Translations under genes and position numbers: made by a program
Shown here: positions 1 to 64,000 of the stretch, in pieces
Numbering within the stretch: position 1 is the stretch's first letter
How the letters are laid out: each line of letters begins with the position of its first letter
The notes under the pieces: generated by a model
What the model saw: only the letters and a program-made list of their open reading frames with translations
The model's database searches: none
What the model was told of the DNA's origin: nothing
From: Paludibacter sp.
GTDB taxonomy: Bacteria > Bacteroidota > Bacteroidia > Bacteroidales > Paludibacteraceae
Direction: 5' to 3'
Length of the DNA stretch: 64,000 nucleotides
Assembly (NCBI GenBank): GCA_028710895.1
Contig: JAQTTH010000007.1
Coordinates: forward strand, 62,001 to 126,000

Positions 1-1
1 T

Positions 2-2977
2 AACTGGGAAGTGAAAAATGGCTATTTCTACAATCATAACAGTCTTCAGGCAGCAGGTACCACCATGGGGGCCTATATCTCATTTGATGGAACTGCTCTG
101 GCATTAAATACCTACTCGGCCATCACTATTGAAGCTTATATTACTACCAGCAACGACCAGAACAATCCGAATAAATGGTCTTGTTTAGCTTATTTCGGCG
201 GTGCAGCGGGAGCAAATAGTTTTATGTTGCAACCAGAAATCAGTGGGTCGAGCACCAAAGCCGGATTAAATAATGCAGTATTTGCTATCGGAACTGAAGC
301 CGGAGCAAAACAAACTCATCATTATGTAGCGGTATTGACTCCTGCAACTGCCACTGTTGCCGGAAGTATTGCTTTGTATTACGATGGAACATTGCTTCAA
401 TCAACAGCTTTGGCAGCTAATAATGCAACTTATATGGCTGCAGTTTCAGCTTTGGCTACCACCAATGCCTTTTTGGGCAAAGGAGGATGGACAGATGCTT
501 TGTTTACGCAGCCTATTCATGAATTTAATATCTATGATGGTTCCATGGACGCCGCTACAGTAGCTACCCGGTATGCAACTATGAATTCAAAACTGGCAAC
601 TCTGATAGTGAGTTCCGGTTCACTTTCACCAGTATTTGATGGCAATATCTATAACTATGGTGTAGTTCTTCCTGCCGGAACGACTTCGCTGACTATTGGT
701 GCAACTCCTGCAAGTACGGCATACAGCACAGTAGACGCTGCAACTACTTATGATGTTTCAGGTGCCGAATATGGTACGATTATATTGAAAGCCAGTGTAA
801 CAGGTGTTCCTTATCTGGTCAACTGGAGAAAAGAGGTAACTACTCCGGTATTGACCCACTCGTATACTTTTGCTGATGGAACAGCAAAAGATATGGTTGG
901 AACTGCAGATGGAACAATTATGGGAGCGGGAACAATTGCAAATGGCATTTATACCACCACAGCCAGAACAAACTTTACGAGTGGAACCAGTCAGTATATT
1001 TCATTGCCTGCTTCGGCTTTAGGAATTACCCAATATCCAACAGTTACTTTAGAAAGCACTTTCAAAACTTCAGTTGCGAACTTCCCTGTTTATCTGGGAA
1101 ACCAGACTTTGCAAAATGGTACAGATTATCTGTTTATGCATACAACCGATTTTGCTTCAAGTTGTAATATCAATCATCAGCCCTGGGTAGGTGGTTCTTC
1201 GGCCTCCGGAGCAAACATGGCTGACGGTAAGGCCCACCATGTGGTTGGTATTATGACCATGGATTCTTTGATTGTATACCAGGATGGCGTTTATAAAACA
1301 AAAACGGCCCTGAGTAATGTAAACCGTTTGTTTAATTTAAGTACGAATGTTGCTTATCTGGGTCGTTCAGGTTATCCGGGAGATTTAAATATGGTAGGCT
1401 CAATTGGTGAAGTAGATATTTACAAAGGCAGATTAAGTGCGGCAACTATTGCTTCGCGTGCGGCCTCGCTTGTAAAAGATGCTACTTTATCAGGAATTAC
1501 TTTGTCTGTAGGCTCGCTGACATTTGATCCGGCCACCACCACTTATAATGTGAATGTTCCTGCGGGAACAACTTCTGTAACCGTTGGTGCAACTGCTAAT
1601 AAAGAATTTGCAACAGTAAGCGGCACTGGTGTTATCGCTCTTAATCCGGGTGGAATTGCAAGCCTTGTGGTAACTTCGGGTGATGGAAGTACAACAAAAA
1701 CCTACACAGTGAATCTGATTCCACCGGTTCCTGCAATTAGTGTAGCTCAGTCGGCACTAAGTTTTAATAGTGAAATCACAGGAGCACAAACCTTAACCGT
1801 ATCAGGTGCAAATCTTACCGGCGATATTGCAATTTCTGCTCCTGCAGGAATCACCGTGAATCCAACGAGCTTACCTGCCAACTCTAATAGCGCAACAGTA
1901 ACTGTTACTTATGATGGAACAACTGCGGTAAGCGGAAACATCACTATTGCTAGTACCGGTGCAACTACTCAAAACGTAAGTATTTCCGGAACAAGCTATG
2001 CTGGTTGTTTTACAAAATTATATACAAATAAAACAAACATAGTTCCAGATCCTTATCTGAATAGCTTAACACCATTTGCAGGTTGGGGAGCAAAAAGCAT
2101 TAATACAGATGCTGCTTATGTGTATTGCGGATTGAACAGCGGTAAAATTACCGGAGCAAAGGCAGGTTCCATTGATGTAAATCTAACGGGAAAGGTAAGA
2201 GCTAATGCCACTTATCGTGTAAAAGCCATGATTTATTCTGTTGGTGGAAAATCGCAAATTGGAGTGTCCAACATGGGAGTTGCAACACTGGAAACCCCTA
2301 CAACAACTACTGATGCCTGGGAAGTGATGGACTTTACATTCAATACAGGAGCAACATTGGGGGCTGCACCGTTGATGTATTTCAATAATTACCTGACAAC
2401 GGGTGGTTCCACAACAAGTTATATTGATAACTGGGAAATGTATCAGATTCCCTCAGTTGTTGTAGCTGAAACTTCAGTTCCGGCAATGGCAACAAATGTA
2501 GGAAGTACAGATTCTAAAACCATCACCGTTAGTGGTAAAGGATTATCCGGGGCAATCACACTTGCACTGAGCGGAACAAATGCTAACCAATTCTCGCTAA
2601 GTTCTGCTTCGCTTCCGTTGGCTGCTGATAGTGTTTCTTCTACGTTGGTAACCATTACGTATACTCCGACTGCAGCTTCGTTAAATCATGTAGCAACATT
2701 GACAATCAGCAGTGCGGGTGCAACAGACAAAGTGTTTGCATTGACAGGTTCGGCTGGCTCAACTTCAATTGAAGAAAATACAAACTCAGGTTGGAAAGCA
2801 TTGGTTTCTACTGGGAAACTGAAGGTTAGCGGAGTTGATTCTTTTGAAGTTTATTCGGTTCAGGGATTGAAGGTGGCTCAGATGACAGCTAACTCATCGG
2901 GCAAGTTCGTAGCTCTTAATCAGGGAGTTTATATTGTAAAAACGACTAAGGGAGTTCAAAAGGTAATTGTAAAGTAA
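2..2977 (+). CDS. Secreted multidomain LamG / cadherin-like protein with T9SS sorting domain, 5' end outside window
   Basis: The reading frame is already open at base 2, so the N-terminus and any catalytic domain lie upstream. Visible order (numbered from the GTG at 11): a LamG/concanavalin-type sandwich (1-200), a cadherin-like beta-sandwich repeat (200-275), a second LamG (285-490), a second cadherin-like repeat (490-570), an Ig-like domain (575-665), a CBM4/9-like jelly roll (670-815, ending in a YIDNWEMY-type strand), another Ig-like domain, and a C-terminal type A T9SS sorting domain (about 925-988, ending GVYIVKTTKGVQKVIVK). This is an exported, surface-attached carbohydrate-binding or carbohydrate-degrading protein. 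The following lyase gene has a similar make-up, so a role in the same polysaccharide locus is likely. Enzyme class cannot be told from what is visible. Confidence 0.85.
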   Translation, partial: NWEVKNGYFYNHNSLQAAGTTMGAYISFDGTALALNTYSAITIEAYITTSNDQNNPNKWSCLAYFGGAAGANSFMLQPEISGSSTKAGLNNAVFAIGTEAGAKQTHHYVAVLTPATATVAGSIALYYDGTLLQSTALAANNATYMAAVSALATTNAFLGKGGWTDALFTQPIHEFNIYDGSMDAATVATRYATMNSKLATLIVSSGSLSPVFDGNIYNYGVVLPAGTTSLTIGATPASTAYSTVDAATTYDVSGAEYGTIILKASVTGVPYLVNWRKEVTTPVLTHSYTFADGTAKDMVGTADGTIMGAGTIANGIYTTTARTNFTSGTSQYISLPASALGITQYPTVTLESTFKTSVANFPVYLGNQTLQNGTDYLFMHTTDFASSCNINHQPWVGGSSASGANMADGKAHHVVGIMTMDSLIVYQDGVYKTKTALSNVNRLFNLSTNVAYLGRSGYPGDLNMVGSIGEVDIYKGRLSAATIASRAASLVKDATLSGITLSVGSLTFDPATTTYNVNVPAGTTSVTVGATANKEFATVSGTGVIALNPGGIASLVVTSGDGSTTKTYTVNLIPPVPAISVAQSALSFNSEITGAQTLTVSGANLTGDIAISAPAGITVNPTSLPANSNSATVTVTYDGTTAVSGNITIASTGATTQNVSISGTSYAGCFTKLYTNKTNIVPDPYLNSLTPFAGWGAKSINTDAAYVYCGLNSGKITGAKAGSIDVNLTGKVRANATYRVKAMIYSVGGKSQIGVSNMGVATLETPTTTTDAWEVMDFTFNTGATLGAAPLMYFNNYLTTGGSTTSYIDNWEMYQIPSVVVAETSVPAMATNVGSTDSKTITVSGKGLSGAITLALSGTNANQFSLSSASLPLAADSVSSTLVTITYTPTAASLNHVATLTISSAGATDKVFALTGSAGSTSIEENTNSGWKALVSTGKLKVSGVDSFEVYSVQGLKVAQMTANSSGKFVALNQGVYIVKTTKGVQKVIVK

Positions 2978-3006
2978 TTTTTTGATTGGTTAGTTTACAA
3001 TGAATA

Positions 3007-3042
3007 TTAGTTGGGGAGTTGAGCAATCAACGCCCCGACTAA
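3007..3042 (+). terminator. Stem-loop after the LamG gene
   Basis: Arms 3007-3022 and 3027-3042 pair over 16 positions, with one G-U and one mismatch, around a GCAA tetraloop. The following T-run is weak, so this is either a poor intrinsic terminator or an mRNA 3'-end stabiliser. Confidence 0.55.
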
Positions 3043-3106
3043 TTATTCAAATTCTCAGGAAAATAATAATCAAATCAGTGGAAAACAATCAAATCAATCG
3101 TTTAAG

Positions 3107-3122
3107 AAGTACCAATTTATAA
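3107..3122 (+). promoter_or_regulatory. Candidate operator upstream of lyase 1
   Basis: AAGTACCAATTTATAA here matches 13146-13161 (AAGTACCATTTTATAA) at 15 of 16 positions. Both copies lie 110-160 bp upstream of an alginate-lyase-superfamily gene in the same orientation. A shared regulator site is inferred. Confidence 0.35.
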
Positions 3123-3230
3123 GATGGTGCCTAAATGACCAAATAATCTCCTGTTGATAAAATAATTTCAGTTTAATTTGCAACAGATTAAAATCAGGAT
3201 AAATATCTTATTTCAAGAAAAATATCACCC

Positions 3231-6224
3231 ATGAAAACTTCAAAACTTCTTTCCATTCTAATTTTATCTCTATTTTGCACTGCGGGTATATTGCAGGCTC
3301 AGACTTTTGAACATCCGGGCGTTTTTAACCGTGAAGATGACTTTGCGCGCATGCGCCAAAAAATTGCTGAAAAGGCTGAACCGTGGTACAGCACCTGGAA
3401 TAATTTGTTGGCAAGTCCCGAAGCACAAATTGGTTGGGCAGGGCCACGAGCTGTCGCAACTGTTATAAGGGGTGGAACCGGCGATAATATCAGTTTGATG
3501 TACAGAGATGTAGCTGCAGCTTATCAGGATGCATTGATTTATAAAATCAGTGGCGACAAAGCGCATGGCGACAAAGCTGTGGCTATTTTAAATGCGTGGG
3601 CATCGATTAATACATTGGTTTCAGGAAATTCCGACAGGTATCTGGCTTCGGGCTTGGATGGCTATCAGTTTGCCAATGCCGGTGAAATGATGCGCGGTTA
3701 TCCTGGTTTTGATTTTGAGAAATTCAAAAATTACATGCTGAATGTATTTTTTTATCCAATGAATGAGCGTTTTATTGTTGGCAATGCATGGGGATCACCT
3801 CATAACGATGCATGCGCAACGAACTACCGTGTAAACTGGGATATATGTAATATGAATGCTATGATTGGAATTTCCATTTTAGCTGATAATAAAACCGGAT
3901 TTGATGAAGCACTGAATTATTGCAAGTCGGGTGATGGTACTGGCCAGATAAGCAGAGCTATACCTTATCTCCACCCGGATTATCCTACAACAGGCGCAGA
4001 CATCGTAGGTCAATGGGAAGAAAGCGGACGTGACCAGGGGCATGCTACAGGCGGAATGAGTCTTTATGGTCTGTTTTGCGAAATAGCCTGGAATCAGGGT
4101 GTGGACATTTATGGATATGATAATTCCCGGTTTCGAAAAGGAGCCGAATACGTTGCTCGTTATAATCTGGGCGACTCCGTTGCCGGATCATGGGTATACA
4201 ACGATTTACCTTACACATCGTATTCCCGTTTAATGGGCTCAACCTGTACATGGTATACCGAATCTGTACTTGGAGCAGCCACACGAGGTAAACTGGGAGC
4301 CAGTTGGGAATTGATTTACAATCATTATGCCCGTCGGTTGAATCAGGGAAATAAAGTGGTCGGTTTGTACCAAATGTTGCAACAGCAACAAGGATGGTCA
4401 AGAAGTTGGCCAACCTTAAATATACATGCCGACACCTACGACACCCCTGGTGGTGGAGGATTGACATTTGCTGCCGACTCAGGAAGCTATATACTTCCCT
4501 GGCGTAAGATGGACATCAGTGCGCGGTCCATTGCTAAGTTGGCTTACTACGGGAATACCACATTGACAGACAGTGTACTTACTGTTACTGGCTCTGGTTC
4601 CGGAATTACCGGAACTGTCGATAATTGTCAGTTTGCTTTCCAAAAGCTGGTTGATGATGGTTCTATCATAACACAGATAAGTTCTTTGACTGAATTAAAT
4701 GCACTTTGTCAGGCCGGTTTGATGATTCGTGATAATCTGGAACAAAATGCCGCCAATGTCTTTATCGGTTTATCCGCTGCACAGGGTGTCGTATTGAGCA
4801 GTCGCGACAGTATTGGTAAAGCAACTTCAACAATAGCAACAAATACTTCCATTACTACTTTTCCGTATTGGTTGCAACTTTCCCGTTCCGGAAATACGTT
4901 TACTGCATCAGTCTCAACTGACCGTGTAAACTGGACAATCGTAGGTAGTAAGACAATTAAAATGGCCAGATTGGCTTTTGCCGGTGTTGCGGTTTCGAGC
5001 AACAATGTGAATGCTACCTGTACTGCTGTATTTAATAAAACTAAGATGATACAGGGCAATATTCGTCCGGTAGTGAAAATGACTTCACCTGTAGCCGGTG
5101 CAATATCTTATGTAACTCCTGCCAATGTCGTTATTTCAGGTACAGCCTATGATATTGATGGATTACTGGATAAAGCAGAAATCTACGTAAATAATAATTT
5201 GGTTTCAACGGCTAAAGTTTCTCCTTTTTCCTATAGTTTAGCAGGTGCAACCGAAGGAACTTACAATGTATACGTAAAAGCATACGATAAGAAAGGAGCA
5301 ACCACCATCACCGATACGGTAATTGTTACGGTTAATCCGGTTACTACCAAATTACCCTGGTATAAGTTTGATGAAACTGCGTTAGGGTATTTTGCCAAAG
5401 ATGCTAGTGGGAATAATATGACTGCTTATGTGTATGGAAGCGCAAAACCTGCAGCTACCGGTAAATATAATTACTGCCTGAGATTTGATGGCATTGATGA
5501 TTATGTGAAAATACCGAATGGTTCGGTTGAAAGACTGGGCGATTTTACCATTTCGGCCTGGGTTAATCCAGACTCGCTGGCAACCTGGTCCCGTATTTTT
5601 GATTTTGGATCTACTACCAGTGTCAATATGTTTCTGACAGCAAATGATGGTACGGGCTATATGAAATTTTCGTTGAGTGGTGCTAATGGAGTTTCTCAAT
5701 CGATAACCACAACATCTGCTCTACCGTTGAAAACATGGTCGTTTGTAACAGTTACTTTGGCTTCTAACAGGGTAAATATCTATTTGAACGGTAATTTGGT
5801 TGGTTCTGCACTTAGCTTTACTAACCGGCCTTATGACCTTGGAGCCACCACAGCCAATTATATTGGTAAGTCGCAATGGGCTGCCGACCCTTATTTCAAA
5901 GGTTATATAGATGATTTCAGGTTCTACAATTATGCCATGACAGCAACGGAGGTGAAAACGGTTATGTCACCAACCGCTTTAAATGAAGTTAAAGCCAATC
6001 CGCAGTTATTTTATCCAAATCCAGCAAAAGGTGAAATACGGTTTATGAATGCTGAAAATTCAGACCTTAAAGTGTATGATACCATGGGAAAGTTGGCTTT
6101 GCGACAACAAATCACTTCATCCAATCAATCGATTGATATAAACACATTATCTCAAGGAGTTTACATTGTTGTCACCACCGATAAATTTTCCAACCAACAA
6201 CAAAACAGGCTGATTGTAAATTAA
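3231..6224 (+). CDS. Secreted alginate-lyase-superfamily polysaccharide lyase (PL38-like) with LamG and T9SS domain
   Basis: Signal peptide 1-23 (cut after LQAQ). Residues 25-400 match the alginate_lyase superfamily all-alpha fold. Visible landmarks are the N-terminal HPGVFNREDDFARMR segment, an NWD at 202-204 and an ESGRDQGH block at 264-271, which is also present in the second lyase at 13.3 kb. Then come a DUF1349/laminarinase-like sandwich (about 450-610), a Big-type Ig domain (620-700), a LamG domain (705-915) and a type A T9SS sorting domain (925-997, YPNPAKGE to LIVN). Lyases of this superfamily cut uronic-acid polymers (alginate, glucuronan and similar) by beta-elimination, leaving unsaturated ends. 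The GH88 gene at 15.4 kb would process those ends. PL38 is my best family guess; the exact substrate cannot be fixed from sequence alone. Confidence 0.8.
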   Translation: MKTSKLLSILILSLFCTAGILQAQTFEHPGVFNREDDFARMRQKIAEKAEPWYSTWNNLLASPEAQIGWAGPRAVATVIRGGTGDNISLMYRDVAAAYQDALIYKISGDKAHGDKAVAILNAWASINTLVSGNSDRYLASGLDGYQFANAGEMMRGYPGFDFEKFKNYMLNVFFYPMNERFIVGNAWGSPHNDACATNYRVNWDICNMNAMIGISILADNKTGFDEALNYCKSGDGTGQISRAIPYLHPDYPTTGADIVGQWEESGRDQGHATGGMSLYGLFCEIAWNQGVDIYGYDNSRFRKGAEYVARYNLGDSVAGSWVYNDLPYTSYSRLMGSTCTWYTESVLGAATRGKLGASWELIYNHYARRLNQGNKVVGLYQMLQQQQGWSRSWPTLNIHADTYDTPGGGGLTFAADSGSYILPWRKMDISARSIAKLAYYGNTTLTDSVLTVTGSGSGITGTVDNCQFAFQKLVDDGSIITQISSLTELNALCQAGLMIRDNLEQNAANVFIGLSAAQGVVLSSRDSIGKATSTIATNTSITTFPYWLQLSRSGNTFTASVSTDRVNWTIVGSKTIKMARLAFAGVAVSSNNVNATCTAVFNKTKMIQGNIRPVVKMTSPVAGAISYVTPANVVISGTAYDIDGLLDKAEIYVNNNLVSTAKVSPFSYSLAGATEGTYNVYVKAYDKKGATTITDTVIVTVNPVTTKLPWYKFDETALGYFAKDASGNNMTAYVYGSAKPAATGKYNYCLRFDGIDDYVKIPNGSVERLGDFTISAWVNPDSLATWSRIFDFGSTTSVNMFLTANDGTGYMKFSLSGANGVSQSITTTSALPLKTWSFVTVTLASNRVNIYLNGNLVGSALSFTNRPYDLGATTANYIGKSQWAADPYFKGYIDDFRFYNYAMTATEVKTVMSPTALNEVKANPQLFYPNPAKGEIRFMNAENSDLKVYDTMGKLALRQQITSSNQSIDINTLSQGVYIVVTTDKFSNQQQNRLIVN

Positions 6225-6328
6225 TGATCACGCAGGATAAACATTACCCACAGCAGTTTCAGCACTCTGTTGAACTGTTGCGGTTAATATTCAACACCCT
6301 TTTTTGAAAGAAAAACAATTATTCAGGT

Positions 6329-7807
6329 ATGAAAAGAACTTTAGTTATAGCGTTATTTTTTGGATTGCTTTACGGGTTAAATGCACAGAAAATAATCACT
6401 TATCCGGTCAGCGATACTATCCCACACAACAATGATTTTACAGTGAAAGTACGAATACCCGGGGGAGAGTGGAAGGATTTATATGAGTATGAAGTGCTGG
6501 TGGATGCACATAAAGTACAGAAATCGTCCATGGTCAATTTTGAGTTTGAAGGAACAGTTGAGGTAGCCGTTACCAGTAATTCTCAAAAAATCAAATCCGT
6601 GCAAATCCGACCGCTTTCTTATAATATTGCTCATAGAATAAGTGGCAATACCATCAGATTCGCTCTCACAAAACCAACGAACGTTTCGGTGGAAGTAAAT
6701 GGCGACATTTTCCATAACCTGCAAATTTTAGCCAACGGGTTGGAAACGAACAGACCCAATCCAACGGATACCAATGTGGTGTATCTGAAAGCGGGCATTC
6801 ATAAAATCGATAGCCTGTACATGCAAAGCAACAAAAGCCTGTATCTGGAAGCAGGGGCGGTCCTTGTGGGTAAAGTGGTTTGTAATAAAGTGCATAACGT
6901 AAAAGTATACGGTAGAGGTGTTTTGTATCACGGACAACGTGGAGTAGAGATTACCAACTCGACCAATGTCACCGTTGAAGATTTGATTTTTATTGACCCA
7001 ACGCATTATACCATTTTTGGCGGACAATCTGTAGGGTTGAAAATCAAAGGTATACGGTCGTTTAGCGCAAAGGGTTGGGCCGATGGTATAGATATGATGA
7101 GCTGTTCGGATGTGTTGGTCGACAATGTTTTTATGCGCACTTCCGATGATTGCGTTGCCTTGTATGGCCACCGTTGGGATTATTATGGAGATTGCCGGAA
7201 TGTGACAGTCCAAAATTCGACACTTTGGGCCGATGTGGCCCATCCCATTATGATTGGCACCCATGGAAACCCGGAACCGGGGAAGTCTGAAGTTCTTGAA
7301 AATATTGTTTTCAAAAACATTGATATTTTGAATCATGACGAACCACAAATCAACTATCAGGGCTGTATGGCTATCAATGTGTCGGATGAAAATCTGGCTA
7401 GAAATATTCGCTTTGAAAATATTCGAGTGGAAGACTTTGAACAAGGTCAGCTATTTAATCTGAGAGTAACCTTTAATAAGAAATATGCTCTGGCTCCAGG
7501 TCGTGGTATTGAGGATATATTGTTTAAAAACGTAAGCTATACAGGTGAAAATGCGAGTATGTCCATTCTGGAAGGATATTCAATAGATCGGGGTATCAAG
7601 AATATCACTTTTGATAACTTAGTCATCAATGGAAAAGAAATTTCCACCAAAATGATTAAACCAGGACACATGAAGTTATCAGATTTTGCTAAAATATATG
7701 AAGGGTTATTTGTGGAAAATGTTCAATATAAAAGTTCTGGAAAAGAAATAGTTGATAATAAATTACATTCATCGATCTTAAAAATGATACCAAATGATAC
7801 CAAATAA
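6329..7807 (+). CDS. Secreted GH28/GH49-like right-handed beta-helix hydrolase
   Basis: Signal peptide about 1-19 (GLNAQ). An N-terminal beta-sandwich (20-125) precedes a parallel beta-helix (130-450), the layout seen in GH49 dextranase/isopullulanase-type enzymes. Acidic motifs fit the GH28/GH49 clan: a WADGID block and a TSDDCVALYGH block about 20 residues later. The GHG and RxK motifs of classic polygalacturonases, seen in the 28.5 kb gene, are absent. It is probably a hydrolase on a plant glycan, but polygalacturonase should not be assumed. There is no T9SS tail, so it is likely periplasmic. It lies 104 bp after the lyase and overlaps the following AraC gene by 14 bp through a 10-bp tandem duplication, so the two are probably co-transcribed. 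Confidence 0.75.
   Translation: MKRTLVIALFFGLLYGLNAQKIITYPVSDTIPHNNDFTVKVRIPGGEWKDLYEYEVLVDAHKVQKSSMVNFEFEGTVEVAVTSNSQKIKSVQIRPLSYNIAHRISGNTIRFALTKPTNVSVEVNGDIFHNLQILANGLETNRPNPTDTNVVYLKAGIHKIDSLYMQSNKSLYLEAGAVLVGKVVCNKVHNVKVYGRGVLYHGQRGVEITNSTNVTVEDLIFIDPTHYTIFGGQSVGLKIKGIRSFSAKGWADGIDMMSCSDVLVDNVFMRTSDDCVALYGHRWDYYGDCRNVTVQNSTLWADVAHPIMIGTHGNPEPGKSEVLENIVFKNIDILNHDEPQINYQGCMAINVSDENLARNIRFENIRVEDFEQGQLFNLRVTFNKKYALAPGRGIEDILFKNVSYTGENASMSILEGYSIDRGIKNITFDNLVINGKEISTKMIKPGHMKLSDFAKIYEGLFVENVQYKSSGKEIVDNKLHSSILKMIPNDTK
7782..7801 (+). repeat. 10-bp tandem duplication at a gene junction
   Basis: AAATGATACC occurs twice back to back. The first copy supplies the KMIPN codons at the end of the hydrolase. 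The second supplies the ATG of the AraC gene, one frame over. Confidence 0.9.
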
Positions 7808-8627
7808 TATATATAACCTTTCTGAGTTACTTATTTCAATTGGAGAGATTGATTCCCGACTTATAAGAGAAAATTCAGGAAGAAGAAAGATTACTACTTC
7901 TGAGTTGTTTGCTCAAAGAAATAGTGAATCTAAAGTTGTGAATTACCGAAACGATGAAAGAATATTTCTGGACAATGTGATTAATTCAGTTCAACAGAGA
8001 ATAACAGATAGCTCTTTTAATCTCAATCAGTTTGCTACAGACATGAAAATCTCAAGATCTACCTTACATAGGAAGATTAATTTATTGACAGGTTTGACTC
8101 TAGGTAAATTTGTGCATTCTTATAGAATTCAAATTGCTCAACAGCTGCTATTAAATAAATCACTCAATATATCGGAAGTTGCCTATCAGATTGGCTTTAA
8201 TGACCCTCGTTATTTTAGTCGTTGTTTTCGCAATGAAGTAGGTATATCTCCAAAGGAATATCGGGGATTTCTGAAACAAAAGTCAATAAACACTCAAAGT
8301 ACTGATCAACAATTTCTCGAAAAAGCACTAATAAAACTGGAAATGAATATATCGGATGCAAATTTATCTTTTGATCAGTTTGCAAACGAAATGAACGTGT
8401 CCAAAGCATCGTTATATCGCAAACTAAAATCAGTTGCAGGTTTGTCTCCTTGCCAATTTATTCGCTCGGTACGTATAAAGCACTCAGCACAATTGCTAGC
8501 TAAAAACAACAATATCTCTGAAGTCGCATTTGCAGTTGGATTTAATGATTCGAAGTACTTTAGTAGATGTTTTAAACGAGAATTTGGGGTTGCTCCAAAG
8601 AAATATCAAGAGTTGTTTGATTCTTGA
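7794..8627 (+). CDS. Sensor-less transcription regulator with two tandem AraC DNA-binding domains
   Basis: The protein has 277 residues. After a non-conserved 1-55 stretch come two complete AraC-type domains in series, about 60-162 and 170-275. Each has two helix-turn-helix units and the family signature: [21 protein letters not shown] in the first, [21 protein letters not shown] in the second. No ligand-binding cupin, receiver or membrane segment is present. The C-terminal domain closely resembles the output domain of the hybrid regulator at 49.4 kb, so it may derive from duplication of such a domain. The start is supported by similarity of its first residues (MxxxNxYNxxE) to the paralogue at 46.0 kb. 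It overlaps the upstream hydrolase gene by 14 bp. It probably controls the surrounding secreted-enzyme genes; the target is not shown. Confidence 0.85.
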   Translation: MIPNNIYNLSELLISIGEIDSRLIRENSGRRKITTSELFAQRNSESKVVNYRNDERIFLDNVINSVQQRITDSSFNLNQFATDMKISRSTLHRKINLLTGLTLGKFVHSYRIQIAQQLLLNKSLNISEVAYQIGFNDPRYFSRCFRNEVGISPKEYRGFLKQKSINTQSTDQQFLEKALIKLEMNISDANLSFDQFANEMNVSKASLYRKLKSVAGLSPCQFIRSVRIKHSAQLLAKNNNISEVAFAVGFNDSKYFSRCFKREFGVAPKKYQELFDS

Positions 8628-8698
8628 TTCTGCATGCTTAGGTTTTTTGCACTGCGGCTTGGTTTGATAACTACAGGAAAAGATAATGTGAAATTCAA

Positions 8699-8706
8699 TA
8701 ATTTTG
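8699..8706 (+). promoter_or_regulatory. -7 element for the GH30 gene
   Basis: TAATTTTG matches the Bacteroidota -7 consensus TAnnTTTG and lies 31 bp before the ATG. No clear -33 TTG is visible. Confidence 0.4.
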
Positions 8707-8737
8707 TATATAGACCTTTGTAATATAGAGATAAAGC

Positions 8738-10168
8738 ATGAAACTTTTTAAAGACAACATCCTAGTTATTTTTGTAACGCTAGCTTTTGTAGGACTGAAT
8801 GCCCAAACCGTTGAATGGACTTCGTCAACCGAACAGGCCAAATGGGTGCGGCAGAAAGCAATTAGCTTCCAACTCTCAAAACCATCAACAGAAACAGCTG
8901 AAATTATCGTTTATACGTCCGACAAACTTCAACAGATAGATGGATTTGGTGGTTGTTTCAACGAAATTGGTTGGGAGGCACTGCAGAGCATTACTTCTGC
9001 TGAGCGGGAGAAAATACTGAAGGAACTTTTCACACCTGCCGGAGCAAACTTCAACATCTGCCGCATGCCGGTGGCTGCCAACGATTATTCGTTGAGTTAT
9101 TATTCGTACAACGATGTGCCAGAAGATTTTACGATGGGTAATTTCAATATCGACCGAGACCGCTACATTTTGATTCCATACATCAAAGAAGCATTGAAAA
9201 TCCGTCCCGACCTGAAACTTTGGGCATCGCCCTGGTCGCCTCCGGCATGGATGAAGGTGAATAACCATTACGCACTTCACGGTGGAAAAATAAACGGACA
9301 AAGCAATGGAGTGACTCCCGAAAAGGAAATTTTGAACAATTCAACGGCATTCAGAATGGAGACATCATACATCAAAGCCTATGCCTTGTATTTGTCGAAA
9401 TTTGTGCAGGCATACCGCAAAGAAGGCATTAATCTGAGTGCTTTATGTGTGCAAAATGAGATTGTGTATTCGCCGCATTGGTCAAGCTGTACATGGCGGG
9501 CTGAAGATTTGGCTTACTTTATTCGCAGTGCATTAGGACCGCAGTTTAAAAAAGACAGTCTGTCAACACAAATCTGGTTGGGAACGGTAAACGGTGCAGA
9601 TCCCAATTATGTGCGCACGGTGCTCAACGACAAAGAAGCCTCGAAATACATTGCCGGTGTGGGTGTACAATGGGATGCTAAGAAAGCCATTCCGGTTATT
9701 ACCAAAGAGTATCCACAATACCGCTATATGCAAACCGAGTCGGAATGCGGAAATGGTGAAAAGAACTGGAAATCGGCCGAATACACCTGGAGCCTGATAA
9801 ACCATTACCTGAATAGCGGTGTCAATTCGTATATGTATTGGAACATGGTACTTGATCCAAGCGGTAAAAGTACCTGGGACTGGGTGCAGAACATGCTTAT
9901 TTCGGTGGATAAAACGACCAAAGCCGTTGTTTATTACCCGGAGTATTACATTATGAAACACCTGAGCCACTTTGTGCAACCGGGAGCTTATCGCCTGAAA
10001 ACGTCGGGAGGAAAAGACCATCTGGCTTTCGTCAACCCCGATGGAACAAAAGTGTTGGTATTGGTAAATACTGCTGAAGCTGATAAGAAATTTTCAGTTG
10101 CTGTGGCCGACAAAACATTGGAAATAACTGTAAAAGCAAAATCATTCAATACGTTTAGCTGGAAATAG
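8738..10168 (+). CDS. Secreted GH30 family glycoside hydrolase
   Basis: Signal peptide 1-22 (LNAQ). A (beta/alpha)8 barrel plus side beta-domain spans the remainder and matches the GH30 glucosylceramidase-like family: DGFGGCFNE near 69-77, WASPWSPPAWMK near 162-173, acid/base Glu241 in VQNEI and nucleophile Glu334 in the QTE of MQTESECG. The C-terminal part (about 395-476) completes the side sandwich. GH30 members act on beta-1,6-glucan, beta-glucosides, xylan or fucosides. The subfamily cannot be fixed here, although the neighbours point to a cell-wall glycan side chain. It is transcribed alone, with its own -7 element and a strong terminator downstream, and faces the membrane regulator gene. 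Confidence 0.88.
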   Translation: MKLFKDNILVIFVTLAFVGLNAQTVEWTSSTEQAKWVRQKAISFQLSKPSTETAEIIVYTSDKLQQIDGFGGCFNEIGWEALQSITSAEREKILKELFTPAGANFNICRMPVAANDYSLSYYSYNDVPEDFTMGNFNIDRDRYILIPYIKEALKIRPDLKLWASPWSPPAWMKVNNHYALHGGKINGQSNGVTPEKEILNNSTAFRMETSYIKAYALYLSKFVQAYRKEGINLSALCVQNEIVYSPHWSSCTWRAEDLAYFIRSALGPQFKKDSLSTQIWLGTVNGADPNYVRTVLNDKEASKYIAGVGVQWDAKKAIPVITKEYPQYRYMQTESECGNGEKNWKSAEYTWSLINHYLNSGVNSYMYWNMVLDPSGKSTWDWVQNMLISVDKTTKAVVYYPEYYIMKHLSHFVQPGAYRLKTSGGKDHLAFVNPDGTKVLVLVNTAEADKKFSVAVADKTLEITVKAKSFNTFSWK

Positions 10169-10198
10169 CAGGTACAAATTGAAAGGCTGAATGCAAAC

Positions 10199-10258
10199 CA
10201 CGCAAATTTTCTCAAAGAATATTCTTTGTGGAAATTTGCGTGATTTGCGTTTTTTTTT
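10199..10258 (+). terminator. Strong intrinsic terminator of the GH30 gene
   Basis: Outer arms 10199-10209 and 10232-10242 (CACGCAAATTT) enclose a perfect 16-bp palindrome at 10213-10228, followed by nine T residues. It lies between convergent genes. A T-run is present only on the + side. Confidence 0.9.
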
Positions 10259-10271
10259 CGTTCTAAAAATA

Positions 10272-13046
10272 TCACTCCACTTTCATTCCTTTAAAATACT
10301 CCGATGGAGTCATATTAGTGGCTTTTTTGAAAGCACGTAGGAACGACGATTTTGCACTGAACCCGCACTGCATGGCAATAGCGGTCAGGGTGTATTTCTT
10401 TGCATCTTCAGTTTGCATACGGAGTTTTACTTCTTCGACCCTGTATGAATTGACAAAATCGGAGAAATTCTGATTGAGTTGTACATTCAGCACTTGCGAA
10501 AGTTCATGAACAGAGTATCCAATGGCTGTTGCTACATCTGCTTGCCTTAATTCAGCATTGAGGAACGGTTTTTCGTCACTCATATAAGCCAGTAGATTCT
10601 TTTTTATTTCGTTTCCTTTTTGTTCAGTGATTTTGAGTGTAGCAGTGCTGATAGTCTGTTTCTTTTTTAGTTCATCCAATTGAGCCATAATTCCTGCTTT
10701 CATACGGGCTATGTAAGAACGAGTGAAATAAAGCACAACAGAACCTATAATTATCCAGATAAGTATTGTAAACCATACTGTTTCATAAAAATAGGGTTTG
10801 ATGCTGAACTGTATCTCCGTGGGTGTGGGTGTCCAAATATCGTCATTGTTAGATGCTTTTATCTTCAATTTGTAAGCTCCGGGTGCTAGCTGGCTATAAG
10901 CTGCAATTGGGTTGGTACTTGCTTTAGTCCAGTCTTTATCCACTCCTTCCAAAAAGAAGGAGTATTGATTTCGTCGGGCATTTTTATAGTTTAAAGCAGC
11001 CACCCTGAATTCCAGGTTGTTGTTGGATTTACCCTTAATGATAACTGAATAGGACGATTGACTGACTTTGGTTACAAAGGTCAATGTATCTGCATCGTAT
11101 CGTTGTCCATTGATAAATAAATCGGTAAATTTGAGGGGTGGTGGTTGATTGTTTATTCCGCTTTTATCATTGATAAATGTCACCAGACCTTTGTCATTAC
11201 TCCACCATAAGTTTCCGGATGCATCTAAAGTTGCTGATTCGGGACAAAAACCAATACCGGTCAAACCATCTTCAAATCCGTAAGCATGTACGCTATTATT
11301 TTTGTTTACTTTGTAAAGGCCTTTGGATGTACCAATCCAGATATCTCCTTGTTTATCTTGTAATAAAGATGAAGGGGCATTCTCAGGTAATCCGATTTCT
11401 TTTGTAATCCAGCGTTTTTCCTTTTGATTTTGATCCAGTTCCAACACTCCACCTTTGTTGAAGCAAAACCAAACATTGCCTTTTGAGTCGACAAATGTAG
11501 ATGAACACTGAAACTGATAAGATTTACAGGACTCGGGTTGAACAAAATGTTTTTTAGAAAGGGAATAGTAGCAAGCTCCGGTTTTTGTACCCACCCATAT
11601 TTTGTCTTTGTTATCGGAATAAATCGTGAAAATCTCATTACTTCCAGTTGTTGCTGCTACATTGAATTTTTGTAGGGATTTAGTCGTGGGATTGTAATTG
11701 TACAATCCATCCAGTGTGGCTATCCAAAGCTGATTATATTTGTCGGTGCAGAATTTGTATACTGACCCGTTTTGGAATATTTTTTCAGATGTAAAATCAC
11801 TGCAAGCCAATGTCTTTTTATTAAGCAGGGTTATCCCTCCACCAAATGTTCCAATCAATAAAATGTTTGGCTGTCCCGGGAACGGGAAAATTGTAGTAAG
11901 TATGTTCGATCGGAAGTTTTTGCCTTGAAGGGCTCCAATTCTTTTTTTGATTTTATTTGCTGCATCCAGACATAATAAGGATCCATCCCTTGTTCCAACA
12001 TATTTTTGACCTTGATTGTCGATGTAAATAGATCTTATATTTGCATTTGTGCTTCCATCAAAGTTAATAGTATTAAACCGCTTGGATGTTTGTAAGTTGC
12101 TGAAATCAACTCCTCCGTCGAAAGTTCCGGCCCAAAGCGTTTTGGAATTATCGTGGTAGAGCGCACAGATAGTGTTTGTTGAAATCCTTTCCCGATTGAA
12201 TATGTTATTAGCCGAAATTGCCTGAAGTGAGTTGCGTGTGTTCAGATACAATAACCCTGCGTTGTCGGTTCCGATATACAAATTTCCAGTATTATCACTA
12301 CTCAAAGACAGGATTGAAATATCTTCAGTTCCCTTAACGGGTGTTATGCTCCCGCTTCCTGTATCATAAGCATATAAACCTCGTATCGTACCTAAGTATA
12401 TAACTTTCCCGATTTGTTTCATCGAATGGATATTTTGTCCCAGCGGATAGATCGTCGCATGTACAATCACTTTGTTGTCGGGTAAAATCTCGAACAAACC
12501 TTCATTACCGCAAACCCAAAGGTGCTTGCTGTTGTCTTCAATAATTCCGGCAAGTGAAACTATGGATTTTCCGTTCAGAGGAAATGGTTTTGTTTTGAGA
12601 ATAGTTGAATTGAGTGTGAACAAGCCACGTTCTGTGGCTAAAAAGATAAGCTTTTTCGATGAAATAAATACTGAGCGCACATCAATAGATGGAATGCCAA
12701 AGTCAATGGGAGTAATGTGATTTTTATGAATATTATATAAGAAAGCTCCCCATGATGTTCCCACAATCAGATTGCTCTCAGTAAGTTCGGATATGGTCTG
12801 AACGGCTCCTTTCAGCGGTATTTTGAATCTTTTAGCATAGGTGGTTATTTGTAGACCATCGTAGCTATCCAGCCCGGCATCAGTTCCAAACCACATTAAT
12901 CCATGCGAATCTTTGAAGATCGTTCGGATATAATTATTACTCAGCCCCGATTCGATATTCAAATTGTGCGAATAGGATGTTTGAGCTACGGAAAATAATG
13001 ATCCGGAGAGTAATAGAATAGCTATAAATCTGGCTCTGAAATTCAT
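10272..13046 (-). CDS. Membrane-spanning one-component regulator: Reg_prop propeller, Y_Y_Y domain and AraC output, no kinase
   Basis: The protein has 924 residues. Signal peptide 1-22. Repeated two-component propeller blades (W(V/I)GT..GL..Y type) fill about 25-650. A Y_Y_Y sandwich follows (about 690-750, FFLEGVDKDW), then a transmembrane helix at 758-776, a short coiled region, and an AraC domain at about 825-920 (QCGFSAKSSFLRAFKK). The periplasmic sensor is that of hybrid two-component glycan regulators. Histidine kinase, ATPase and receiver domains are all missing, and only about 50 residues separate the membrane helix from the DNA-binding domain. It would act as a membrane-tethered sensor that binds DNA directly. 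It lies between the GH30 and lyase genes, so it probably controls this locus. A -7 element lies at 13076-13083. Confidence 0.87.
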   Translation of the reverse strand: MNFRARFIAILLLSGSLFSVAQTSYSHNLNIESGLSNNYIRTIFKDSHGLMWFGTDAGLDSYDGLQITTYAKRFKIPLKGAVQTISELTESNLIVGTSWGAFLYNIHKNHITPIDFGIPSIDVRSVFISSKKLIFLATERGLFTLNSTILKTKPFPLNGKSIVSLAGIIEDNSKHLWVCGNEGLFEILPDNKVIVHATIYPLGQNIHSMKQIGKVIYLGTIRGLYAYDTGSGSITPVKGTEDISILSLSSDNTGNLYIGTDNAGLLYLNTRNSLQAISANNIFNRERISTNTICALYHDNSKTLWAGTFDGGVDFSNLQTSKRFNTINFDGSTNANIRSIYIDNQGQKYVGTRDGSLLCLDAANKIKKRIGALQGKNFRSNILTTIFPFPGQPNILLIGTFGGGITLLNKKTLACSDFTSEKIFQNGSVYKFCTDKYNQLWIATLDGLYNYNPTTKSLQKFNVAATTGSNEIFTIYSDNKDKIWVGTKTGACYYSLSKKHFVQPESCKSYQFQCSSTFVDSKGNVWFCFNKGGVLELDQNQKEKRWITKEIGLPENAPSSLLQDKQGDIWIGTSKGLYKVNKNNSVHAYGFEDGLTGIGFCPESATLDASGNLWWSNDKGLVTFINDKSGINNQPPPLKFTDLFINGQRYDADTLTFVTKVSQSSYSVIIKGKSNNNLEFRVAALNYKNARRNQYSFFLEGVDKDWTKASTNPIAAYSQLAPGAYKLKIKASNNDDIWTPTPTEIQFSIKPYFYETVWFTILIWIIIGSVVLYFTRSYIARMKAGIMAQLDELKKKQTISTATLKITEQKGNEIKKNLLAYMSDEKPFLNAELRQADVATAIGYSVHELSQVLNVQLNQNFSDFVNSYRVEEVKLRMQTEDAKKYTLTAIAMQCGFSAKSSFLRAFKKATNMTPSEYFKGMKVE

Positions 13047-13075
13047 TCGTATCTGATTAGGTTTTTAAAGTAGGA

Positions 13076-13083
13076 CAAAAATA
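13076..13083 (-). promoter_or_regulatory. -7 element of the membrane regulator gene
   Basis: On the minus strand the sequence reads TATTTTTG, which fits TAnnTTTG, 30 bp before the start codon. Confidence 0.45.
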
Positions 13084-13145
13084 CAAAAAAACCGACGATT
13101 CGGAATGAATATTTGTATATGATTCCTGGTGTTTCTAACTAAACT

Positions 13146-13219
13146 AAGTACCATTTTATAATTTGAATCATATTAAAAGTCCTGATTACTTATAAAATAC
13201 GAATTATATCCTAATTTTG
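13146..13219 (+). promoter_or_regulatory. Promoter region of lyase 2 with candidate operator
   Basis: A -7 element TAATTTTG lies at 13212-13219. About 50 bp upstream, 13146-13161 matches the site before lyase 1 at 15 of 16 positions. Confidence 0.4.
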
Positions 13220-13319
13220 TTCTACTAAAGTTTCATGGTATGGTTAATATGTATTCTATACTTGAAGCCGGTAAATTTAATTGTCTAATGATTTCTTTTT
13301 CATATGTAAAGTATTGATA

Positions 13320-15338
13320 ATGAAAAAATGCACTCTCTTTCTTTGTTTTATAATCTTCTGTCTGAATTTGTTTTCACAAAATGTAACCGATGGTAAGTTT
13401 ATACATCCGGGCTTGTTGCATTCTGTCGAAGATTTGGACAGAATGAGAACGAATGTGACACAAAAAAATGAACCATGGGTAACTGCATGGTCTGAATTTC
13501 TTAAATCGAAATGGCTCGAAGAGTCTTATCAGGCGAGTCCGTTGGAAATAGTGGGGCGTGGTGTTGGAAGTACAGGGCAAAATAATATACAGAACGATTG
13601 TGCAGCTGCATATTATAATGCATTGGCCTGGTATATTTCGGGCGACGAAAAGTTTGCACGAAAAGCTGTTGAAGTTATTAATGCCTGGTCGTATAAAGTA
13701 CGGGTAATAAATGGCAAAGATGCTGTGCTGTGTGCCGGAATCTATGGGTATAAATTTACTAATGCAGCTGAGATTTTACGTTTCTCGTATAAAAAATGGT
13801 CTGCGAATGACATTGATCAATGTGAGAAAATGTTGTTGGATGTTTTTTATCCCGTCCTAAAAGATTTTGCTCCTTTTGCTAATGGCAACTGGGATGCAGC
13901 ATCGGTTGTAAGTATGGTGTCAATAGGCGTATTTTGCGACAATCGACAGATTTTTGACAGGGCGTTGACCTATTATTATGCCGGAACAGGTAACGGAAGC
14001 ATACTGAACTATGTGGTGAATGAATCCGGTCAAAATCAGGAAAGCGGAAGGGATCAACCGCACTCCCATTTGGGCATTTCATTTTTAGCATTAGCTGCCG
14101 AAACGGCTTTCCATCAGGATTTGAATGTATATGGGGCTTACAACAACAGATTGTTGAAAGCGTTTGAGTATACTTCCAAATACAATTTGGGCTTTGATGA
14201 TGTTCCTTTTGAACCTACATTTGATCGTACAGGCAAGTATAACCATAAGGTAATTTCGACAAAAGACAGAAGAAAAATTCTTACCGGCAGCGAAATGGTT
14301 TTCAATCATTATAAAAACCGTATGGGAGTTGAGGCGCCTTTTACCGAAAAAACTGCACTAAATGCCCGTCCCGAAACCAGTTCATACGATATGCCGGGAA
14401 CAGGCACCTTGTTGTTCGCTTTGCCACCCTTTAACGGTCGGGTGAAAGCTGAAACGAAAATTCCCACAATGCCTGTTCAACCAATTGCTAAATATATAAA
14501 TCATTCAATTTGTTTGAATTGGATTCCGGTGCTGAATGCCACTGCATATTCCGTTGTGCGAACTAATAAAAGAACCGGGTTAAAAACAATTCTTATTTCG
14601 GATTCAGAAAACCCAACTTACACCGACACGGAAATCAGAACCGCTGAAATGTACACCTATGCCATAAAGGCTATAAACAAATCTGGTGAAAGTTCTTTGT
14701 CAACTGAAACCAACATTTGTGCCGGATTACCTGCTAATTGGAAAAATGCAGCTATTGGTAACGTTGAAAAGACCGGAACTACAACCTTCAATGGACACAT
14801 ATTTACTCTTGAGGCTGCAGGAACAGATATTGGCGGTGTAAGTGACCAATTTCAATTTGCTTATGTTCCACTGAAAGGAAATGGTACTATTACGGCTCGT
14901 TTTGTGCCTCAGGTTGCTTCACAATTTGTAAAAACGGGTTTGATGATTCGTGAAAGTCTGAGTACAAATTCCAAACACGCTTCATTGCTCACTATGCCTC
15001 TGGCGGGCAAAGATGTTGAAGTTCCAGCATGGCACATCAATTTAATGATTCGGAAATCCACAGCCGATTCAACGAGTATGGCTCATCAAAGTAAAGCATT
15101 GGTGGAACCCTTTGTTAGCTGGGGACGCTTTGTGAAACCTTATTGGCTTCGTCTTTCGCGCAATGGACAGGTAATAACAGCCTACATTTCAGAAGATGGC
15201 ATTGATTGGGAGAAGTCAGGTCAGGTTAACATCGCTCTGAAAAAGAATGTCCTCATTGGGATAGCTCTTTGTTCCCGATTGACGAAGGTTACAACGGTTG
15301 CAAACTTTGATTGTATGGAACTAACAGGACTTAATTAA
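13320..15338 (+). CDS. Secreted alginate-lyase-superfamily polysaccharide lyase with FN3 and DUF1349-like domains
   Basis: I chose the ATG at 13320 because it gives a clean signal peptide (1-19, ending NLFSQ). A TTG 39 bp upstream would prepend unrelated residues. The lyase domain (20-370) parallels the 3.2 kb gene: HPGLLHSVEDLDRMR, NWD at 190-192 and ESGRDQPH at 241-248. A fibronectin-III-like domain (about 380-470) and a DUF1349/laminarinase-like sandwich (485-672) follow. There is no T9SS tail, unlike the 3.2 kb lyase, so this one probably works in the periplasm on imported oligosaccharides. The GH88 gene starts 29 bp later and is very likely in the same operon. The uronic-acid polymer acted on (glucuronan or alginate type) is not determined. 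Confidence 0.82.
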   Translation: MKKCTLFLCFIIFCLNLFSQNVTDGKFIHPGLLHSVEDLDRMRTNVTQKNEPWVTAWSEFLKSKWLEESYQASPLEIVGRGVGSTGQNNIQNDCAAAYYNALAWYISGDEKFARKAVEVINAWSYKVRVINGKDAVLCAGIYGYKFTNAAEILRFSYKKWSANDIDQCEKMLLDVFYPVLKDFAPFANGNWDAASVVSMVSIGVFCDNRQIFDRALTYYYAGTGNGSILNYVVNESGQNQESGRDQPHSHLGISFLALAAETAFHQDLNVYGAYNNRLLKAFEYTSKYNLGFDDVPFEPTFDRTGKYNHKVISTKDRRKILTGSEMVFNHYKNRMGVEAPFTEKTALNARPETSSYDMPGTGTLLFALPPFNGRVKAETKIPTMPVQPIAKYINHSICLNWIPVLNATAYSVVRTNKRTGLKTILISDSENPTYTDTEIRTAEMYTYAIKAINKSGESSLSTETNICAGLPANWKNAAIGNVEKTGTTTFNGHIFTLEAAGTDIGGVSDQFQFAYVPLKGNGTITARFVPQVASQFVKTGLMIRESLSTNSKHASLLTMPLAGKDVEVPAWHINLMIRKSTADSTSMAHQSKALVEPFVSWGRFVKPYWLRLSRNGQVITAYISEDGIDWEKSGQVNIALKKNVLIGIALCSRLTKVTTVANFDCMELTGLN

Positions 15339-15367
15339 AAAAATGATTTAACTTGAGAATTAAGACA

Positions 15368-16570
15368 ATGAAACAAATTATCTTAGGACTGAGCTTGTTT
15401 ATTCTGTGCTCGTTTACCAATAAAACTGACAATAAGTTTGCTGATAAAGCATTGCGATACTGCTCTAATCAAACAATTAGAACACTTAAAGAACTGAAAG
15501 CAGATTCAGTTTTTGATTATACAATGATGCCCCGAAACATACTAAATGGTCAATCAAAATGGAATTGCCGTAAAGCAGCAAAAGAAGAATGGACAGCAGG
15601 ATTCTGGCCGGGTGTGCTTTGGTACGATTATGAAGCAACAGGTGATAAGAAGATAAAAGCTGAGGCTGAAAAATACACTCAGTCATTGGAGTTTCTGTCA
15701 AAAACATCTGCTTACGACCATGATCTTGGGTTTTTGATGTTTTGCAGCTATGGAAATGCTTATCGACTGACAGGAAATCCGGCTTATAAAAAGATATTGT
15801 TGAATACAGCTGATACCTTGGCAACCTTGTTTAATCCCAAAGTGGGTACTATTTTGTCGTGGCCACGAGCCGTAAAGGAAAGAACCTGGCCTCACAATAC
15901 CATTATTGACAATATGATGAACTTGGAGTTACTGTTTTGGGCGGCACGTAACGGAGGAAACCATAAATTATATGACATAGCCGTTTCTCATGCAAACACT
16001 ACGATGAAGAACCACTTTAAACCAGACTATTCATGCTATCATGTAGTGATATACGACACTATTACTGGCAAGAAAATAAAAGGAATCACTCATCAGGGCT
16101 ATGCCGATAATTCCATGTGGGCGCGTGGGCAAGGCTGGGCTATTTACGGCTATACCATGTGTTACCGTGAAACAAAAGACCCAATATACCTTGAATTTGT
16201 ACAATGTTTGGCTGATGCTTATTTAAAAAGACTGTCAAGTGATTATGTGCCTTATTGGGATTTTGATGACCCAGCAATACCCAATGCACCGCGCGATGCT
16301 TCTGCTTCTGCTGTAGTTGCATCAGGATTGCTTGAACTTTCCACTTATTTGAATAATGCCAAAGGAGAGAGTTATAAACATGCAGCTATCAAGATGCTTC
16401 AGAGTCTGAGTTCTTCGGTTTATCAAAGCCGAAAATCAAAACCGTCTTTTCTGCTTCATTCTACAGGAAACTGGCCAAACCACTCCGAGGTGGATGCATC
16501 GATTATTTATGCTGATTATTATTATATTGAGGCAATGCTTCGACTAAAAAGACTGAATTCTGAAAAGTAA
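15368..16570 (+). CDS. GH88 unsaturated glucuronyl hydrolase
   Basis: The protein has 400 residues, with a signal peptide in 1-20. It is an (alpha/alpha)6 barrel of the GH88 family, which removes the 4,5-unsaturated uronate left at the non-reducing end by polysaccharide lyases. It does this by hydrating the double bond. The two catalytic Asp of this family are visible as Asp119 in DHDLGF and Asp181 in IIDNMMNL, equivalent to Asp88 and Asp149 of the Bacillus sp. GL1 enzyme. The substrate-site region YADNSMWARGQGW is also typical. The ATG at 15368 precedes a hydrophobic signal segment. Its position directly behind lyase 2 fits a lyase-then-hydrolase pathway in the periplasm. The gene converges on the next gene with a 27-bp gap. 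Confidence 0.9.
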   Translation: MKQIILGLSLFILCSFTNKTDNKFADKALRYCSNQTIRTLKELKADSVFDYTMMPRNILNGQSKWNCRKAAKEEWTAGFWPGVLWYDYEATGDKKIKAEAEKYTQSLEFLSKTSAYDHDLGFLMFCSYGNAYRLTGNPAYKKILLNTADTLATLFNPKVGTILSWPRAVKERTWPHNTIIDNMMNLELLFWAARNGGNHKLYDIAVSHANTTMKNHFKPDYSCYHVVIYDTITGKKIKGITHQGYADNSMWARGQGWAIYGYTMCYRETKDPIYLEFVQCLADAYLKRLSSDYVPYWDFDDPAIPNAPRDASASAVVASGLLELSTYLNNAKGESYKHAAIKMLQSLSSSVYQSRKSKPSFLLHSTGNWPNHSEVDASIIYADYYYIEAMLRLKRLNSEK

Positions 16571-16597
16571 AGAATTATAGGTTACAATTTAGTATTC

Positions 16598-17455
16598 CTA
16601 TTTTTTGAAGAATGTTACAGTTTCATCTTTAACAGCATCGTTGTACAATTCATTCTCGAATTTGGCAATAAAATCTGCTTTGTGTTTGTTGAGCAGGATA
16701 TTGGTAATTCGTTCTTTGCACATTTCGTAAGGTTCTACCTGACCGGATTTGCGATACGACTCTATTCGAAGAAAATAGTGCTGTGTGCTATCGGCGATTT
16801 CAACAAACCGGTGCGAAGATACGTAGGTTGCCGGATCTTCCACCTGTAGCGGTAGTTTCTTCAGAATCTCAGAAAAAGGAAGCCATCTGTCCCCAAAATA
16901 ATCGTAACTAATTGCGTTTTGGATGCTGTATTTTTCAATGCTTTCCAGCGATTTTGTATCGCCTGATTGTACCCATGCTCGTACATTTCCCATTTTTGGT
17001 GCTTTTCCGGGAATAATCAACAACAAGCCTTTAATCACATTCTCTTTTAGTAACAGCTGTTCGCTATACTGATCGTAAAAGGTTTTCATTTCTTCTTCGG
17101 TAGGTTCTTTGGGGACGCGTTGCTCAATCATCTTTTGCTGATATTGATGAATTGTGAGCGATTTCCGATAACTCTCAACCAGTTCATCTATTTCCTTCTG
17201 GCTTACAATATTTCTTTTTGCATTTTCATACAAAAGAACATCTGTTACCCATTTTTTGATATAGCTCTGCGCAATTTCTGCACTATCTTTCTTGTTGACA
17301 TTAGGTGGTATTATTTGTTGAAGTTCATCCAGGTAGAGGAATTTTCCTTCTACTTCGAGTAGTGGTTTTCGGGCAACATCGGCGGTTTTCTTTACACAGG
17401 AGCTGGCAATGACCAATGTCATAAACAGAATTGGAAGAAATATTGATTTATTCAT
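16598..17455 (-). CDS. Lipoprotein peptidyl-prolyl isomerase-like chaperone (SurA-N type)
   Basis: The protein has 285 residues. A lipobox (VIASSC, Cys about 20) predicts an outer- or inner-membrane lipoprotein facing the periplasm. A SurA N-like helical domain (about 30-140) is followed by a divergent parvulin-like region. The canonical PpiC signature of the neighbouring gene is not visible, so isomerase activity is doubtful and a holdase role for outer-membrane proteins is more likely. It lies downstream of the two-PpiC-domain gene on the same strand but is separated from it by a strong terminator, so it may be under its own promoter. Similar small SurA-like proteins often accompany the larger one in Bacteroidales. 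Confidence 0.75.
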   Translation of the reverse strand: MNKSIFLPILFMTLVIASSCVKKTADVARKPLLEVEGKFLYLDELQQIIPPNVNKKDSAEIAQSYIKKWVTDVLLYENAKRNIVSQKEIDELVESYRKSLTIHQYQQKMIEQRVPKEPTEEEMKTFYDQYSEQLLLKENVIKGLLLIIPGKAPKMGNVRAWVQSGDTKSLESIEKYSIQNAISYDYFGDRWLPFSEILKKLPLQVEDPATYVSSHRFVEIADSTQHYFLRIESYRKSGQVEPYEMCKERITNILLNKHKADFIAKFENELYNDAVKDETVTFFKK

Positions 17456-17490
17456 TGTATGCCGGATTTATCGAATGCTGTATATACAAA

Positions 17491-17541
17491 TAAAAAAACG
17501 CAAGAATAAAAGCCAAAGATATGACTTTTATTCTTGCGTTT
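17491..17541 (-). terminator. Intrinsic terminator of the SurA-like gene
   Basis: Perfect 17-bp arms at 17496-17512 and 17525-17541. On the minus strand the T-run (complement of 17492-17498) follows immediately. This partly uncouples the downstream lipoprotein gene. Confidence 0.88.
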
Positions 17542-17552
17542 GTGTTTAATTA

Positions 17553-19496
17553 CTAGTTTTTTTTGACTGTTTTCAGTACGTTTTGGTCAACTGAAACAGT
17601 ATATTTGGCACGAAGTGCCTTAATCCACTCTTGTTCCAGGTATTCCTGATAATCGGCAGTTACTAATCCACGAACGTCTGTATAGTCTTCGGGTTTGTTT
17701 TTCAGCATTTTGCCTGTAACAAATACAAACGGATAATCTTTACCTGCATCAAACTTTTCTTTTGTTTTAAAGATAAATTTATCCACAGCTTTGTTTTCAC
17801 CCAGAACATAAAGACCCTTGTCAATCTTTACGTATTGAATGCTGTCATTCAGGCGTGTACGTAAGTATTTGTCGATGGAGTCGTTATGTGATTTCTGAAC
17901 AATTGATTTTGCTGCTTTGAAAGTTTCTTTATCTTTACACGAAATAACACGTCCTTTGAAATGAGGTTTTTCCCAGGTATAGTCAGCTTTGTTTTCGTTG
18001 AAATACTTAGCTAAACCTTCCGTGTCTTTCGAAGCTTTATCCCAAACTTCTCTGTTGCTTACTTCGAAAAGTAGAATTCCATCGTGATATTCCTGCATAA
18101 GGAAGCGGAAATCATCGTGCTTGTTTTCTAACTGGCTATCTTCGTAGGCAAGTAGCTCTGCATCACTGAAATTAGTGATTTTGTCATCAATTATGTCCGA
18201 AGCAATTGTTTTTTCAGATGCGTTGTTCTTTTTCAGGTATTTTGCAAAGTCAGCCTGAGAATAGGTTTTGCCTGCAAAACTAAAAAGTGGTTTGTTTAGT
18301 TTGGCTATTTCCAACTGGAAAATAGAATCATTCAATGTTTTAGTACCAAGTAGTTTGACAAATTCCTGAAGGTTTGAAGCATTAACCTGATAGCTATAGT
18401 CTTTTCGAAGCGAAGCTACAAATGCCTGCTGTCCTTTGTTGGCACGCTCATCGCGTTTTACTTTGCGCTCTAAATCAGCTTTAATTTCATCGTATGGTGC
18501 CAAACCTTTTTTATCGAGCAATTTAATGATGTGCCAACCATAAGCCGATTGTATTGGCTCGGAGATATCACCCGTATTTTTTAGCGCGAATGCAGCAGTT
18601 TCGAATTCAGGAACCATACGTCCTGTTCCAAACCAGGGAAGTTCACCATTTTTAACGGAAGATCCTTTGTCTTGCGAGTGTTTTTGAGCCAAAGCTCCAA
18701 AATCGTCACCTGCTTTTATGCGTTGGTAAATAGAATCAATGGTTGCTTTTGCTTTTTTGTTAGCGGCTTCATCACCTTGCGAAGTGAAAATCATTATATG
18801 CGATACCAATATTTCTCCCATAGAATTTCTACGACCCTGCACTTTAACCACATGGTATCCAAAAGCTGTACGGATTGGTTTCGAATAGCTTCCAACAGGT
18901 GTATTGTAAGCTGTGGTCTCAAATGGATAAACGGTGCGGAAGGCAGAAATCCAGCCTATATATCCACCGTTTTGTTCTGCAGATTGATCTTGTGAAACTT
19001 CTTTGGCAACTTTAGCAAATTCTTCTTTTTGCAGGCGTTTCCATATTGAATTTATTTCTTTCCATGCTTTCAAGGTGTCGGCCGGAGCTGCATTCTGTGG
19101 TACGCGAATAAGAATGTGACTTACCTCAACGTCCTCTTTCGAACGATTATAAGCTTCCTGTAGAAGGGCTTCATCAACCTTTGAGTCGGTGAGGTATGGT
19201 TTTGTAAGTTGAGAACGATAACCCGATAACTCATTAATGAAAGAAGCTGTTGTGTCAATGCCTTGTTTTTTAGCTTCTTCAACTTTCAATTTAAAGTTTA
19301 CAAATAAATCCACGTACTCTTCGAGTGTTTTTTTATCCAACGAGTTGTTCGTGTTGTTTTTGTTGTAAATGTATTCAAATTCTGACTTTAAAACGGGTTT
19401 TCCGTTAATAGTCATAAGAATTGGGTCAGCAGCTTGTGCAAGTAAACTGCCTGATAGAGCAAGAAAAGCTAATAATGTAATTACCGGTGATTTCAT
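17553..19496 (-). CDS. Periplasmic peptidyl-prolyl isomerase with two PpiC domains (SurA-like)
   Basis: The protein has 647 residues. Signal peptide 1-22 (LLAQ). An N-terminal SurA-type segment begins ILMTINGKPVLKSEFEYIYNKN. Two parvulin (PpiC/rotamase) domains follow at about 120-225 and 228-330, each with the typical G.IGW/G.LPWF and P..FETAAF..P.G..S.PI.....YHVVKV pattern. A long C-terminal region (about 340-640) contains a further N-like helical module. It should assist folding of outer-membrane and T9SS client proteins in the periplasm. It is divergently transcribed from guaB, a neighbourhood common in Bacteroidales. A -7 element lies at 19605-19612. Confidence 0.88.
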   Translation of the reverse strand: MKSPVITLLAFLALSGSLLAQAADPILMTINGKPVLKSEFEYIYNKNNTNNSLDKKTLEEYVDLFVNFKLKVEEAKKQGIDTTASFINELSGYRSQLTKPYLTDSKVDEALLQEAYNRSKEDVEVSHILIRVPQNAAPADTLKAWKEINSIWKRLQKEEFAKVAKEVSQDQSAEQNGGYIGWISAFRTVYPFETTAYNTPVGSYSKPIRTAFGYHVVKVQGRRNSMGEILVSHIMIFTSQGDEAANKKAKATIDSIYQRIKAGDDFGALAQKHSQDKGSSVKNGELPWFGTGRMVPEFETAAFALKNTGDISEPIQSAYGWHIIKLLDKKGLAPYDEIKADLERKVKRDERANKGQQAFVASLRKDYSYQVNASNLQEFVKLLGTKTLNDSIFQLEIAKLNKPLFSFAGKTYSQADFAKYLKKNNASEKTIASDIIDDKITNFSDAELLAYEDSQLENKHDDFRFLMQEYHDGILLFEVSNREVWDKASKDTEGLAKYFNENKADYTWEKPHFKGRVISCKDKETFKAAKSIVQKSHNDSIDKYLRTRLNDSIQYVKIDKGLYVLGENKAVDKFIFKTKEKFDAGKDYPFVFVTGKMLKNKPEDYTDVRGLVTADYQEYLEQEWIKALRAKYTVSVDQNVLKTVKKN

Positions 19497-19983
19497 AAAT
19501 TATATCAGATGTTTTTATAAACTTTGATTTAATGTGGTTTGAACCTGTCTGGCCTTAAACGAGATTTCGCTTATTTTGTTGTATTGTAAACTCAAAAAGC
19601 TTCGCAAAGTTATCATTAAAAATCTGAAATAAAAAAGAAGTGAACTGAATTTTAGTATTTATTAATCGAAATTTATAGGTCGGTAATTCACATTCAACTT
19701 TGGACTCAAATAAAAATCAATACTCAATGCGTTTAAATGATAGATGTTGCTCTATTCTGAAGGATTATATTGATTCGTTCAGGCTTGAGTTCAATGAGTA
19801 GTGCCGCTTGAAGGATATTATAACCGATTTGATTGTATGTAAAGTACTTAGTTTAAATAGTTAAGTGTTTAAATCTCACGTTTAAATACTTGTATAGCTG
19901 TTATAGAATCAAAACAGGAGTTTAAATGTTTGACTGGTAATTGAATTTTGGCTATCTTTGCACAACTTTTATTCAACCCCTAT
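19497..19983. promoter_or_regulatory. 487-bp divergent intergenic region between surA-like gene and guaB
   Basis: It holds a minus-strand -7 element (CAAAGTTA on the + strand, 19605-19612) for the SurA-like gene. It also holds a well-formed guaB promoter: -33 TTTG at 19929-19932, a 20-bp spacer and -7 TATCTTTG at 19953-19960. The rest is AT-rich. I see no RNA gene or coding frame in it. Confidence 0.65.
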
Positions 19984-21489
19984 ATGGCACATATTTTAAA
20001 CGACATTTCCAGAACTTTCAGCGAATATCTATTGATCCCGGGATTAACAACCAAGGATTGTAACCCTGGAAATATCTCCCTGAAAGCACCACTTGTGAAA
20101 TTCAAAAAAGGAGAAAAAGCTCCTATATCTCTCAATGTTCCCTTTGTTTCGGCTATTATGCAATCGGTTTCCGACCACAAGATGGCTATTGCACTGGCAC
20201 GTCACGGAGGACTTTCTTTTATTTTTGGTTCGCAGGGAATTGAATCGCAAGCCGAAATGGTGTTCAAGGTAAAAAGTTATAAGGCAGGGTTTGTAGTGAG
20301 TAACGCTAACCTTACTCCCGAAAATACGTTGAGCGACGTGATTGCGTTGAAAGAAAGATCGGGACACGGCACCATTGGTATAACGGATGATGGAACATCG
20401 CAAGGTAAATTGTTGGGAATAGTAACAGGGCGCGATTACCGAATTACCCGTGATAATCCGGATATGAAGGTGAAAGAGTTTATGACTCCGTTTGCAAAGC
20501 TTGTTACTGGGGAATTTGGCATTTCTATTGGAGATGCAAACGATATTATATGGGATAACAAACTGAATTGCCTGCCAATCATTGATAAAGATCAAAACCT
20601 TAAATATTTTGTATTCCGTAAGGACTACGAAAATCACAAGGCTAACCCTAACGAATTGTCGGACGACAACATGAAACTGTTGGTGGGTGCCGGTATAAAT
20701 ACACGCGACTATAAAGAACGCGTTCCAGCACTGATTGAAGCTGGCGTTGATGTTATGTGTATCGACTCGTCTGACGGTTTCTCAGTTTATCAAAAAGAAA
20801 CAATCGAATATATAAAAACTTCATTTGGCGAACACATAAAAGTAGGTGCCGGAAACGTGGTTGACCGCGACGGATTCCTTTATCTGGCAGAGGCCGGAGC
20901 CGACTTTGTAAAAGTGGGTGTTGGTGGAGGTTCTATTTGTATTACCCGCGAGCAAAAAGGGATTGGTCGTGGACAGGCAACTGCGCTGATTGAAGTGGCA
21001 GAAGCCCGCGATGAGTATTTCCGGAAAACGGGAATCTATGTGCCAATTTGTTCCGACGGTGGTATCGTACAGGATTATCACATGGTGTTGGCTTTGGCTA
21101 TGGGTGCTGACTTTATTATGATGGGTCGTTATTTTGCCCGTTTCGACGAAAGCCCAACCCGCAAATTGATGGTGAACGGCAATTACATGAAAGAATACTG
21201 GGGCGAAGGATCAAACCGTGCCCGCAACTGGCAACGTTACGATATGGGCGGCAGCGACAGCCTGAAATTTGAAGAAGGAGTGGACAGTTTTGTTCCTTAT
21301 GCCGGAAAACTAAAAGACAACCTGGATATTACGTTGGGTAAAATCAAATCAACAATGGGAAGTTGCGGTGTTATCAGCCTCGATGACCTGAAACAGAACG
21401 CTAAAATAACGCTGGTTTCGTCTACAAGTATTATTGAAGGTGGTGCTCACGACGTGGTTGTAAAAGATACCAGAAGCACAAATAATTAA
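19984..21489 (+). CDS. guaB: Inosine-5'-monophosphate dehydrogenase
   Basis: IMPDH oxidises IMP to XMP with NAD+, the committed step of GMP synthesis. The 501-residue protein starts at the ATG at 19984; a TTG 36 bp upstream lies inside the promoter. The TIM barrel is interrupted by a CBS-domain pair (about 115-215: [23 protein letters not shown]). The catalytic loop [13 protein letters not shown] carries Cys319, and the C-terminal region includes the mobile flap ([20 protein letters not shown]). The sequence matches the longer bacterial IMPDH subtype of about 500 residues. It is monocistronic, with a -33/-7 promoter 24-55 bp upstream and a clear terminator after the stop. Confidence 0.95.
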
Positions 21490-21495
21490 AAAATA

Positions 21496-21552
21496 AGACT
21501 TTGCAGTCTCTTTATTAGGTAAAAAGATGTCCCCAACCGGACATCTTTTTTT
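21496..21552 (+). terminator. guaB terminator
   Basis: A small AGACT/AGTCT hairpin (21496-21509) is followed by a perfect 12-bp stem, 21521-21532 with 21539-21550, around a 6-nt loop and ending in a T-run. Confidence 0.92.
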
Positions 21553-21673
21553 ATTGCACTTAAACGAGAACTTTAAAATATGAATTTATGCTTATATAAT
21601 CCAATAATTATGAATAGTCCTTTCGTTTTTGAAAGTTTCATAAGATTATTCTATCGTTTATATTAAAATCATT

Positions 21674-21681
21674 TATCTTTG
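21674..21681 (+). promoter_or_regulatory. -7 element for the YncE-like gene
   Basis: TATCTTTG, a perfect TAnnTTTG match, lies 48 bp before the chosen ATG. Confidence 0.45.
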
Positions 21682-21729
21682 GAAACATTTTGTGGCAATT
21701 CAATATTGCTGCGTAAAAAACAAGATAAA

Positions 21730-22737
21730 ATGAAAAAGACAAGATTTCTTCTCATCCTTCTGTTTTCCGTTTCTCTTATCTCAGCTCAAACCACACAAAT
21801 ATGTAAATTATCAGCTAAAATACCATTGCCCGGCGATGGTGGCTGGGATTATATCACAGTGGACGAGGCTACCAACACCGTTTATACTTCTCATGGTAAT
21901 ATTGTTCAGGTAATTAATGCTGTTGATGGAAAGCTCATTGCCACCATCGAAAATCTGAATGGTGTTCATGGAATTGCCCTTGCTAAAGACCTGAACAAAG
22001 GATTTATCAGCAATGGTCGTGATTCTTCGGTAACCGTTATTGACCTGACAACGTATAAAACCACTGCCAAAATTCAGGTAACAGGCAAAAATCCTGATGC
22101 CATTTTGTACGATCCATTTTCTCAATTGGTTTTTACATTCAATGGTCGCACAGCCAATGTAACAGCGATTGATGCCAAAACGAATCAGATTAAAGGAACG
22201 ATTAAAGTGGATGGAAAACCGGAATTTGCACAAACCGATTTGAAAGGAACCATCTATGTGAATATTGAAGATAAAAACATGATTAATGTGATTGATACCA
22301 AAACATTAAAGGTGACAAAACATTGGTCAATTGCACCGGGTGAAGAACCAAGCGGATTGGCATTAGACAATGAAAATCACCGTCTTTTCTCTGTTTGTGG
22401 CAATAAACTGATGGTAGTAACCGATGCTGAAACCGGAAAAGTCATTACTCCATTGCCCATTGGAGATGGTTGCGACGGTGTTGCTTTTGACTCGGTATTG
22501 AAACGTGCTTACAGCTCCAATGGCGAAGGAAACATCACTGTAGTGCAGGAAGTAAACAAAGATAAGTTTGAGGTAATTGCCATTATCCCAACTACAAAAG
22601 GCGCCAGAACTATCACTGTCAACAGTACAACTCACCACATGTATTTACCTGCTGCCGAGTACAAATCTGCAGAATCCGGCAAAAGACCGTCAGTTATTCC
22701 GGGAAGTTTTGTAATTTTGGACGTAATAGCAAAATAA
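21730..22737 (+). CDS. Secreted YncE/YVTN-family beta-propeller protein
   Basis: The ATG at 21730 gives a clean signal peptide (1-19, SLISAQ). The remaining 316 residues are about seven repeats of the YVTN type (for example NTVYTSHGN, GFISNGRDSSVTVID, KRAYSSNGEGNITVV). They should form a propeller acting in the periplasm or on the surface. Members of this family often bind ligands, redox partners or DNA, and no catalytic residues can be assigned. It lies 86 bp upstream of a TolC/MFP/RND efflux operon on the same strand and could be co-transcribed with it, but no function linking the two is evident. Confidence 0.8.
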   Translation: MKKTRFLLILLFSVSLISAQTTQICKLSAKIPLPGDGGWDYITVDEATNTVYTSHGNIVQVINAVDGKLIATIENLNGVHGIALAKDLNKGFISNGRDSSVTVIDLTTYKTTAKIQVTGKNPDAILYDPFSQLVFTFNGRTANVTAIDAKTNQIKGTIKVDGKPEFAQTDLKGTIYVNIEDKNMINVIDTKTLKVTKHWSIAPGEEPSGLALDNENHRLFSVCGNKLMVVTDAETGKVITPLPIGDGCDGVAFDSVLKRAYSSNGEGNITVVQEVNKDKFEVIAIIPTTKGARTITVNSTTHHMYLPAAEYKSAESGKRPSVIPGSFVILDVIAK

Positions 22738-22823
22738 ATTTACGATTTTAGAATTGCGATTTACAATTGCTCTTATTGATAATTTGCAACAGTAAATCGT
22801 AATCTTTATTCATCAGATTCAGC

Positions 22824-24056
22824 ATGTTGAAGAAAATATACATTCCGATATTATTTTTGGTTCTGTTCGTTGGGTTTTCAAAAGCTCAATCGCTTGATGG
22901 ATATTTGGCAACCGGGCTGAAAAACAGCCCATTGCTAAAGGACTATTCCAACCAAATCCGCTCCGGAAATGTGGATAGTGCTTTGGTTTCGGCTACATAC
23001 AAACCGCAGGTAAATCTATCATCCCAAATGATGATTGCTCCATCTGCTAAGAATTTTGGTTATGACCCTGCCATTACCAACGGCGGAAATTTCTCCGGGT
23101 TAGTATCGGCAAATCAATCCTTATTCAACAAAAAGATAAAGGCTGAGCAATTCAGGACCATTCAGTTGTCGAATCAGAGCATTCAGGTGAGCAAAAAACT
23201 GAGCGAAACCGAATTAAAGAAAACAATTACCAATCAATATCTCACGGCATATGCCAACCTCAGTCAGATAAAATTCAACCAATCGGTGCTGAAATTACTG
23301 GAAGGAGAATTCTCTACCTTAAAAGTGTTGGTTCAAAGAGGAATTTACCAACAAACCGATTACCTGAACCTGGCAGCATCCATTCAAAGTCAGAAAATTG
23401 GGATCCGGCAAAGTTTCATTCAGTACAAAAACGAACTGGCAACGCTGAATTATCTGTGTGGAATCAATGATACTACTACTGTTGAAGTGCAACAGCCAAA
23501 TATTCAATTGGAGAATATCTTTGACCTGAATAATTCCCTGCAAATGGTACAATTTCATATCGACAGTTTGAAAAATATCAATCAAAAAGCATTGGTAGAT
23601 CTCAATTACCGTCCACAGCTCAGCGCCTTTGCCGATGCGGGTTTTAATGCTATTTCTCCTGTTGATATTCCTTTTCGGGTAGGAGCGAGCGTTGGGGTAA
23701 ATTTCAGTATGCCGCTTTACGATGGAAAGCAGCGCAAGCAGCAATACAACAAGATTTTCATTGCCGAAGAAACCCGCCAATATTACAAAGATTTTTATAA
23801 AAAGCAGTTCAGCCAGCAGTATATTCAGCTCAAAGAACAGTTGAAGTTGAACGACGAGCTGATTGTTGAAATTAAAGGACAACTGATCAATCAGGAGCAG
23901 TTAATCGGACTTTATAAAACGGAAATTGAAAAAGGACTGGTGCGTTTTCTTGATTTTCTAAGCGTTGTAAACAATTACGTTTCAACCAAGAATAACCTGA
24001 CCGTAGCCGAAATGAATCGCCTGCAAATCATGAATCAATTAAATTATTTGAAATGA
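22824..24056 (+). CDS. TolC-like outer-membrane efflux channel
   Basis: The protein has 410 residues with a signal peptide (1-21, GFSKAQ). It is an outer membrane efflux protein (OEP) with two helical repeat halves (about 25-220 and 225-410), long coiled helices, and the strand-forming segments FSGLVSANQSLFNKKIKA and VGVNFSMPLYDGKQRKQQ at equivalent places. It forms the outer-membrane duct of a tripartite pump. Its stop codon overlaps the ATG of the adaptor gene (ATGA, 4 bp), showing translational coupling, and the RND gene follows 6 bp after that. Confidence 0.88.
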   Translation: MLKKIYIPILFLVLFVGFSKAQSLDGYLATGLKNSPLLKDYSNQIRSGNVDSALVSATYKPQVNLSSQMMIAPSAKNFGYDPAITNGGNFSGLVSANQSLFNKKIKAEQFRTIQLSNQSIQVSKKLSETELKKTITNQYLTAYANLSQIKFNQSVLKLLEGEFSTLKVLVQRGIYQQTDYLNLAASIQSQKIGIRQSFIQYKNELATLNYLCGINDTTTVEVQQPNIQLENIFDLNNSLQMVQFHIDSLKNINQKALVDLNYRPQLSAFADAGFNAISPVDIPFRVGASVGVNFSMPLYDGKQRKQQYNKIFIAEETRQYYKDFYKKQFSQQYIQLKEQLKLNDELIVEIKGQLINQEQLIGLYKTEIEKGLVRFLDFLSVVNNYVSTKNNLTVAEMNRLQIMNQLNYLK

Positions 24057-24967
24057 GACATCTGAAATCTATTGCCCTCATAGTTCTGTCGGTTGTGCTT
24101 GTCAATTGTAAAACAAAAGAAGCTTCCGAAGAAACTGCCTCGAAAGCAACGACACCCATAACGGTTACATCAGTACAAATGACTGCTATTGGTGAAGAAA
24201 TTACGCTGAATGCCGTTTCGGCTTTTCATCAGAAAAACAGCGTAAAAGCCACTGCCGGTGGTTATGTGGCTAAGGTTTTTGTAAAGATTGGCGATGTGGT
24301 GCAGGCAGGAAAAGTGCTGTATATTCTCAAAACGAAAGAAGCTGAAGCACTTGGAAGTATTACCCCGAAAGATTCTACGCTTCATTTTAAGGGCGAAATG
24401 ATTATCAAAGCACCTTCTTCGGGTATTATTACCGAACTCAATAAATCGGCCAACGATTATGTGGCTGATGGCGAACAGCTTTGTGCCATTGCGCAGCAAA
24501 ATAGTTTTGTGTTTGAGCTGAGTGTGCCGTTTGAGCAAAATAAATTTGTGCATGTCGGGCAAAAATGCGATTTGCTATTGCCCGACAATACGGTCGTTTC
24601 GGGTAATATCATTTCAAAACTGGCAAGTGTTGATGCTGTTTCGCAAACTGAGAATTATGTGATTAAACCAACAACAAGCAGATACTTGCCTGAAAATCTG
24701 GTGGCAACTGTTCAAATTACCATTAACGGCAAACAACACACGCAGGTGGTGGATAAAAACTGTGTGCTGACCGACGAAACAGTTGAGAAATTCTGGGTAA
24801 TGAAGTTGATAAACGACAGCACTGCCGTGAAAGTACCCATCATAAAAGGAATTAGCACGGATACAAAAGTGGAAATTCTGTCGCCAACATTCAGCAAAGA
24901 AGATCGGTTGGTTGATACCGGGAATTATGGTTTGCCGGATACGGCTTATGTGAAGATCGGAAAATAA
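24053..24967 (+). CDS. RND efflux membrane-fusion (adaptor) lipoprotein
   Basis: The protein has 304 residues. A lipobox (VLVNC, Cys about 20) makes it a lipid-anchored periplasmic adaptor. A biotinyl-lipoyl-like half (AGGYVAKVFVKIGDVVQAGKVLY, about 68-90) and its partner (IIKAPSSGIITELN, about 120-133) are separated by only a short stretch. The long alpha-hairpin normal in AcrA/CusB-type adaptors is therefore missing or very reduced. A beta-barrel and a membrane-proximal domain follow. It links the outer-membrane channel and the RND pump encoded on each side. The short hairpin is a real difference from the adaptor of the second system at 33.4 kb. Confidence 0.85.
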   Translation: MRHLKSIALIVLSVVLVNCKTKEASEETASKATTPITVTSVQMTAIGEEITLNAVSAFHQKNSVKATAGGYVAKVFVKIGDVVQAGKVLYILKTKEAEALGSITPKDSTLHFKGEMIIKAPSSGIITELNKSANDYVADGEQLCAIAQQNSFVFELSVPFEQNKFVHVGQKCDLLLPDNTVVSGNIISKLASVDAVSQTENYVIKPTTSRYLPENLVATVQITINGKQHTQVVDKNCVLTDETVEKFWVMKLINDSTAVKVPIIKGISTDTKVEILSPTFSKEDRLVDTGNYGLPDTAYVKIGK

Positions 24968-24973
24968 AGCATT

Positions 24974-27900
24974 ATGAGAAACTTCTTTGTAAACTTCAAG
25001 AGTCCGATAGCATTCGTTTTGCTGATAATTCTGGCCGCAGGTGCATTCAGTTATCAGAAAATGGAGTCATCGCTGTTTCCGGAGCTGACATTTCCCAAGA
25101 TAAAGATTATTGCCGACAATGGTTTGCAGCCGGTCAGCAAAATGATGATAACGGTTACAAAACCGCTCGAAAATGCCATAAAGCGCGTACCGGGATTAAT
25201 CAATGTGCGCAGTATTACCAGTCGTGGAAGTTGCGAAATATCGGCCTACATGGACTGGAAAGGCGATATTGATGTAAATAAACAGCAAATTGAATCGGCC
25301 ATAAACGAAATTAAAAATCAGCTGCCTGTCGGAACGGACATTTCGGTGGAGAAAATGAATCCGTCTATTCTTCCGGTGATTGGTTATGTGATTGACGGAA
25401 CGGGATTGAGCAATATTGAGCTGAATCAATTGGCGAATTATACCGTAAAACCTTTTCTGTCGCAGGTGCAAGGAGTTGCCGAAGTGCGGGTGATTGGTGG
25501 CAAAACCAAGGAATATCGCGTGGAACTTCAGCCACAGAAAATGAATGCGCTGAAAATTACGCCGGATATCATCACCAAAGCACTCAATCAGACCAATTTT
25601 ATTAGCAGTAACGGTTATCTGACCGATTACAAACGCTTGTACCTCACCGTTACCGATGCCAATGTGGCGAATCTGGAAGAATTGCAAAACCTCATTATCA
25701 GCAACGATGGCAAACGTATTTTGCGGTTGAAAGATATTGCCAATATAAAAATTGCGGAGCAAACGGAATATATCCGCGTAAATGCCAATAGTAAAAGTGC
25801 CATTCTGGTGGCCGTGGTAAAGCAGCCCAATGCCAACCTAATTGATATTACCGATGGTGTGCAGAAAAAAATTACAGAACTGAACAGCAAGATTCTACCG
25901 AAAGGTGTGAAACTCTCACCATACTATGTTCAGGCCGATTTTGTGCATGATTCTATTCGCAGTGTACTCGACAGCTTACTTATTGGTTTGCTGCTGGCCA
26001 TGATTGTGGCCATGATTTTCCTGCGGTCATTCAAGTCAAGTGCAGTTATTTTGGTGACCATTCCCATAACGCTCGGATTTACTTTTATTGCGCTTTACGT
26101 TTTCGAGTACACGTTCAATATTATGACGTTGGGTGCTATTGCGGCTTCTATCGGATTGATAATCGACGATGCCATTGTGGTGGTGGAACAAATTCACCGC
26201 ACGCATGAAGAACATCCTGAAACGCCCACTAAAGAGCTTTTGTCGAAATCTATCCGATTTCTGTTTCCTGCCATGGTGGGTTCGTCGGCCAGTACCATTG
26301 TTATTTTCTTCCCATTCATCTTGCTGAGTGGTGTTGCCGGTGCGTATTTCAAAATACTCACCAATACCATGATTATCACATTGATTTGTTCGTTTTTGGT
26401 AACGTGGATTGGACTTCCGGTGATTTATTTACTGTTCTCAAAAGGGAAAAATACGGTTAAAGGCGTTGAAGCGCACGACCATACCAAAAATGGAAAATGG
26501 ATTACCTGGTTTATCGAACGTCCGTGGCTGAGTCTGGCTTTTACAGCGGTTTTGATTGTGTCGGCACTGTTTATTTCACAACGATTAGAGACAGGGTTTC
26601 TGCCCGAAATGGACGAAGGCAGCATTGTACTTGACTATACTTCACCTCCCGGAACTTCGTTGCAGGAAACCAATCGCATACTAAACGAGGTGGAAAAAAC
26701 ATTCTCGTCAATTCCGGAAATTGAAAGTTACTCGCGCCGAACCGGTACGCAAATGGGATTCTTTATTACCGAACCCAATTACGGCGACTACCTGATCCAG
26801 CTGAAAAAAGACCGTAAACGCACCACCAACGAAGTGATTGATGAGCTTCGCAAAAAGATAGAATCATCGCAGCCTGCATTGAAAATTGATTTCGGGCAGG
26901 TGATTGGCGATATGCTGGGCGATTTGATGAGTTCTTCCCAGCCCATTGAGATAAAAGTCTATGGCGATAATCAGAAAAAGCTTCAGGAATTGGCGCGTCA
27001 GATTGGGAAAATTACGGAAAATGTAAAAGGAACTGCTGACGTTTTCAATGGTATCACCATCGCCGGACCGTCAGTAAATGTAGAGCCGGATTACGAAAAA
27101 CTAGCGCAATTTAATATCACCACCACCGATTTTCAAAGCCAGTTGCAAACGCAGTTGGAAGGAAATATTATTGGCAGTATTTATGAAAAAGAACAGTTGA
27201 CAAATATCCGTATGTTGTATCCCAATGCCGCCAACACCTCATTGGAGAAAATGAAACAAGCCACGGTCTTTCTGCCAAACGGAAAATTGCAGCCTATTTC
27301 GCAATTGGCCGAGATTTCTGTTGACCCGGGAAGTGCTGAAATTCAACGGGAAAACCTGCAAAGTATGATTCCGGTAACAGCCCGATTGAACAACCGAGAT
27401 TTGGGAAGCGTCATGAAAGATATTCAGCATGAAATCACTGCAAAAGTAGATTTTCCGCAAGGTTATCATGTTAGTTATGGTGGTGCCTACGAGGAACAGA
27501 CCCGTTCGTTTGATGAATTGATGCTGATATTATTAACTGCTATTTTATTGGTTTTTGCGGTGATTATGTTCTTATTCAGAGACTTCAAGATCGCCTTCTT
27601 AATCGTCTTTATTTCGGCAATGGGAATCACCGGCAGCCTAATCGGACTATTTGTAACCGGAACGGCGCTCAATGTGGGAAGCTACACGGGCATTATCATG
27701 ATTATCGGTATTATTGCCGAGAACGCCATCTTTACCTTCCTGCAATTTCACCAGAATCAGGAAACAAACCTCACGCATCACGCCATTGTCTATGCTATTT
27801 CAACGCGCTTACGACCCAAATTAATGACGGCGCTCGGTGCTATTATTGCTTTGATGCCCATTGCACTGGGAATTGGAACCGGTGCCCAATTGCATCAGCC

Positions 27901-28000
27901 GCTGGCAATTGCTGTTATTGGTGGATTTATTATTGCACTACCGTTGTTGCTGATTGTTTATCCAACCTTTTTGCGATTGATTTATCACAAGGAGAAATAG
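24974..28000 (+). CDS. RND-family efflux pump (AcrB/MMPL superfamily), HAE-like
   Basis: The protein has 1008 residues with the full RND plan: TM1 at 10-28, periplasmic porter domain, TM2-6 at about 335-490, TM7 at about 520, second porter domain, TM8-12 at about 845-1005. Transmembrane helix 4 reads SIGLIIDDAIVVVE, the double-Asp form of drug/hydrophobe exporters. This differs from the metal signature in the pump at 30.3 kb. It is driven by the proton gradient and exports unknown small molecules through the adaptor and channel genes just upstream. No regulator gene is adjacent. Confidence 0.88.
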   Translation: MRNFFVNFKSPIAFVLLIILAAGAFSYQKMESSLFPELTFPKIKIIADNGLQPVSKMMITVTKPLENAIKRVPGLINVRSITSRGSCEISAYMDWKGDIDVNKQQIESAINEIKNQLPVGTDISVEKMNPSILPVIGYVIDGTGLSNIELNQLANYTVKPFLSQVQGVAEVRVIGGKTKEYRVELQPQKMNALKITPDIITKALNQTNFISSNGYLTDYKRLYLTVTDANVANLEELQNLIISNDGKRILRLKDIANIKIAEQTEYIRVNANSKSAILVAVVKQPNANLIDITDGVQKKITELNSKILPKGVKLSPYYVQADFVHDSIRSVLDSLLIGLLLAMIVAMIFLRSFKSSAVILVTIPITLGFTFIALYVFEYTFNIMTLGAIAASIGLIIDDAIVVVEQIHRTHEEHPETPTKELLSKSIRFLFPAMVGSSASTIVIFFPFILLSGVAGAYFKILTNTMIITLICSFLVTWIGLPVIYLLFSKGKNTVKGVEAHDHTKNGKWITWFIERPWLSLAFTAVLIVSALFISQRLETGFLPEMDEGSIVLDYTSPPGTSLQETNRILNEVEKTFSSIPEIESYSRRTGTQMGFFITEPNYGDYLIQLKKDRKRTTNEVIDELRKKIESSQPALKIDFGQVIGDMLGDLMSSSQPIEIKVYGDNQKKLQELARQIGKITENVKGTADVFNGITIAGPSVNVEPDYEKLAQFNITTTDFQSQLQTQLEGNIIGSIYEKEQLTNIRMLYPNAANTSLEKMKQATVFLPNGKLQPISQLAEISVDPGSAEIQRENLQSMIPVTARLNNRDLGSVMKDIQHEITAKVDFPQGYHVSYGGAYEEQTRSFDELMLILLTAILLVFAVIMFLFRDFKIAFLIVFISAMGITGSLIGLFVTGTALNVGSYTGIIMIIGIIAENAIFTFLQFHQNQETNLTHHAIVYAISTRLRPKLMTALGAIIALMPIALGIGTGAQLHQPLAIAVIGGFIIALPLLLIVYPTFLRLIYHKEK

Positions 28001-28530
28001 TGTCCAATATAAGGAGGTAAAACAATATCATATCTCACCGGCCATGCTTCTTTATCTTTTAATGGATACTTTTTGAAGAAAAAATTATAAACTTCTATGT
28101 GTCTATTGCAAGTTTAAGTATCGCGACGAAGATGGGGATCTTTATCTTTCATTTTCTGACAGTTCGAAAAATAAATATTAAGGGAACTTTTTTCAATCTG
28201 AGCCATCAAAAAAATAATTTGAAGGCTCAGATTGATTTTTTGATGGGAACTTTCCAAAATCTTATGGGTCAAAAAAATAATTTGACCCGTACAATTTATT
28301 TTTGGAAGGCAACATTTGAAAATCTTACGGCTCAGAAGAATAATGTGACCCGTATAATTTTTTTTTGTAAGGGTACTTTTCAAAATTATACGGATCAAAA
28401 AAATAATCTGACTCGTATAATTTCTTTTTGTAAGGCAACTTTTTGTCAGGAGAAGGCAGTAGAAGGGGGGATTATCCCTTTGCAATTGGACCCTGAGTTG
28501 CTCCCTTTCACTTTCGTTTTAATATCAGTA
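28001..28530. other. 530-bp intergenic region dominated by a hairpin-repeat array
   Basis: It lies between the RND gene and the 3' end of the polygalacturonase gene. The first 190 bases show nothing recognisable. The rest is the 63-bp repeat array described separately. No terminator is evident for the RND operon other than the array hairpins themselves. Confidence 0.7.
28193..28430. repeat. Array of four 63-bp units, each a hairpin
   Basis: The loop cores CAAAAAAATAAT (one unit reads CAGAAGAATAAT) start at 28207, 28270, 28333 and 28396, exactly 63 bp apart. Each core is flanked by inverted arms. The first unit has a perfect 12-bp stem (28193-28204 with 28224-28235), then, after one mismatch, 5 more pairs. 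The second has GGGTCAAA/TTTGACCC (28266-28273 with 28281-28288). The third has a 9-bp arm with one mismatch. The fourth has AAATTATACG/CGTATAATTT (28383-28392 with 28414-28423). Arm sequences differ between units while pairing is kept. Because 63 is a multiple of 3, both strands stay open (a 179-codon frame on +, 123 codons on -) with 21-residue repeats. I do not regard these as proven genes. Confidence 0.9.
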
Positions 28531-30132
28531 TTATTCCTTTATCAACTTACGAGAGCTGGTGGTATTGTTGCTGAAAATCACATTCATTACATAGCATCCA
28601 GCTCCTACTTCGCTAAGATTTACCTGAAGTTGAGCTGAACCATCCCCGGTTAATTCTTTCAACCGAACACCGGTTAACGAATAAATCCGAACTTTCGAAA
28701 TGCCAATGTCTGATTTTACAGTCAAATAATCACCCTGCAATGGGTTTGGAAAACAAGAAAGTGTTTCATTTACCTGTACATCATCAACGGCTGAAGTACA
28801 CGACGTTGAAGCACCGGAAGTCAGGTTTATACCACTGCTGGTAACTGAATAGGGAGTTCCCGAAGTAACGGATGCCTGAGATACAAGCGCATTTCCTTTA
28901 CTGCTGGGAATGGTGATGGATGAACAGTTTTTAAACTGCAACCCGGTAATATAATTGGCCACTAATCCACCAGTAGTTGCAGCAATCTTCACGTTATCGA
29001 AAACAACATTTTTTATGGGCATTTCAGGTAATCCATAGATAATACCTCCATAAGTAGCATTGGTGACAGTGATATTTTTAAATGTAATGTTTTTAAATAT
29101 GGGCGTTAAGCTTACAACTGTTCCTGCCACCTGAGACGAAGCCGGATAAGGCTCATTATCATACCAACTGGTGATATAAAATGGATATTTGACATTGTTC
29201 ATGGTGATATTTGAATACGTGAAGGTTGAATCATTTCCGCCTCTTGTAATGTTTGATTTCAGACGAATACCATTTGTAGTACCACTAAACGTACAACTAT
29301 CTACACTCACATTTTGGACATCTATGGTGTAACTACCAACAGAAATACCATGGCCGGTACCCATTGTACATTTATGAATCGTTAGATTCTTGCTATAATT
29401 ATTCATTGCTACATTGTCGTCTCCTACTGAAAGGTTGCAGTTGCGAATGTCGATACCATTCCAATACCATGTATCAATAGCATCGGTATTAGGCGAAGTA
29501 GAAGGTGCTGATATTGTAACGTTCGAGATTGTTCCGTTTGAACCATTACTACTACCACTTTGTCCGAGTGTAAGATGAACATTGGGTGCATTTCTAAGTG
29601 TTACACTATCAATTTGAACTGTATTACAAGCCTTAAAACGAATCATACAAGGTCTTGATATGGCCGTGTTTGCTTTATAAGCAGCCCACCATGCTGTTCC
29701 ATTTCCTTCAATGGCTCCGGTACCACTAATTTTTATATTGCTCAGGTTTTGTCCGTAAATAAAGTTGGCATAAGCATCTGCCGTCCCGTTGTTTGGATAA
29801 GATCCTGCAGGTGTTCCATTTCCGGTTCCATAAGGCATTAGTTGCAAGATAGCCCCTTTTGAAAGATACAGGTTGACATTACTTTTCATTGTGATAGGGC
29901 CACTCAGGAATGTTCCCGCAGGTATTACAACCATTCCACCACCAGCAGTATTGGCTGCAGTGATAGCAGCATTTATAGCTGTAGAGTTGTCAAGACTTGA
30001 AGTTAGGGCACCATAGTTAGTGATTGGAAATTGGGTGGAAGGAATGTTAGGCAATGTAATGGCTGCCTGAAGTTCTGAAGCACAAAAAGAGAATAAAATA
30101 CTGAAAATTATAAGAATAGTGTGTTTTTTCAT
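28531..30132 (-). CDS. Secreted GH28 polygalacturonase with T9SS sorting domain
   Basis: The protein has 533 residues. Signal peptide 1-23. The beta-helix (about 30-440) carries all classic GH28 motifs in order: NTDAIDTW, GDDNVAMN, GHGISVGS and RLKSN. The catalytic Asp triad and the His/Arg/Lys are therefore present, although NTDG is NTDA here. It hydrolyses alpha-1,4-galacturonan in pectin. The last 75 residues (CFPNPLQGDYL to RKLIKE) form a type A T9SS domain, so the enzyme is exported and surface-anchored. It stands alone between two efflux operons. Its promoter region carries a -7 element and two TGGTAT direct repeats. It is the clearest pectinase in the window. Confidence 0.93.
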   Translation of the reverse strand: MKKHTILIIFSILFSFCASELQAAITLPNIPSTQFPITNYGALTSSLDNSTAINAAITAANTAGGGMVVIPAGTFLSGPITMKSNVNLYLSKGAILQLMPYGTGNGTPAGSYPNNGTADAYANFIYGQNLSNIKISGTGAIEGNGTAWWAAYKANTAISRPCMIRFKACNTVQIDSVTLRNAPNVHLTLGQSGSSNGSNGTISNVTISAPSTSPNTDAIDTWYWNGIDIRNCNLSVGDDNVAMNNYSKNLTIHKCTMGTGHGISVGSYTIDVQNVSVDSCTFSGTTNGIRLKSNITRGGNDSTFTYSNITMNNVKYPFYITSWYDNEPYPASSQVAGTVVSLTPIFKNITFKNITVTNATYGGIIYGLPEMPIKNVVFDNVKIAATTGGLVANYITGLQFKNCSSITIPSSKGNALVSQASVTSGTPYSVTSSGINLTSGASTSCTSAVDDVQVNETLSCFPNPLQGDYLTVKSDIGISKVRIYSLTGVRLKELTGDGSAQLQVNLSEVGAGCYVMNVIFSNNTTSSRKLIKE

Positions 30133-30159
30133 TTCTTAGCTGTTGATTAAATTACGAAG

Positions 30160-30226
30160 CAAAAGTACTTCATATCCAAAATATGAATGTTCAAAAAATG
30201 GTATATTTGCGTGTAAATTTTGGTAT
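30160..30226 (-). promoter_or_regulatory. Promoter and repeat boxes of the polygalacturonase gene
   Basis: The minus-strand -7 element TACTTTTG is the complement of 30160-30167. Upstream of it, TGGTAT occurs at 30199-30204 and 30221-30226 (ATACCA in the direction of transcription), 22 bp apart. These are candidate regulator half-sites. Confidence 0.4.
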
Positions 30227-30249
30227 TAACGTGGCATTTTATACAACTG

Positions 30250-30290
30250 AAGAACCCGTTGAACTAATTTAGTCAACGGGTTCTTTTTTG
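30250..30290 (+). terminator. Strong hairpin between cusA-like gene and polygalacturonase
   Basis: Perfect 13-bp arms 30250-30262 and 30273-30285 are followed by a T-run on the + strand only. Both flanking genes are on the minus strand. It may still end the metal-efflux operon as a hairpin, but its T-run faces the opposite direction. Confidence 0.75.
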
Positions 30291-30291
30291 A

Positions 30292-33200
30292 TTAAACAAT
30301 TTCTTCAAACCTGTTCCGATTGAAAATCCAGAAAATAATTGGGAAAATCAACAATGTCAGGATAGTAGCTGTAATTAAACCTCCAATAATGACTACTGCC
30401 AATGGTTTCTGAGATTCGGAACCAATACCGGTGGAAAGTGCAGCCGGCATCAAACCAATAGAAGCCATTAAAGCCGTCATTACCACCGGGCGTGTTCGTA
30501 TTTTGACGGATTCTATGATGGAATTGTCGAGAGTCAATCCGGCTTTGATATTCTTATGGAACTGCGATGTGAGTAACACCCCATTCTGAATACAAATTCC
30601 AAACAAAGCTATGAATCCAACACCCGCCGATATTCCAAAATTGATTCCGGTGAGGTGAAGTGCCAGGATACCACCAATAAGGGCGAACGGCACATTGGCA
30701 ATAACCAACGAAGCATCTTTTATATTCCCAAACATAATAAACAGCAATATAAAAATGGCAATAAGACTGATAGGAACTACCTGAGCCAAGCGCTTGGAAG
30801 CCCGCACCTGATTTTCGAACTCACCGGCCCAACCAATCGTGTAACCGTCAGGCAGTTTGATTTTCGAAACCCTGCTTTGCGCATCTGCTACGGTACTTCC
30901 CAAATCGCGGTCGCGAACAGAGAATTTCACCCCCACAAAACGCTTGGTATTATCGCGATAAATTAATGCCGGTCCGGTGTTTTTCTCAATGGTGCTTATT
31001 TCTTTCAATGGAATTTTTGACCCACTCAGGCTTGGGACTAACAAGTTGGCAATATCAACTTCGTCTTTTCGATACTCTTTGTCGAAACGCACACGAATAT
31101 CAAATTTCCGCTCACCTTCGTATTTCACCGAAGCAGTTTTGCCACCAAATGCCATTTCCAACACAGCCTGCGCATCTGATACAGTTACTCCATAAGCAGC
31201 CATTTTCTCTTTGTCAAGCACCACGCTCACCTCCGGTTGACCCAGATTTCGCATAACTCCCAGATCTTTCACACCCGGCACATCTTTCATTTTTGCCACC
31301 ACCTGATTGGCTATATTGTCAAGCTTATCAAGGTCATCACCGTAAATTTTCACGCCATTATCGGCATTAAATCCGGCTACCGCTTCGGCTACATTATCGA
31401 TAATTGGTTGCGAATAATTGAAATTAATTCCCTGATGTTTTTCCATCTGTTTATCCATTTCGTCCACCAACTGATCGTAAGTGATTTTGTGTTTCCATTC
31501 GTCGTGGGGCTTCAGGTTCACCTGCATCTGCACGTAATAAAATCCACTGGGGTCGGTTCCGTCATTGCTCCTCCCGGTTTGCGACAACACGCCATTTACT
31601 TCTTCGAACTGCATAAGTTCTTTTCGCAGGACGCTTACCTGCTTCACCGTTTCCGAAAGACTCTGGCTCATGGGATATTTGGCTTCTACCCAAAGCGCAC
31701 CCTCGTTGAGTTGCGGCATAAATTCGGAGCCTAAAAACTGAAAAGAGAACAAGGAAACTACCAGAATACCCAGTGCCACTGCAATACTTTTACGTTTATG
31801 ACGGAAAGTAAACATAAATCCTTTTTCAATCAGATTATTCCAAAAATTGACGAACGGATTATGTTTCTCCTTCACGTTTTTATTCAAGAGTACATGCGAT
31901 AAAACAGGAACCAACGTTAATGTGAAAATCAATGCACCCAGCAGAGCAAAACCAAGTGTCCAGGCCAATGGAGAGAACATTTTACCTTCCACTTTTTCGA
32001 AAGCAAAAATGGGCATCAGGGCAATGATAATAATCATCTTTGAAAAGAAAATGGCTTTTCCAAGTTCCGTTCCATTCTTTTTGATAATACTTCCTTTGGC
32101 CAGTTTATTGAACTTTTCAACGCCAATTTCGCCCCGTAAATGGTCGAGCGTAACGAAAAGTCCTTCGACCATAACGACCGCCCCATCGATAATAATACCA
32201 AAATCGACTGCCCCCAACGAAAGCAAATTGGCACTCATACCTTTCATTCGCAGACAGAGAAAAGCAAACAACAAAGCCAGCGGCACAATGATAGACACAA
32301 TAATGGTTGTTCGCCAATTGGCCATAAACAGGAAAACAATGAGCGTAACCAACACAATTCCTTCCAACACATTGTGCATAACGGTATGTGTGGTAAAGTC
32401 CATCAACTTATCACGGTCGTAAAAAGTAACCATTTTTACGTCGGCCGGAAGCGTTTTAGTATTCAGTTCATTGATTTTATCCTTTACACGAGCCAGCACT
32501 TCGCGTGCATTTTCACCTTTACGCATCACCACAATACCTTCAACCACGTCCTCGTCGTTGTTCAACCCCGCCTGTCCGACGCGTGGCATAGCTCCTTCAC
32601 GAACATCAGCCAGATTTTTTACCAAAACAGGGTTGCCTTTTACATAAGTAACAATCACATTTTCAATATCCTGTTTAGTCTTAATAAGTCCAACGCCACG
32701 CACTACAAACGCTTGCCCGTTTTTCTCAATGACATCTCCACCTACGTTCAGGTTTCCTTTACTAATGGCGTCGTATACGTCAATGGGAGATATATCATAT
32801 CCCGAAAGTCGATTAGGATCTACGCAAACTTCATACACTTTATCCTCGCCACCAAAGGCCTGAATATCTGCCACTCCGGGAATGGAACGAAGCTGGCGAT
32901 CGATCACCCAGTTTTGCAAGGTCAGCAAGTCGCGCGAGTCACGTTTATCACTTTTTAGCGTATACCGGAAAATCTCACCTGTAGGTCCATAAGGCGGTTG
33001 CACATCAGGATCAACTCCATCGGGTAGCTGAACATTGCGAAGCTGATTATTTACCTGTTGCCGGGCAAAAAAATCCTCCACATCATCCTCGAAAATGATT
33101 TTTACCACTGAGAGTCCAAACATGGTGGTACTTCGCACACTGGTTTTGCGCTGAACGGAGTTCATGGCAATTTCGATGGGAGCCGTTACAAAGCGCTCAA

Positions 33201-33390
33201 CTTCTTCGGCACTTCGTCCGTTCCATTGCGAAATAATTACAATCTGCGTATTAGTTACATCCGGGAAAGCCTCAATGGGCATTTGCTGAAAAGCTACCAC
33301 ACCGGCAATAACCAGCACACCCACCCAAAAGAAGGTAAATGCCTTGTTCTTGAGCGAAAAGGCAATTATGTTTTTGATGAATTTGTTCAT
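30292..33390 (-). CDS. Heavy-metal RND efflux pump (CzcA/CusA family)
   Basis: The protein has 1032 residues and 12 TM helices in the RND layout. TM4 carries the heavy-metal-exporter signature DFGIIIDGAVVMVEG, in place of the double-Asp of drug pumps. The N-terminus (FPDVTNTQIVI) and the TNTQ, PEVSVVLDKEKMAAYG and GFGIxxQNGVLL-type blocks match CzcA/CusA. It exports divalent or monovalent metal ions from the periplasm or cytoplasm using the proton gradient. It is the last gene of a minus-strand channel-adaptor-pump operon, 3 bp after the adaptor. The ion cannot be assigned: the key Met cluster of CusA was not located with confidence. Confidence 0.92.
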   Translation of the reverse strand: MNKFIKNIIAFSLKNKAFTFFWVGVLVIAGVVAFQQMPIEAFPDVTNTQIVIISQWNGRSAEEVERFVTAPIEIAMNSVQRKTSVRSTTMFGLSVVKIIFEDDVEDFFARQQVNNQLRNVQLPDGVDPDVQPPYGPTGEIFRYTLKSDKRDSRDLLTLQNWVIDRQLRSIPGVADIQAFGGEDKVYEVCVDPNRLSGYDISPIDVYDAISKGNLNVGGDVIEKNGQAFVVRGVGLIKTKQDIENVIVTYVKGNPVLVKNLADVREGAMPRVGQAGLNNDEDVVEGIVVMRKGENAREVLARVKDKINELNTKTLPADVKMVTFYDRDKLMDFTTHTVMHNVLEGIVLVTLIVFLFMANWRTTIIVSIIVPLALLFAFLCLRMKGMSANLLSLGAVDFGIIIDGAVVMVEGLFVTLDHLRGEIGVEKFNKLAKGSIIKKNGTELGKAIFFSKMIIIIALMPIFAFEKVEGKMFSPLAWTLGFALLGALIFTLTLVPVLSHVLLNKNVKEKHNPFVNFWNNLIEKGFMFTFRHKRKSIAVALGILVVSLFSFQFLGSEFMPQLNEGALWVEAKYPMSQSLSETVKQVSVLRKELMQFEEVNGVLSQTGRSNDGTDPSGFYYVQMQVNLKPHDEWKHKITYDQLVDEMDKQMEKHQGINFNYSQPIIDNVAEAVAGFNADNGVKIYGDDLDKLDNIANQVVAKMKDVPGVKDLGVMRNLGQPEVSVVLDKEKMAAYGVTVSDAQAVLEMAFGGKTASVKYEGERKFDIRVRFDKEYRKDEVDIANLLVPSLSGSKIPLKEISTIEKNTGPALIYRDNTKRFVGVKFSVRDRDLGSTVADAQSRVSKIKLPDGYTIGWAGEFENQVRASKRLAQVVPISLIAIFILLFIMFGNIKDASLVIANVPFALIGGILALHLTGINFGISAGVGFIALFGICIQNGVLLTSQFHKNIKAGLTLDNSIIESVKIRTRPVVMTALMASIGLMPAALSTGIGSESQKPLAVVIIGGLITATILTLLIFPIIFWIFNRNRFEEIV

Positions 33391-33393
33391 GGC

Positions 33394-34482
33394 TTAATCG
33401 TTTAATGCGTCATATATTTGCAATTCATTGGTCGTAATAACCGTTTCGCCCTCAGTAATACCGGCTGTAATGTAAGTTACATCCCCTACCTGACGGAAAA
33501 CATCCACTTTGCGGGTTTCAATATTATCCTTGCCTTTATACACCATCACAAAGTTTTTACTCTTGTCAAAGATTACTGATGAAGAAGGTACAGCCAGCAT
33601 TTTTTCTTTCTGGTCGTAACTTAGTTTTATGGTAGCTTTCATTTCCGGTTTCAAAATAAAATCAGGATTCTTGAGCTTAATACGTACCTTCATGGCTTTG
33701 GTTTCCGGATCGATAAAGTTGAAGATTTTATCCACCACTCCATGGAACGATTTATCGGGATAACTAAGTGTAGTCACATCGGCATTTGCACCAAGTACTA
33801 CATCCTGAACATCCGATTCGCTTACATTGGCAATAGCCCAAACCTCGTCTATTTCAGCAACATCAAAAATATTATTTGTATGATCATCGCGTAACAACAT
33901 GTCCTGATTGATGTTTTTCTCTAAAATAAATCCGGTTATCGGCGAGCGAACCTCATAAATTGCACCCGGTTTCAGGTTATATATTTTATAGGTTTCGCGT
34001 ATCCGGGCAAGTTGCGACTGAGCTTTTGTGAGCTCGCTTTTAGCGGTAAGCACGTCACGCTCGGTATTTAATTTTCCTTCGTAAAGCTCCTGTGCTGTCT
34101 TCAGATTATTCTTAGCCACCACCACATCGTTTTCGGCATCGCTCATATCTTTCTCGTATCCGGCAACCTGAGTACTTCGGATTGTTGCCAACAGTTGCCC
34201 TTTCTTTACGTAATCGCCCAGTTCCACGTAAACCTTAACAACATTTCCACCCACAACCGGATAGATTTCAATGAGTTTATTATTGTCAGCTGAAATTTTC
34301 CCGTAAAATTTAGCTTCATTCTTTAGAGTCTTCAACTCAGCTTTAGCAAATGTGGTTGTCTTCAGCATCATGTCTGTTATTACAAACTTTTGTTTCTGAT
34401 CTGTATTTTCGTCTGCTTTCTTTTTGCAGGAAGTAACTATAACCGCTATGGCAGTCAAAGTTAGAATAAGTGTATGCTTCAT
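33394..34482 (-). CDS. CzcB/CusB-like membrane-fusion lipoprotein
   Basis: The protein has 362 residues. The lipobox VIVTSC (Cys about 19) predicts a lipid anchor. The order is beta-barrel strand, lipoyl half (YPVVGGNVVKVYVELGDYVKKG), long alpha-hairpin (about 115-165), second lipoyl half (SPITGFILEKNI), barrel and membrane-proximal domain. It bridges channel and pump in a metal efflux complex. It is 2 bp from the channel gene and 3 bp from the pump gene, a tight operon. No extra N-terminal metal-binding domain is seen. Confidence 0.9.
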   Translation of the reverse strand: MKHTLILTLTAIAVIVTSCKKKADENTDQKQKFVITDMMLKTTTFAKAELKTLKNEAKFYGKISADNNKLIEIYPVVGGNVVKVYVELGDYVKKGQLLATIRSTQVAGYEKDMSDAENDVVVAKNNLKTAQELYEGKLNTERDVLTAKSELTKAQSQLARIRETYKIYNLKPGAIYEVRSPITGFILEKNINQDMLLRDDHTNNIFDVAEIDEVWAIANVSESDVQDVVLGANADVTTLSYPDKSFHGVVDKIFNFIDPETKAMKVRIKLKNPDFILKPEMKATIKLSYDQKEKMLAVPSSSVIFDKSKNFVMVYKGKDNIETRKVDVFRQVGDVTYITAGITEGETVITTNELQIYDALND

Positions 34483-34484
34483 AA

Positions 34485-35732
34485 TTAAAAAATTGTAGAG
34501 TTAGTTGTAAAATTGAGTTGCTCGCACGAATCGACCAATGTTCTTGAAAATTTGTAATACTGCATTAATGTTTGATTATAGCTCTCCATAAAGTCGGTGA
34601 ATTCTATCAGCGACATATTTCCATGCTTGAAGTTAGTCAAAACACCATCTTCAACGGTTTTGGAATCTTGAACAGATTTGGCCGTCAGCAATTGATAGTT
34701 TTCATAAGCATCCTGCCACTTTTTGTACGACAGCGCCACCTCCGACTTCACCTTCTCTGCCAAATAAAGTTTATTGGTATTTGCCACTTTTACATGGGCT
34801 GAAGCCTGCTTTATATTACCCTGATTTCTATTCCAGAGTGCTAATGGGATTCCAACAGTGAGTGTAGCTGCGTTCAGGAAAGAGCTTCCTTGCTGGTCCC
34901 AGCCAAGTCCAACATTTAAATCGGGAACATTTTGAGACTTTTGAAATTTCAGATTCCATCGCGATGCTTCCACTTGTTTGCTGGTGACTAAATAGTCCGA
35001 TCGCTTCTCAAGCGCAGTGTTTTGAAGCGAATCAATTGGAGGAAGTTTATTTTTTACATAAATACCCAACTCAGCCTCTGTAGGTTTAGGAACAATGTTT
35101 TTTACACCTACCATAAGTTCCAGGTCATTTTGATTGTCGAGAGCACTATTGTGGAAATCCGATTTTTGTTGTTTAAATCCGAGGTATAGCGATTGCAGTC
35201 GCACTAAGTCCTTTTGCGAGATATTGCCTTTATCAACTTGCTTTTTATATGAGGTAATCAACGAATCCAGGTTATTCATCTGACTGGAAATAGCCTCGAA
35301 GGATTGATTGTCATAATAAATCTCAAAATAACTCTGGCGAAGTTGAAGCCTCAGGTTGCGTAGCAGATCGCTAAATTCCAGTTCTGCAATCTGACTGTTG
35401 GTTTTGGCCATTTCCACTTCATTTCGTCGTTTACCTCCGAGCAAAATAAGTTGCTGAATTGAAAATGCTTTCTCGCCATTTATCCCAACGTCAAATAACT
35501 TTTTTCGCTCGGGATTATAGGCGTTAAAACTAGCCTGAAACGATGGGTTGTCCCACAATTTGGCTTGAATTACTGCAGCTTTGGCTTCATCAATATTGAA
35601 TTTTGCTGCTAATAGATTGAGGTTATTTGACATAAATGCATGTTCACACTCGGTCAACGTCATTGACGTATCCGGCTGTGCATGAACGATTAAACTGACA
35701 AATAACAATAGAAAAAAAAGATTCTTCTTCAT
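34485..35732 (-). CDS. CzcC/CusC-like outer-membrane channel
   Basis: The protein has 415 residues. Signal peptide 1-18 (IVHAQP). It is an OEP-family channel with two repeat halves: an NLLAAKFNIDEAKA start helix and LNVGLGWDQQGSSFLNAATLTVGIPLALWNRNQGN in the second half (given in part). It is the first gene of the channel-adaptor-pump operon. The gene upstream on the same strand (35986-36390) is a small protein of the kind often seen ahead of such operons, 253 bp away. Confidence 0.88.
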   Translation of the reverse strand: MKKNLFFLLLFVSLIVHAQPDTSMTLTECEHAFMSNNLNLLAAKFNIDEAKAAVIQAKLWDNPSFQASFNAYNPERKKLFDVGINGEKAFSIQQLILLGGKRRNEVEMAKTNSQIAELEFSDLLRNLRLQLRQSYFEIYYDNQSFEAISSQMNNLDSLITSYKKQVDKGNISQKDLVRLQSLYLGFKQQKSDFHNSALDNQNDLELMVGVKNIVPKPTEAELGIYVKNKLPPIDSLQNTALEKRSDYLVTSKQVEASRWNLKFQKSQNVPDLNVGLGWDQQGSSFLNAATLTVGIPLALWNRNQGNIKQASAHVKVANTNKLYLAEKVKSEVALSYKKWQDAYENYQLLTAKSVQDSKTVEDGVLTNFKHGNMSLIEFTDFMESYNQTLMQYYKFSRTLVDSCEQLNFTTNSTIF

Positions 35733-35985
35733 TGTTGACAGATTTTTTGTTATTAAGAATATGTGTTTGAAATGTTGTATTGCATTATAAATACTCGCAG
35801 AGAGTTAATAAGGCAATGATGCAGGATTGGTTTCGAACTTTGATGGATGAATATTTCTGCAATGGAAATTAAAGGTATCCTGAACTGAACTTTGCAGTAG
35901 ACGCAACGTGTACACAAGATACTTATCTCTATTGAGAAAAGCAGCAATTAAAAGTTGATAAAACCAAAAGGAAATTTGACCGCAA

Positions 35986-36390
35986 TTATGCGAAAAGAAC
36001 TTGGGGTGGTTTTGCAGGAACTTCTTTGAAATACAGATTAATTATCTTATCGTTTTTGTTGGCGATATTGACAATCTCTTTAGCTGTAGTAGCTATTTCA
36101 AAAAATAAAACTGTATTAGGCAGCCATTTTAAATCAAAATGAACATTGATTTGTTGTTGTCTGGAAAAATTGTTGGTGTTTGCTTTATCGTGAAACGTGT
36201 TTTTTGAAAATCCGAGCATATTTTCTATCACAAACTCAATCATTGAGTCTACATAGTCTTGATTCTCAATAGAATTGCGGGTGTTTATTGTTGTGTAAAA
36301 GTCAAGCGAATTCATGCTCAGATTCATTGTCTGAACAATCAGCAGCAAGATTATGCTTTGAATTGTTATGTGTTTGATAAAATGACCCAT
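35986..36390 (-). CDS. Small exported protein upstream of the metal efflux operon, function unknown
   Basis: The protein has 134 residues from the ATG at 36390, which directly precedes a hydrophobic segment (about 8-25, a signal peptide or anchor). The remainder is hydrophilic with FYTTIN, DYVDSMIEFVIEN, TFHDKANTNNFS and HFDLKWLP stretches. It has no Cys and two His. I recall unnamed proteins of this type next to czc/cus operons in Bacteroidota, but I assign no function. A metal-sensing or metal-binding accessory role is inference from position. It lies downstream of the rsh gene with a 200-bp gap. Confidence 0.55.
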   Translation of the reverse strand: MGHFIKHITIQSIILLLIVQTMNLSMNSLDFYTTINTRNSIENQDYVDSMIEFVIENMLGFSKNTFHDKANTNNFSRQQQINVHFDLKWLPNTVLFFEIATTAKEIVNIANKNDKIINLYFKEVPAKPPQVLFA

Positions 36391-36591
36391 ATTTTGACTG
36401 CAAATGTAGTTCAAAAATTAGATGGAGCTAACTCAGTGTTAAGTTTTTTTTGTTAGCTTAAGATACATTTTTGAAATTTTTAGATATTGCAGGTCTAGTA
36501 ATTCATTAAACAACACTTGTTATGAATTGTTCGGATCGTCAGAAATGATGTATATGTTAATATAAAATTGAGGTTGAGGAGTTTTATGAGG

Positions 36592-38826
36592 CTATTCCTG
36601 AATGCGTTGAACTGAATTTATTTCCTTTATTTTTATGATATTCTTACAAAGGATATTGATGTCTTCTGTGTCATGCACATAGATATAAAATCTGCCTACA
36701 AAAATTCCTGCATCAGTTTCGATATGCATTTTGTTGATATTCACATTGTATTCCTCAGAAATAACTTTGAGTATTTCAATCAAAACGCCCTTTTTGTCGA
36801 TACCTTTCACTTCAAGCACCTCAACAAACGAAAGAACCTTGTGAGTAGCCCAATCTACTGATATTAAGCGTTCTCCGTAACTGCTTTTGAGTTTGGCTGC
36901 TACAGGGCATTGGCGTTTGTGTACATTAATCATTTCTTTTTCATCAACATAGCCTAATACATCATCTCCCGGAATTGGGTGGCAGCAATCTGCTAGCGTG
37001 TAAGTTCTTCCGGCGTTTTCTTCGGTTAGTTTAAACGATTTTTTGCGGTCAACTTTGCTGTCGACTGCCACGGTAGGGTATTCTTTATTGTCAGGCGAAG
37101 AACTGAAAGGATTCTTGAATATTTTACCAAAAACAGTAGGCGTTTTTGCTTTGAAAATGTTTTTCGCTAAGTCATCCACGCTTAAAACACCTTTTCCAAA
37201 TTCAAGAAACATCTCGTTGCGCTGGGTGAAATTGTAATAATTTAAAATGCGGACAATGTTTTCATTCTCGAATTTTAAATTTAAAGCGGCCAGTGCCTCC
37301 GTAATTATTTTCTGTCCATCGGAGATGTAAGCTTTTTCCTCTTTTTTAAATAACGCACGAAGCCGGGCTTTTGCTCTGGCCGTAGTCACATATTCGAGCC
37401 ACTCGGGTTGTGGTGTTTGTTTTTTGGATGTCAGAATTTCAACCTGATCACCACTATTGAGTTTGTAGCTGAGCGGAACAAGTTTGTGATTTACTTTCGC
37501 ACCAATACAATGATTTCCAAGGTCGGAATGGACTGAGTAAGCAAAGTCCAGTGCTGTAGCATGTTGAGCAATTGTTTTGATTTCGCCTTTGGGAGTGAAC
37601 ACAAATATTTCAGAAGCAAAAAGATTGAGCTTGAACGTATCCATAAAATCGATAGCGTTCGGTTCCGGATTTTCAAGCAATTCCTTGATGGTCTTGAGCC
37701 ACTTGTCCAATTCAGATTCGTCGGCTTCGCCTGATTTATATTTCCAGTGGGCAGCCAGTCCTTTTTCGGCAATATCGTTCATTCGTTGACTTCGAATTTG
37801 CACTTCTACCCAGCGACCTCCCGGTCCCATAACTGTGACATGAAGTGCTTCGTAGCCATTTGCTTTTGGCGTACTTACCCAGTCGCGGATACGTTCGGGA
37901 TGTGGTTTGTAAAGTGCCGTAATGGCCGAATAAAGCATCCAGCACTGGTCTTTTTCGTTTAGTCCTTCACGCGGTTTAAAAATAATACGCTCTGCCAGAA
38001 TGTCGTAAACTTCTTCAAATGGAATATTACGGGTCGACATTTTACGCCAGATAGAATAGACCGATTTAATACGGGCACGAAGTTTAAACTCGTACCCCAT
38101 TTCAGTGAGTTTCTTATCTATTGGCTCTGAAAACTCTTTGTAGAACTGGTTACGCGATTCTTCGTCAACAGCCAGTTTTTCTTCAATTTCTTTGAAAGTA
38201 TCGGGATGCTCAAACTTAAAACTAAGATTTTCAAGTTCTGTTTTTATGCGAAAAAGACCAAGTCTATGGGCAAGAGGTGCGTAGATGTATTGTGTTTCGC
38301 CGGCAATTTTGTATTGCTTGGCCGAAGGCATCGAGCCAAGTGTTCGCATATTGTGAAGGCGGTCGGAGATTTTAATCAGAATTACACGAATGTCTTCTGA
38401 CATGGTAATCAGCAATTTCCTGAAATTCTCTGCTTGTTCTGATGCTTTTTCGGCAAAAACACCACCTGAAATTTTTGTGAGTCCATCAACAATCTGTGCT
38501 ATTTTGGGTCCAAATAGGTTTTCTATGTCTTCGACCGTATAATCTGTATCTTCAACTACATCGTGCAAGAGTGCCGAGCAAATTGAAGTTGATCCGAGCC
38601 CGACTTCGCTTACCACTATCCGGGCAACAGCCAGTGGATGCATAATATACGGTTCGCCCGAACGGCGCTTAATGCCTTTGTGAGCTGCTTTAGCAAAATT
38701 AAAAGCCTTGGTAATTATCTCTACTTTTTGTCGGTGGTTGGTGTTGCGGTAATCCTCAAGCAATGCATCAAATTCTTGCTGAATCTGTTCATCTTCGGTC
38801 AGGGTGTCAATTGGTGTCAGCGTCAT
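36592..38826 (-). CDS. Bifunctional (p)ppGpp synthetase/hydrolase (Rsh)
   Basis: The protein has 744 residues with the complete RelA/SpoT order. An HD hydrolase domain (about 45-200, with HPLAVARIV, LLHDVVEDT and ISDRLHNMRT intact, so hydrolysis is expected) is followed by a synthetase domain (about 240-365, DILAERIIF, STPKANGYEALH, EVQIRSQRMNDIAEKG). TGS (about 400-460), a helical/zinc-finger-like region (CCHPIPGDD) and a C-terminal ACT domain (about 670-740) follow. It controls the stringent response by making and degrading ppGpp. A minus-strand -7 TATCTTTG lies at 38912-38919. It is monocistronic. Confidence 0.95.
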   Translation of the reverse strand: MTLTPIDTLTEDEQIQQEFDALLEDYRNTNHRQKVEIITKAFNFAKAAHKGIKRRSGEPYIMHPLAVARIVVSEVGLGSTSICSALLHDVVEDTDYTVEDIENLFGPKIAQIVDGLTKISGGVFAEKASEQAENFRKLLITMSEDIRVILIKISDRLHNMRTLGSMPSAKQYKIAGETQYIYAPLAHRLGLFRIKTELENLSFKFEHPDTFKEIEEKLAVDEESRNQFYKEFSEPIDKKLTEMGYEFKLRARIKSVYSIWRKMSTRNIPFEEVYDILAERIIFKPREGLNEKDQCWMLYSAITALYKPHPERIRDWVSTPKANGYEALHVTVMGPGGRWVEVQIRSQRMNDIAEKGLAAHWKYKSGEADESELDKWLKTIKELLENPEPNAIDFMDTFKLNLFASEIFVFTPKGEIKTIAQHATALDFAYSVHSDLGNHCIGAKVNHKLVPLSYKLNSGDQVEILTSKKQTPQPEWLEYVTTARAKARLRALFKKEEKAYISDGQKIITEALAALNLKFENENIVRILNYYNFTQRNEMFLEFGKGVLSVDDLAKNIFKAKTPTVFGKIFKNPFSSSPDNKEYPTVAVDSKVDRKKSFKLTEENAGRTYTLADCCHPIPGDDVLGYVDEKEMINVHKRQCPVAAKLKSSYGERLISVDWATHKVLSFVEVLEVKGIDKKGVLIEILKVISEEYNVNINKMHIETDAGIFVGRFYIYVHDTEDINILCKNIIKIKEINSVQRIQE

Positions 38827-38911
38827 ACGTTTTCAGTTACTCAGTTATCAGTCAACAGTTCAAAATCAAATTTCAATCAAAAATAGAAAAGATAACTATT
38901 GAATAGGCTTA

Positions 38912-38919
38912 CAAAGATA
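38912..38919 (-). promoter_or_regulatory. -7 element of the rsh gene
   Basis: TATCTTTG on the minus strand, about 86 bp before the start codon. The -33 region is AT-rich without a clear TTG at the right spacing. Confidence 0.45.
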
Positions 38920-39123
38920 TAAAAAAATCAAAATAATTTGCTAGCCAACAATTTTAAGCCCCTATTTTATTGAGGGTAAAGACTCTTCAAACTCGTGAAA
39001 ATATTTTCAAAAGTCAGGTTGTTTGCCTTTGGTTTTGGGAATGGATATGTAATTATAACAGAACTTTATTGTATGTGTTCAGGTCTAAAGAAAAATTATA
39101 TATCCATATTGTTTTGTGCTGGA

Positions 39124-40326
39124 TTAATAGCCTGCCAACAGCAATCCGATTTCATTCGAATTAATACCGTAATAATCTCCTATTAGTCTGTTTACAAGTA
39201 TGCCACCAAAAATATAAGCGCCGTGTCTGAATCCGGAACTCTCAGCAATAGCTGATTTTACGCTACCCGAATGACCAATTTTCATAAGAATTGGTGCAAA
39301 TATATTGCTCAATGCCATGGAAGAGGTTCGGGCAACACGTGCCGAAATATTGGGTACACAGTAATGAATTACACCATGTTTCTCAAAAACAGGGTCTTGC
39401 AATGTTCTGCATTCTGATGTTTCGAAACAGCCACCCTGATCGATGCTTAAATCGATAATAACTGCTCCCATTTTCATGGTTTTTACCAATTCTTCGGAAA
39501 CCATAAATCGTTCGGAACCATTTATGTAGCGGAGATTTCCAATAACGGCATCGGCTGAAGTAAACGCTTTAAATAGCACTGCAGGATGAATAACGGAAGT
39601 AAATACCTGCTGACCTAAATGATGCTGAATTTTGCGGAGTTTATTGATGTCGTGATCGAATATTTTTACCTGAGCACCCAGCGATAAAGCCGTGCGGGCA
39701 GCCACTGAGCCTGCAATGCCGGCTCCTAATATAAGTACTTCGGTGGGCGAAATACCGGCTACGCCGCCAAGTAATAAGCCTTTGCCACCCCGTTCGTTGC
39801 TCATTAACTCAGCAGCCACAGCGATAGCCGTATTTCCTTCAATTTCGGAGATAGAACTGACAACCGGAAATGTTTTTTGTTCATCTTTAATCAGCTCAAA
39901 AGCAATGGCATTCATCTTCTTTTTCATCATCAACCGGATACAATCTGCCGATAAATTGCTGAGCTGCAACATGGATAATATGCTTGAGCGATCGTGCATC
40001 AAATTCAGTTCTTCCAGGGTCGGAGGAGCTATTTTTATTACAATATCAGCGGCAAATACTTCGGACGCATCATCTACCAGATATGCTCCTGCCTCGCTGT
40101 ATTGCAAATCGGAATAGGACATGGGGTCACCGGCACCACGTTGTACATAAACACTATGGCCTTCTTCGGTAACTATTGCCACGCCCTCGGGTGTAAGTGT
40201 CAGGCGGGTTTCCACTTCCGCATCTTCTTTTGGTATTCCAATTGACAATCGCGGTTGGCTCGCTATTTCGCGCAACAAACATTCTTCTGGAAAAAGCGAA
40301 CGTTGTTCTCTCGGATTTTGTTTCAT
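39124..40326 (-). CDS. Alanine dehydrogenase / transhydrogenase-alpha family protein
   Basis: The protein has 400 residues from the ATG at 40326; earlier in-frame codons give a non-conserved prefix. The N-terminal substrate domain has IGIPKE and ETRLTLTPEGV (Arg expected to bind the keto acid), and the Rossmann domain has LGAGIAGSVAARTALSLGA (about 210-228). The family interconverts alanine and pyruvate with NAD, or forms the soluble half of proton-pumping transhydrogenase. The catalytic His of alanine dehydrogenases is expected in a YLHLA-type motif, but here the segment reads SMLQLSN. Classical alanine dehydrogenase activity is therefore uncertain. No PntB partner is adjacent. Confidence 0.75.
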   Translation of the reverse strand: MKQNPREQRSLFPEECLLREIASQPRLSIGIPKEDAEVETRLTLTPEGVAIVTEEGHSVYVQRGAGDPMSYSDLQYSEAGAYLVDDASEVFAADIVIKIAPPTLEELNLMHDRSSILSMLQLSNLSADCIRLMMKKKMNAIAFELIKDEQKTFPVVSSISEIEGNTAIAVAAELMSNERGGKGLLLGGVAGISPTEVLILGAGIAGSVAARTALSLGAQVKIFDHDINKLRKIQHHLGQQVFTSVIHPAVLFKAFTSADAVIGNLRYINGSERFMVSEELVKTMKMGAVIIDLSIDQGGCFETSECRTLQDPVFEKHGVIHYCVPNISARVARTSSMALSNIFAPILMKIGHSGSVKSAIAESSGFRHGAYIFGGILVNRLIGDYYGINSNEIGLLLAGY

Positions 40327-40522
40327 GGAGTGAGGTTTTAAGTGAACTACAAAACTAAGCACTATTCTCGGAATAAGCAAACATATTTATTGTTATTTGC
40401 TATGTCTCTTTGCTTTATTTATAGTTATTTAGTTTGTATAGTCATCCTGTTTTTGATGTAAAAACCAACTAATTATTCCGGATTTTATTAAGTTCTGAAA
40501 GCCGAATCGAATAAATCTTTAG

Positions 40523-40530
40523 TAACTTTG
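40523..40530 (+). promoter_or_regulatory. -7 element for the EamA permease gene
   Basis: TAACTTTG lies 16 bp before the ATG, giving a very short leader. Confidence 0.4.
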
Positions 40531-40546
40531 CAAACTATTTGTAATT

Positions 40547-41482
40547 ATGGAAAAGAAAAAGCTAACCGGCCATATCGCACTTTTTTCTGCGAATCTCATT
40601 TTTGGATTGAATAATCCTATTTCCCGTACTTTAATGCCCGAAATACTGAGTCCTTATACACTTACATTCTTCCGTTTGTCGGGTGGAATGTTGCTTTTTG
40701 GGATTTTGTCGTTGTTTGTAAAAACCGAGAAAGTGCCGGCAAAGGATATTTTATTGCTGTTTTTTGCCTCTTTATTTGCTTTAACGCTGAATCAGTTGCC
40801 ATTTTTTGTGGGGTTATCCATGACTTCGCCTATTGATGCATCTATAGTTGTAACCATGTTGCCTATTATGACTATGCTTTTGGCCGCAATATTTATTAAA
40901 GAACCAATTACATTGATGAAGGCAGTGGGAGTGCTTGTTGGTGCTTCCGGTGCATTGATAATTGTGTTCAATAATAATGCAGTGCATGTGGGTAAAAGTA
41001 ATTTAGTGGGAAATATTGTTGTGTTTGGAGCTGTAAGTGCTTTTGCAGTTTATCTTACGCTTTTCAAAAATCTTATTTCAAGGTATTCTTCGGTGACTAT
41101 TATGAAGTGGATGTTTCTGTTCGGTACGTTGGTTTGTCTGCCATTTTGCTACCACCCATTGACGCAAACAGATTTTAGTGCGTTGTCTTCCGGTACCTGG
41201 TGGCGAATATCTTATATGGTTTTGATGGCAACATTTATGGGTTACCTGCTTATTCCTATCGGACAAAAGGTGCTTCGACCAACCACCCTGAGCATGTATA
41301 ATTATGTTCAACCCATTGTTGCATCGTTGTTGGCAGTTTTTATTGGTATTGATACCTTTGGGTACGAACAGGCACTTGCCGGAATCTTGGTATTCTCCGG
41401 TGTATATATCGTAACACAAAGTAAGTCAAAGGCTCAAATGGATGCTGAGAAAGCTGGAATAAAAATAGAGCCGGGAGACTAA
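40547..41482 (+). CDS. EamA-family (drug/metabolite transporter) permease
   Basis: The protein has 311 residues in ten hydrophobic helices formed by two EamA repeats (about 8-140 and 155-290). The second-repeat motif YNYVQPIVASLLAVFIG and the first-repeat NQLPFFVGLS..TSPIDAS are typical of the 10-TMS DMT group. It is an inner-membrane exporter of an unknown metabolite or amino acid. Its stop lies 2 bp from the stop of the convergent transporter gene, with no room for a separate terminator. Confidence 0.88.
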   Translation: MEKKKLTGHIALFSANLIFGLNNPISRTLMPEILSPYTLTFFRLSGGMLLFGILSLFVKTEKVPAKDILLLFFASLFALTLNQLPFFVGLSMTSPIDASIVVTMLPIMTMLLAAIFIKEPITLMKAVGVLVGASGALIIVFNNNAVHVGKSNLVGNIVVFGAVSAFAVYLTLFKNLISRYSSVTIMKWMFLFGTLVCLPFCYHPLTQTDFSALSSGTWWRISYMVLMATFMGYLLIPIGQKVLRPTTLSMYNYVQPIVASLLAVFIGIDTFGYEQALAGILVFSGVYIVTQSKSKAQMDAEKAGIKIEPGD

Positions 41483-41484
41483 AA

Positions 41485-42375
41485 CTACAAACTCTTGCGT
41501 TTAAGCCAAACCTGATAGGAATTGACGATGTTCTGCCACAGAACATAGGCTCCCGGTCCGATTGAAGCAATGGGATTCAGGTAGGTTTGAGCCATCCAAA
41601 TTGCCAAAATTGTATTTTTTTGTCCAAGTCCTTGTCCACCTGCAACTGTTTTGTCGTAGCTCTTTCCAATACGTCTGCCAACCAAAAATAGACAGGCACA
41701 GATAATAAAAGCTGCTATTGCTATCAGAATTTCTATAACATGGTTTGAATTAGACTGCTTGATTATAAAACTAACAGTGCGCCCTGCAACCACACACAAA
41801 GCCAACGACCAAATATAAAACGATAGTCCTGAATATTTTCCGATTTTTTCTGTAATTTTCGGTGTGAACTTGCGGAGAACTAATGCCGTTGCAAAAGGGG
41901 CAAGTAGTAAAAACATTACTTTTTGTGCAATTGTCCATAAAGAATCTATAAACGGCATAGTTTGATAACTTCCTACAAATGAAAAAATAACAGGTGCCAC
42001 TATGGCCACTGTTATATTACTCAGCAGACTATACGCTGTTACACTTTCCACGTCGCCTTTCAACATACCAGTAATTACTGGTGCTGCGGTTCCTGTTGGT
42101 GCCAAAATACATATCATTGCACTCTGAGCCAGTATAGTATTGAAAGGACTTAATATGAAGTACACAATTAAACTTCCTATTACCTGAATTGTTATCATCC
42201 ATGCATGCAGAGGCGATAAACGAATGTCTTTTACCTTCAGATTGCAATAAGTTAGAAAGAGCATTACAAAAATCAGGTAAGGTGTCAGAAACGACAATTT
42301 ATCAAAGGTATTGTAGAAAATCGCACCCACTGTTATAGCAATGGGCATCATGTAGGGTTTAATTATCTTCAGCAT
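41485..42375 (-). CDS. BASS-family (bile acid:Na+ symporter-like) transporter
   Basis: The protein has 296 residues with eight to nine hydrophobic helices. It has the SBF/BASS fold with broken helices containing the CILAPTGTAAPVITGM and IWMAQTYLNPIASIGPG crossover regions. The family couples Na+ to uptake of organic anions such as keto acids, and the true substrate is unknown. A minus-strand -7 element TATTTTTG lies at 42397-42404. It converges on the EamA gene. Confidence 0.8.
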   Translation of the reverse strand: MLKIIKPYMMPIAITVGAIFYNTFDKLSFLTPYLIFVMLFLTYCNLKVKDIRLSPLHAWMITIQVIGSLIVYFILSPFNTILAQSAMICILAPTGTAAPVITGMLKGDVESVTAYSLLSNITVAIVAPVIFSFVGSYQTMPFIDSLWTIAQKVMFLLLAPFATALVLRKFTPKITEKIGKYSGLSFYIWSLALCVVAGRTVSFIIKQSNSNHVIEILIAIAAFIICACLFLVGRRIGKSYDKTVAGGQGLGQKNTILAIWMAQTYLNPIASIGPGAYVLWQNIVNSYQVWLKRKSL

Positions 42376-42763
42376 GGTTGTTCCGGGTTTCGGCTACAAA
42401 AATACAAAGATTAATCGGAATGTAGACAGTGGATGAGATTGTCATAAGCTCCATGTATGAAAGCTCAATTTTACAGTCTGATTTTGTCCACTTACTATAG
42501 CGAATTGTCCACTACTTTGAGTTGGTATTTTTATCGCAGAAAAACAATATGCTATATCTTTGCCGTAATCAATTTAGTCACTTTTTTGTTTTAGAATAAG
42601 CAATGCGTAATTTGAATGTATTTTAATATATAAATATAGTGTTGCTTGATTTGTAACTCCTTTTTGACTGATTTAACATGCTGTGTTGGAATTTGATTGA
42701 CTAATTTTGTAATATGAAATTTGTAAGTGCGTTAAAATTAAATTAATAACAAAATCACGTATC
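42376..42763. promoter_or_regulatory. 388-bp divergent intergenic region before the LamG gene
   Basis: It contains the BASS -7 element (42397-42404), the paired GTCCACT boxes with -7 TATCTTTG (listed separately) and a second -7-like TAATTTTG at 42702-42709, nearer the LamG start codon. If transcription begins at the first -7 element, the mRNA leader is about 195 bases. I see no coding frame in it. Confidence 0.6.
42486..42562 (+). promoter_or_regulatory. Paired TCCACY-box operator and promoter, LamG gene
   Basis: GTCCACT at 42486-42492 and again at 42507-42513, 21 bp apart. A -7 TATCTTTG lies at 42555-42562, 41 bp after the proximal box. This is one 21-bp period more than at the three related promoters. 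Confidence 0.6.
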
Positions 42764-45700
42764 ATGAAAAAAAATTCTATTTTCTTTAAAATGAGGAAGC
42801 TATGTGGATTTAGCTTTCTATCGTTAGCCTTGTTGGCTTCAACATCAGCTGTAGCACAGGATGTGACAACAGGTTTGCAGGTGTATTACACATTTAATGA
42901 TGTTTCAGGAACCTCAGTGCCTGATCATTCTTCAACAACAAGTAATACAGGGACTATTATGGGGGCACCACAAACTGTTGTAGGCAATGAAGGCAGCGCA
43001 TTGCAATTTCCACTTCAGGCCGATTATTTGCAACTGCCAAATGGTCTTATGAGTTCTGTGACTGATTTTACGGTTGCTGCCTGGATAAAAATGGATAAGG
43101 AACAATGGTGGCCACGTATTTTTGACTTTGGTACAGGAACTGATAATTATATGTTTCTTGCTGAAGTAAACACATCTGCAGGATTTTATCAGCTTCGCTT
43201 TGCAATAAGAACAGCAGCAATAAATGAACAACAAATCAATTGCACCAGTAACATTGCTGTAGGCTCTTGGGTGCATGTTGCAGTAACTTTAAATGGAAAT
43301 GTTGGTACAATGTATGTAAACGGAGTTGCTGTTGCCACTAATACCATTATGACTCTTAATCCATCTTCATTAGGGTCAACTAACTTAAACTACATTGCTA
43401 AATCTCAGTTTAACGACCCTGGATTAGCTGGTAGCGTGGATGAATTTCGCGTTTATAACCGAGCGTTGACTGCTAATGATGTTTTGTCACTTACCGGTTT
43501 AAATGAATTGAAAAACCAACAAACGGCTTTGACTTTGACAAATATTGACCCTGTGACTACAAGTAAAATTAATTTGCCGTTAACCGCAGGAACTCAAGGT
43601 GTAACTATTACCTGGGCATCATCTAATAAATCAATGATTGATACTTTAGGTAATGTTTTATCTCGTCCAAGTAAATACAATACTCCGGTAATGCTTACTG
43701 CTACTTTATCACAAGCAATAGGCGATAAAACCTATAAGCTGTCTAAACAATTTGTTGCTACAGTAGTTGCTTTAAATCCAGTAGAAGCTGATCAGATTGC
43801 TTACTGGAACTTTGCGTCATCTAACCTTTCGCTTGATGGTGATACTATAAAAGTAAAAGATGCTTCAGAAAGTGGTTTTGTTGGAAAAATTATGGATGCA
43901 GCCCGCATTAGAACTATTGGTAATACAACAAAGTACAATGTACTTGATCTAGGAAATAGTACAGGTTATTTTGATATGGGAACCGGAATTGGTGAAGCTG
44001 TATATTCACTAAGTGACAAATTTACTATTGGTGGATATTTCCGAATGGATTCAACCTATACAGGTGCAGGTGACTGGGGAAATAACTTATTTAGCTTTTC
44101 CAATACAGTGAATGACTTGGCTGATCCTAAAGGAACAATGTATGCTTGTTTGGGTAAAACCAACTATGCTATTACTTCAGGAGCATGGAATTATGGAGGT
44201 GAAACAGGTATTAATCCATCTAAAACTCCTTCAACAGGCACTTGGCATCATTATGCTTACGTTCAGGATGGAAATATTGGTTCAATTTATTTTGATACTA
44301 CGTTAGTCTCAACTGGAACTATTGGTGCTTTCCCATTTAATACTTTACGTAGAGATGGTGTAACCGGTACGCTCTTTAACTGGATTGGTCGTCCTCCATA
44401 TGGTTCACCCGATTCTTATTTGCGTAAAACATTAGTTTACGGTGTAGATATGTATAAAATTGCTTTAACTAAGACTGATATGACTACTCTTTTAGGAGTT
44501 CCAGATACGCTTGCGGCATTGAATAAAGCATATAAAGAAAATTCAGATAATATCTCAACAGCTTTGTCAACTGAAATGACTCATTTGACTACTGCACTTG
44601 GTAATTTGAGCTCAGTTACATCAAATCTTTCATTACCAGCTGTTGGAGTTTTAGACAATTCTATTACAATTAAGTGGACATCAACTCACGAAGAGATTAT
44701 TAGTTTGGCTGGTGTTGTTACTCAACCTAATTACCATGCTTACAATGTTGCATTAACAGCAACAATGAAGACAAATACCGGTCAGAGTTTGGTGAAAACA
44801 TTTAATGCAACTGTACCTGCAAAAGCCGGAACAGCATATAATAATGATCTATTAGTGAAATATGATTTTGCTTCAGTAACTAATGATACAATTGTAACTG
44901 ATGCAGCAGAAAAACATTTGACAGGTATTGTCAAGAATGGTGCAAAAATTCGTACAATCGGTACAACAGACACTGGTAAATTCAATGTATTAGCTTTAGG
45001 CGATAGTATTGGATATTTCGATATGGGCGCTGAAGTTGGAAAACTTGTTTATGACTTAAAGGATTATACAGTATGTGCTTACTTCCGTATCGATCCTAAT
45101 TATCTCGATACAGAATTGGCTAAGAACGGTAACTTCCTTTGGAGTTTCTCAAATGCATTAGATATCCTGAAACCTGATTACTCAGGGTACCTTATCGGTA
45201 GTTTGAAAAATCAGGCAGTGACTATTACACCTTCAAACTGGTCGGGTGAGCAAACTGTGAAAATTGGTTCAACAGCTATGAAAGGTAACTGGCATCACTT
45301 TGCATATACACAAAAAGACAGTATTGGAACAGTCTATATAGATGGTTCGGCGCAAAGCTCGGGTACAGTAAAACAACTACCTTCAAATACTTTGATAAAA
45401 GATCAACGATTGGGTACCTTGTATAACTGGATTGGACGTTCTTGCTACAGTGGAGATGTTTATTTACGCAAAACACTGGTTACCGACTTAAGACTTTATA
45501 AGACAGTTTTGACAGACTTGTTAACAGAACTAGATATTACTAATAAGACGTTTGCATTGGAAGCTGCGCTTTCTATAAACGATGGAACAGCTGTTAAAGC
45601 AATTGACCAGAACAAATACAAAGTGATAGCTAATAATGGCCAGTTGAGTATTCGTGGCCTGGTTGGTGGTGAAAATGTTAGCATTTACGATGTTACCGGT

Positions 45701-45811
45701 CACCAACTTAATGTGAAAGCAACAAATATGGGTACTTCAACAATATCAGTTAAATCAGGAGTTTATATCGTGAGAATAAATGATTCAGCTGTGAAAGTGG
45801 TTGTTTTGTAA
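42764..45811 (+). CDS. Secreted triple-LamG protein with T9SS sorting domain
   Basis: The protein has 1015 residues. Signal peptide about 1-32 (STSAVAQD). It has three LamG/concanavalin sandwiches (about 40-240, 350-600, 715-945) separated by atrophied bacterial Ig-like domains (about 250-340 and 605-705). The IGRPPYGSPDSYLRKTLV and IGRSCYSGDVYLRKTLV segments show that LamG 2 and 3 are duplicates. A type A T9SS domain ends the protein (about 965-1015, YDVTGHQL to VKVVVL). There is no catalytic domain, so it is probably a surface glycan-binding protein. Its promoter shares operator boxes with the GH43, GH51 and hybrid regulator genes, pointing to arabinan binding. A terminator follows. Confidence 0.85.
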   Translation: MKKNSIFFKMRKLCGFSFLSLALLASTSAVAQDVTTGLQVYYTFNDVSGTSVPDHSSTTSNTGTIMGAPQTVVGNEGSALQFPLQADYLQLPNGLMSSVTDFTVAAWIKMDKEQWWPRIFDFGTGTDNYMFLAEVNTSAGFYQLRFAIRTAAINEQQINCTSNIAVGSWVHVAVTLNGNVGTMYVNGVAVATNTIMTLNPSSLGSTNLNYIAKSQFNDPGLAGSVDEFRVYNRALTANDVLSLTGLNELKNQQTALTLTNIDPVTTSKINLPLTAGTQGVTITWASSNKSMIDTLGNVLSRPSKYNTPVMLTATLSQAIGDKTYKLSKQFVATVVALNPVEADQIAYWNFASSNLSLDGDTIKVKDASESGFVGKIMDAARIRTIGNTTKYNVLDLGNSTGYFDMGTGIGEAVYSLSDKFTIGGYFRMDSTYTGAGDWGNNLFSFSNTVNDLADPKGTMYACLGKTNYAITSGAWNYGGETGINPSKTPSTGTWHHYAYVQDGNIGSIYFDTTLVSTGTIGAFPFNTLRRDGVTGTLFNWIGRPPYGSPDSYLRKTLVYGVDMYKIALTKTDMTTLLGVPDTLAALNKAYKENSDNISTALSTEMTHLTTALGNLSSVTSNLSLPAVGVLDNSITIKWTSTHEEIISLAGVVTQPNYHAYNVALTATMKTNTGQSLVKTFNATVPAKAGTAYNNDLLVKYDFASVTNDTIVTDAAEKHLTGIVKNGAKIRTIGTTDTGKFNVLALGDSIGYFDMGAEVGKLVYDLKDYTVCAYFRIDPNYLDTELAKNGNFLWSFSNALDILKPDYSGYLIGSLKNQAVTITPSNWSGEQTVKIGSTAMKGNWHHFAYTQKDSIGTVYIDGSAQSSGTVKQLPSNTLIKDQRLGTLYNWIGRSCYSGDVYLRKTLVTDLRLYKTVLTDLLTELDITNKTFALEAALSINDGTAVKAIDQNKYKVIANNGQLSIRGLVGGENVSIYDVTGHQLNVKATNMGTSTISVKSGVYIVRINDSAVKVVVL

Positions 45812-45844
45812 ATAATTCATATTGATTTGTATAATTAAATATTG

Positions 45845-45894
45845 GCAGCGGTAATCATATAGTTTGAAGCTTTTGTTTACCGCTGCTGTTATTT
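45845..45894 (+). terminator. Terminator of the triple-LamG gene
   Basis: GCAGCGGTAA (45845-45854) pairs perfectly with TTACCGCTGC (45877-45886) across a 22-nt loop, followed by a short T-rich stretch. Confidence 0.7.
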
Positions 45895-46024
45895 GAAACC
45901 TAAGAAATATTTTCTTGGTATTCACTTAAAATGACAAATAATTTGCATACGTGAATTCTGAAATTTATGGGAATAAATGAAGAATGTCCTTTTATCTAAT
46001 TAATCATTTTACAACATTAATCAC

Positions 46025-46699
46025 ATGTTATTGAGCAATACATATAATTTTACTGAGATTGCTAGAGCAGAAATCTTGGACTCTAAGTTTGTTAGAAGAG
46101 AAGTTCGAAACGACAGGACGATTTATTCTAAACAAAATGAGATGACCGATTTGACTAATTTGTCAAGAATTGAGATTGCACAAGAGCTACTATTAAACAA
46201 TAACCTGAATATTTCTGAAATTGCATATAGAATAGGTTTCAATGATCCCAGATATTTCAGCAGATGTTTTAAAAAGGTAGTTGGAGTTTCTCCTAAAGAA
46301 TATCGGATTTCAAGTTGTGAGAAGTCTGTAGATATAGACAGCCAGAGTATGGATAAGTTGTTTCTTGAGAAAGCACTACTTAAATTGGAAACCAAAATAG
46401 CTGATGCAGATTTGTCATTCGAGCAATTTGCAATTGAAATGAATGTATCCAAAGCCTCATTATACCGCAAAATTAAATCAGTTGTAGGTTTATCACCTTG
46501 TGAGTTTATTCGGACTTTTCGGATTAAACGTTCTGCTCAGTTGTTGACTAAACATAGTAATATCTCTGACGTTGCATTTGCTGTTGGTTTTAATGATTCG
46601 AAATACTTTAGAAGGTGTTTTAAGAGTGAATTTGGAATCACTCCATCGCAATATCAAGAGTTGCTAACGGCCGAAGAATATGTATCTATGGTTTCATAA
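46025..46699 (+). CDS. Sensor-less AraC-type regulator, paralogue with truncated first domain
   Basis: The protein has 224 residues. It is clearly related over its whole length to the double-AraC protein at 7.8 kb. The N-terminal residues match, but about 53 residues of the first AraC domain are absent in frame. These contained its first helix-turn-helix and the linker. Only the second HTH remains ([21 protein letters not shown], about 67-87). The second AraC domain (about 115-215, [21 protein letters not shown]) is complete. No sensor, receiver or membrane segment is present. It probably regulates the arabinan genes around it. Alternatively it may be a degenerating copy, but the frame is fully open. 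It lies 213 bp after the LamG gene behind a terminator. Confidence 0.82.
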
Positions 46700-46720
46700 A
46701 AGAAATTCATATATAAAAAA

Positions 46721-46762
46721 ATAAAACCATTCATCTTTTTATAGATGAATGGTTTTATTTTT
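46721..46762. terminator. Bidirectional terminator between AraC-like and GH43 genes
   Basis: A perfect 16-bp stem (46721-46736 with 46743-46758) with a 6-nt loop and A/T runs on both sides serves the two convergent genes. Confidence 0.93.
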
Positions 46763-46826
46763 TTATATGGAACGGGTAACCGAAGTAGATCTTTGTTTTG
46801 AGAAATAAAATCAATGAGATTGTAAT

Positions 46827-48554
46827 TTAATTAACCTTCTTTCCCCAAAGCGATCTTCCCAGAATGTTTAATCCCGAATATACAATGGTTGGTACCCTGG
46901 GCGAGGATTCCCAGTTTAGTTCCCGTTGTAGTTTTAGTTTCTGAGTACCAATTGTCAGTGTTTTAGTGTTGGCATTATAAGTCCAGGTTCCAGCTATCGC
47001 TCCTGTCGCTACATAATTTGCTTGCAGGGTGAGTGTTGTTGAAGTTTGCTGAACGCCGGCAACGTAGTTCAATGTAATGTTTTCCCAGTTGCCAACCAAA
47101 TCGGCATCGGTAATTGGCGTTTGTGGAACATTAGCATAACGTTCGGGTAGAACTACAGGCCATCCATCATCTGTCCACATAATTTTGCGAACGTGACCCA
47201 TCATTATGGCATTGCTATAAGCATTCCCATTTGTATTGGCAGGCAAACGTGCCTGTGAGCAATAAAACCAATCGCCGGTGTCAGGATTCTGGAAAACACA
47301 GCAGTGCGAAAATCCGACCCAACCAGAGTGATTATTGAATTTATAGGGATGTGTAATTATTGGATAACAATCAGCCCCCGTTGTGATATTTGCTCCGTTA
47401 TAGCCCAGAAATGGTCCGGTAATAGTTTTTGAGCGACATACACGCGTATTATAATTCACTGACAATTCATCGTAGGCTAAGAACAAGTAATAATATCCAG
47501 TTTTAGGATTATACATTATTTCCGGGCCTTCTTGTCCTTGCCAGCGATTAGCATCATTAGCTACTCTACGGGCAATGCGCGTTCCATAATCTGCAAGAAC
47601 ATTTAGCTTTAGTGGTTTTCCTGTAGTTGAATCTAGTTGTACTTCGGGAATACCACTATGCCATGAACCATAAATAAGCCAGTGATTTCCTTCAGGAGTA
47701 ACAATATAGGTTGGGTCAATAGCATTCCATTTAAAATAAGCACTCCAGTCGGAAGTACTTGTCCGCGCCCAACTTGTTTTATCCGAGACCGAACTAATGA
47801 CGTATCCTTTATCCACCCAAACATTTGTTGCTAAATCAGTAGACTCCATCATGCCAATAAATGCACGTTCTGTCCATGTATTGTCGAAGTTTGCAGTTGT
47901 ATTTTGTAATCCATTGCCAATATAATTATCGACAATTATGCTATAATACATCCTATATTTATTTCCTACTTTCCGAATGCAAGGTGCCCAGTATCCATAA
48001 CTGGGATTCGTAATTGCAGCTAAACCGAGGCGTGCTCGCATAGCATTCAATGAGTCCCTTACCCAGGTTGGTGGAGTCTGACTCATAGCACATCCCCTGT
48101 AATACCAGTTTACTAAATCTCTGGAATATTTATATGGGAAATGACCATACCCATTCAGCACATTGCCATAAGAAGCATCAGTGCCATACATGTACCAATA
48201 ACTGCCACATTTCACAACGCTCGGGTCGTGTACATTTCCCAGATTCCAGCTCGCGCGATTGTCGTAACTCGAAATGGCTGAATAATCGTCGGCATACGTT
48301 GGAGCGGTATAGGCAAGCGTCTGCTCGTCGACAATATTGAGGCTGTCAACAGCAGAAACAAGCATATTTGTGACAGTTGTGTCTGTCTTATAAATGTTCA
48401 TTTCTGTGTTGTTGTTACCAAAAGTAATGCTGTCAATCTTTGATACCAATATGCTGATAAGCGATCCGCTTGTTTTATGAATATATAATTTGTTTTCGGC
48501 AAATAAAGCAACGATAACAACAATTCCGACAACAAATAATACGGTTTTTTTCAT
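46827..48554 (-). CDS. Secreted GH43 endo-arabinanase-like enzyme
   Basis: The protein has 575 residues. The N-terminal hydrophobic segment (1-19) acts as signal peptide or anchor. Residues 22-75 hold two copies of a short beta motif (LVSKIDSITFG, LVSAVDSLNIV), also found in the upstream partner gene. The five-bladed GH43 propeller (about 95-470) carries Asp110 in HDPSVV, Asp280 in AIDPTYI and Glu345 in EGPEIM. These are the base, pKa modulator and acid. A C-terminal sandwich (about 480-575) matches the GH43 C-domain of arabinanases. It cleaves alpha-1,5-arabinan. No T9SS tail is present, so it is periplasmic or membrane-associated. Its ATG overlaps the stop of the preceding T9SS protein gene by 4 bp, so the two are coupled in one operon. 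Confidence 0.9.
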   Translation of the reverse strand: MKKTVLFVVGIVVIVALFAENKLYIHKTSGSLISILVSKIDSITFGNNNTEMNIYKTDTTVTNMLVSAVDSLNIVDEQTLAYTAPTYADDYSAISSYDNRASWNLGNVHDPSVVKCGSYWYMYGTDASYGNVLNGYGHFPYKYSRDLVNWYYRGCAMSQTPPTWVRDSLNAMRARLGLAAITNPSYGYWAPCIRKVGNKYRMYYSIIVDNYIGNGLQNTTANFDNTWTERAFIGMMESTDLATNVWVDKGYVISSVSDKTSWARTSTSDWSAYFKWNAIDPTYIVTPEGNHWLIYGSWHSGIPEVQLDSTTGKPLKLNVLADYGTRIARRVANDANRWQGQEGPEIMYNPKTGYYYLFLAYDELSVNYNTRVCRSKTITGPFLGYNGANITTGADCYPIITHPYKFNNHSGWVGFSHCCVFQNPDTGDWFYCSQARLPANTNGNAYSNAIMMGHVRKIMWTDDGWPVVLPERYANVPQTPITDADLVGNWENITLNYVAGVQQTSTTLTLQANYVATGAIAGTWTYNANTKTLTIGTQKLKLQRELNWESSPRVPTIVYSGLNILGRSLWGKKVN

Positions 48555-49036
48555 AGTTTGGTAAATTTCAATGTTTTGTTGTTGGTTTTGAGTAAATACA
48601 TTCCTTTGGGCAATCTGCTGATATCTATTTGTTGCGACGCTGAAGCCAGGTTGTAGTTCATCATTTCTACTCCGTTCATGCTGTAAATCCGAATACTGGT
48701 TTTTCCTTCAGGAGCATTTTGCAGACGAAGATAGTTGCTGGCAGGGCATGGGTAAAGGCTGATTGAAGTTTGATCGGATGTAATTTCATTAATGCCTGAA
48801 TATATTCCAAAAATCAATTTTCGGATACCGGAAATGGCATATGAATTTGATGAGGCATCTGTTTTGTTTAAAAGAAGATTGCCTCCGGAGAAAGTGATTT
48901 TTCTGACAGAACTAATGAGTGTGGCATTTTCAGTACCATCAGTAAATTTCATTGACAGGCTGTTTTGAGCCGTCAGACAAGTTGAGCAGACTGCTGAAAA
49001 AATCAGGAATCCGGTGAAAAGTTGTTTTAGTTTCAT
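48551..49036 (-). CDS. Small T9SS-exported protein coupled to GH43
   Basis: The protein has 161 residues. Signal peptide 1-23 (CLTAQ). Residues 25-75 contain two copies of a short motif (ISSVRKITFSG, ISGIRKLIFG), like those at the N-terminus of the GH43. The rest (about 85-161, LYPCPASNYLRL to LKFTKL) is a type A T9SS sorting domain. No enzymatic domain exists. It could be a surface partner or an anchor presenting the same motif as the arabinanase; the function is unknown. It is first in the operon, with a -7 element and paired operator boxes upstream. Confidence 0.78.
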   Translation of the reverse strand: MKLKQLFTGFLIFSAVCSTCLTAQNSLSMKFTDGTENATLISSVRKITFSGGNLLLNKTDASSNSYAISGIRKLIFGIYSGINEITSDQTSISLYPCPASNYLRLQNAPEGKTSIRIYSMNGVEMMNYNLASASQQIDISRLPKGMYLLKTNNKTLKFTKL

Positions 49037-49066
49037 AGTGTAGTGATTCTATAAGGAATAACGACA

Positions 49067-49122
49067 CAAAGATAATATAATTACAACTTCCATTAGTGGA
49101 CAAAAGTTTTTTGAAGGTGGAT
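49067..49122 (-). promoter_or_regulatory. Paired TCCACY-box operator and promoter, T9SS/GH43 operon
   Basis: On the minus strand, ATCCACC (complement of 49116-49122) and GTCCACT (complement of 49095-49101) lie 21 bp apart. The second is 20 bp upstream of -7 TATCTTTG (complement of 49067-49074). Confidence 0.65.
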
Positions 49123-49279
49123 AATTGAAGAATGCTGTTAATCCTCTAATTTTACTAATTTTGTTGGGTAATTTTAAATCTATATTTGTTTGATAAAATA
49201 AACAATAGGCCTGTTGTTTTATAAGTAATATTTTGTTTGTTAGATGTTTATGTGTGTTTTGTTCTTTAGACATGAAATT

Positions 49280-49336
49280 ATCCTCAACTAATAAACATAT
49301 ATCCACTTTATATAAGCTATATTTTGTCTATTTTCG
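49280..49336 (+). promoter_or_regulatory. Paired TCC-box operator and promoter, hybrid regulator gene
   Basis: ATCCTCA at 49280-49286 and ATCCACT at 49301-49307 lie 21 bp apart. The second is 21 bp upstream of the -7-like TATTTTCG at 49329-49336. Suggests autoregulation. Confidence 0.6.
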
Positions 49337-49358
49337 TAGCTGACAATAATCTATTTCA

Positions 49359-52300
49359 ATGAAAAAATGTATCCTTCTCACTCTTGCCATTCTTTTTAGC
49401 TTGGTTTCTGTGAGGCCGTTGCCCTATAAAATTTCCTACCTCACTGCCGATAACGGGTTGTCCCGAAATCTGGTAGATTATATTTTTCGTGACTCCAGAG
49501 GATTTATGTGGTTTTGTACCACCAAAGGCCTCGACCGCTACGATGGGTACGAGTATGTACATTTCGATAGTCGAAGTATGGTAAATCCATTGGTAAGTGA
49601 TAATGTACATTGTGTAGAGGAGGATGCCAATGGAGATCTTTGGATTGGAACTGAAAACGGACTTTACTTTTTGGACTATAAAACAGGAGAAATACAAAGT
49701 TCAGCTAAAAAACTAACCACAAAAGCAAATTTTAATACCCAGCAAATTGTATTTATAAATAAAGACGACCAGGGGAATCTTTGGGTGGGATACAATGGAG
49801 GTTTGGCTAAAATTCATGTTGAAAAAGATGAAATTTCAGGCGAAGAAGTTTACCATACTACAACGAGCATCAGCTCAATTCTTTTTTATAACGGGAATAT
49901 TCTGGTAAGTCACGATAATGAAATATTTCGTTTGATTAAAGGCAACGATGGAAAATATAAACGCGTAAATGCCGATAATAAATTACGTTCGTTTTCGGGG
50001 AGTGTAAATGCCATGATTTACGATAATGGTCTGATTTGGATTGGAACCGGAACCGGTCTTTATAAATATGAGCCAGCAAGTGAAAATCTTACCCGCTATA
50101 TGGCAGCACCTTCCGTTCCAAATCAACTTACTTCCAGTTATGTGTCGGATGTTAAGAAATACAAAGAGGGTCAGCTGGTGATTGGTACCCTGATGGGATT
50201 GAATATCTATGATTATCAAACAGACTCATTTTCGGGTGTTACATCCGAGTCGGTTGGCGAGAGTGGTGCTCTGAATAATAACTTTATCAATTGTTTGCTG
50301 GTTGACGATAACACAATTTGGATTGGAACAGATAAAGGGGGTGTCAATCTCTTGTGTCCCGATCAAAGTCCGTTTGGATTTATCGGACATAGTTTCGATA
50401 ATCCCTATAGCTTGTCGAAAAATCCTGTCAATGCCATTTACGAAGATAAGGATGGTGACCTTTTTGCAGGAACTGTTGAAGGTGGATTAAATATTCGAAA
50501 AAAAGGTAGTGCAGGCTTTATGCATTCATTCAGCCAGATGGGGAATAGCCGGTCGTTGAGTCATAATTCGGTAAGTTGTATTTGTCAGGATTATAACGGC
50601 GACTACTGGATTGGCACCTGGGGCCTCGGAATTAACCGACTTAGGTATAAAGATAAATATAAACCTGTTTTCGAGCAGTTTCAAGTCGTGAATTCAAACA
50701 ATAATAGTATCCAGAGTAATTTTGTGGCCTCTTTAGTCCCGGATAATGTCAATAAAGGCCTGTGGATTGGCGCACGTGAAGGAATAGATTTTTTAGATAT
50801 AACTACCGGGAAATTCAGACATGTGCTGAACTATTTGCCTCAGGATTTGCGGATTCGTTTTGTTACAGGCATGTTTATCGATTCAAAAAGGAGGTTATGG
50901 ATTGGTACAAATTACGGACTTATTTGTATTTATCTCAATGAAACCAATTTGGTTAAGAATAAGATAAAATATAAATACTACCGCTATTTACTAACAAATC
51001 CGTCATCACTGATTTATGAAAAGATAAACTGTATCCTTGAAACGAAGGATAAGCGGCTTTGGTTTGGGAGTAACGGAAATGGTATTTATTCGTTAGACGA
51101 AAAATCAGATAATCTCAAATTTATCAACTTCGATGAGCGTAGTGGTTTGCTGGATAACGTGGTGTATGGTATGCTCGAAGATGAAACAGGAACACTCTGG
51201 ATAAGTACCGATAAAGGATTGTGTGCCTATAACTCCAATCGTAACAGCATCCGGAGTTATACCAAAAGTGACGGACTAAAATCAAATCAGTTCTATTGGG
51301 ATGCTTATTTCAAAGGGCACGATGGCAAAATGTATTTCGGAAGTGTTGCGGGAATTACAGTATTTGATCCACTGAAAACTACGCCCGTAAATGTGAAGAA
51401 TACAGCTACAATAACCCGTATAAGAATATTGAATGATGATGTTTATCCTGCAAAAGTGAAGATCCCGGATGGATTTCTGCAATTTGAAGGTTCAAAACTC
51501 AGTGGTATAAAGTTGCATGAATCCGACAAAGCTTTTAGCATTGAATTCTCGGCTTTGAGTTATTTTCAGGGTGATAAAATTAAATATGCCTATCGTCTGA
51601 AAGGCTTTGATAATAACTGGACTGAAGTAAGTTCAGACCGTCGGTTTGCCAGTTTTACAAACATAAACAATGGCAATTACGAACTGGAAGTAAAATGTAC
51701 AAACCCTGATGGATCCTGGTCGGATCAGATTACGACACTCGATATTCGGGTTATTCCTCCAATATATAAAACATGGTGGTTTCTGTTGCTTTTCGTTGGC
51801 TTGACTGCCTATGGAGTTTATCGGTATTCAATTTATCGCATTGACCAGTTTAGGAAACAAAAGATTCAACTGAAACAAATGGTTGATGAACGAACTTATG
51901 AAATTGAGCAACAAAAGGAATTGCTGGAAGAACAAGCTCTGCAACTTCAGACAAATATGAAGGAGCTAATGGAGCATCAGGAAGAAGTGTCACGCCAAAA
52001 TGAGATACTCGTACAACAGAATCAGAAAATTACACATCAAAAAGAACAGATGGTTGCACTATCGAAAAAGGTGCAGGATGCTAATTTCGACAAAATATCT
52101 TTCTTTACTAATATCACGCATGAATTCCGAACACCGATTACATTGATTCTTGGCCCGGTTGAGCGTTCGTTGAAACTGAGTACTAATCCTAAAGTGCTTG
52201 AACAACTGCATATTGTGAAACGAAACTCACGCTTGCTGCTATCGCTGATAAATCAGTTGATGGACTTCCGCAAAGTGGATTCAGGAAAGATGGAAATTAC

Positions 52301-53666
52301 CAAAACGCACCAGAATTTTGTGGAGTTTTTGGATGATATTATTCTTCCGTTCGAAGATTTGGTGAAAGATCGTGGAATTATATTTCATAAACAATACCGG
52401 ATTAATCCGCCCGAATTTCTTTTCGATCGCGAAAATATGCAGAAAGTACTTGGAAATCTGCTTTCGAATGCCATCAAGTTTACGCCTGATTACGGAACTA
52501 TAACGGTTATTGCAAGTACATATACCGACCGGTCGGATCAGAAAGAGCGACTCTATGTGGCTGTGAAGGACACAGGCAAGGGTATTCCGGAAGAAGATTT
52601 GGAAAAGATTTTCGAACGGTTCTATCAATCCAAGCTAAATCAACCTTATTCAGGTTCCGGACAAAGTGGCACCGGTATCGGATTGTATTTGTGCAAGCGA
52701 ATTATTCAATTGCACAACGGGAAAATAGAAGCCCGAAATCAAAATTCGGGTGGCATGAGCTTCCGATTTATTATTCCAATTGAACGGAGGTTGTCAACAG
52801 TGGTTTCATTGGATGGTAAACCCATGGAGATGATTGTTGCCAATGCGTCAGTTGAACCAGAAGACGATTCAATTAAACATGAAATTACAAAAGGTAAACC
52901 TGTTTTACTCATTGTGGAGGATAACAGCGATATGCGTCAATATATTCGGTCCATTTTAAGTCAGGAATACAATGTGCTGGAAGCTCCAAACGGTGTTGTT
53001 GGATTGGAAATTACCAACCGGTATCAGCCCGATTTGATTGTAAGCGATATTATGATGCCCGAAATGGATGGGCTGGAATTTTGTAAACGCGTGAAGACCA
53101 ACTTTACAACTTCGCATATTCCGCTGATATTGTTGACTGCAAAATCCTCGACCGACACACAAATTGAGAGTTTCCATGTGGGGGCAGATGCATTCCTTGT
53201 GAAGCCTTTCGACGAAGAATTGTTGAAAGCACTTATCCGAAATCTGAATGATAAACGGAAGCGAGTTCAACTGAGTTTTGCTGAAAACATGGATACCGAA
53301 GCATTGAACTTTGACGATGAATCGTTGGATAAGAAGTTTCTGGAGAAAGCATTGAAAGTGATTAAAGAAAACTACACAAATCCCGAATTTGATGTGGCAG
53401 AGTTTATCGATGCCATGGGAATCAGTCGAAGCTTGTTGCACAAAAAGTTGACAAACCTGGCGGGACAATCGGCAAGTAGATTTATTCGAAATTACCGACT
53501 GAATATGGGGCGCGAATTGATTATCAAAAACAGGGTAACGCATTCGCTCAACATATCCGAAATTGCTTACGAGGTAGGTTTTAATGATCCGAAGTATTTT
53601 ACACGTTGTTTTACAAAGCATTTTGGAACGCAGCCGAGTGCATTTTTGGAGGAGCAAGCTGATTAA
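49359..53666 (+). CDS. Hybrid two-component system regulator (HTCS) for arabinan use
   Basis: The protein has 1435 residues. Signal peptide 1-22. The periplasmic two-component propeller repeats (about 30-690) and Y_Y_Y domain (about 715-800) are the glycan sensor. TM helix about 806-824. Coiled coil about 830-910. The histidine kinase has its phospho-acceptor His921 in THEFRTP, an N-box in NLLSNAIKFTP and G-boxes in DTGKGIPEE and GTGIGLYL. The receiver domain has Asp1230 in IVSDIMMPEMDG, and the C-terminal AraC domain covers about 1325-1430. All modules look intact. It should sense an arabino-oligosaccharide and activate the neighbouring LamG, GH43 and GH51 genes, whose promoters share boxes with its own. 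It stands between the two arabinan operons. Confidence 0.95.
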   Translation: MKKCILLTLAILFSLVSVRPLPYKISYLTADNGLSRNLVDYIFRDSRGFMWFCTTKGLDRYDGYEYVHFDSRSMVNPLVSDNVHCVEEDANGDLWIGTENGLYFLDYKTGEIQSSAKKLTTKANFNTQQIVFINKDDQGNLWVGYNGGLAKIHVEKDEISGEEVYHTTTSISSILFYNGNILVSHDNEIFRLIKGNDGKYKRVNADNKLRSFSGSVNAMIYDNGLIWIGTGTGLYKYEPASENLTRYMAAPSVPNQLTSSYVSDVKKYKEGQLVIGTLMGLNIYDYQTDSFSGVTSESVGESGALNNNFINCLLVDDNTIWIGTDKGGVNLLCPDQSPFGFIGHSFDNPYSLSKNPVNAIYEDKDGDLFAGTVEGGLNIRKKGSAGFMHSFSQMGNSRSLSHNSVSCICQDYNGDYWIGTWGLGINRLRYKDKYKPVFEQFQVVNSNNNSIQSNFVASLVPDNVNKGLWIGAREGIDFLDITTGKFRHVLNYLPQDLRIRFVTGMFIDSKRRLWIGTNYGLICIYLNETNLVKNKIKYKYYRYLLTNPSSLIYEKINCILETKDKRLWFGSNGNGIYSLDEKSDNLKFINFDERSGLLDNVVYGMLEDETGTLWISTDKGLCAYNSNRNSIRSYTKSDGLKSNQFYWDAYFKGHDGKMYFGSVAGITVFDPLKTTPVNVKNTATITRIRILNDDVYPAKVKIPDGFLQFEGSKLSGIKLHESDKAFSIEFSALSYFQGDKIKYAYRLKGFDNNWTEVSSDRRFASFTNINNGNYELEVKCTNPDGSWSDQITTLDIRVIPPIYKTWWFLLLFVGLTAYGVYRYSIYRIDQFRKQKIQLKQMVDERTYEIEQQKELLEEQALQLQTNMKELMEHQEEVSRQNEILVQQNQKITHQKEQMVALSKKVQDANFDKISFFTNITHEFRTPITLILGPVERSLKLSTNPKVLEQLHIVKRNSRLLLSLINQLMDFRKVDSGKMEITKTHQNFVEFLDDIILPFEDLVKDRGIIFHKQYRINPPEFLFDRENMQKVLGNLLSNAIKFTPDYGTITVIASTYTDRSDQKERLYVAVKDTGKGIPEEDLEKIFERFYQSKLNQPYSGSGQSGTGIGLYLCKRIIQLHNGKIEARNQNSGGMSFRFIIPIERRLSTVVSLDGKPMEMIVANASVEPEDDSIKHEITKGKPVLLIVEDNSDMRQYIRSILSQEYNVLEAPNGVVGLEITNRYQPDLIVSDIMMPEMDGLEFCKRVKTNFTTSHIPLILLTAKSSTDTQIESFHVGADAFLVKPFDEELLKALIRNLNDKRKRVQLSFAENMDTEALNFDDESLDKKFLEKALKVIKENYTNPEFDVAEFIDAMGISRSLLHKKLTNLAGQSASRFIRNYRLNMGRELIIKNRVTHSLNISEIAYEVGFNDPKYFTRCFTKHFGTQPSAFLEEQAD

Positions 53667-53698
53667 TGAGCAAGTTAAGCAGGCATGCATTAGAAATT

Positions 53699-53755
53699 TT
53701 CCTCCATATAGAAATTTTAGTCCACCCGAAAAGTTATTTTAATTACGTATTTTTG
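53699..53755 (+). promoter_or_regulatory. Paired TCC-box operator and promoter, GH51 gene
   Basis: TTCCTCC (53699-53705) and GTCCACC (53720-53726) lie 21 bp apart. The second is 21 bp upstream of -7 TATTTTTG (53748-53755), which is 28 bp before the ATG. Confidence 0.6.
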
Positions 53756-53783
53756 TACAGAAATAAACTCATCAACTATTAAA

Positions 53784-55733
53784 ATGAAAAAAACAAAATC
53801 ACTGGCAATGTTGGCTTTTTCCATGCTATTGGGAACACAACTACTCTTTGCTCAAACTCACAACATTCAGGTTGACCTGAAGAAATTGGGTTCACCGATT
53901 CAGAAAACCATGTATGGTATTTTCTTCGAAGATATTAACTACGGTGCTGATGGTGGATTGTATGCCGAACTGATAAAAAACCGTTCGTTCGATTTTCCTC
54001 AAAATTTATTGGGTTGGACAACTTTTGGTAATGTGGAAGTGCTGAAAGATGGTCCGTTTGCCAATAACCCCAATTATGTACGTCTTTCGTATGCCGGACA
54101 CGATGAAAAACAAACCGGATTGGATAACGAAGGCTTCTTTGGAGTAGGAGTAAAGCAGGATGCCGAATACCGTTTCTCGGTTTGGGCCCGTTCTGCCGAA
54201 AGTGCAGGAAGTATCCGCATCGAACTTATTGATCCTGAAAGTAACGTTTTTACTACTCAGAAACTAACAGTAGATTCCAAGGAATGGAAAAAATACGAAG
54301 TGGTGATGAAGTCGCGCAGAACAGAAGCGAAAGCCCGTTTGCGTATTTTCCTGACTTCGAAAACTGCTGTTGACATGGATCACGTTTCGCTTTTCCCGGT
54401 TGATAGCTGGAAAGGCCGCGAAAATGGTTTGCGTAAGGACTTAGCTCAGGCATTGTACGATTTGCATCCCGGAGTTTTCCGCTTTCCAGGTGGATGTATT
54501 GTAGAAGGAACCGAAACCGGCGACCGTTACCAATGGAAAAATTCGGTAGGGCAAGTTGAAAATCGTAAATCGAATATGAATCGTTGGGAATATACTTTTC
54601 CAAACCGTTATTTCCCCGATTATCGTCAATCTTATGGCATGGGCTTTTTCGAATTGTTCCAATTATCCGAAGACATAGGTGCAGAACCACTTCCGGTAAT
54701 CAGTTGTGGATTAGTTTGTCAATTCCAAAACAAAGACCCTAAGGCTCATGTGCCTGTAAGCGAATTGCAGCCTTACATTCAGGATGCGTTGGATTTAATT
54801 GAATTTGCTAATGGCGACGTAACAACCAAATGGGGAAAACTTCGTGCCGATATGGGTCACCCGGCATCTTTCCACCTGAAAATGATGGCTGTTGGTAACG
54901 AACAATGGGGAACATTGTATCCCGAACGCGTTGAACCGTTTATCAAAGCCATTCGTGCCAAATATCCCGATTTCAAAATTGTAGGTACTGCCGGTCCTAG
55001 TCCCGATGGAAAAGATTTTGATTTTGGATGGAGCGAAATGAAACGCCTGAAAGCCGACCTCGTTGACGAACATTATTACAAAGATCCACAATGGTTCCTG
55101 GCTAATGCAGGTCGTTACGATAAATACGACCGTAAAGGTCCGAAAGTATTTGCCGGAGAATATGCTTGTCACCCAAAAAACCGCAAAAATAATTTCGAGT
55201 CGGCACTTTGCGAAGCTGCCTTTATGACCGGATTTGAGCGCAATGCCGATGTTGTTTATCAATGCACCTATGCACCGCTTTTTGCTCACGTGCAGGGCTG
55301 GCAATGGAAACCCGATTTGATTTGGTTCGATAACCTGCGCAGTGTTCGTTCGGTAAACTACTACGTGCAACAATTGTATGGCCAGAATGTGGGAACAAAC
55401 GTGCTGACAACTGTCGAAAACAAATTGCCGCTCGAAGGGCTTGATGGCATTTATGCTTCGTCGGCATTGGATAAATACAAGAACGTGATTATCCTGAAAA
55501 TTGCCAACACATCGGATGTGGCTAAGAAAGCAAGTTATACTTTCAACGGACTGAAAGCTGCTGCCCGCAAAGGAACACAAACCGTACTGAAATCGGATGT
55601 GCTCGATCAGGAAAATACACTTGACAATCCAACTGCTGTTGTTCCAACCGTAAAAGATATTACTGTTTCTGGTAATACGTTTGAAGTGGAATTGGCACCG
55701 AAATCGTTTAGTGTCTATACAATTCAGTTGTAA
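53784..55733 (+). CDS. Secreted GH51 alpha-L-arabinofuranosidase
   Basis: The protein has 649 residues. Signal peptide 1-23 (LFAQ). The N-terminal strand (IQKTMYGIFFEDINYGADGG) leads into an inserted CBM4/9-like sandwich (about 75-205). The (beta/alpha)8 barrel has acid/base Glu373 in MMAVGNEQWG and nucleophile Glu459 in VFAGEYACH, and a C-terminal sandwich (about 545-649) follows. It releases terminal alpha-L-arabinofuranose from arabinan, arabinoxylan or arabinosylated proteins. No T9SS tail is present, so it is periplasmic. It is monocistronic between a boxed promoter and a terminator. Promoter boxes tie it to the hybrid regulator just upstream. Confidence 0.94.
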   Translation: MKKTKSLAMLAFSMLLGTQLLFAQTHNIQVDLKKLGSPIQKTMYGIFFEDINYGADGGLYAELIKNRSFDFPQNLLGWTTFGNVEVLKDGPFANNPNYVRLSYAGHDEKQTGLDNEGFFGVGVKQDAEYRFSVWARSAESAGSIRIELIDPESNVFTTQKLTVDSKEWKKYEVVMKSRRTEAKARLRIFLTSKTAVDMDHVSLFPVDSWKGRENGLRKDLAQALYDLHPGVFRFPGGCIVEGTETGDRYQWKNSVGQVENRKSNMNRWEYTFPNRYFPDYRQSYGMGFFELFQLSEDIGAEPLPVISCGLVCQFQNKDPKAHVPVSELQPYIQDALDLIEFANGDVTTKWGKLRADMGHPASFHLKMMAVGNEQWGTLYPERVEPFIKAIRAKYPDFKIVGTAGPSPDGKDFDFGWSEMKRLKADLVDEHYYKDPQWFLANAGRYDKYDRKGPKVFAGEYACHPKNRKNNFESALCEAAFMTGFERNADVVYQCTYAPLFAHVQGWQWKPDLIWFDNLRSVRSVNYYVQQLYGQNVGTNVLTTVENKLPLEGLDGIYASSALDKYKNVIILKIANTSDVAKKASYTFNGLKAAARKGTQTVLKSDVLDQENTLDNPTAVVPTVKDITVSGNTFEVELAPKSFSVYTIQL

Positions 55734-55762
55734 GAGAATATTCAAATTTTTTATATAGCATG

Positions 55763-55797
55763 AAGGAGCAAAGCGAAATCTTTGCTCCTTTATTTTT
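55763..55797 (+). terminator. GH51 terminator
   Basis: Perfect 11-bp stem AAGGAGCAAAG (55763-55773) with 55780-55790, loop CGAAAT, followed by a T-run. Confidence 0.93.
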
Positions 55798-55891
55798 TTA
55801 TTTTCCGTCCTTTCGATGCAAATATGGTCTAAAATCATGTCATTTTAGTTCATATATTTTATTCGGTAAAAAATCACAACGTAAAAATTAA

Positions 55892-55899
55892 TACATTTG
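55892..55899 (+). promoter_or_regulatory. -7 element for the S9 peptidase gene
   Basis: TACATTTG lies 27 bp before the chosen ATG at 55926. It makes the upstream GTG at 55899 an unlikely start. Confidence 0.45.
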
Positions 55900-55925
55900 T
55901 GGAGAAATCAACTGATTATATTTGC

Positions 55926-58169
55926 ATGAAAAAACTATCGACACTTCTGCTCCCTTTTATCACAAGCCTTACCCTGTTGGCGCAAGGCACCGTTGACGAT
56001 TACAACCGGGCATTTTCGCTCCCCGACCGATTAAAAGACAAAGTATATTACTCCAATGTTACTCCGCAATGGATAGGGGGAACCAACAAATTTTGGTATG
56101 TCCGCTTCACGCCACAGGGAAAAACCTATCTGCTGGTGGATGCTGATAAGCGGAAAAGTACCACCCTTTTCGACCATGTAAAACTGACTGAAACGCTCTC
56201 GAATGCGGGTAAGAAAACCATCGAACTGGAAAAACTAACACTGGCCGAACTAAAGGTATCGGCTTCGTTGGATACGCTTCGGTTTGTAAACGGTGGTACC
56301 AAATGGATTTACCTGCAAAAGAAAGATTCTATCATTAATGATGGAAAATATGTAGCTCCGGCTCCTGATTATTGGGGAAAATATGATTACGAACGGGAAG
56401 GTGAACCAGTTATTTCGCCTGATAAGAAACTGTCTGTTTTTACCCGTAACAGCAATCTTTTTGTAAAAGATATCGCCACCGGAGTAGAAAAAGCCTTGAG
56501 TACCGATGGCACCAAAGAGGATTATTACTCAACAAATATCAGTTGGTCGCCCGATTCGAAAAAGGTGGCGGTTATGAAAATTCATGCTGCCGAAATCCGT
56601 CAGATTACGTTTATCGAGTCGTCGCCAACCGATCAGCTACAACCTAAAGTGCAAACGCGCGATTACCAAAAGCCGGGCGACGTGCTTCCACAAAAAACAC
56701 CTGTTGTGTTTGATGTTGCTACGGCACAAGCCAAAGTTCCGGTGAATACGCTTTTTGCCAACCAGTTTGATTTGCCTAACTGGTTCAGATGGAGTGCCGA
56801 CAACAAAACTGTTTTCTTCGAATACAACCAACGTGGTCATCAGGTGTATCGGGTGCTGGCCATGTCGACCGAAACGGCTCAAGTGCGCACTATCATTGAA
56901 GAAACATCCAATACCTTTGTGAACTACACGCGCTATTTTCGTCGCGATCTGCCCAAAACAAACGAAATAATCTGGGGCAGCGAGCGCGACAACTGGAATC
57001 ATCTCTACCTCTACGATGCTCAAACGGGCAAAGTAAAAAATCAGATAACCAAAGGAGCCTGGTACGTGCGCGAAGTGGTTGATGTGAACGAAGCCAAACG
57101 CGAAATCATATTTTCCGCTAACGGCATGGTGCCCAACGAAGATCCTTATCTGATACGTTATTACCGCATTGGCTTTGATGGAAAGGGATTGACTTGCCTT
57201 ACGCCCGAAGAGGGAATGCATCAGGCCTGGTTCTCGGGCGATAAAAAGTATTTGGTGGATGTGTATTCGCTGGTAAACAAAGCTCCGGTGACTGTGCTGC
57301 GCAGCGCAAAGGATGGAAAGGTTATTTTGCCGCTGGAAAAGGCTGATATTACCGAATTGCTGAAAACGGGCTGGATAGCTCCCGAGCCTTTTGTGGCGAA
57401 AGGGCGCGACGGCAAAACGGATATCTGGGGTATCATTGTTCGCCCAACCAACTTCGACCCGAAAAAGAAATATCCCGTGCTGGAATATATCTATGCCGGT
57501 CCGGGCAGTCAATACACGCCAAAATCATTCTTCAGCAATAATCGCTATCTTTCACCCATTGCCGAGCTAGGGTTTATCGTTATTCAGCTCGACGGCATGG
57601 GAACTTCGTTTCGCTCCAAGGCTTTCGAGGAAGTCTGTTTCCGAAACCTGAAAGATGCCGGTTTCCCCGACCGCATTGCGTGGACAAAAGCATTGGGTGA
57701 AAAATACTCATTTATAGACACAACACGAATTGGCATTTACGGCGCTTCGGCAGGCGGACAGGAAGCCATGACGGCTGTGCTCTTTCACCCCGAACATTAC
57801 AAGGCGGCCTACTCGTCGTGCGGATGCCACGACAACCGTATGGATAAAATCTGGTGGAACGAACAATGGCTCGGTTACCCCATTGGCAAGCAATACGAAG
57901 AGAACTCCAACGTTGTGAACGCCCATTTGCTCACCCGCCCGTTGATGCTGGTAGTGGGAGAGGTGGATGATAATGTGGACCCTGCTTCTACCATGCAGGT
58001 GTGCAACGCGCTCATAAAAGCAAACAAAGACTTTGAATTTATCTCCCTGCCCGGAACCAACCACACCATGGGTGGCGACTATGGCGAGCATAAACGCTAC
58101 GATTTCTTTGTAAAGAACCTGATGGGAGTGACACCGCCAAGCTGGGAACTGGTGGGAGTGAAGAAGTAA
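55926..58169 (+). CDS. Secreted S9B-family dipeptidyl/prolyl peptidase
   Basis: The protein has 747 residues from the ATG at 55926, with a signal peptide 1-20 (LLAQ). An N-terminal eight-bladed propeller (about 30-480) is followed by an alpha/beta hydrolase domain. It has Ser608 in YGASAGGQEA, Asp682 in GEVDDNVDP and His713 in GTNHTMGG, the DPP IV-type triad. The family removes Xaa-Pro or Xaa-Ala dipeptides from peptide N-termini in the periplasm. The nucleophile elbow GASAGG differs from the GWSYGG of classical DPP IV, so the exact cleavage preference is open. It is monocistronic with a palindromic element downstream. It is near the Xaa-Pro aminopeptidase and hydroxyproline dehydratase genes at 60-64 kb. 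Confidence 0.88.
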   Translation: MKKLSTLLLPFITSLTLLAQGTVDDYNRAFSLPDRLKDKVYYSNVTPQWIGGTNKFWYVRFTPQGKTYLLVDADKRKSTTLFDHVKLTETLSNAGKKTIELEKLTLAELKVSASLDTLRFVNGGTKWIYLQKKDSIINDGKYVAPAPDYWGKYDYEREGEPVISPDKKLSVFTRNSNLFVKDIATGVEKALSTDGTKEDYYSTNISWSPDSKKVAVMKIHAAEIRQITFIESSPTDQLQPKVQTRDYQKPGDVLPQKTPVVFDVATAQAKVPVNTLFANQFDLPNWFRWSADNKTVFFEYNQRGHQVYRVLAMSTETAQVRTIIEETSNTFVNYTRYFRRDLPKTNEIIWGSERDNWNHLYLYDAQTGKVKNQITKGAWYVREVVDVNEAKREIIFSANGMVPNEDPYLIRYYRIGFDGKGLTCLTPEEGMHQAWFSGDKKYLVDVYSLVNKAPVTVLRSAKDGKVILPLEKADITELLKTGWIAPEPFVAKGRDGKTDIWGIIVRPTNFDPKKKYPVLEYIYAGPGSQYTPKSFFSNNRYLSPIAELGFIVIQLDGMGTSFRSKAFEEVCFRNLKDAGFPDRIAWTKALGEKYSFIDTTRIGIYGASAGGQEAMTAVLFHPEHYKAAYSSCGCHDNRMDKIWWNEQWLGYPIGKQYEENSNVVNAHLLTRPLMLVVGEVDDNVDPASTMQVCNALIKANKDFEFISLPGTNHTMGGDYGEHKRYDFFVKNLMGVTPPSWELVGVKK

Positions 58170-58174
58170 ACTGC

Positions 58175-58237
58175 CGGGTTTCGCGATTTCCAAATCGCGT
58201 TCTTTTGGTAAGGCACGATTAAAAATCGCGAAACCCG
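58175..58237. repeat. Nested inverted repeat after the peptidase gene
   Basis: CGGGTTTCGCGATTT (58175-58189) is matched by its exact complement at 58223-58237. Inside, CGCGATTT-CC-AAATCGCG (58182-58199) forms an alternative 8-bp hairpin. It could act as a terminator or switch, but no T-run follows. Confidence 0.7.
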
Positions 58238-58262
58238 CTCACATATCTTCAAGCAAGACTGA

Positions 58263-58459
58263 AAACCCTGTAAGGGTTAATGTGCATAACCTCCGGTGCA
58301 ACCGGAGGATGTAACTGCCCTCAAATCCCAACCCCGGAGGGGTTGAACAGCACTCAACTATACGCTGGTAGAACCCACTCCGGGGTTCGGTTCGTGTACT
58401 GTCTGACATCCTCCGGTTGCACCGGAGGTTATTTACATTCAACTCCTGCGGAGTAGTTG
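58263..58459. repeat. REPIN-like composite palindrome
   Basis: A 27-bp segment at 58286-58312 recurs as its exact reverse complement at 58406-58432. Each copy itself contains the hairpin CCTCCGGT/ACCGGAGG. Between them lie CAACCCC-GGA-GGGGTTG (58329-58345) and related GC-rich pieces. Outside, small hairpins at 58264-58278 and 58440-58459 sit symmetrically. This is the form of two REP units in inverted orientation. No transposase is encoded in it. Confidence 0.85.
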
Positions 58460-58543
58460 CAGTATTATACAGTTGAACCTCACAATTCTATTCTTTTATC
58501 AAAGATAAAATGTATTTTTACGGCAACTAAAAATCATATGTAT

Positions 58544-59233
58544 ATGAAGAAATCAGGAATCATTGTCTTCGTGTTTTTTATATTAGTCACAAGCTGTAAT
58601 CGACCAACGAAACAAACAATCTATTCATTAGTTTGGGAAACCCCCACCGTCTTAGATACAAACTATGTCGCTAATGGACTGAGTAATCCCAATAGTGTAC
58701 GAAAGATAAAAGGATATTATACACAATTTAATATCATTATCGACACTTCGAATGTTTGCTATTACTATAATAATAAAGTTCAACGACATGGTGGATGTTG
58801 TGGTTACGGAAATGAGTTCAACACTCCAGAATTTCTATATCTTGATCCCAACAAAATGGTTGTTATTCCAAATGAGAGTCTGGCAGCATTTCTGGATGCC
58901 AATCTAAAGAAAGACTTTCGAGGTGAAATATATTTGATGGTGTCATCGCCGGTAGACACTATAAGACAAGAATCATTTCGAATTATTGCTGAATATGAAA
59001 AATCACACAACAAAGTATTCACTGAAAAAAGGCATGGCCAGGGGCGCCATTTAAATAATAAAAATATTATATATAACGTTGGAATACGGCTGATAACTGA
59101 AGAAGAAAAAAATGTACTTTACTGTAAAAAGAAGAATATTGAATATGATATGGCTAATTTTGACTGGAAAACGAAATTTGATAATATAGCACCAAAACTC
59201 ACGAAAGTTAATCCTGTAATTTTCAAGGAATAA
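58544..59233 (+). CDS. Hypothetical lipoprotein
   Basis: The protein has 229 residues from the ATG at 58544. A hydrophobic leader followed by LVTSC (lipobox, Cys about 17) predicts a lipid anchor. The mature part has an FNIIIDTSNVCYYY...HGGCCGYG segment with paired Cys and a C-terminal region rich in charged residues. It resembles no family I know. An in-frame ATG at 58457 would start next to the palindromic element and add a non-signal prefix, so I rejected it. The gene ends in a perfect hairpin. Confidence 0.65.
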   Translation: MKKSGIIVFVFFILVTSCNRPTKQTIYSLVWETPTVLDTNYVANGLSNPNSVRKIKGYYTQFNIIIDTSNVCYYYNNKVQRHGGCCGYGNEFNTPEFLYLDPNKMVVIPNESLAAFLDANLKKDFRGEIYLMVSSPVDTIRQESFRIIAEYEKSHNKVFTEKRHGQGRHLNNKNIIYNVGIRLITEEEKNVLYCKKKNIEYDMANFDWKTKFDNIAPKLTKVNPVIFKE

Positions 59234-59234
59234 A

Positions 59235-59270
59235 TAGAAACAGCAGAACCATTCGGTTCTGCTGTTTCTA
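59235..59270 (+). terminator. Perfect hairpin after the lipoprotein gene
   Basis: 16-bp perfect stem 59235-59250 with 59255-59270 around ATTC, starting 2 bp after the stop codon. The T-run is weak. Confidence 0.8.
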
Positions 59271-59317
59271 TAGTTAGTCGTACCATGCATCCGACTACGA
59301 TTACCAGTTCAATTGTT

Positions 59318-59437
59318 TTACGCTTGTTTTTTAGCAGTGGCGCGTGTAGAGTCGTCTACTTCGAATCCGAATTCGCCAAGCTTTTTCGGTGTTTCGCGGT
59401 ACACACCTTCTGACAATTTAGTAACTTTTTGTTGAAA
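59318..59437 (-). pseudogene. C-terminal gene remnant without a start codon
   Basis: A 39-codon stretch ends in TAA and reads protein-like (GVYRETPKKLGEFGFEVDD), with codon use like real genes. It is closed upstream by an in-frame TGA and has no ATG, GTG start or leader. I take it as the tail of a deleted gene; the family is not recognised. It sits in the 320-bp gap between the lipoprotein and the nif-associated genes. Confidence 0.4.
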
Positions 59438-59553
59438 TCATATACATTTCAGTGGCTTCTAAGGTATCGTTTAAATCTGCATATCCCATATTATCAGTTA
59501 TTTACTGCGTTGGCATGGGGTTTGCCTTGCTTGTTGGAAAAGAGACGTAGTTT

Positions 59554-59760
59554 ATGACAGCAGAAGAACTAAAAGAACTGGATGCACAGGTGAGGAAAGC
59601 GCGCTTTGTCCTGTCGCAAAAGGCCGGGGCGTTGCACGACCTGATAGAAGACCGCTTGCCGGCAGATTATCTGGAAATTCCTGCTTATGCGGAGGATGCT
59701 TTTCTGGCTTGCAAGGCCTGGGATGAATTGAATAAAAAATTGCTCGCCAATAAAATCTAA
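59554..59760 (+). CDS. Small Rop-like (CCE_0567-type) nitrogen-fixation-associated protein
   Basis: The protein has 68 residues in two predicted helices joined by an LPADYLEIP turn. The pattern LKxLDxQVRKAR...A..LHDL.EDxLPxDYxEIPxxAxxxFxA...LDELxxKL matches the small Rop-like helical-hairpin proteins (CCE_0567 family) encoded in nif clusters next to nifX. Proteins of this type dimerise as four-helix bundles, and their exact role in nitrogenase maturation is not settled. The next gene, 12 bp away, is also nif-associated, which supports the call. No nifHDK genes lie in the window. Confidence 0.7.
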   Translation: MTAEELKELDAQVRKARFVLSQKAGALHDLIEDRLPADYLEIPAYAEDAFLACKAWDELNKKLLANKI

Positions 59761-59772
59761 CACAGACCGATT

Positions 59773-60180
59773 ATGCTTATCCATTTTTACGAGAAACCCG
59801 GCTGCATCAACAATACGAAACAAAAACGGTTGTTGGAGTTGCACGGACACAGAGTTGAGGCGCATTCGTTGCTGGAACAAAGGTGGAATGCGGCCACGCT
59901 CCGAATGTTTTTTGGCGACACGCCCATTGCTGAATGGTTCAATATGGCTGCGCCACGCATTAAAAGCAACGAAATTAGTCCCGGCGATTTTGATGAAGAC
60001 ACAGCTATCGATGCTATGTTGGAAGATCCGCTACTTATCCGCCGACCGTTGATTGATGCGCATGGAGAGTTGGCTTGTGGTTTCGATCATCCGTTGGTGA
60101 AAGAGCTGTTGGGCGGAAATACCGATGTGAGTGGCGTGCTTACTTGTCCGAATATGGGAACGGATACTACATGTGATTAA
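59773..60180 (+). CDS. ArsC-fold nitrogenase-associated protein (NifO-like)
   Basis: The protein has 135 residues with a thioredoxin-like ArsC/Spx fold. The N-terminal strand-loop FYEKPGCINNTKQKRLLELHG fits the nitrogenase-associated branch better than true arsenate reductases. RRPLIDAHGELACGFD corresponds to the RRP(L/I) motif of the fold. A Cys-rich end (LTCPNMGTDTTC) is present. Roles proposed for NifO-type proteins concern molybdenum or nitrate versus nitrogen-fixation balance. It is co-directional with the Rop-like gene and faces pepP. A true arsenate reductase is less likely given the active-site loop and partner. Confidence 0.72.
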   Translation: MLIHFYEKPGCINNTKQKRLLELHGHRVEAHSLLEQRWNAATLRMFFGDTPIAEWFNMAAPRIKSNEISPGDFDEDTAIDAMLEDPLLIRRPLIDAHGELACGFDHPLVKELLGGNTDVSGVLTCPNMGTDTTCD

Positions 60181-60181
60181 A

Positions 60182-60217
60182 AAAGCAGAGCCAACCCGAC
60201 CCTGCTTTCTTGTTTTT
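60182..60217 (+). terminator. Terminator between NifO-like and Xaa-Pro aminopeptidase genes
   Basis: AAAGCAG (60182-60188) pairs with CTGCTTT (60202-60208), followed by a T-run. It serves the + strand gene directly before the convergent stop. Confidence 0.75.
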
Positions 60218-61606
60218 TTATCCTTTTCGTATGGCTTCTACTTCTTCCACCGTTTTGGGTTTCACTTTCGTTCCCAATCGGCGTGGTCCGGTTTCGGTCA
60301 TCATGTAATCTTCTTCGTTGCGGATTCCGCCAAAGTTGCGGAACTTCTGCACTTCAGCCCAGTTCACAAATTCAGTAAACTTGCCTTCGCCCTGCCATTT
60401 ATCCATCAATTCAGGAATAAAATAAATGCCCGGTTCGATGGTGAATACATGCCCCGGTTTCAACGGCTTGGCGAGTCGAAGCGATTTTAGTCCAAACTGT
60501 GTGCTCTTCGGTTCGCCGTCGTAACCAACCCATACTTCGCCCAGGTTTTCCATATCGTGTACGTCCAGTCCCATCATGTGTCCTGTGCCGCAAGGCATAA
60601 ACAAGGCGTGCGCTCCGGAAGCAATAATCTCCTCGGTGTTACCTTTGAGCAACCCGATACTCTTCATATTTTCGGTGATAGAGCGACAGGCAGCTAAATG
60701 CACATTTCGGTACGGAACGTTCAGTGTCAGTGTATCAATTGCTGCCTGATGGGCTTGCAGACTCATTTCGTAAATCAGTTTTTGTTGCGCAGTGAAGGTT
60801 GTATCCACCGGAAACGTGCTCGACAAATCACCGCAATAACGACTTTCCACTTCACCACCAGCATCGAGCAGGAAGAGGTCGCCGCTTTTCAGCACATTGC
60901 CGTGGTAATGGTTGTGCAGCGTTTGTCCGTTGATGGTGGCAATAATCGGAAACGATATTTCGCCGTTGGCAGCGTGGGCAATTTCGTACACACGTGCTGC
61001 AACCTGCGCTTCAGTCATACCGGGACGAACCATTTGCATACCGGCCACATGCATATCCACCGAAAGATCTACGCCTTTTTCAATTTCTACGATTTCTTCG
61101 GCCGACTTTATCTCACGCTGACTAACCACGGCACGAATCAATCTCAACGATGATTTTTGAGCAATCTGATCGGGGTGCAGGAAGAGCAAATGTTGTAGTT
61201 TGAGCTTACTTTCCGGACGATACGGTGGCAGATAATGAACCTCACGCCCTTGTTTCAATGCTTCGTGCAACATGGTTGTCAACTCTGCTGTAGGAAGCGC
61301 CTGATGAATCCCGGCCTTCGAAGCATAGTCGGCAATAGTTGGTTGCGGTCCCATCCACACAATATCGTCGATGGTATAATCGTCGCCAAACACAATTTGG
61401 CGATCGTTATCAACATCAATAACAGCAGCCAGCGCCGGAAAATCAATGCCGAAGTAATACAGAAAAGTGCTGTCCTGCCTGAAATGGAAACCATTATCGG
61501 CATAATTCATCGGACTTTCGTCGTTACCCAATAGCAAAACCACGCCTGAACCGATTTTTTCGGCCAGTGTTTTGCGTCGCTGAATGTAAGTTTCTTTGTT
61601 GAACAT
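60218..61606 (-). CDS. pepP: Xaa-Pro aminopeptidase (M24B)
   Basis: The protein has 462 residues from the ATG at 61606; earlier in-frame codons form a non-conserved prefix. The N-terminal creatinase-like domain is followed by a pita-bread metalloprotease domain. Metal ligands are visible in LLDAGGEVESRYCGDLSSTFP (two Asp), GTGHMMGLDVHD (His), TIEPGIYF (Glu) and DYMMTETGPRRLG (Glu). It removes the N-terminal residue before proline, probably in the cytoplasm since no signal peptide is seen. It lies downstream of the hydroxyproline dehydratase gene on the same strand, 134 bp away, which suggests joint use of proline/hydroxyproline peptides. Confidence 0.93.
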   Translation of the reverse strand: MFNKETYIQRRKTLAEKIGSGVVLLLGNDESPMNYADNGFHFRQDSTFLYYFGIDFPALAAVIDVDNDRQIVFGDDYTIDDIVWMGPQPTIADYASKAGIHQALPTAELTTMLHEALKQGREVHYLPPYRPESKLKLQHLLFLHPDQIAQKSSLRLIRAVVSQREIKSAEEIVEIEKGVDLSVDMHVAGMQMVRPGMTEAQVAARVYEIAHAANGEISFPIIATINGQTLHNHYHGNVLKSGDLFLLDAGGEVESRYCGDLSSTFPVDTTFTAQQKLIYEMSLQAHQAAIDTLTLNVPYRNVHLAACRSITENMKSIGLLKGNTEEIIASGAHALFMPCGTGHMMGLDVHDMENLGEVWVGYDGEPKSTQFGLKSLRLAKPLKPGHVFTIEPGIYFIPELMDKWQGEGKFTEFVNWAEVQKFRNFGGIRNEEDYMMTETGPRRLGTKVKPKTVEEVEAIRKG

Positions 61607-61633
61607 ATTTTTATGTCTAATGTCTATAGTCAA

Positions 61634-61736
61634 GAGTCTATAGACTCGGGTGAATTATTTATTTGGTATAAAAGCTAAAATATCACGAGCGAAGGGAGTT
61701 AATATCGCGGAGCGAATATCGCCGCAGGCTAATATC
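61634..61736. repeat. Palindrome and AATATC cluster between hypD and pepP
   Basis: A perfect 14-bp palindrome GAGTCTATAGACTC lies at 61634-61647. AATATC occurs at 61679, 61701, 61715 and 61731, each followed by GC-rich GxxGCxx sequence that contrasts with the AT-rich surroundings. Confidence 0.6.
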
Positions 61737-61740
61737 ATTT

Positions 61741-64000
61741 TTAAAAACTATCGTGCTCCGTCCGTTCAATAATCTCATTCTGCAAATCCAGTCCCAGATC
61801 ATTGAAATAGTCGCTGTAACCGGCCACACGTACAATCAGATTTCGGTATTTCTCCGGATGTTTCTGTGCATCGCGCAAGGTGGAAGCATTCACTACATTG
61901 AACTGAATATGATGTCCGTTCATGCGGAAATAACTACGTACCAATCCCGAGACTTTCCGAATGGCTGTGTCGTCCTCGAAAAAGTTTGGACTGAATTTTT
62001 GGTTCAGCAGCGTTCCGCCAGTATGCAAATGGTCGATTTTGGCTGCTGATTTCACTACTGAAGTCGGACCGTTTCTATCCGAACCCTGCACCGGTGAAAT
62101 ACCTTCCGAAACCGGCAACCCTGCTTTTCGTCCATCCGGACTTGCATGCATTACACTTCCAAAATACACATGGCAGGTGGTTGGCAGCAAGTTGATACGA
62201 TACTCAGCTCCGCGCGGACTTGTATGTCCTTTCACCGCATCATAGTAAATATTGAAAACGTCCACCAATTGCTCATCAGCCGCTTCGTCGTCGTTTCCGT
62301 ATTTGGGTGTTTTGTAAAGCAGTTTGTAAAGCAATTCGTCGCTATTTTCAAAATTACTTTCCAAAGCACTTACAAACTCGGGTAAAGATATCGATTTATC
62401 TTCAAATACATGTTTTTTCAAGGCAGTGAGTGCATCAGTCATTGTTCCAACACCCACGCCCTGAATATAGTTCGTATTATAGCGCGATCCGCCCTGAATA
62501 TAATCCATGCCCTTCGCTACGCAATCGTCGATAATCAGCGACAGAAACGGTGTGGGAATATGCGTCATGAAAATCTTCTCGATGGTGTTGTTTCCGGTAA
62601 CTTTGATACGGATAAAGTGTTCAACCTGGGCTTTGAAAGCTTCCAAAAGTTCTGAGTAAGATTTGAATTCAGAAACAGTGTCGGTTTTCAATCCGATTTG
62701 TTTCTTTGTACGGGTATCAAAACCATTGTGCAAAGTCACTTCCAGAATTTTGGGCAAATTGAAATAGCCACACAGTATATAACTCTCTGTTCCGAATGCA
62801 CCACTTTCCACACAACCACTTGCGCCACCGTTTCGGGCATCAACTATGTCTTTTCCCTGATTGACCAGCTCCTGAATGATGGCATCGGTATTAAAAATGG
62901 ACGGTTGACCAAAGCCTGTTTTTGTGATTTTTACGGCACGATCAATAAAACTGTCGGGATTTAGTTTGCTCAATTGCACCATCGAGCTGGGTTGCAGCAA
63001 GCGCATTTCTTCAATCACATCCAGTAAAATGTAGGACATTTCGTTGACAGCATCCGTTCCGTCAGGTTTCACACCACCCAGATTTATCAGGCAAAAATCG
63101 GTATACGTACTGCTTTCCAGAGCTGTAATGCCAATTTTTGGAGGCGAAGGGTGATTGTTGAACTTCACCCAAAACGATTCGAGCAACTCAATGGCTTTCT
63201 CCTTAGTCAATGTTCCTTTGGCTATTTCTTTCTGGTAAAAAGGATTCAAATGTTGATCTAAACGGCCGGGATTAAACGAATCCCAGGGGTTAAGTTCAGT
63301 TACTACTCCCAAATGCACGAACCAGTAATGTTGAAGTACTTCATGAAAAGTAGAAGGTGCGTGAGCCGGAACCCGACGACAAATGCGTGCCATCTCGGCT
63401 AGTTCGGCTTTACGGGTTGCATCTTTTTCATCGAAAGCCAATTCGTCGAGCCTGGTGGCATGGCGTTGCGCAAACTGTATCGCAGCTTTGGCAGCAATTT
63501 CCATGGCTTTCAACTCTTCTTTTTTGTCGTAAGCTTGTGGATCATTCACAAAATCAAGCGATTTTAGGCTTTCCTCCACATCGGCAATAATATCAAGCAT
63601 TCCTTTTTGATAGATTTTGTAACCCGCCACAGTATGCCCCGGAGCACGTTGCTCCATAAATTCGGTAAAAATTCCTGCTTCATACGCATCGTGCCATTCG
63701 GTAGTCATGGCTTCCATCATGCGGTCGCGGTTAGAACGACCATTCCAGAATGGAATGATTGTTTCTTCAAATGCTTTGCGGGTTTCATCGTCCACCCGGA
63801 ACCATACTTTTTCGCGCGAATTCAGTACTTCCAAATCCTGTAGAGAATGAACGGTAATTTCGGGATAAGTAGGAGTGGCTTTAGGAGCCGGCCCGCGTTC
63901 ACCCACAATCAGTTCCATGTCATTGATGCAAATGGACTTGTTGGCAAGCACATATTGAAACGATTTGGCGCGCTGCACCGGAATGGAATCGCCAAATGCC
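61741..64000 (-). CDS. hypD: trans-4-hydroxy-L-proline dehydratase (glycyl radical enzyme), N-terminus cut by window edge
   Basis: The frame is open through base 64000, so roughly the first 40 residues are missing. From the GTG at 63978 it has 745 residues. Radical Cys389 and Glu391 sit in GGASGCVES. The radical glycine is Gly720 in RVAGYSDYF. Adding 45 reproduces the C. difficile HypD numbering I recall: Cys434, Glu436 and Gly765, and also His160 (H115), Ser334 (S289), Phe340 (F295), Tyr450 (Y405) and Thr645 (T600). All the active-site residues are present. The enzyme removes water from trans-4-hydroxy-L-proline to give 1-pyrroline-5-carboxylate, which is reduced to proline. It is oxygen-sensitive and needs a radical-SAM activase, not seen here. 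The proline peptidase pepP follows on the same strand. Confidence 0.93.
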   Translation of the reverse strand, partial: AFGDSIPVQRAKSFQYVLANKSICINDMELIVGERGPAPKATPTYPEITVHSLQDLEVLNSREKVWFRVDDETRKAFEETIIPFWNGRSNRDRMMEAMTTEWHDAYEAGIFTEFMEQRAPGHTVAGYKIYQKGMLDIIADVEESLKSLDFVNDPQAYDKKEELKAMEIAAKAAIQFAQRHATRLDELAFDEKDATRKAELAEMARICRRVPAHAPSTFHEVLQHYWFVHLGVVTELNPWDSFNPGRLDQHLNPFYQKEIAKGTLTKEKAIELLESFWVKFNNHPSPPKIGITALESSTYTDFCLINLGGVKPDGTDAVNEMSYILLDVIEEMRLLQPSSMVQLSKLNPDSFIDRAVKITKTGFGQPSIFNTDAIIQELVNQGKDIVDARNGGASGCVESGAFGTESYILCGYFNLPKILEVTLHNGFDTRTKKQIGLKTDTVSEFKSYSELLEAFKAQVEHFIRIKVTGNNTIEKIFMTHIPTPFLSLIIDDCVAKGMDYIQGGSRYNTNYIQGVGVGTMTDALTALKKHVFEDKSISLPEFVSALESNFENSDELLYKLLYKTPKYGNDDEAADEQLVDVFNIYYDAVKGHTSPRGAEYRINLLPTTCHVYFGSVMHASPDGRKAGLPVSEGISPVQGSDRNGPTSVVKSAAKIDHLHTGGTLLNQKFSPNFFEDDTAIRKVSGLVRSYFRMNGHHIQFNVVNASTLRDAQKHPEKYRNLIVRVAGYSDYFNDLGLDLQNEIIERTEHDSF

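Follow-up and report, generated by a model that had tools for sequence, protein, structure and literature searches.

The window, a stretch of 64,000 nt from Paludibacter sp. (GCA_028710895.1, contig JAQTTH010000007.1, positions 62,001-126,000, forward strand), carries a locus in which genes that appear to serve arabinan digestion lie beside the gene of a hybrid two-component system (HTCS; Table 1). The domains of this HTCS run from a Reg_prop propeller through Y_Y_Y, HisKA, HATPase_c and Response_reg to an AraC-type HTH. Its residues 1182-1432, comprising the receiver and the DNA-binding domain (DBD), match the solved chain of PDB 12aw, itself a hybrid two-component system protein. The locus also encodes a sensorless tandem AraC-type protein, the first domain of which is without its first helix-turn-helix, and a paralog lies at 7794-8627 in the same window. 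The DBDs of the tandem protein in the locus are of the HTCS type. The genome holds 37 DBD matches, a count that includes the tandem AraC proteins as well as the arabinan HTCS. A scan of 27 window proteins, a subset of the ORFs, turned up no susC/susD domain.

Table 1. Genes of the arabinan locus and the box pairs that precede them (positions in the window)
Feature	Position	Strand	Remarks
LamG/aBig lectin-like protein, proposed regulated gene	42764..45811	+	domain scan
Sensorless AraC-type protein, two tandem AraC DBDs (first partial), rival binder	46025..46699	+	domain scan
GH43 hydrolase, gene 2 of proposed regulated operon, after T9SS-tail gene	46827..48554	-	domain scan
T9SS sorting domain protein (Por_Secre_tail), gene 1 of proposed regulated operon	48551..49036	-	domain scan
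HTCS, 1435 aa, proposed operator binder	49359..53666	+	domain scan
GH51 alpha-L-arabinofuranosidase, proposed regulated gene	53784..55733	+	domain scan
Proposed operator pair before LamG gene, TCCACT-N15-TCCACT	42487..42513	+	-7 octamer TATCTTTG at 42555-42562, gap 41
Proposed operator pair before T9SS-tail/GH43 operon, TCCACC-N15-TCCACT	49095..49121	-	-7 octamer TATCTTTG at 49067-49074, gap 20
Proposed operator pair before HTCS gene, TCCTCA-N15-TCCACT	49281..49307	+	-7 octamer TATTTTCG at 49329-49336, gap 21
Proposed operator pair before GH51 gene, TCCTCC-N15-TCCACC	53700..53726	+	-7 octamer TATTTTTG at 53748-53755, gap 21

A preliminary description of this DNA reported four pairs of boxes in direct orientation. 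Their coordinates and strands are as it gave them, and the period is exactly 21 bp in all four. Its reading of the boxes as TCCACY fits six of the eight and fails at the distal boxes before the HTCS and GH51 genes, so that TCCWCH describes them better; across 43 aligned sites, the half-site is AAWTTRTCCWCY, repeated directly with a period of 21. Operator-bearing promoters carry the -7 element TAnnTTTG of the Bacteroidetes sigma-ABfr promoter (consensus according to PMC7366714), with TAnnTTCG at 11 of 13 HTCS genes and TTNNTTTG at the GH51 promoters of some relatives. The distances from proximal box to -7-like octamer, three of 20-21 bp and a longer one before the LamG gene, are likewise those first reported. 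A fifth operon with the same operator site, 8.5 kb outside the window, had escaped the preliminary description.

These boxes had also been likened to those of Escherichia coli AraC, a one-component arabinose sensor whose partner domain differs from that of an HTCS. AraC binds araI1 and araI2, and the downstream half-site meets the -35 region. The two half-sites upstream of araBAD, which we take to be araI1 and araI2, are indeed 21 bp apart, but TCCA stands in register only in the first. Moreover, the araBAD half-site is of the type TAGC-N7-TCCATA, whereas none of the 43 aligned sites has a TAGC-like block 11 bp before TCC, and araBAD has a -35 promoter while the Paludibacter operators belong to a -33/-7 promoter.

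Could such pairs simply reflect the composition of AT-rich promoters? In the window, TCCNCY-N15-TCCNCY occurs four times against 0.15 expected, and none of 100 shuffles reaches four; one of these matches (33482) sits within a coding ORF, and the pair before the HTCS gene does not fit this pattern. Across the whole genome, the bare pair TCCWCH-N15-TCCWCH stays close to background: it has 41 matches, a reversed-pattern control has 28, and two runs that resemble 21-bp tandem repeats account for 7 of the 41. This is what a chance pattern would give, and the bare pair was dropped as a genome-wide search pattern because it is too unspecific. The picture changes when the TAnnTTTG element is required as well. 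In 48 genomes of the genus, period 21 then accounts for 54 of 118 distinct matches, far above every other period (the runner-up has 5, or about 11 when all copies of one repeated element are included), and 51 of the 54 show a gap of 20-21 bp from box to -7 element. Thus, the expectation that the pattern would be far from random fails for the bare pair and holds for the pair with its -7 element, and it is only in this combination that the pair is specific. Loci of distant HTCSs (25-39% identity) have neither a pair with a -7 element nor a period-21 excess in the 37 of 80 that were scanned (L035-L071 out of L035-L114), nor is a pair with a -7 element found at loci L120-L144. A mismatch-tolerant scan at period 20 returned four matches with 2-3 mismatches, none of them a known site. 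We give the chance reading practically no weight.

The boxes are also conserved at orthologous promoters of relatives, as the preliminary description required. The comparison covers 48 genomes of the same genus, in which the presence of the HTCS was scored with the DBD alone as query and every candidate scored; 15 genomes, the present one included, have an ortholog and 33 do not. A period-21 pair precedes 10 of 13 HTCS orthologs, the exceptions being the second copy in G043 and those of G057 and G041. In the HTCS-bearing genomes, a strict pair stands before 7 of 15 GH51 orthologs and is missing from 8, and with one change allowed in one box it stands before 13 of 15. When HTCS and GH51 promoters are pooled, with one change allowed in the GH51 boxes, 23 of 28 have a pair at period 21; no other period between 15 and 30 is represented in more than 8 of the 28. 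The T9SS-tail/GH43 arrangement recurs in G019 (L221) and G051 (L211:12474). LamG promoters of four species keep a gap of 41-42 bp (42 in G005, G019 and G051), and the suggestion that the long gap equals one more 21-bp period is borne out by 41-42 bp at four further sites in three species; by eye, no third box was seen at the -33 place of such promoters (window, L147, L211, L219). Most genes that follow TCCWCY sites encode GH51, GH43, GH127, LamG/CBM and T9SS-tailed proteins (gene context was checked for part of the 28 sites in HTCS-bearing genomes). A few do not suit an arabinan role, which counts against the arabinan reading: at L226 the product has a Fasciclin domain, at L234 it is a GH31, and the second gene at L224 encodes a protein of no Pfam family.

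Which protein, then, would bind these sites? The HTCS orthologs of the 15 genomes share 75-100% DBD identity, and outside these genomes identity is at most 47% among the matches listed, apart from a remnant in G001. TCCWCY-type sites follow this distribution: 28 of 31 lie within the 15 genomes, and 11 of the 15 have such a site against 3 of the 33 without the HTCS (Fisher p=1.6e-5, a value that ignores shared ancestry and carries no phylogeny correction). In G001, the HTCS is cut down to a 54-residue remnant (residues 1381-1434) adjoining GH51, and a by-eye alignment shows TACACT and TATACC in place of the GH51 boxes; both TCC cores are gone. The preliminary description assigned the operator to the HTCS rather than to the AraC-type protein nearby, and this assignment appears sound because the sites co-occur with HTCS orthologs, because the operator has decayed in G001 and because the eight other genomes searched hold no close relative of the AraC protein. 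The proposed autoregulation of the HTCS gene fits as well, given the pair before 10 of 13 orthologs. We consider it highly probable that the pair is the operator of an HTCS dimer that would activate the arabinan genes together with its own gene.

The tandem AraC-type protein, or its paralog, could instead straddle the 21-bp repeat as a single chain. It is encoded within the locus, has two AraC-type domains, and in G045 a relative immediately precedes a GH31 gene that bears a TCCTCC/TCCACC pair. However, with the tandem protein of the locus as query in nine genomes, the best matches in G005, G013, G019, G020 and G043 were domains of HTCS-sized frames, and G051 gave only a 45% match, the best outside such frames in the eight other genomes. 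All six carry pairs despite having no close relative of this protein, and, with the paralog as query, a relative that covers most of its length at 55% identity or more was seen in only two of the 48 genomes (G000 and G045). The missing helix-turn-helix also speaks against it. With so few relatives across pair-bearing genomes, the AraC-type protein was ranked low, and we think it very unlikely to be the regulator; that its single chain acts as a pre-formed dimer on the same repeats, competing with or substituting for the phosphorylated HTCS, seems only slightly less improbable.

Another HTCS of the genome could be the real binder and the adjacent one a bystander. A further family of 21-bp repeats, whose boxes are TCCACA, precedes pectate-lyase-like and GH28 genes, so several HTCSs may share the core; because this TCCACA-type repeat precedes pectinase genes, the TCC core alone does not identify the regulator. 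In addition, two genomes keep TCCWCY pairs without this HTCS, which also tells against the main reading. G014 (99% complete) has no ortholog, yet its GH51 gene is preceded by an intact pair, and a GH43-type gene has one too; G060 (97% complete) likewise has no ortholog, and there an Alpha-L-AF_C gene has a perfect pair in front of it. The pair in a third genome without the HTCS, G006, belongs to a run of GGATAT-like repeats that is probably coding. Against a bystander role, the sites track the adjacent HTCS ortholog across the genus and precede its own gene in most cases, and the GH51 operator has decayed in the sole genome where the HTCS gene is a remnant. We regard a different HTCS as unlikely, and the adjacent HTCS as the best candidate.

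By analogy with BT0366, the arabinan HTCS of Bacteroides thetaiotaomicron, we envision that the periplasmic propeller senses an arabinan fragment and that phosphorylation releases the AraC-type DBDs. An HTCS dimer would then occupy the two AAWTTRTCCWCY half-sites, bound two turns apart along the same face of the helix. Where the proximal box lies 20-21 bp ahead of the -7 element, as it does at most promoters, it would take the position of the -33 element, and the dimer would therefore contact RNA polymerase there. At LamG-type promoters the whole operator would lie one 21-bp period farther upstream with its helical phase kept. The operon downstream of each operator, and likewise the HTCS gene, would thus be activated.

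This operator design is of a known type, the HTCS 21-bp direct repeat, and what is new is the regulator to which it is assigned. Ravcheev et al. (2013, PMC3878776), in a study that selected for susC/susD-like genes in the locus, had already predicted such repeats for 16 HTCSs of Bacteroides, including the regulon HTCS_Ara-1 (BT0366), a precedent that the preliminary description had overlooked. As described there, two direct conserved sites about 21 bp apart go with an AraC-type DBD and targets in a neighbouring polysaccharide locus; here the sites are also conserved across species, in another genus with T9SS-secreted enzymes, and the likeness is one of repeat geometry. The geometry from box to -7 element is worked out here, beyond those predictions. 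According to PMC5061871, BT0366 shifts promoters of its own arabinan locus in EMSA, and its authors suggest positive autoregulation; we liken the two arabinan-linked HTCSs by role. Nothing further on this motif came from PMC12125979 or PMC4666351.

Among the glycan sensors of the Bacteroidetes, HTCSs hold a major place, and the HTCS operators that we met in the literature are predicted ones for which binding tests are few. We offer a precise candidate operator, two half-sites of period 21 placed 20-21 or 41-42 bp from the -7 element, and a proposed regulon that spans five operons of a single genome and includes a sensor that would regulate itself, together with one relative in which regulator and operator decayed together. 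In the cases checked, HTCS-like motifs form two classes, TCCWCY mostly before arabinan genes and TCCACA before pectinase genes, which could be a starting point for deriving a recognition code. In this group of plant-fibre-degrading bacteria, the boxes mark the promoters of genes for digesting arabinan along with that of the gene for their own sensor.

The preliminary description proposed that paired TCCACY boxes in four arabinan-locus promoters form the operator of a hybrid two-component system (HTCS). The window sequence bore out the coordinates of all four pairs of direct boxes and their period of 21 bp (4/4). The wording TCCACY fits six of the eight boxes and fails for the distal ones before the HTCS gene (TCCTCA) and GH51 (TCCTCC), so that TCCWCH is the preferable consensus. 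The gap between the proximal box and the -7-like octamer is 20 before the T9SS/GH43 genes, 21 before the HTCS gene and GH51, and 41 before the LamG gene. Besides the HTCS itself, the proposed window targets encode a LamG/aBig protein, a T9SS-tail protein together with GH43, and GH51. Beyond the window, a further site, which has a TATTTTTG at gap 20, lies upstream of a same-strand run of a second GH51, a GH43, a T9SS-tailed alpha-galactosidase and a GH97.

Locations of the regulators and additional sites (G000, the window's own genome; L-numbers, loci excised from genomes of the genus, in local coordinates)
Feature	Location	Source	Remark
HTCS	49359-53666	window	complete order Reg_prop, Y_Y_Y, HisKA, HATPase_c, Response_reg, AraC-type HTH
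Reg_prop/Y_Y_Y/AraC regulator	10272-13046	window	near GH28, GH30 and GH88 genes; domain scan found no kinase or receiver domain
Tandem AraC protein, sensorless	46004-46696	window	open frame, 231 aa
Tandem AraC protein, sensorless	7788-8624	window	open frame, 279 aa
Similar tandem AraC protein	L234:744-1616	G045	
Similar tandem AraC protein	L249:8962-9612	G000:C22	
Similar tandem AraC protein	L250:10466-11080	G051	head-to-head with an HTCS
Further site	G000:C4:134503-134529	G000	minus strand; ~8.5 kb past window end
Second 21-bp direct-repeat family (TCCACA boxes)	L237:5079, L238:5901, L231:2955, L241:4361, L242:5257, L243:6741, L244:5886		-7 element at gap 20-21

How specific is this arrangement? 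In the window, TCCNCY-N15-TCCNCY has 4 matches against 0.15 expected, one of them (33482) within a coding ORF. Taken alone, the pair TCCWCH-N15-TCCWCH stays close to background across the genome as a whole (41 vs 28 with the reversed pattern), and 7 of the 41 come from two tandem-repeat-like runs at 21-bp spacing. Such TCCACT-like boxes in 21-bp steps occur at G000:C4:178638-179000 and C35:11066-11260 and inflate bare-pair counts. We scanned 48 genomes of the genus, among them the window's own; a hit needed two TCCWCH boxes, their period anywhere between 9 and 39, and TANNTTTG 18-23 bp after the pair. Among the 118 distinct rows analysed (124 in all), period 21 accounts for 54 and the runner-up for 5, although period 10 would rise to ~11 if all copies of one repeated element were counted. 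The 54 rows have gaps of 20 (38), 21 (13), 22 (2) and 23 (1); other periods contribute 7 to 14 rows at each gap value from 18 to 23. When the period was held at 21 and any gap between 15 and 45 was accepted, 70 rows were found: 38 at 20, 13 at 21, 5 at 41-42 (binomial p=0.008) and 14 spread over the other 27 values. These five are the LamG promoters of G000, G005, G019 and G051 and a T9SS-tailed GH51 of G005; the reading of the LamG gap as one more 21-bp period is therefore seen again in three relatives. It is not universal for LamG genes, as gap 20 is found at a LamG/CBM/T9SS gene of G056 (L218), at short LamG genes of G005 (L147:2091) and G020 (L223), and at a ricin/LamG gene of G041 (L233).

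HTCS orthologs are present in 15/48 genomes (14 plus own; two in G043), with 57-74% identity where full length and 75-87% in the DNA-binding domain. The first searches scored part of the candidates; a repeat with the DNA-binding domain alone scored all. The same 15 genomes came out at 75-100% identity, and the matches listed elsewhere at no more than 47%, G001 excepted. A TCCHC pair at period 21 precedes 10 of the 13 HTCS genes whose upstream DNA is available (another three begin at contig ends), the sole other period being 19, once. GH51 promoters carry the strict pair in 7/15, and in 13/15 when one change in one box is allowed. Under this relaxed test, 23/28 HTCS and GH51 promoters show period 21, versus at most 8/28 for any other period from 15 to 30. 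The -7 element reads TAnnTTCG rather than TAnnTTTG in 11/13 HTCS promoters (in the window, 49329-49336), and TT replaces its TA in several GH51 promoters. When 43 sites are aligned, both copies show the half-site AAWTTRTCCWCY; only the flanking columns are informative, because the cores served to pick the sites.

TCCWCY-type sites largely travel with the HTCS. Sites with both boxes pyrimidine-ended (TCCWCY, period 21) fall within the 15 HTCS-carrying genomes in 28/31 cases, a count in which gene context was checked for part of the sites and which may include a few coding matches. Counted per genome, 11/15 carriers and 3/33 HTCS-less genomes have one (Fisher p=1.6e-5, uncorrected for ancestry). 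The scanned genes behind such sites in relatives, L236 left out, are mostly GH51, GH43, GH127 or LamG-type. Three do not fit: a Fasciclin-domain protein (L226), a GH31 (L234) and a protein without Pfam family behind a T9SS-tail-like gene (L224). G001 retains an HTCS remnant (residues 1381-1434, 54 residues, 75% identical; L345:10638-10799) directly before a GH51 that is still an open frame; aligned by eye, its boxes read TACACT and TATACC, both TCC cores lost. Five genomes without the HTCS carry a GH51 (59-75% identity): in G001, G003, G006 and G016 no pair precedes it, and in G014 an intact pair does. G014 (L346) and G060 (L230), both nearly complete, have intact pairs before arabinan-type genes and no HTCS ortholog in the DNA-binding-domain search; they are real exceptions.

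Could another protein keep these boxes? The AraC-type protein at 46025-46699 has two tandem AraC domains, the first without its first helix-turn-helix, and no sensor; such proteins look like HTCS output domains fused into a single chain. A search of nine genomes, and one of 48 with the paralog as query, turned up close relatives of it in just G000 (paralog 7794-8627) and G045, so it is unlikely to maintain the boxes in other species. It is possible that other HTCSs co-use the core: a TCCWCA box occurs in 23/54 period-21 sites (14 in HTCS-carrying genomes, 9 in others), pectate-lyase-like or GH28 genes lie behind all three such sites with genes scanned (L231, L237, L238), and the L243 site is just downstream of another HTCS gene (2318-6391).

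For the TCCWCY sites we favour the HTCS, and the box pair would suit two AraC-type domains bound as a dimer to one DNA face. The promoter consensus has TTTG at -33 and TAnnTTTG at -7 (PMC7366714); at gap 20-21 the proximal box would cover the place of the -33 element, and at gap 41-42 the dimer would sit one full period further upstream, its phase unchanged. Published HTCS work supports the proposed role: BT0366, a Bacteroides arabinan HTCS, shifted promoter fragments of its locus and was needed for locus induction (PMC5061871), and HTCS DNA-binding domains are kept inactive until phosphorylation (PMC11253607). Activation by the window HTCS, and its ligand, we infer. Direct-repeat operators averaging 21 bp were predicted in 2013 for 16/36 B. 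thetaiotaomicron HTCSs (PMC3878776), and among the open-licence papers listed by searches on HTCS motifs we recognised none on this regulon or on a fixed box-to-(-7) distance. We file the regulon as an addition to an already known class, the HTCS direct-repeat operators.
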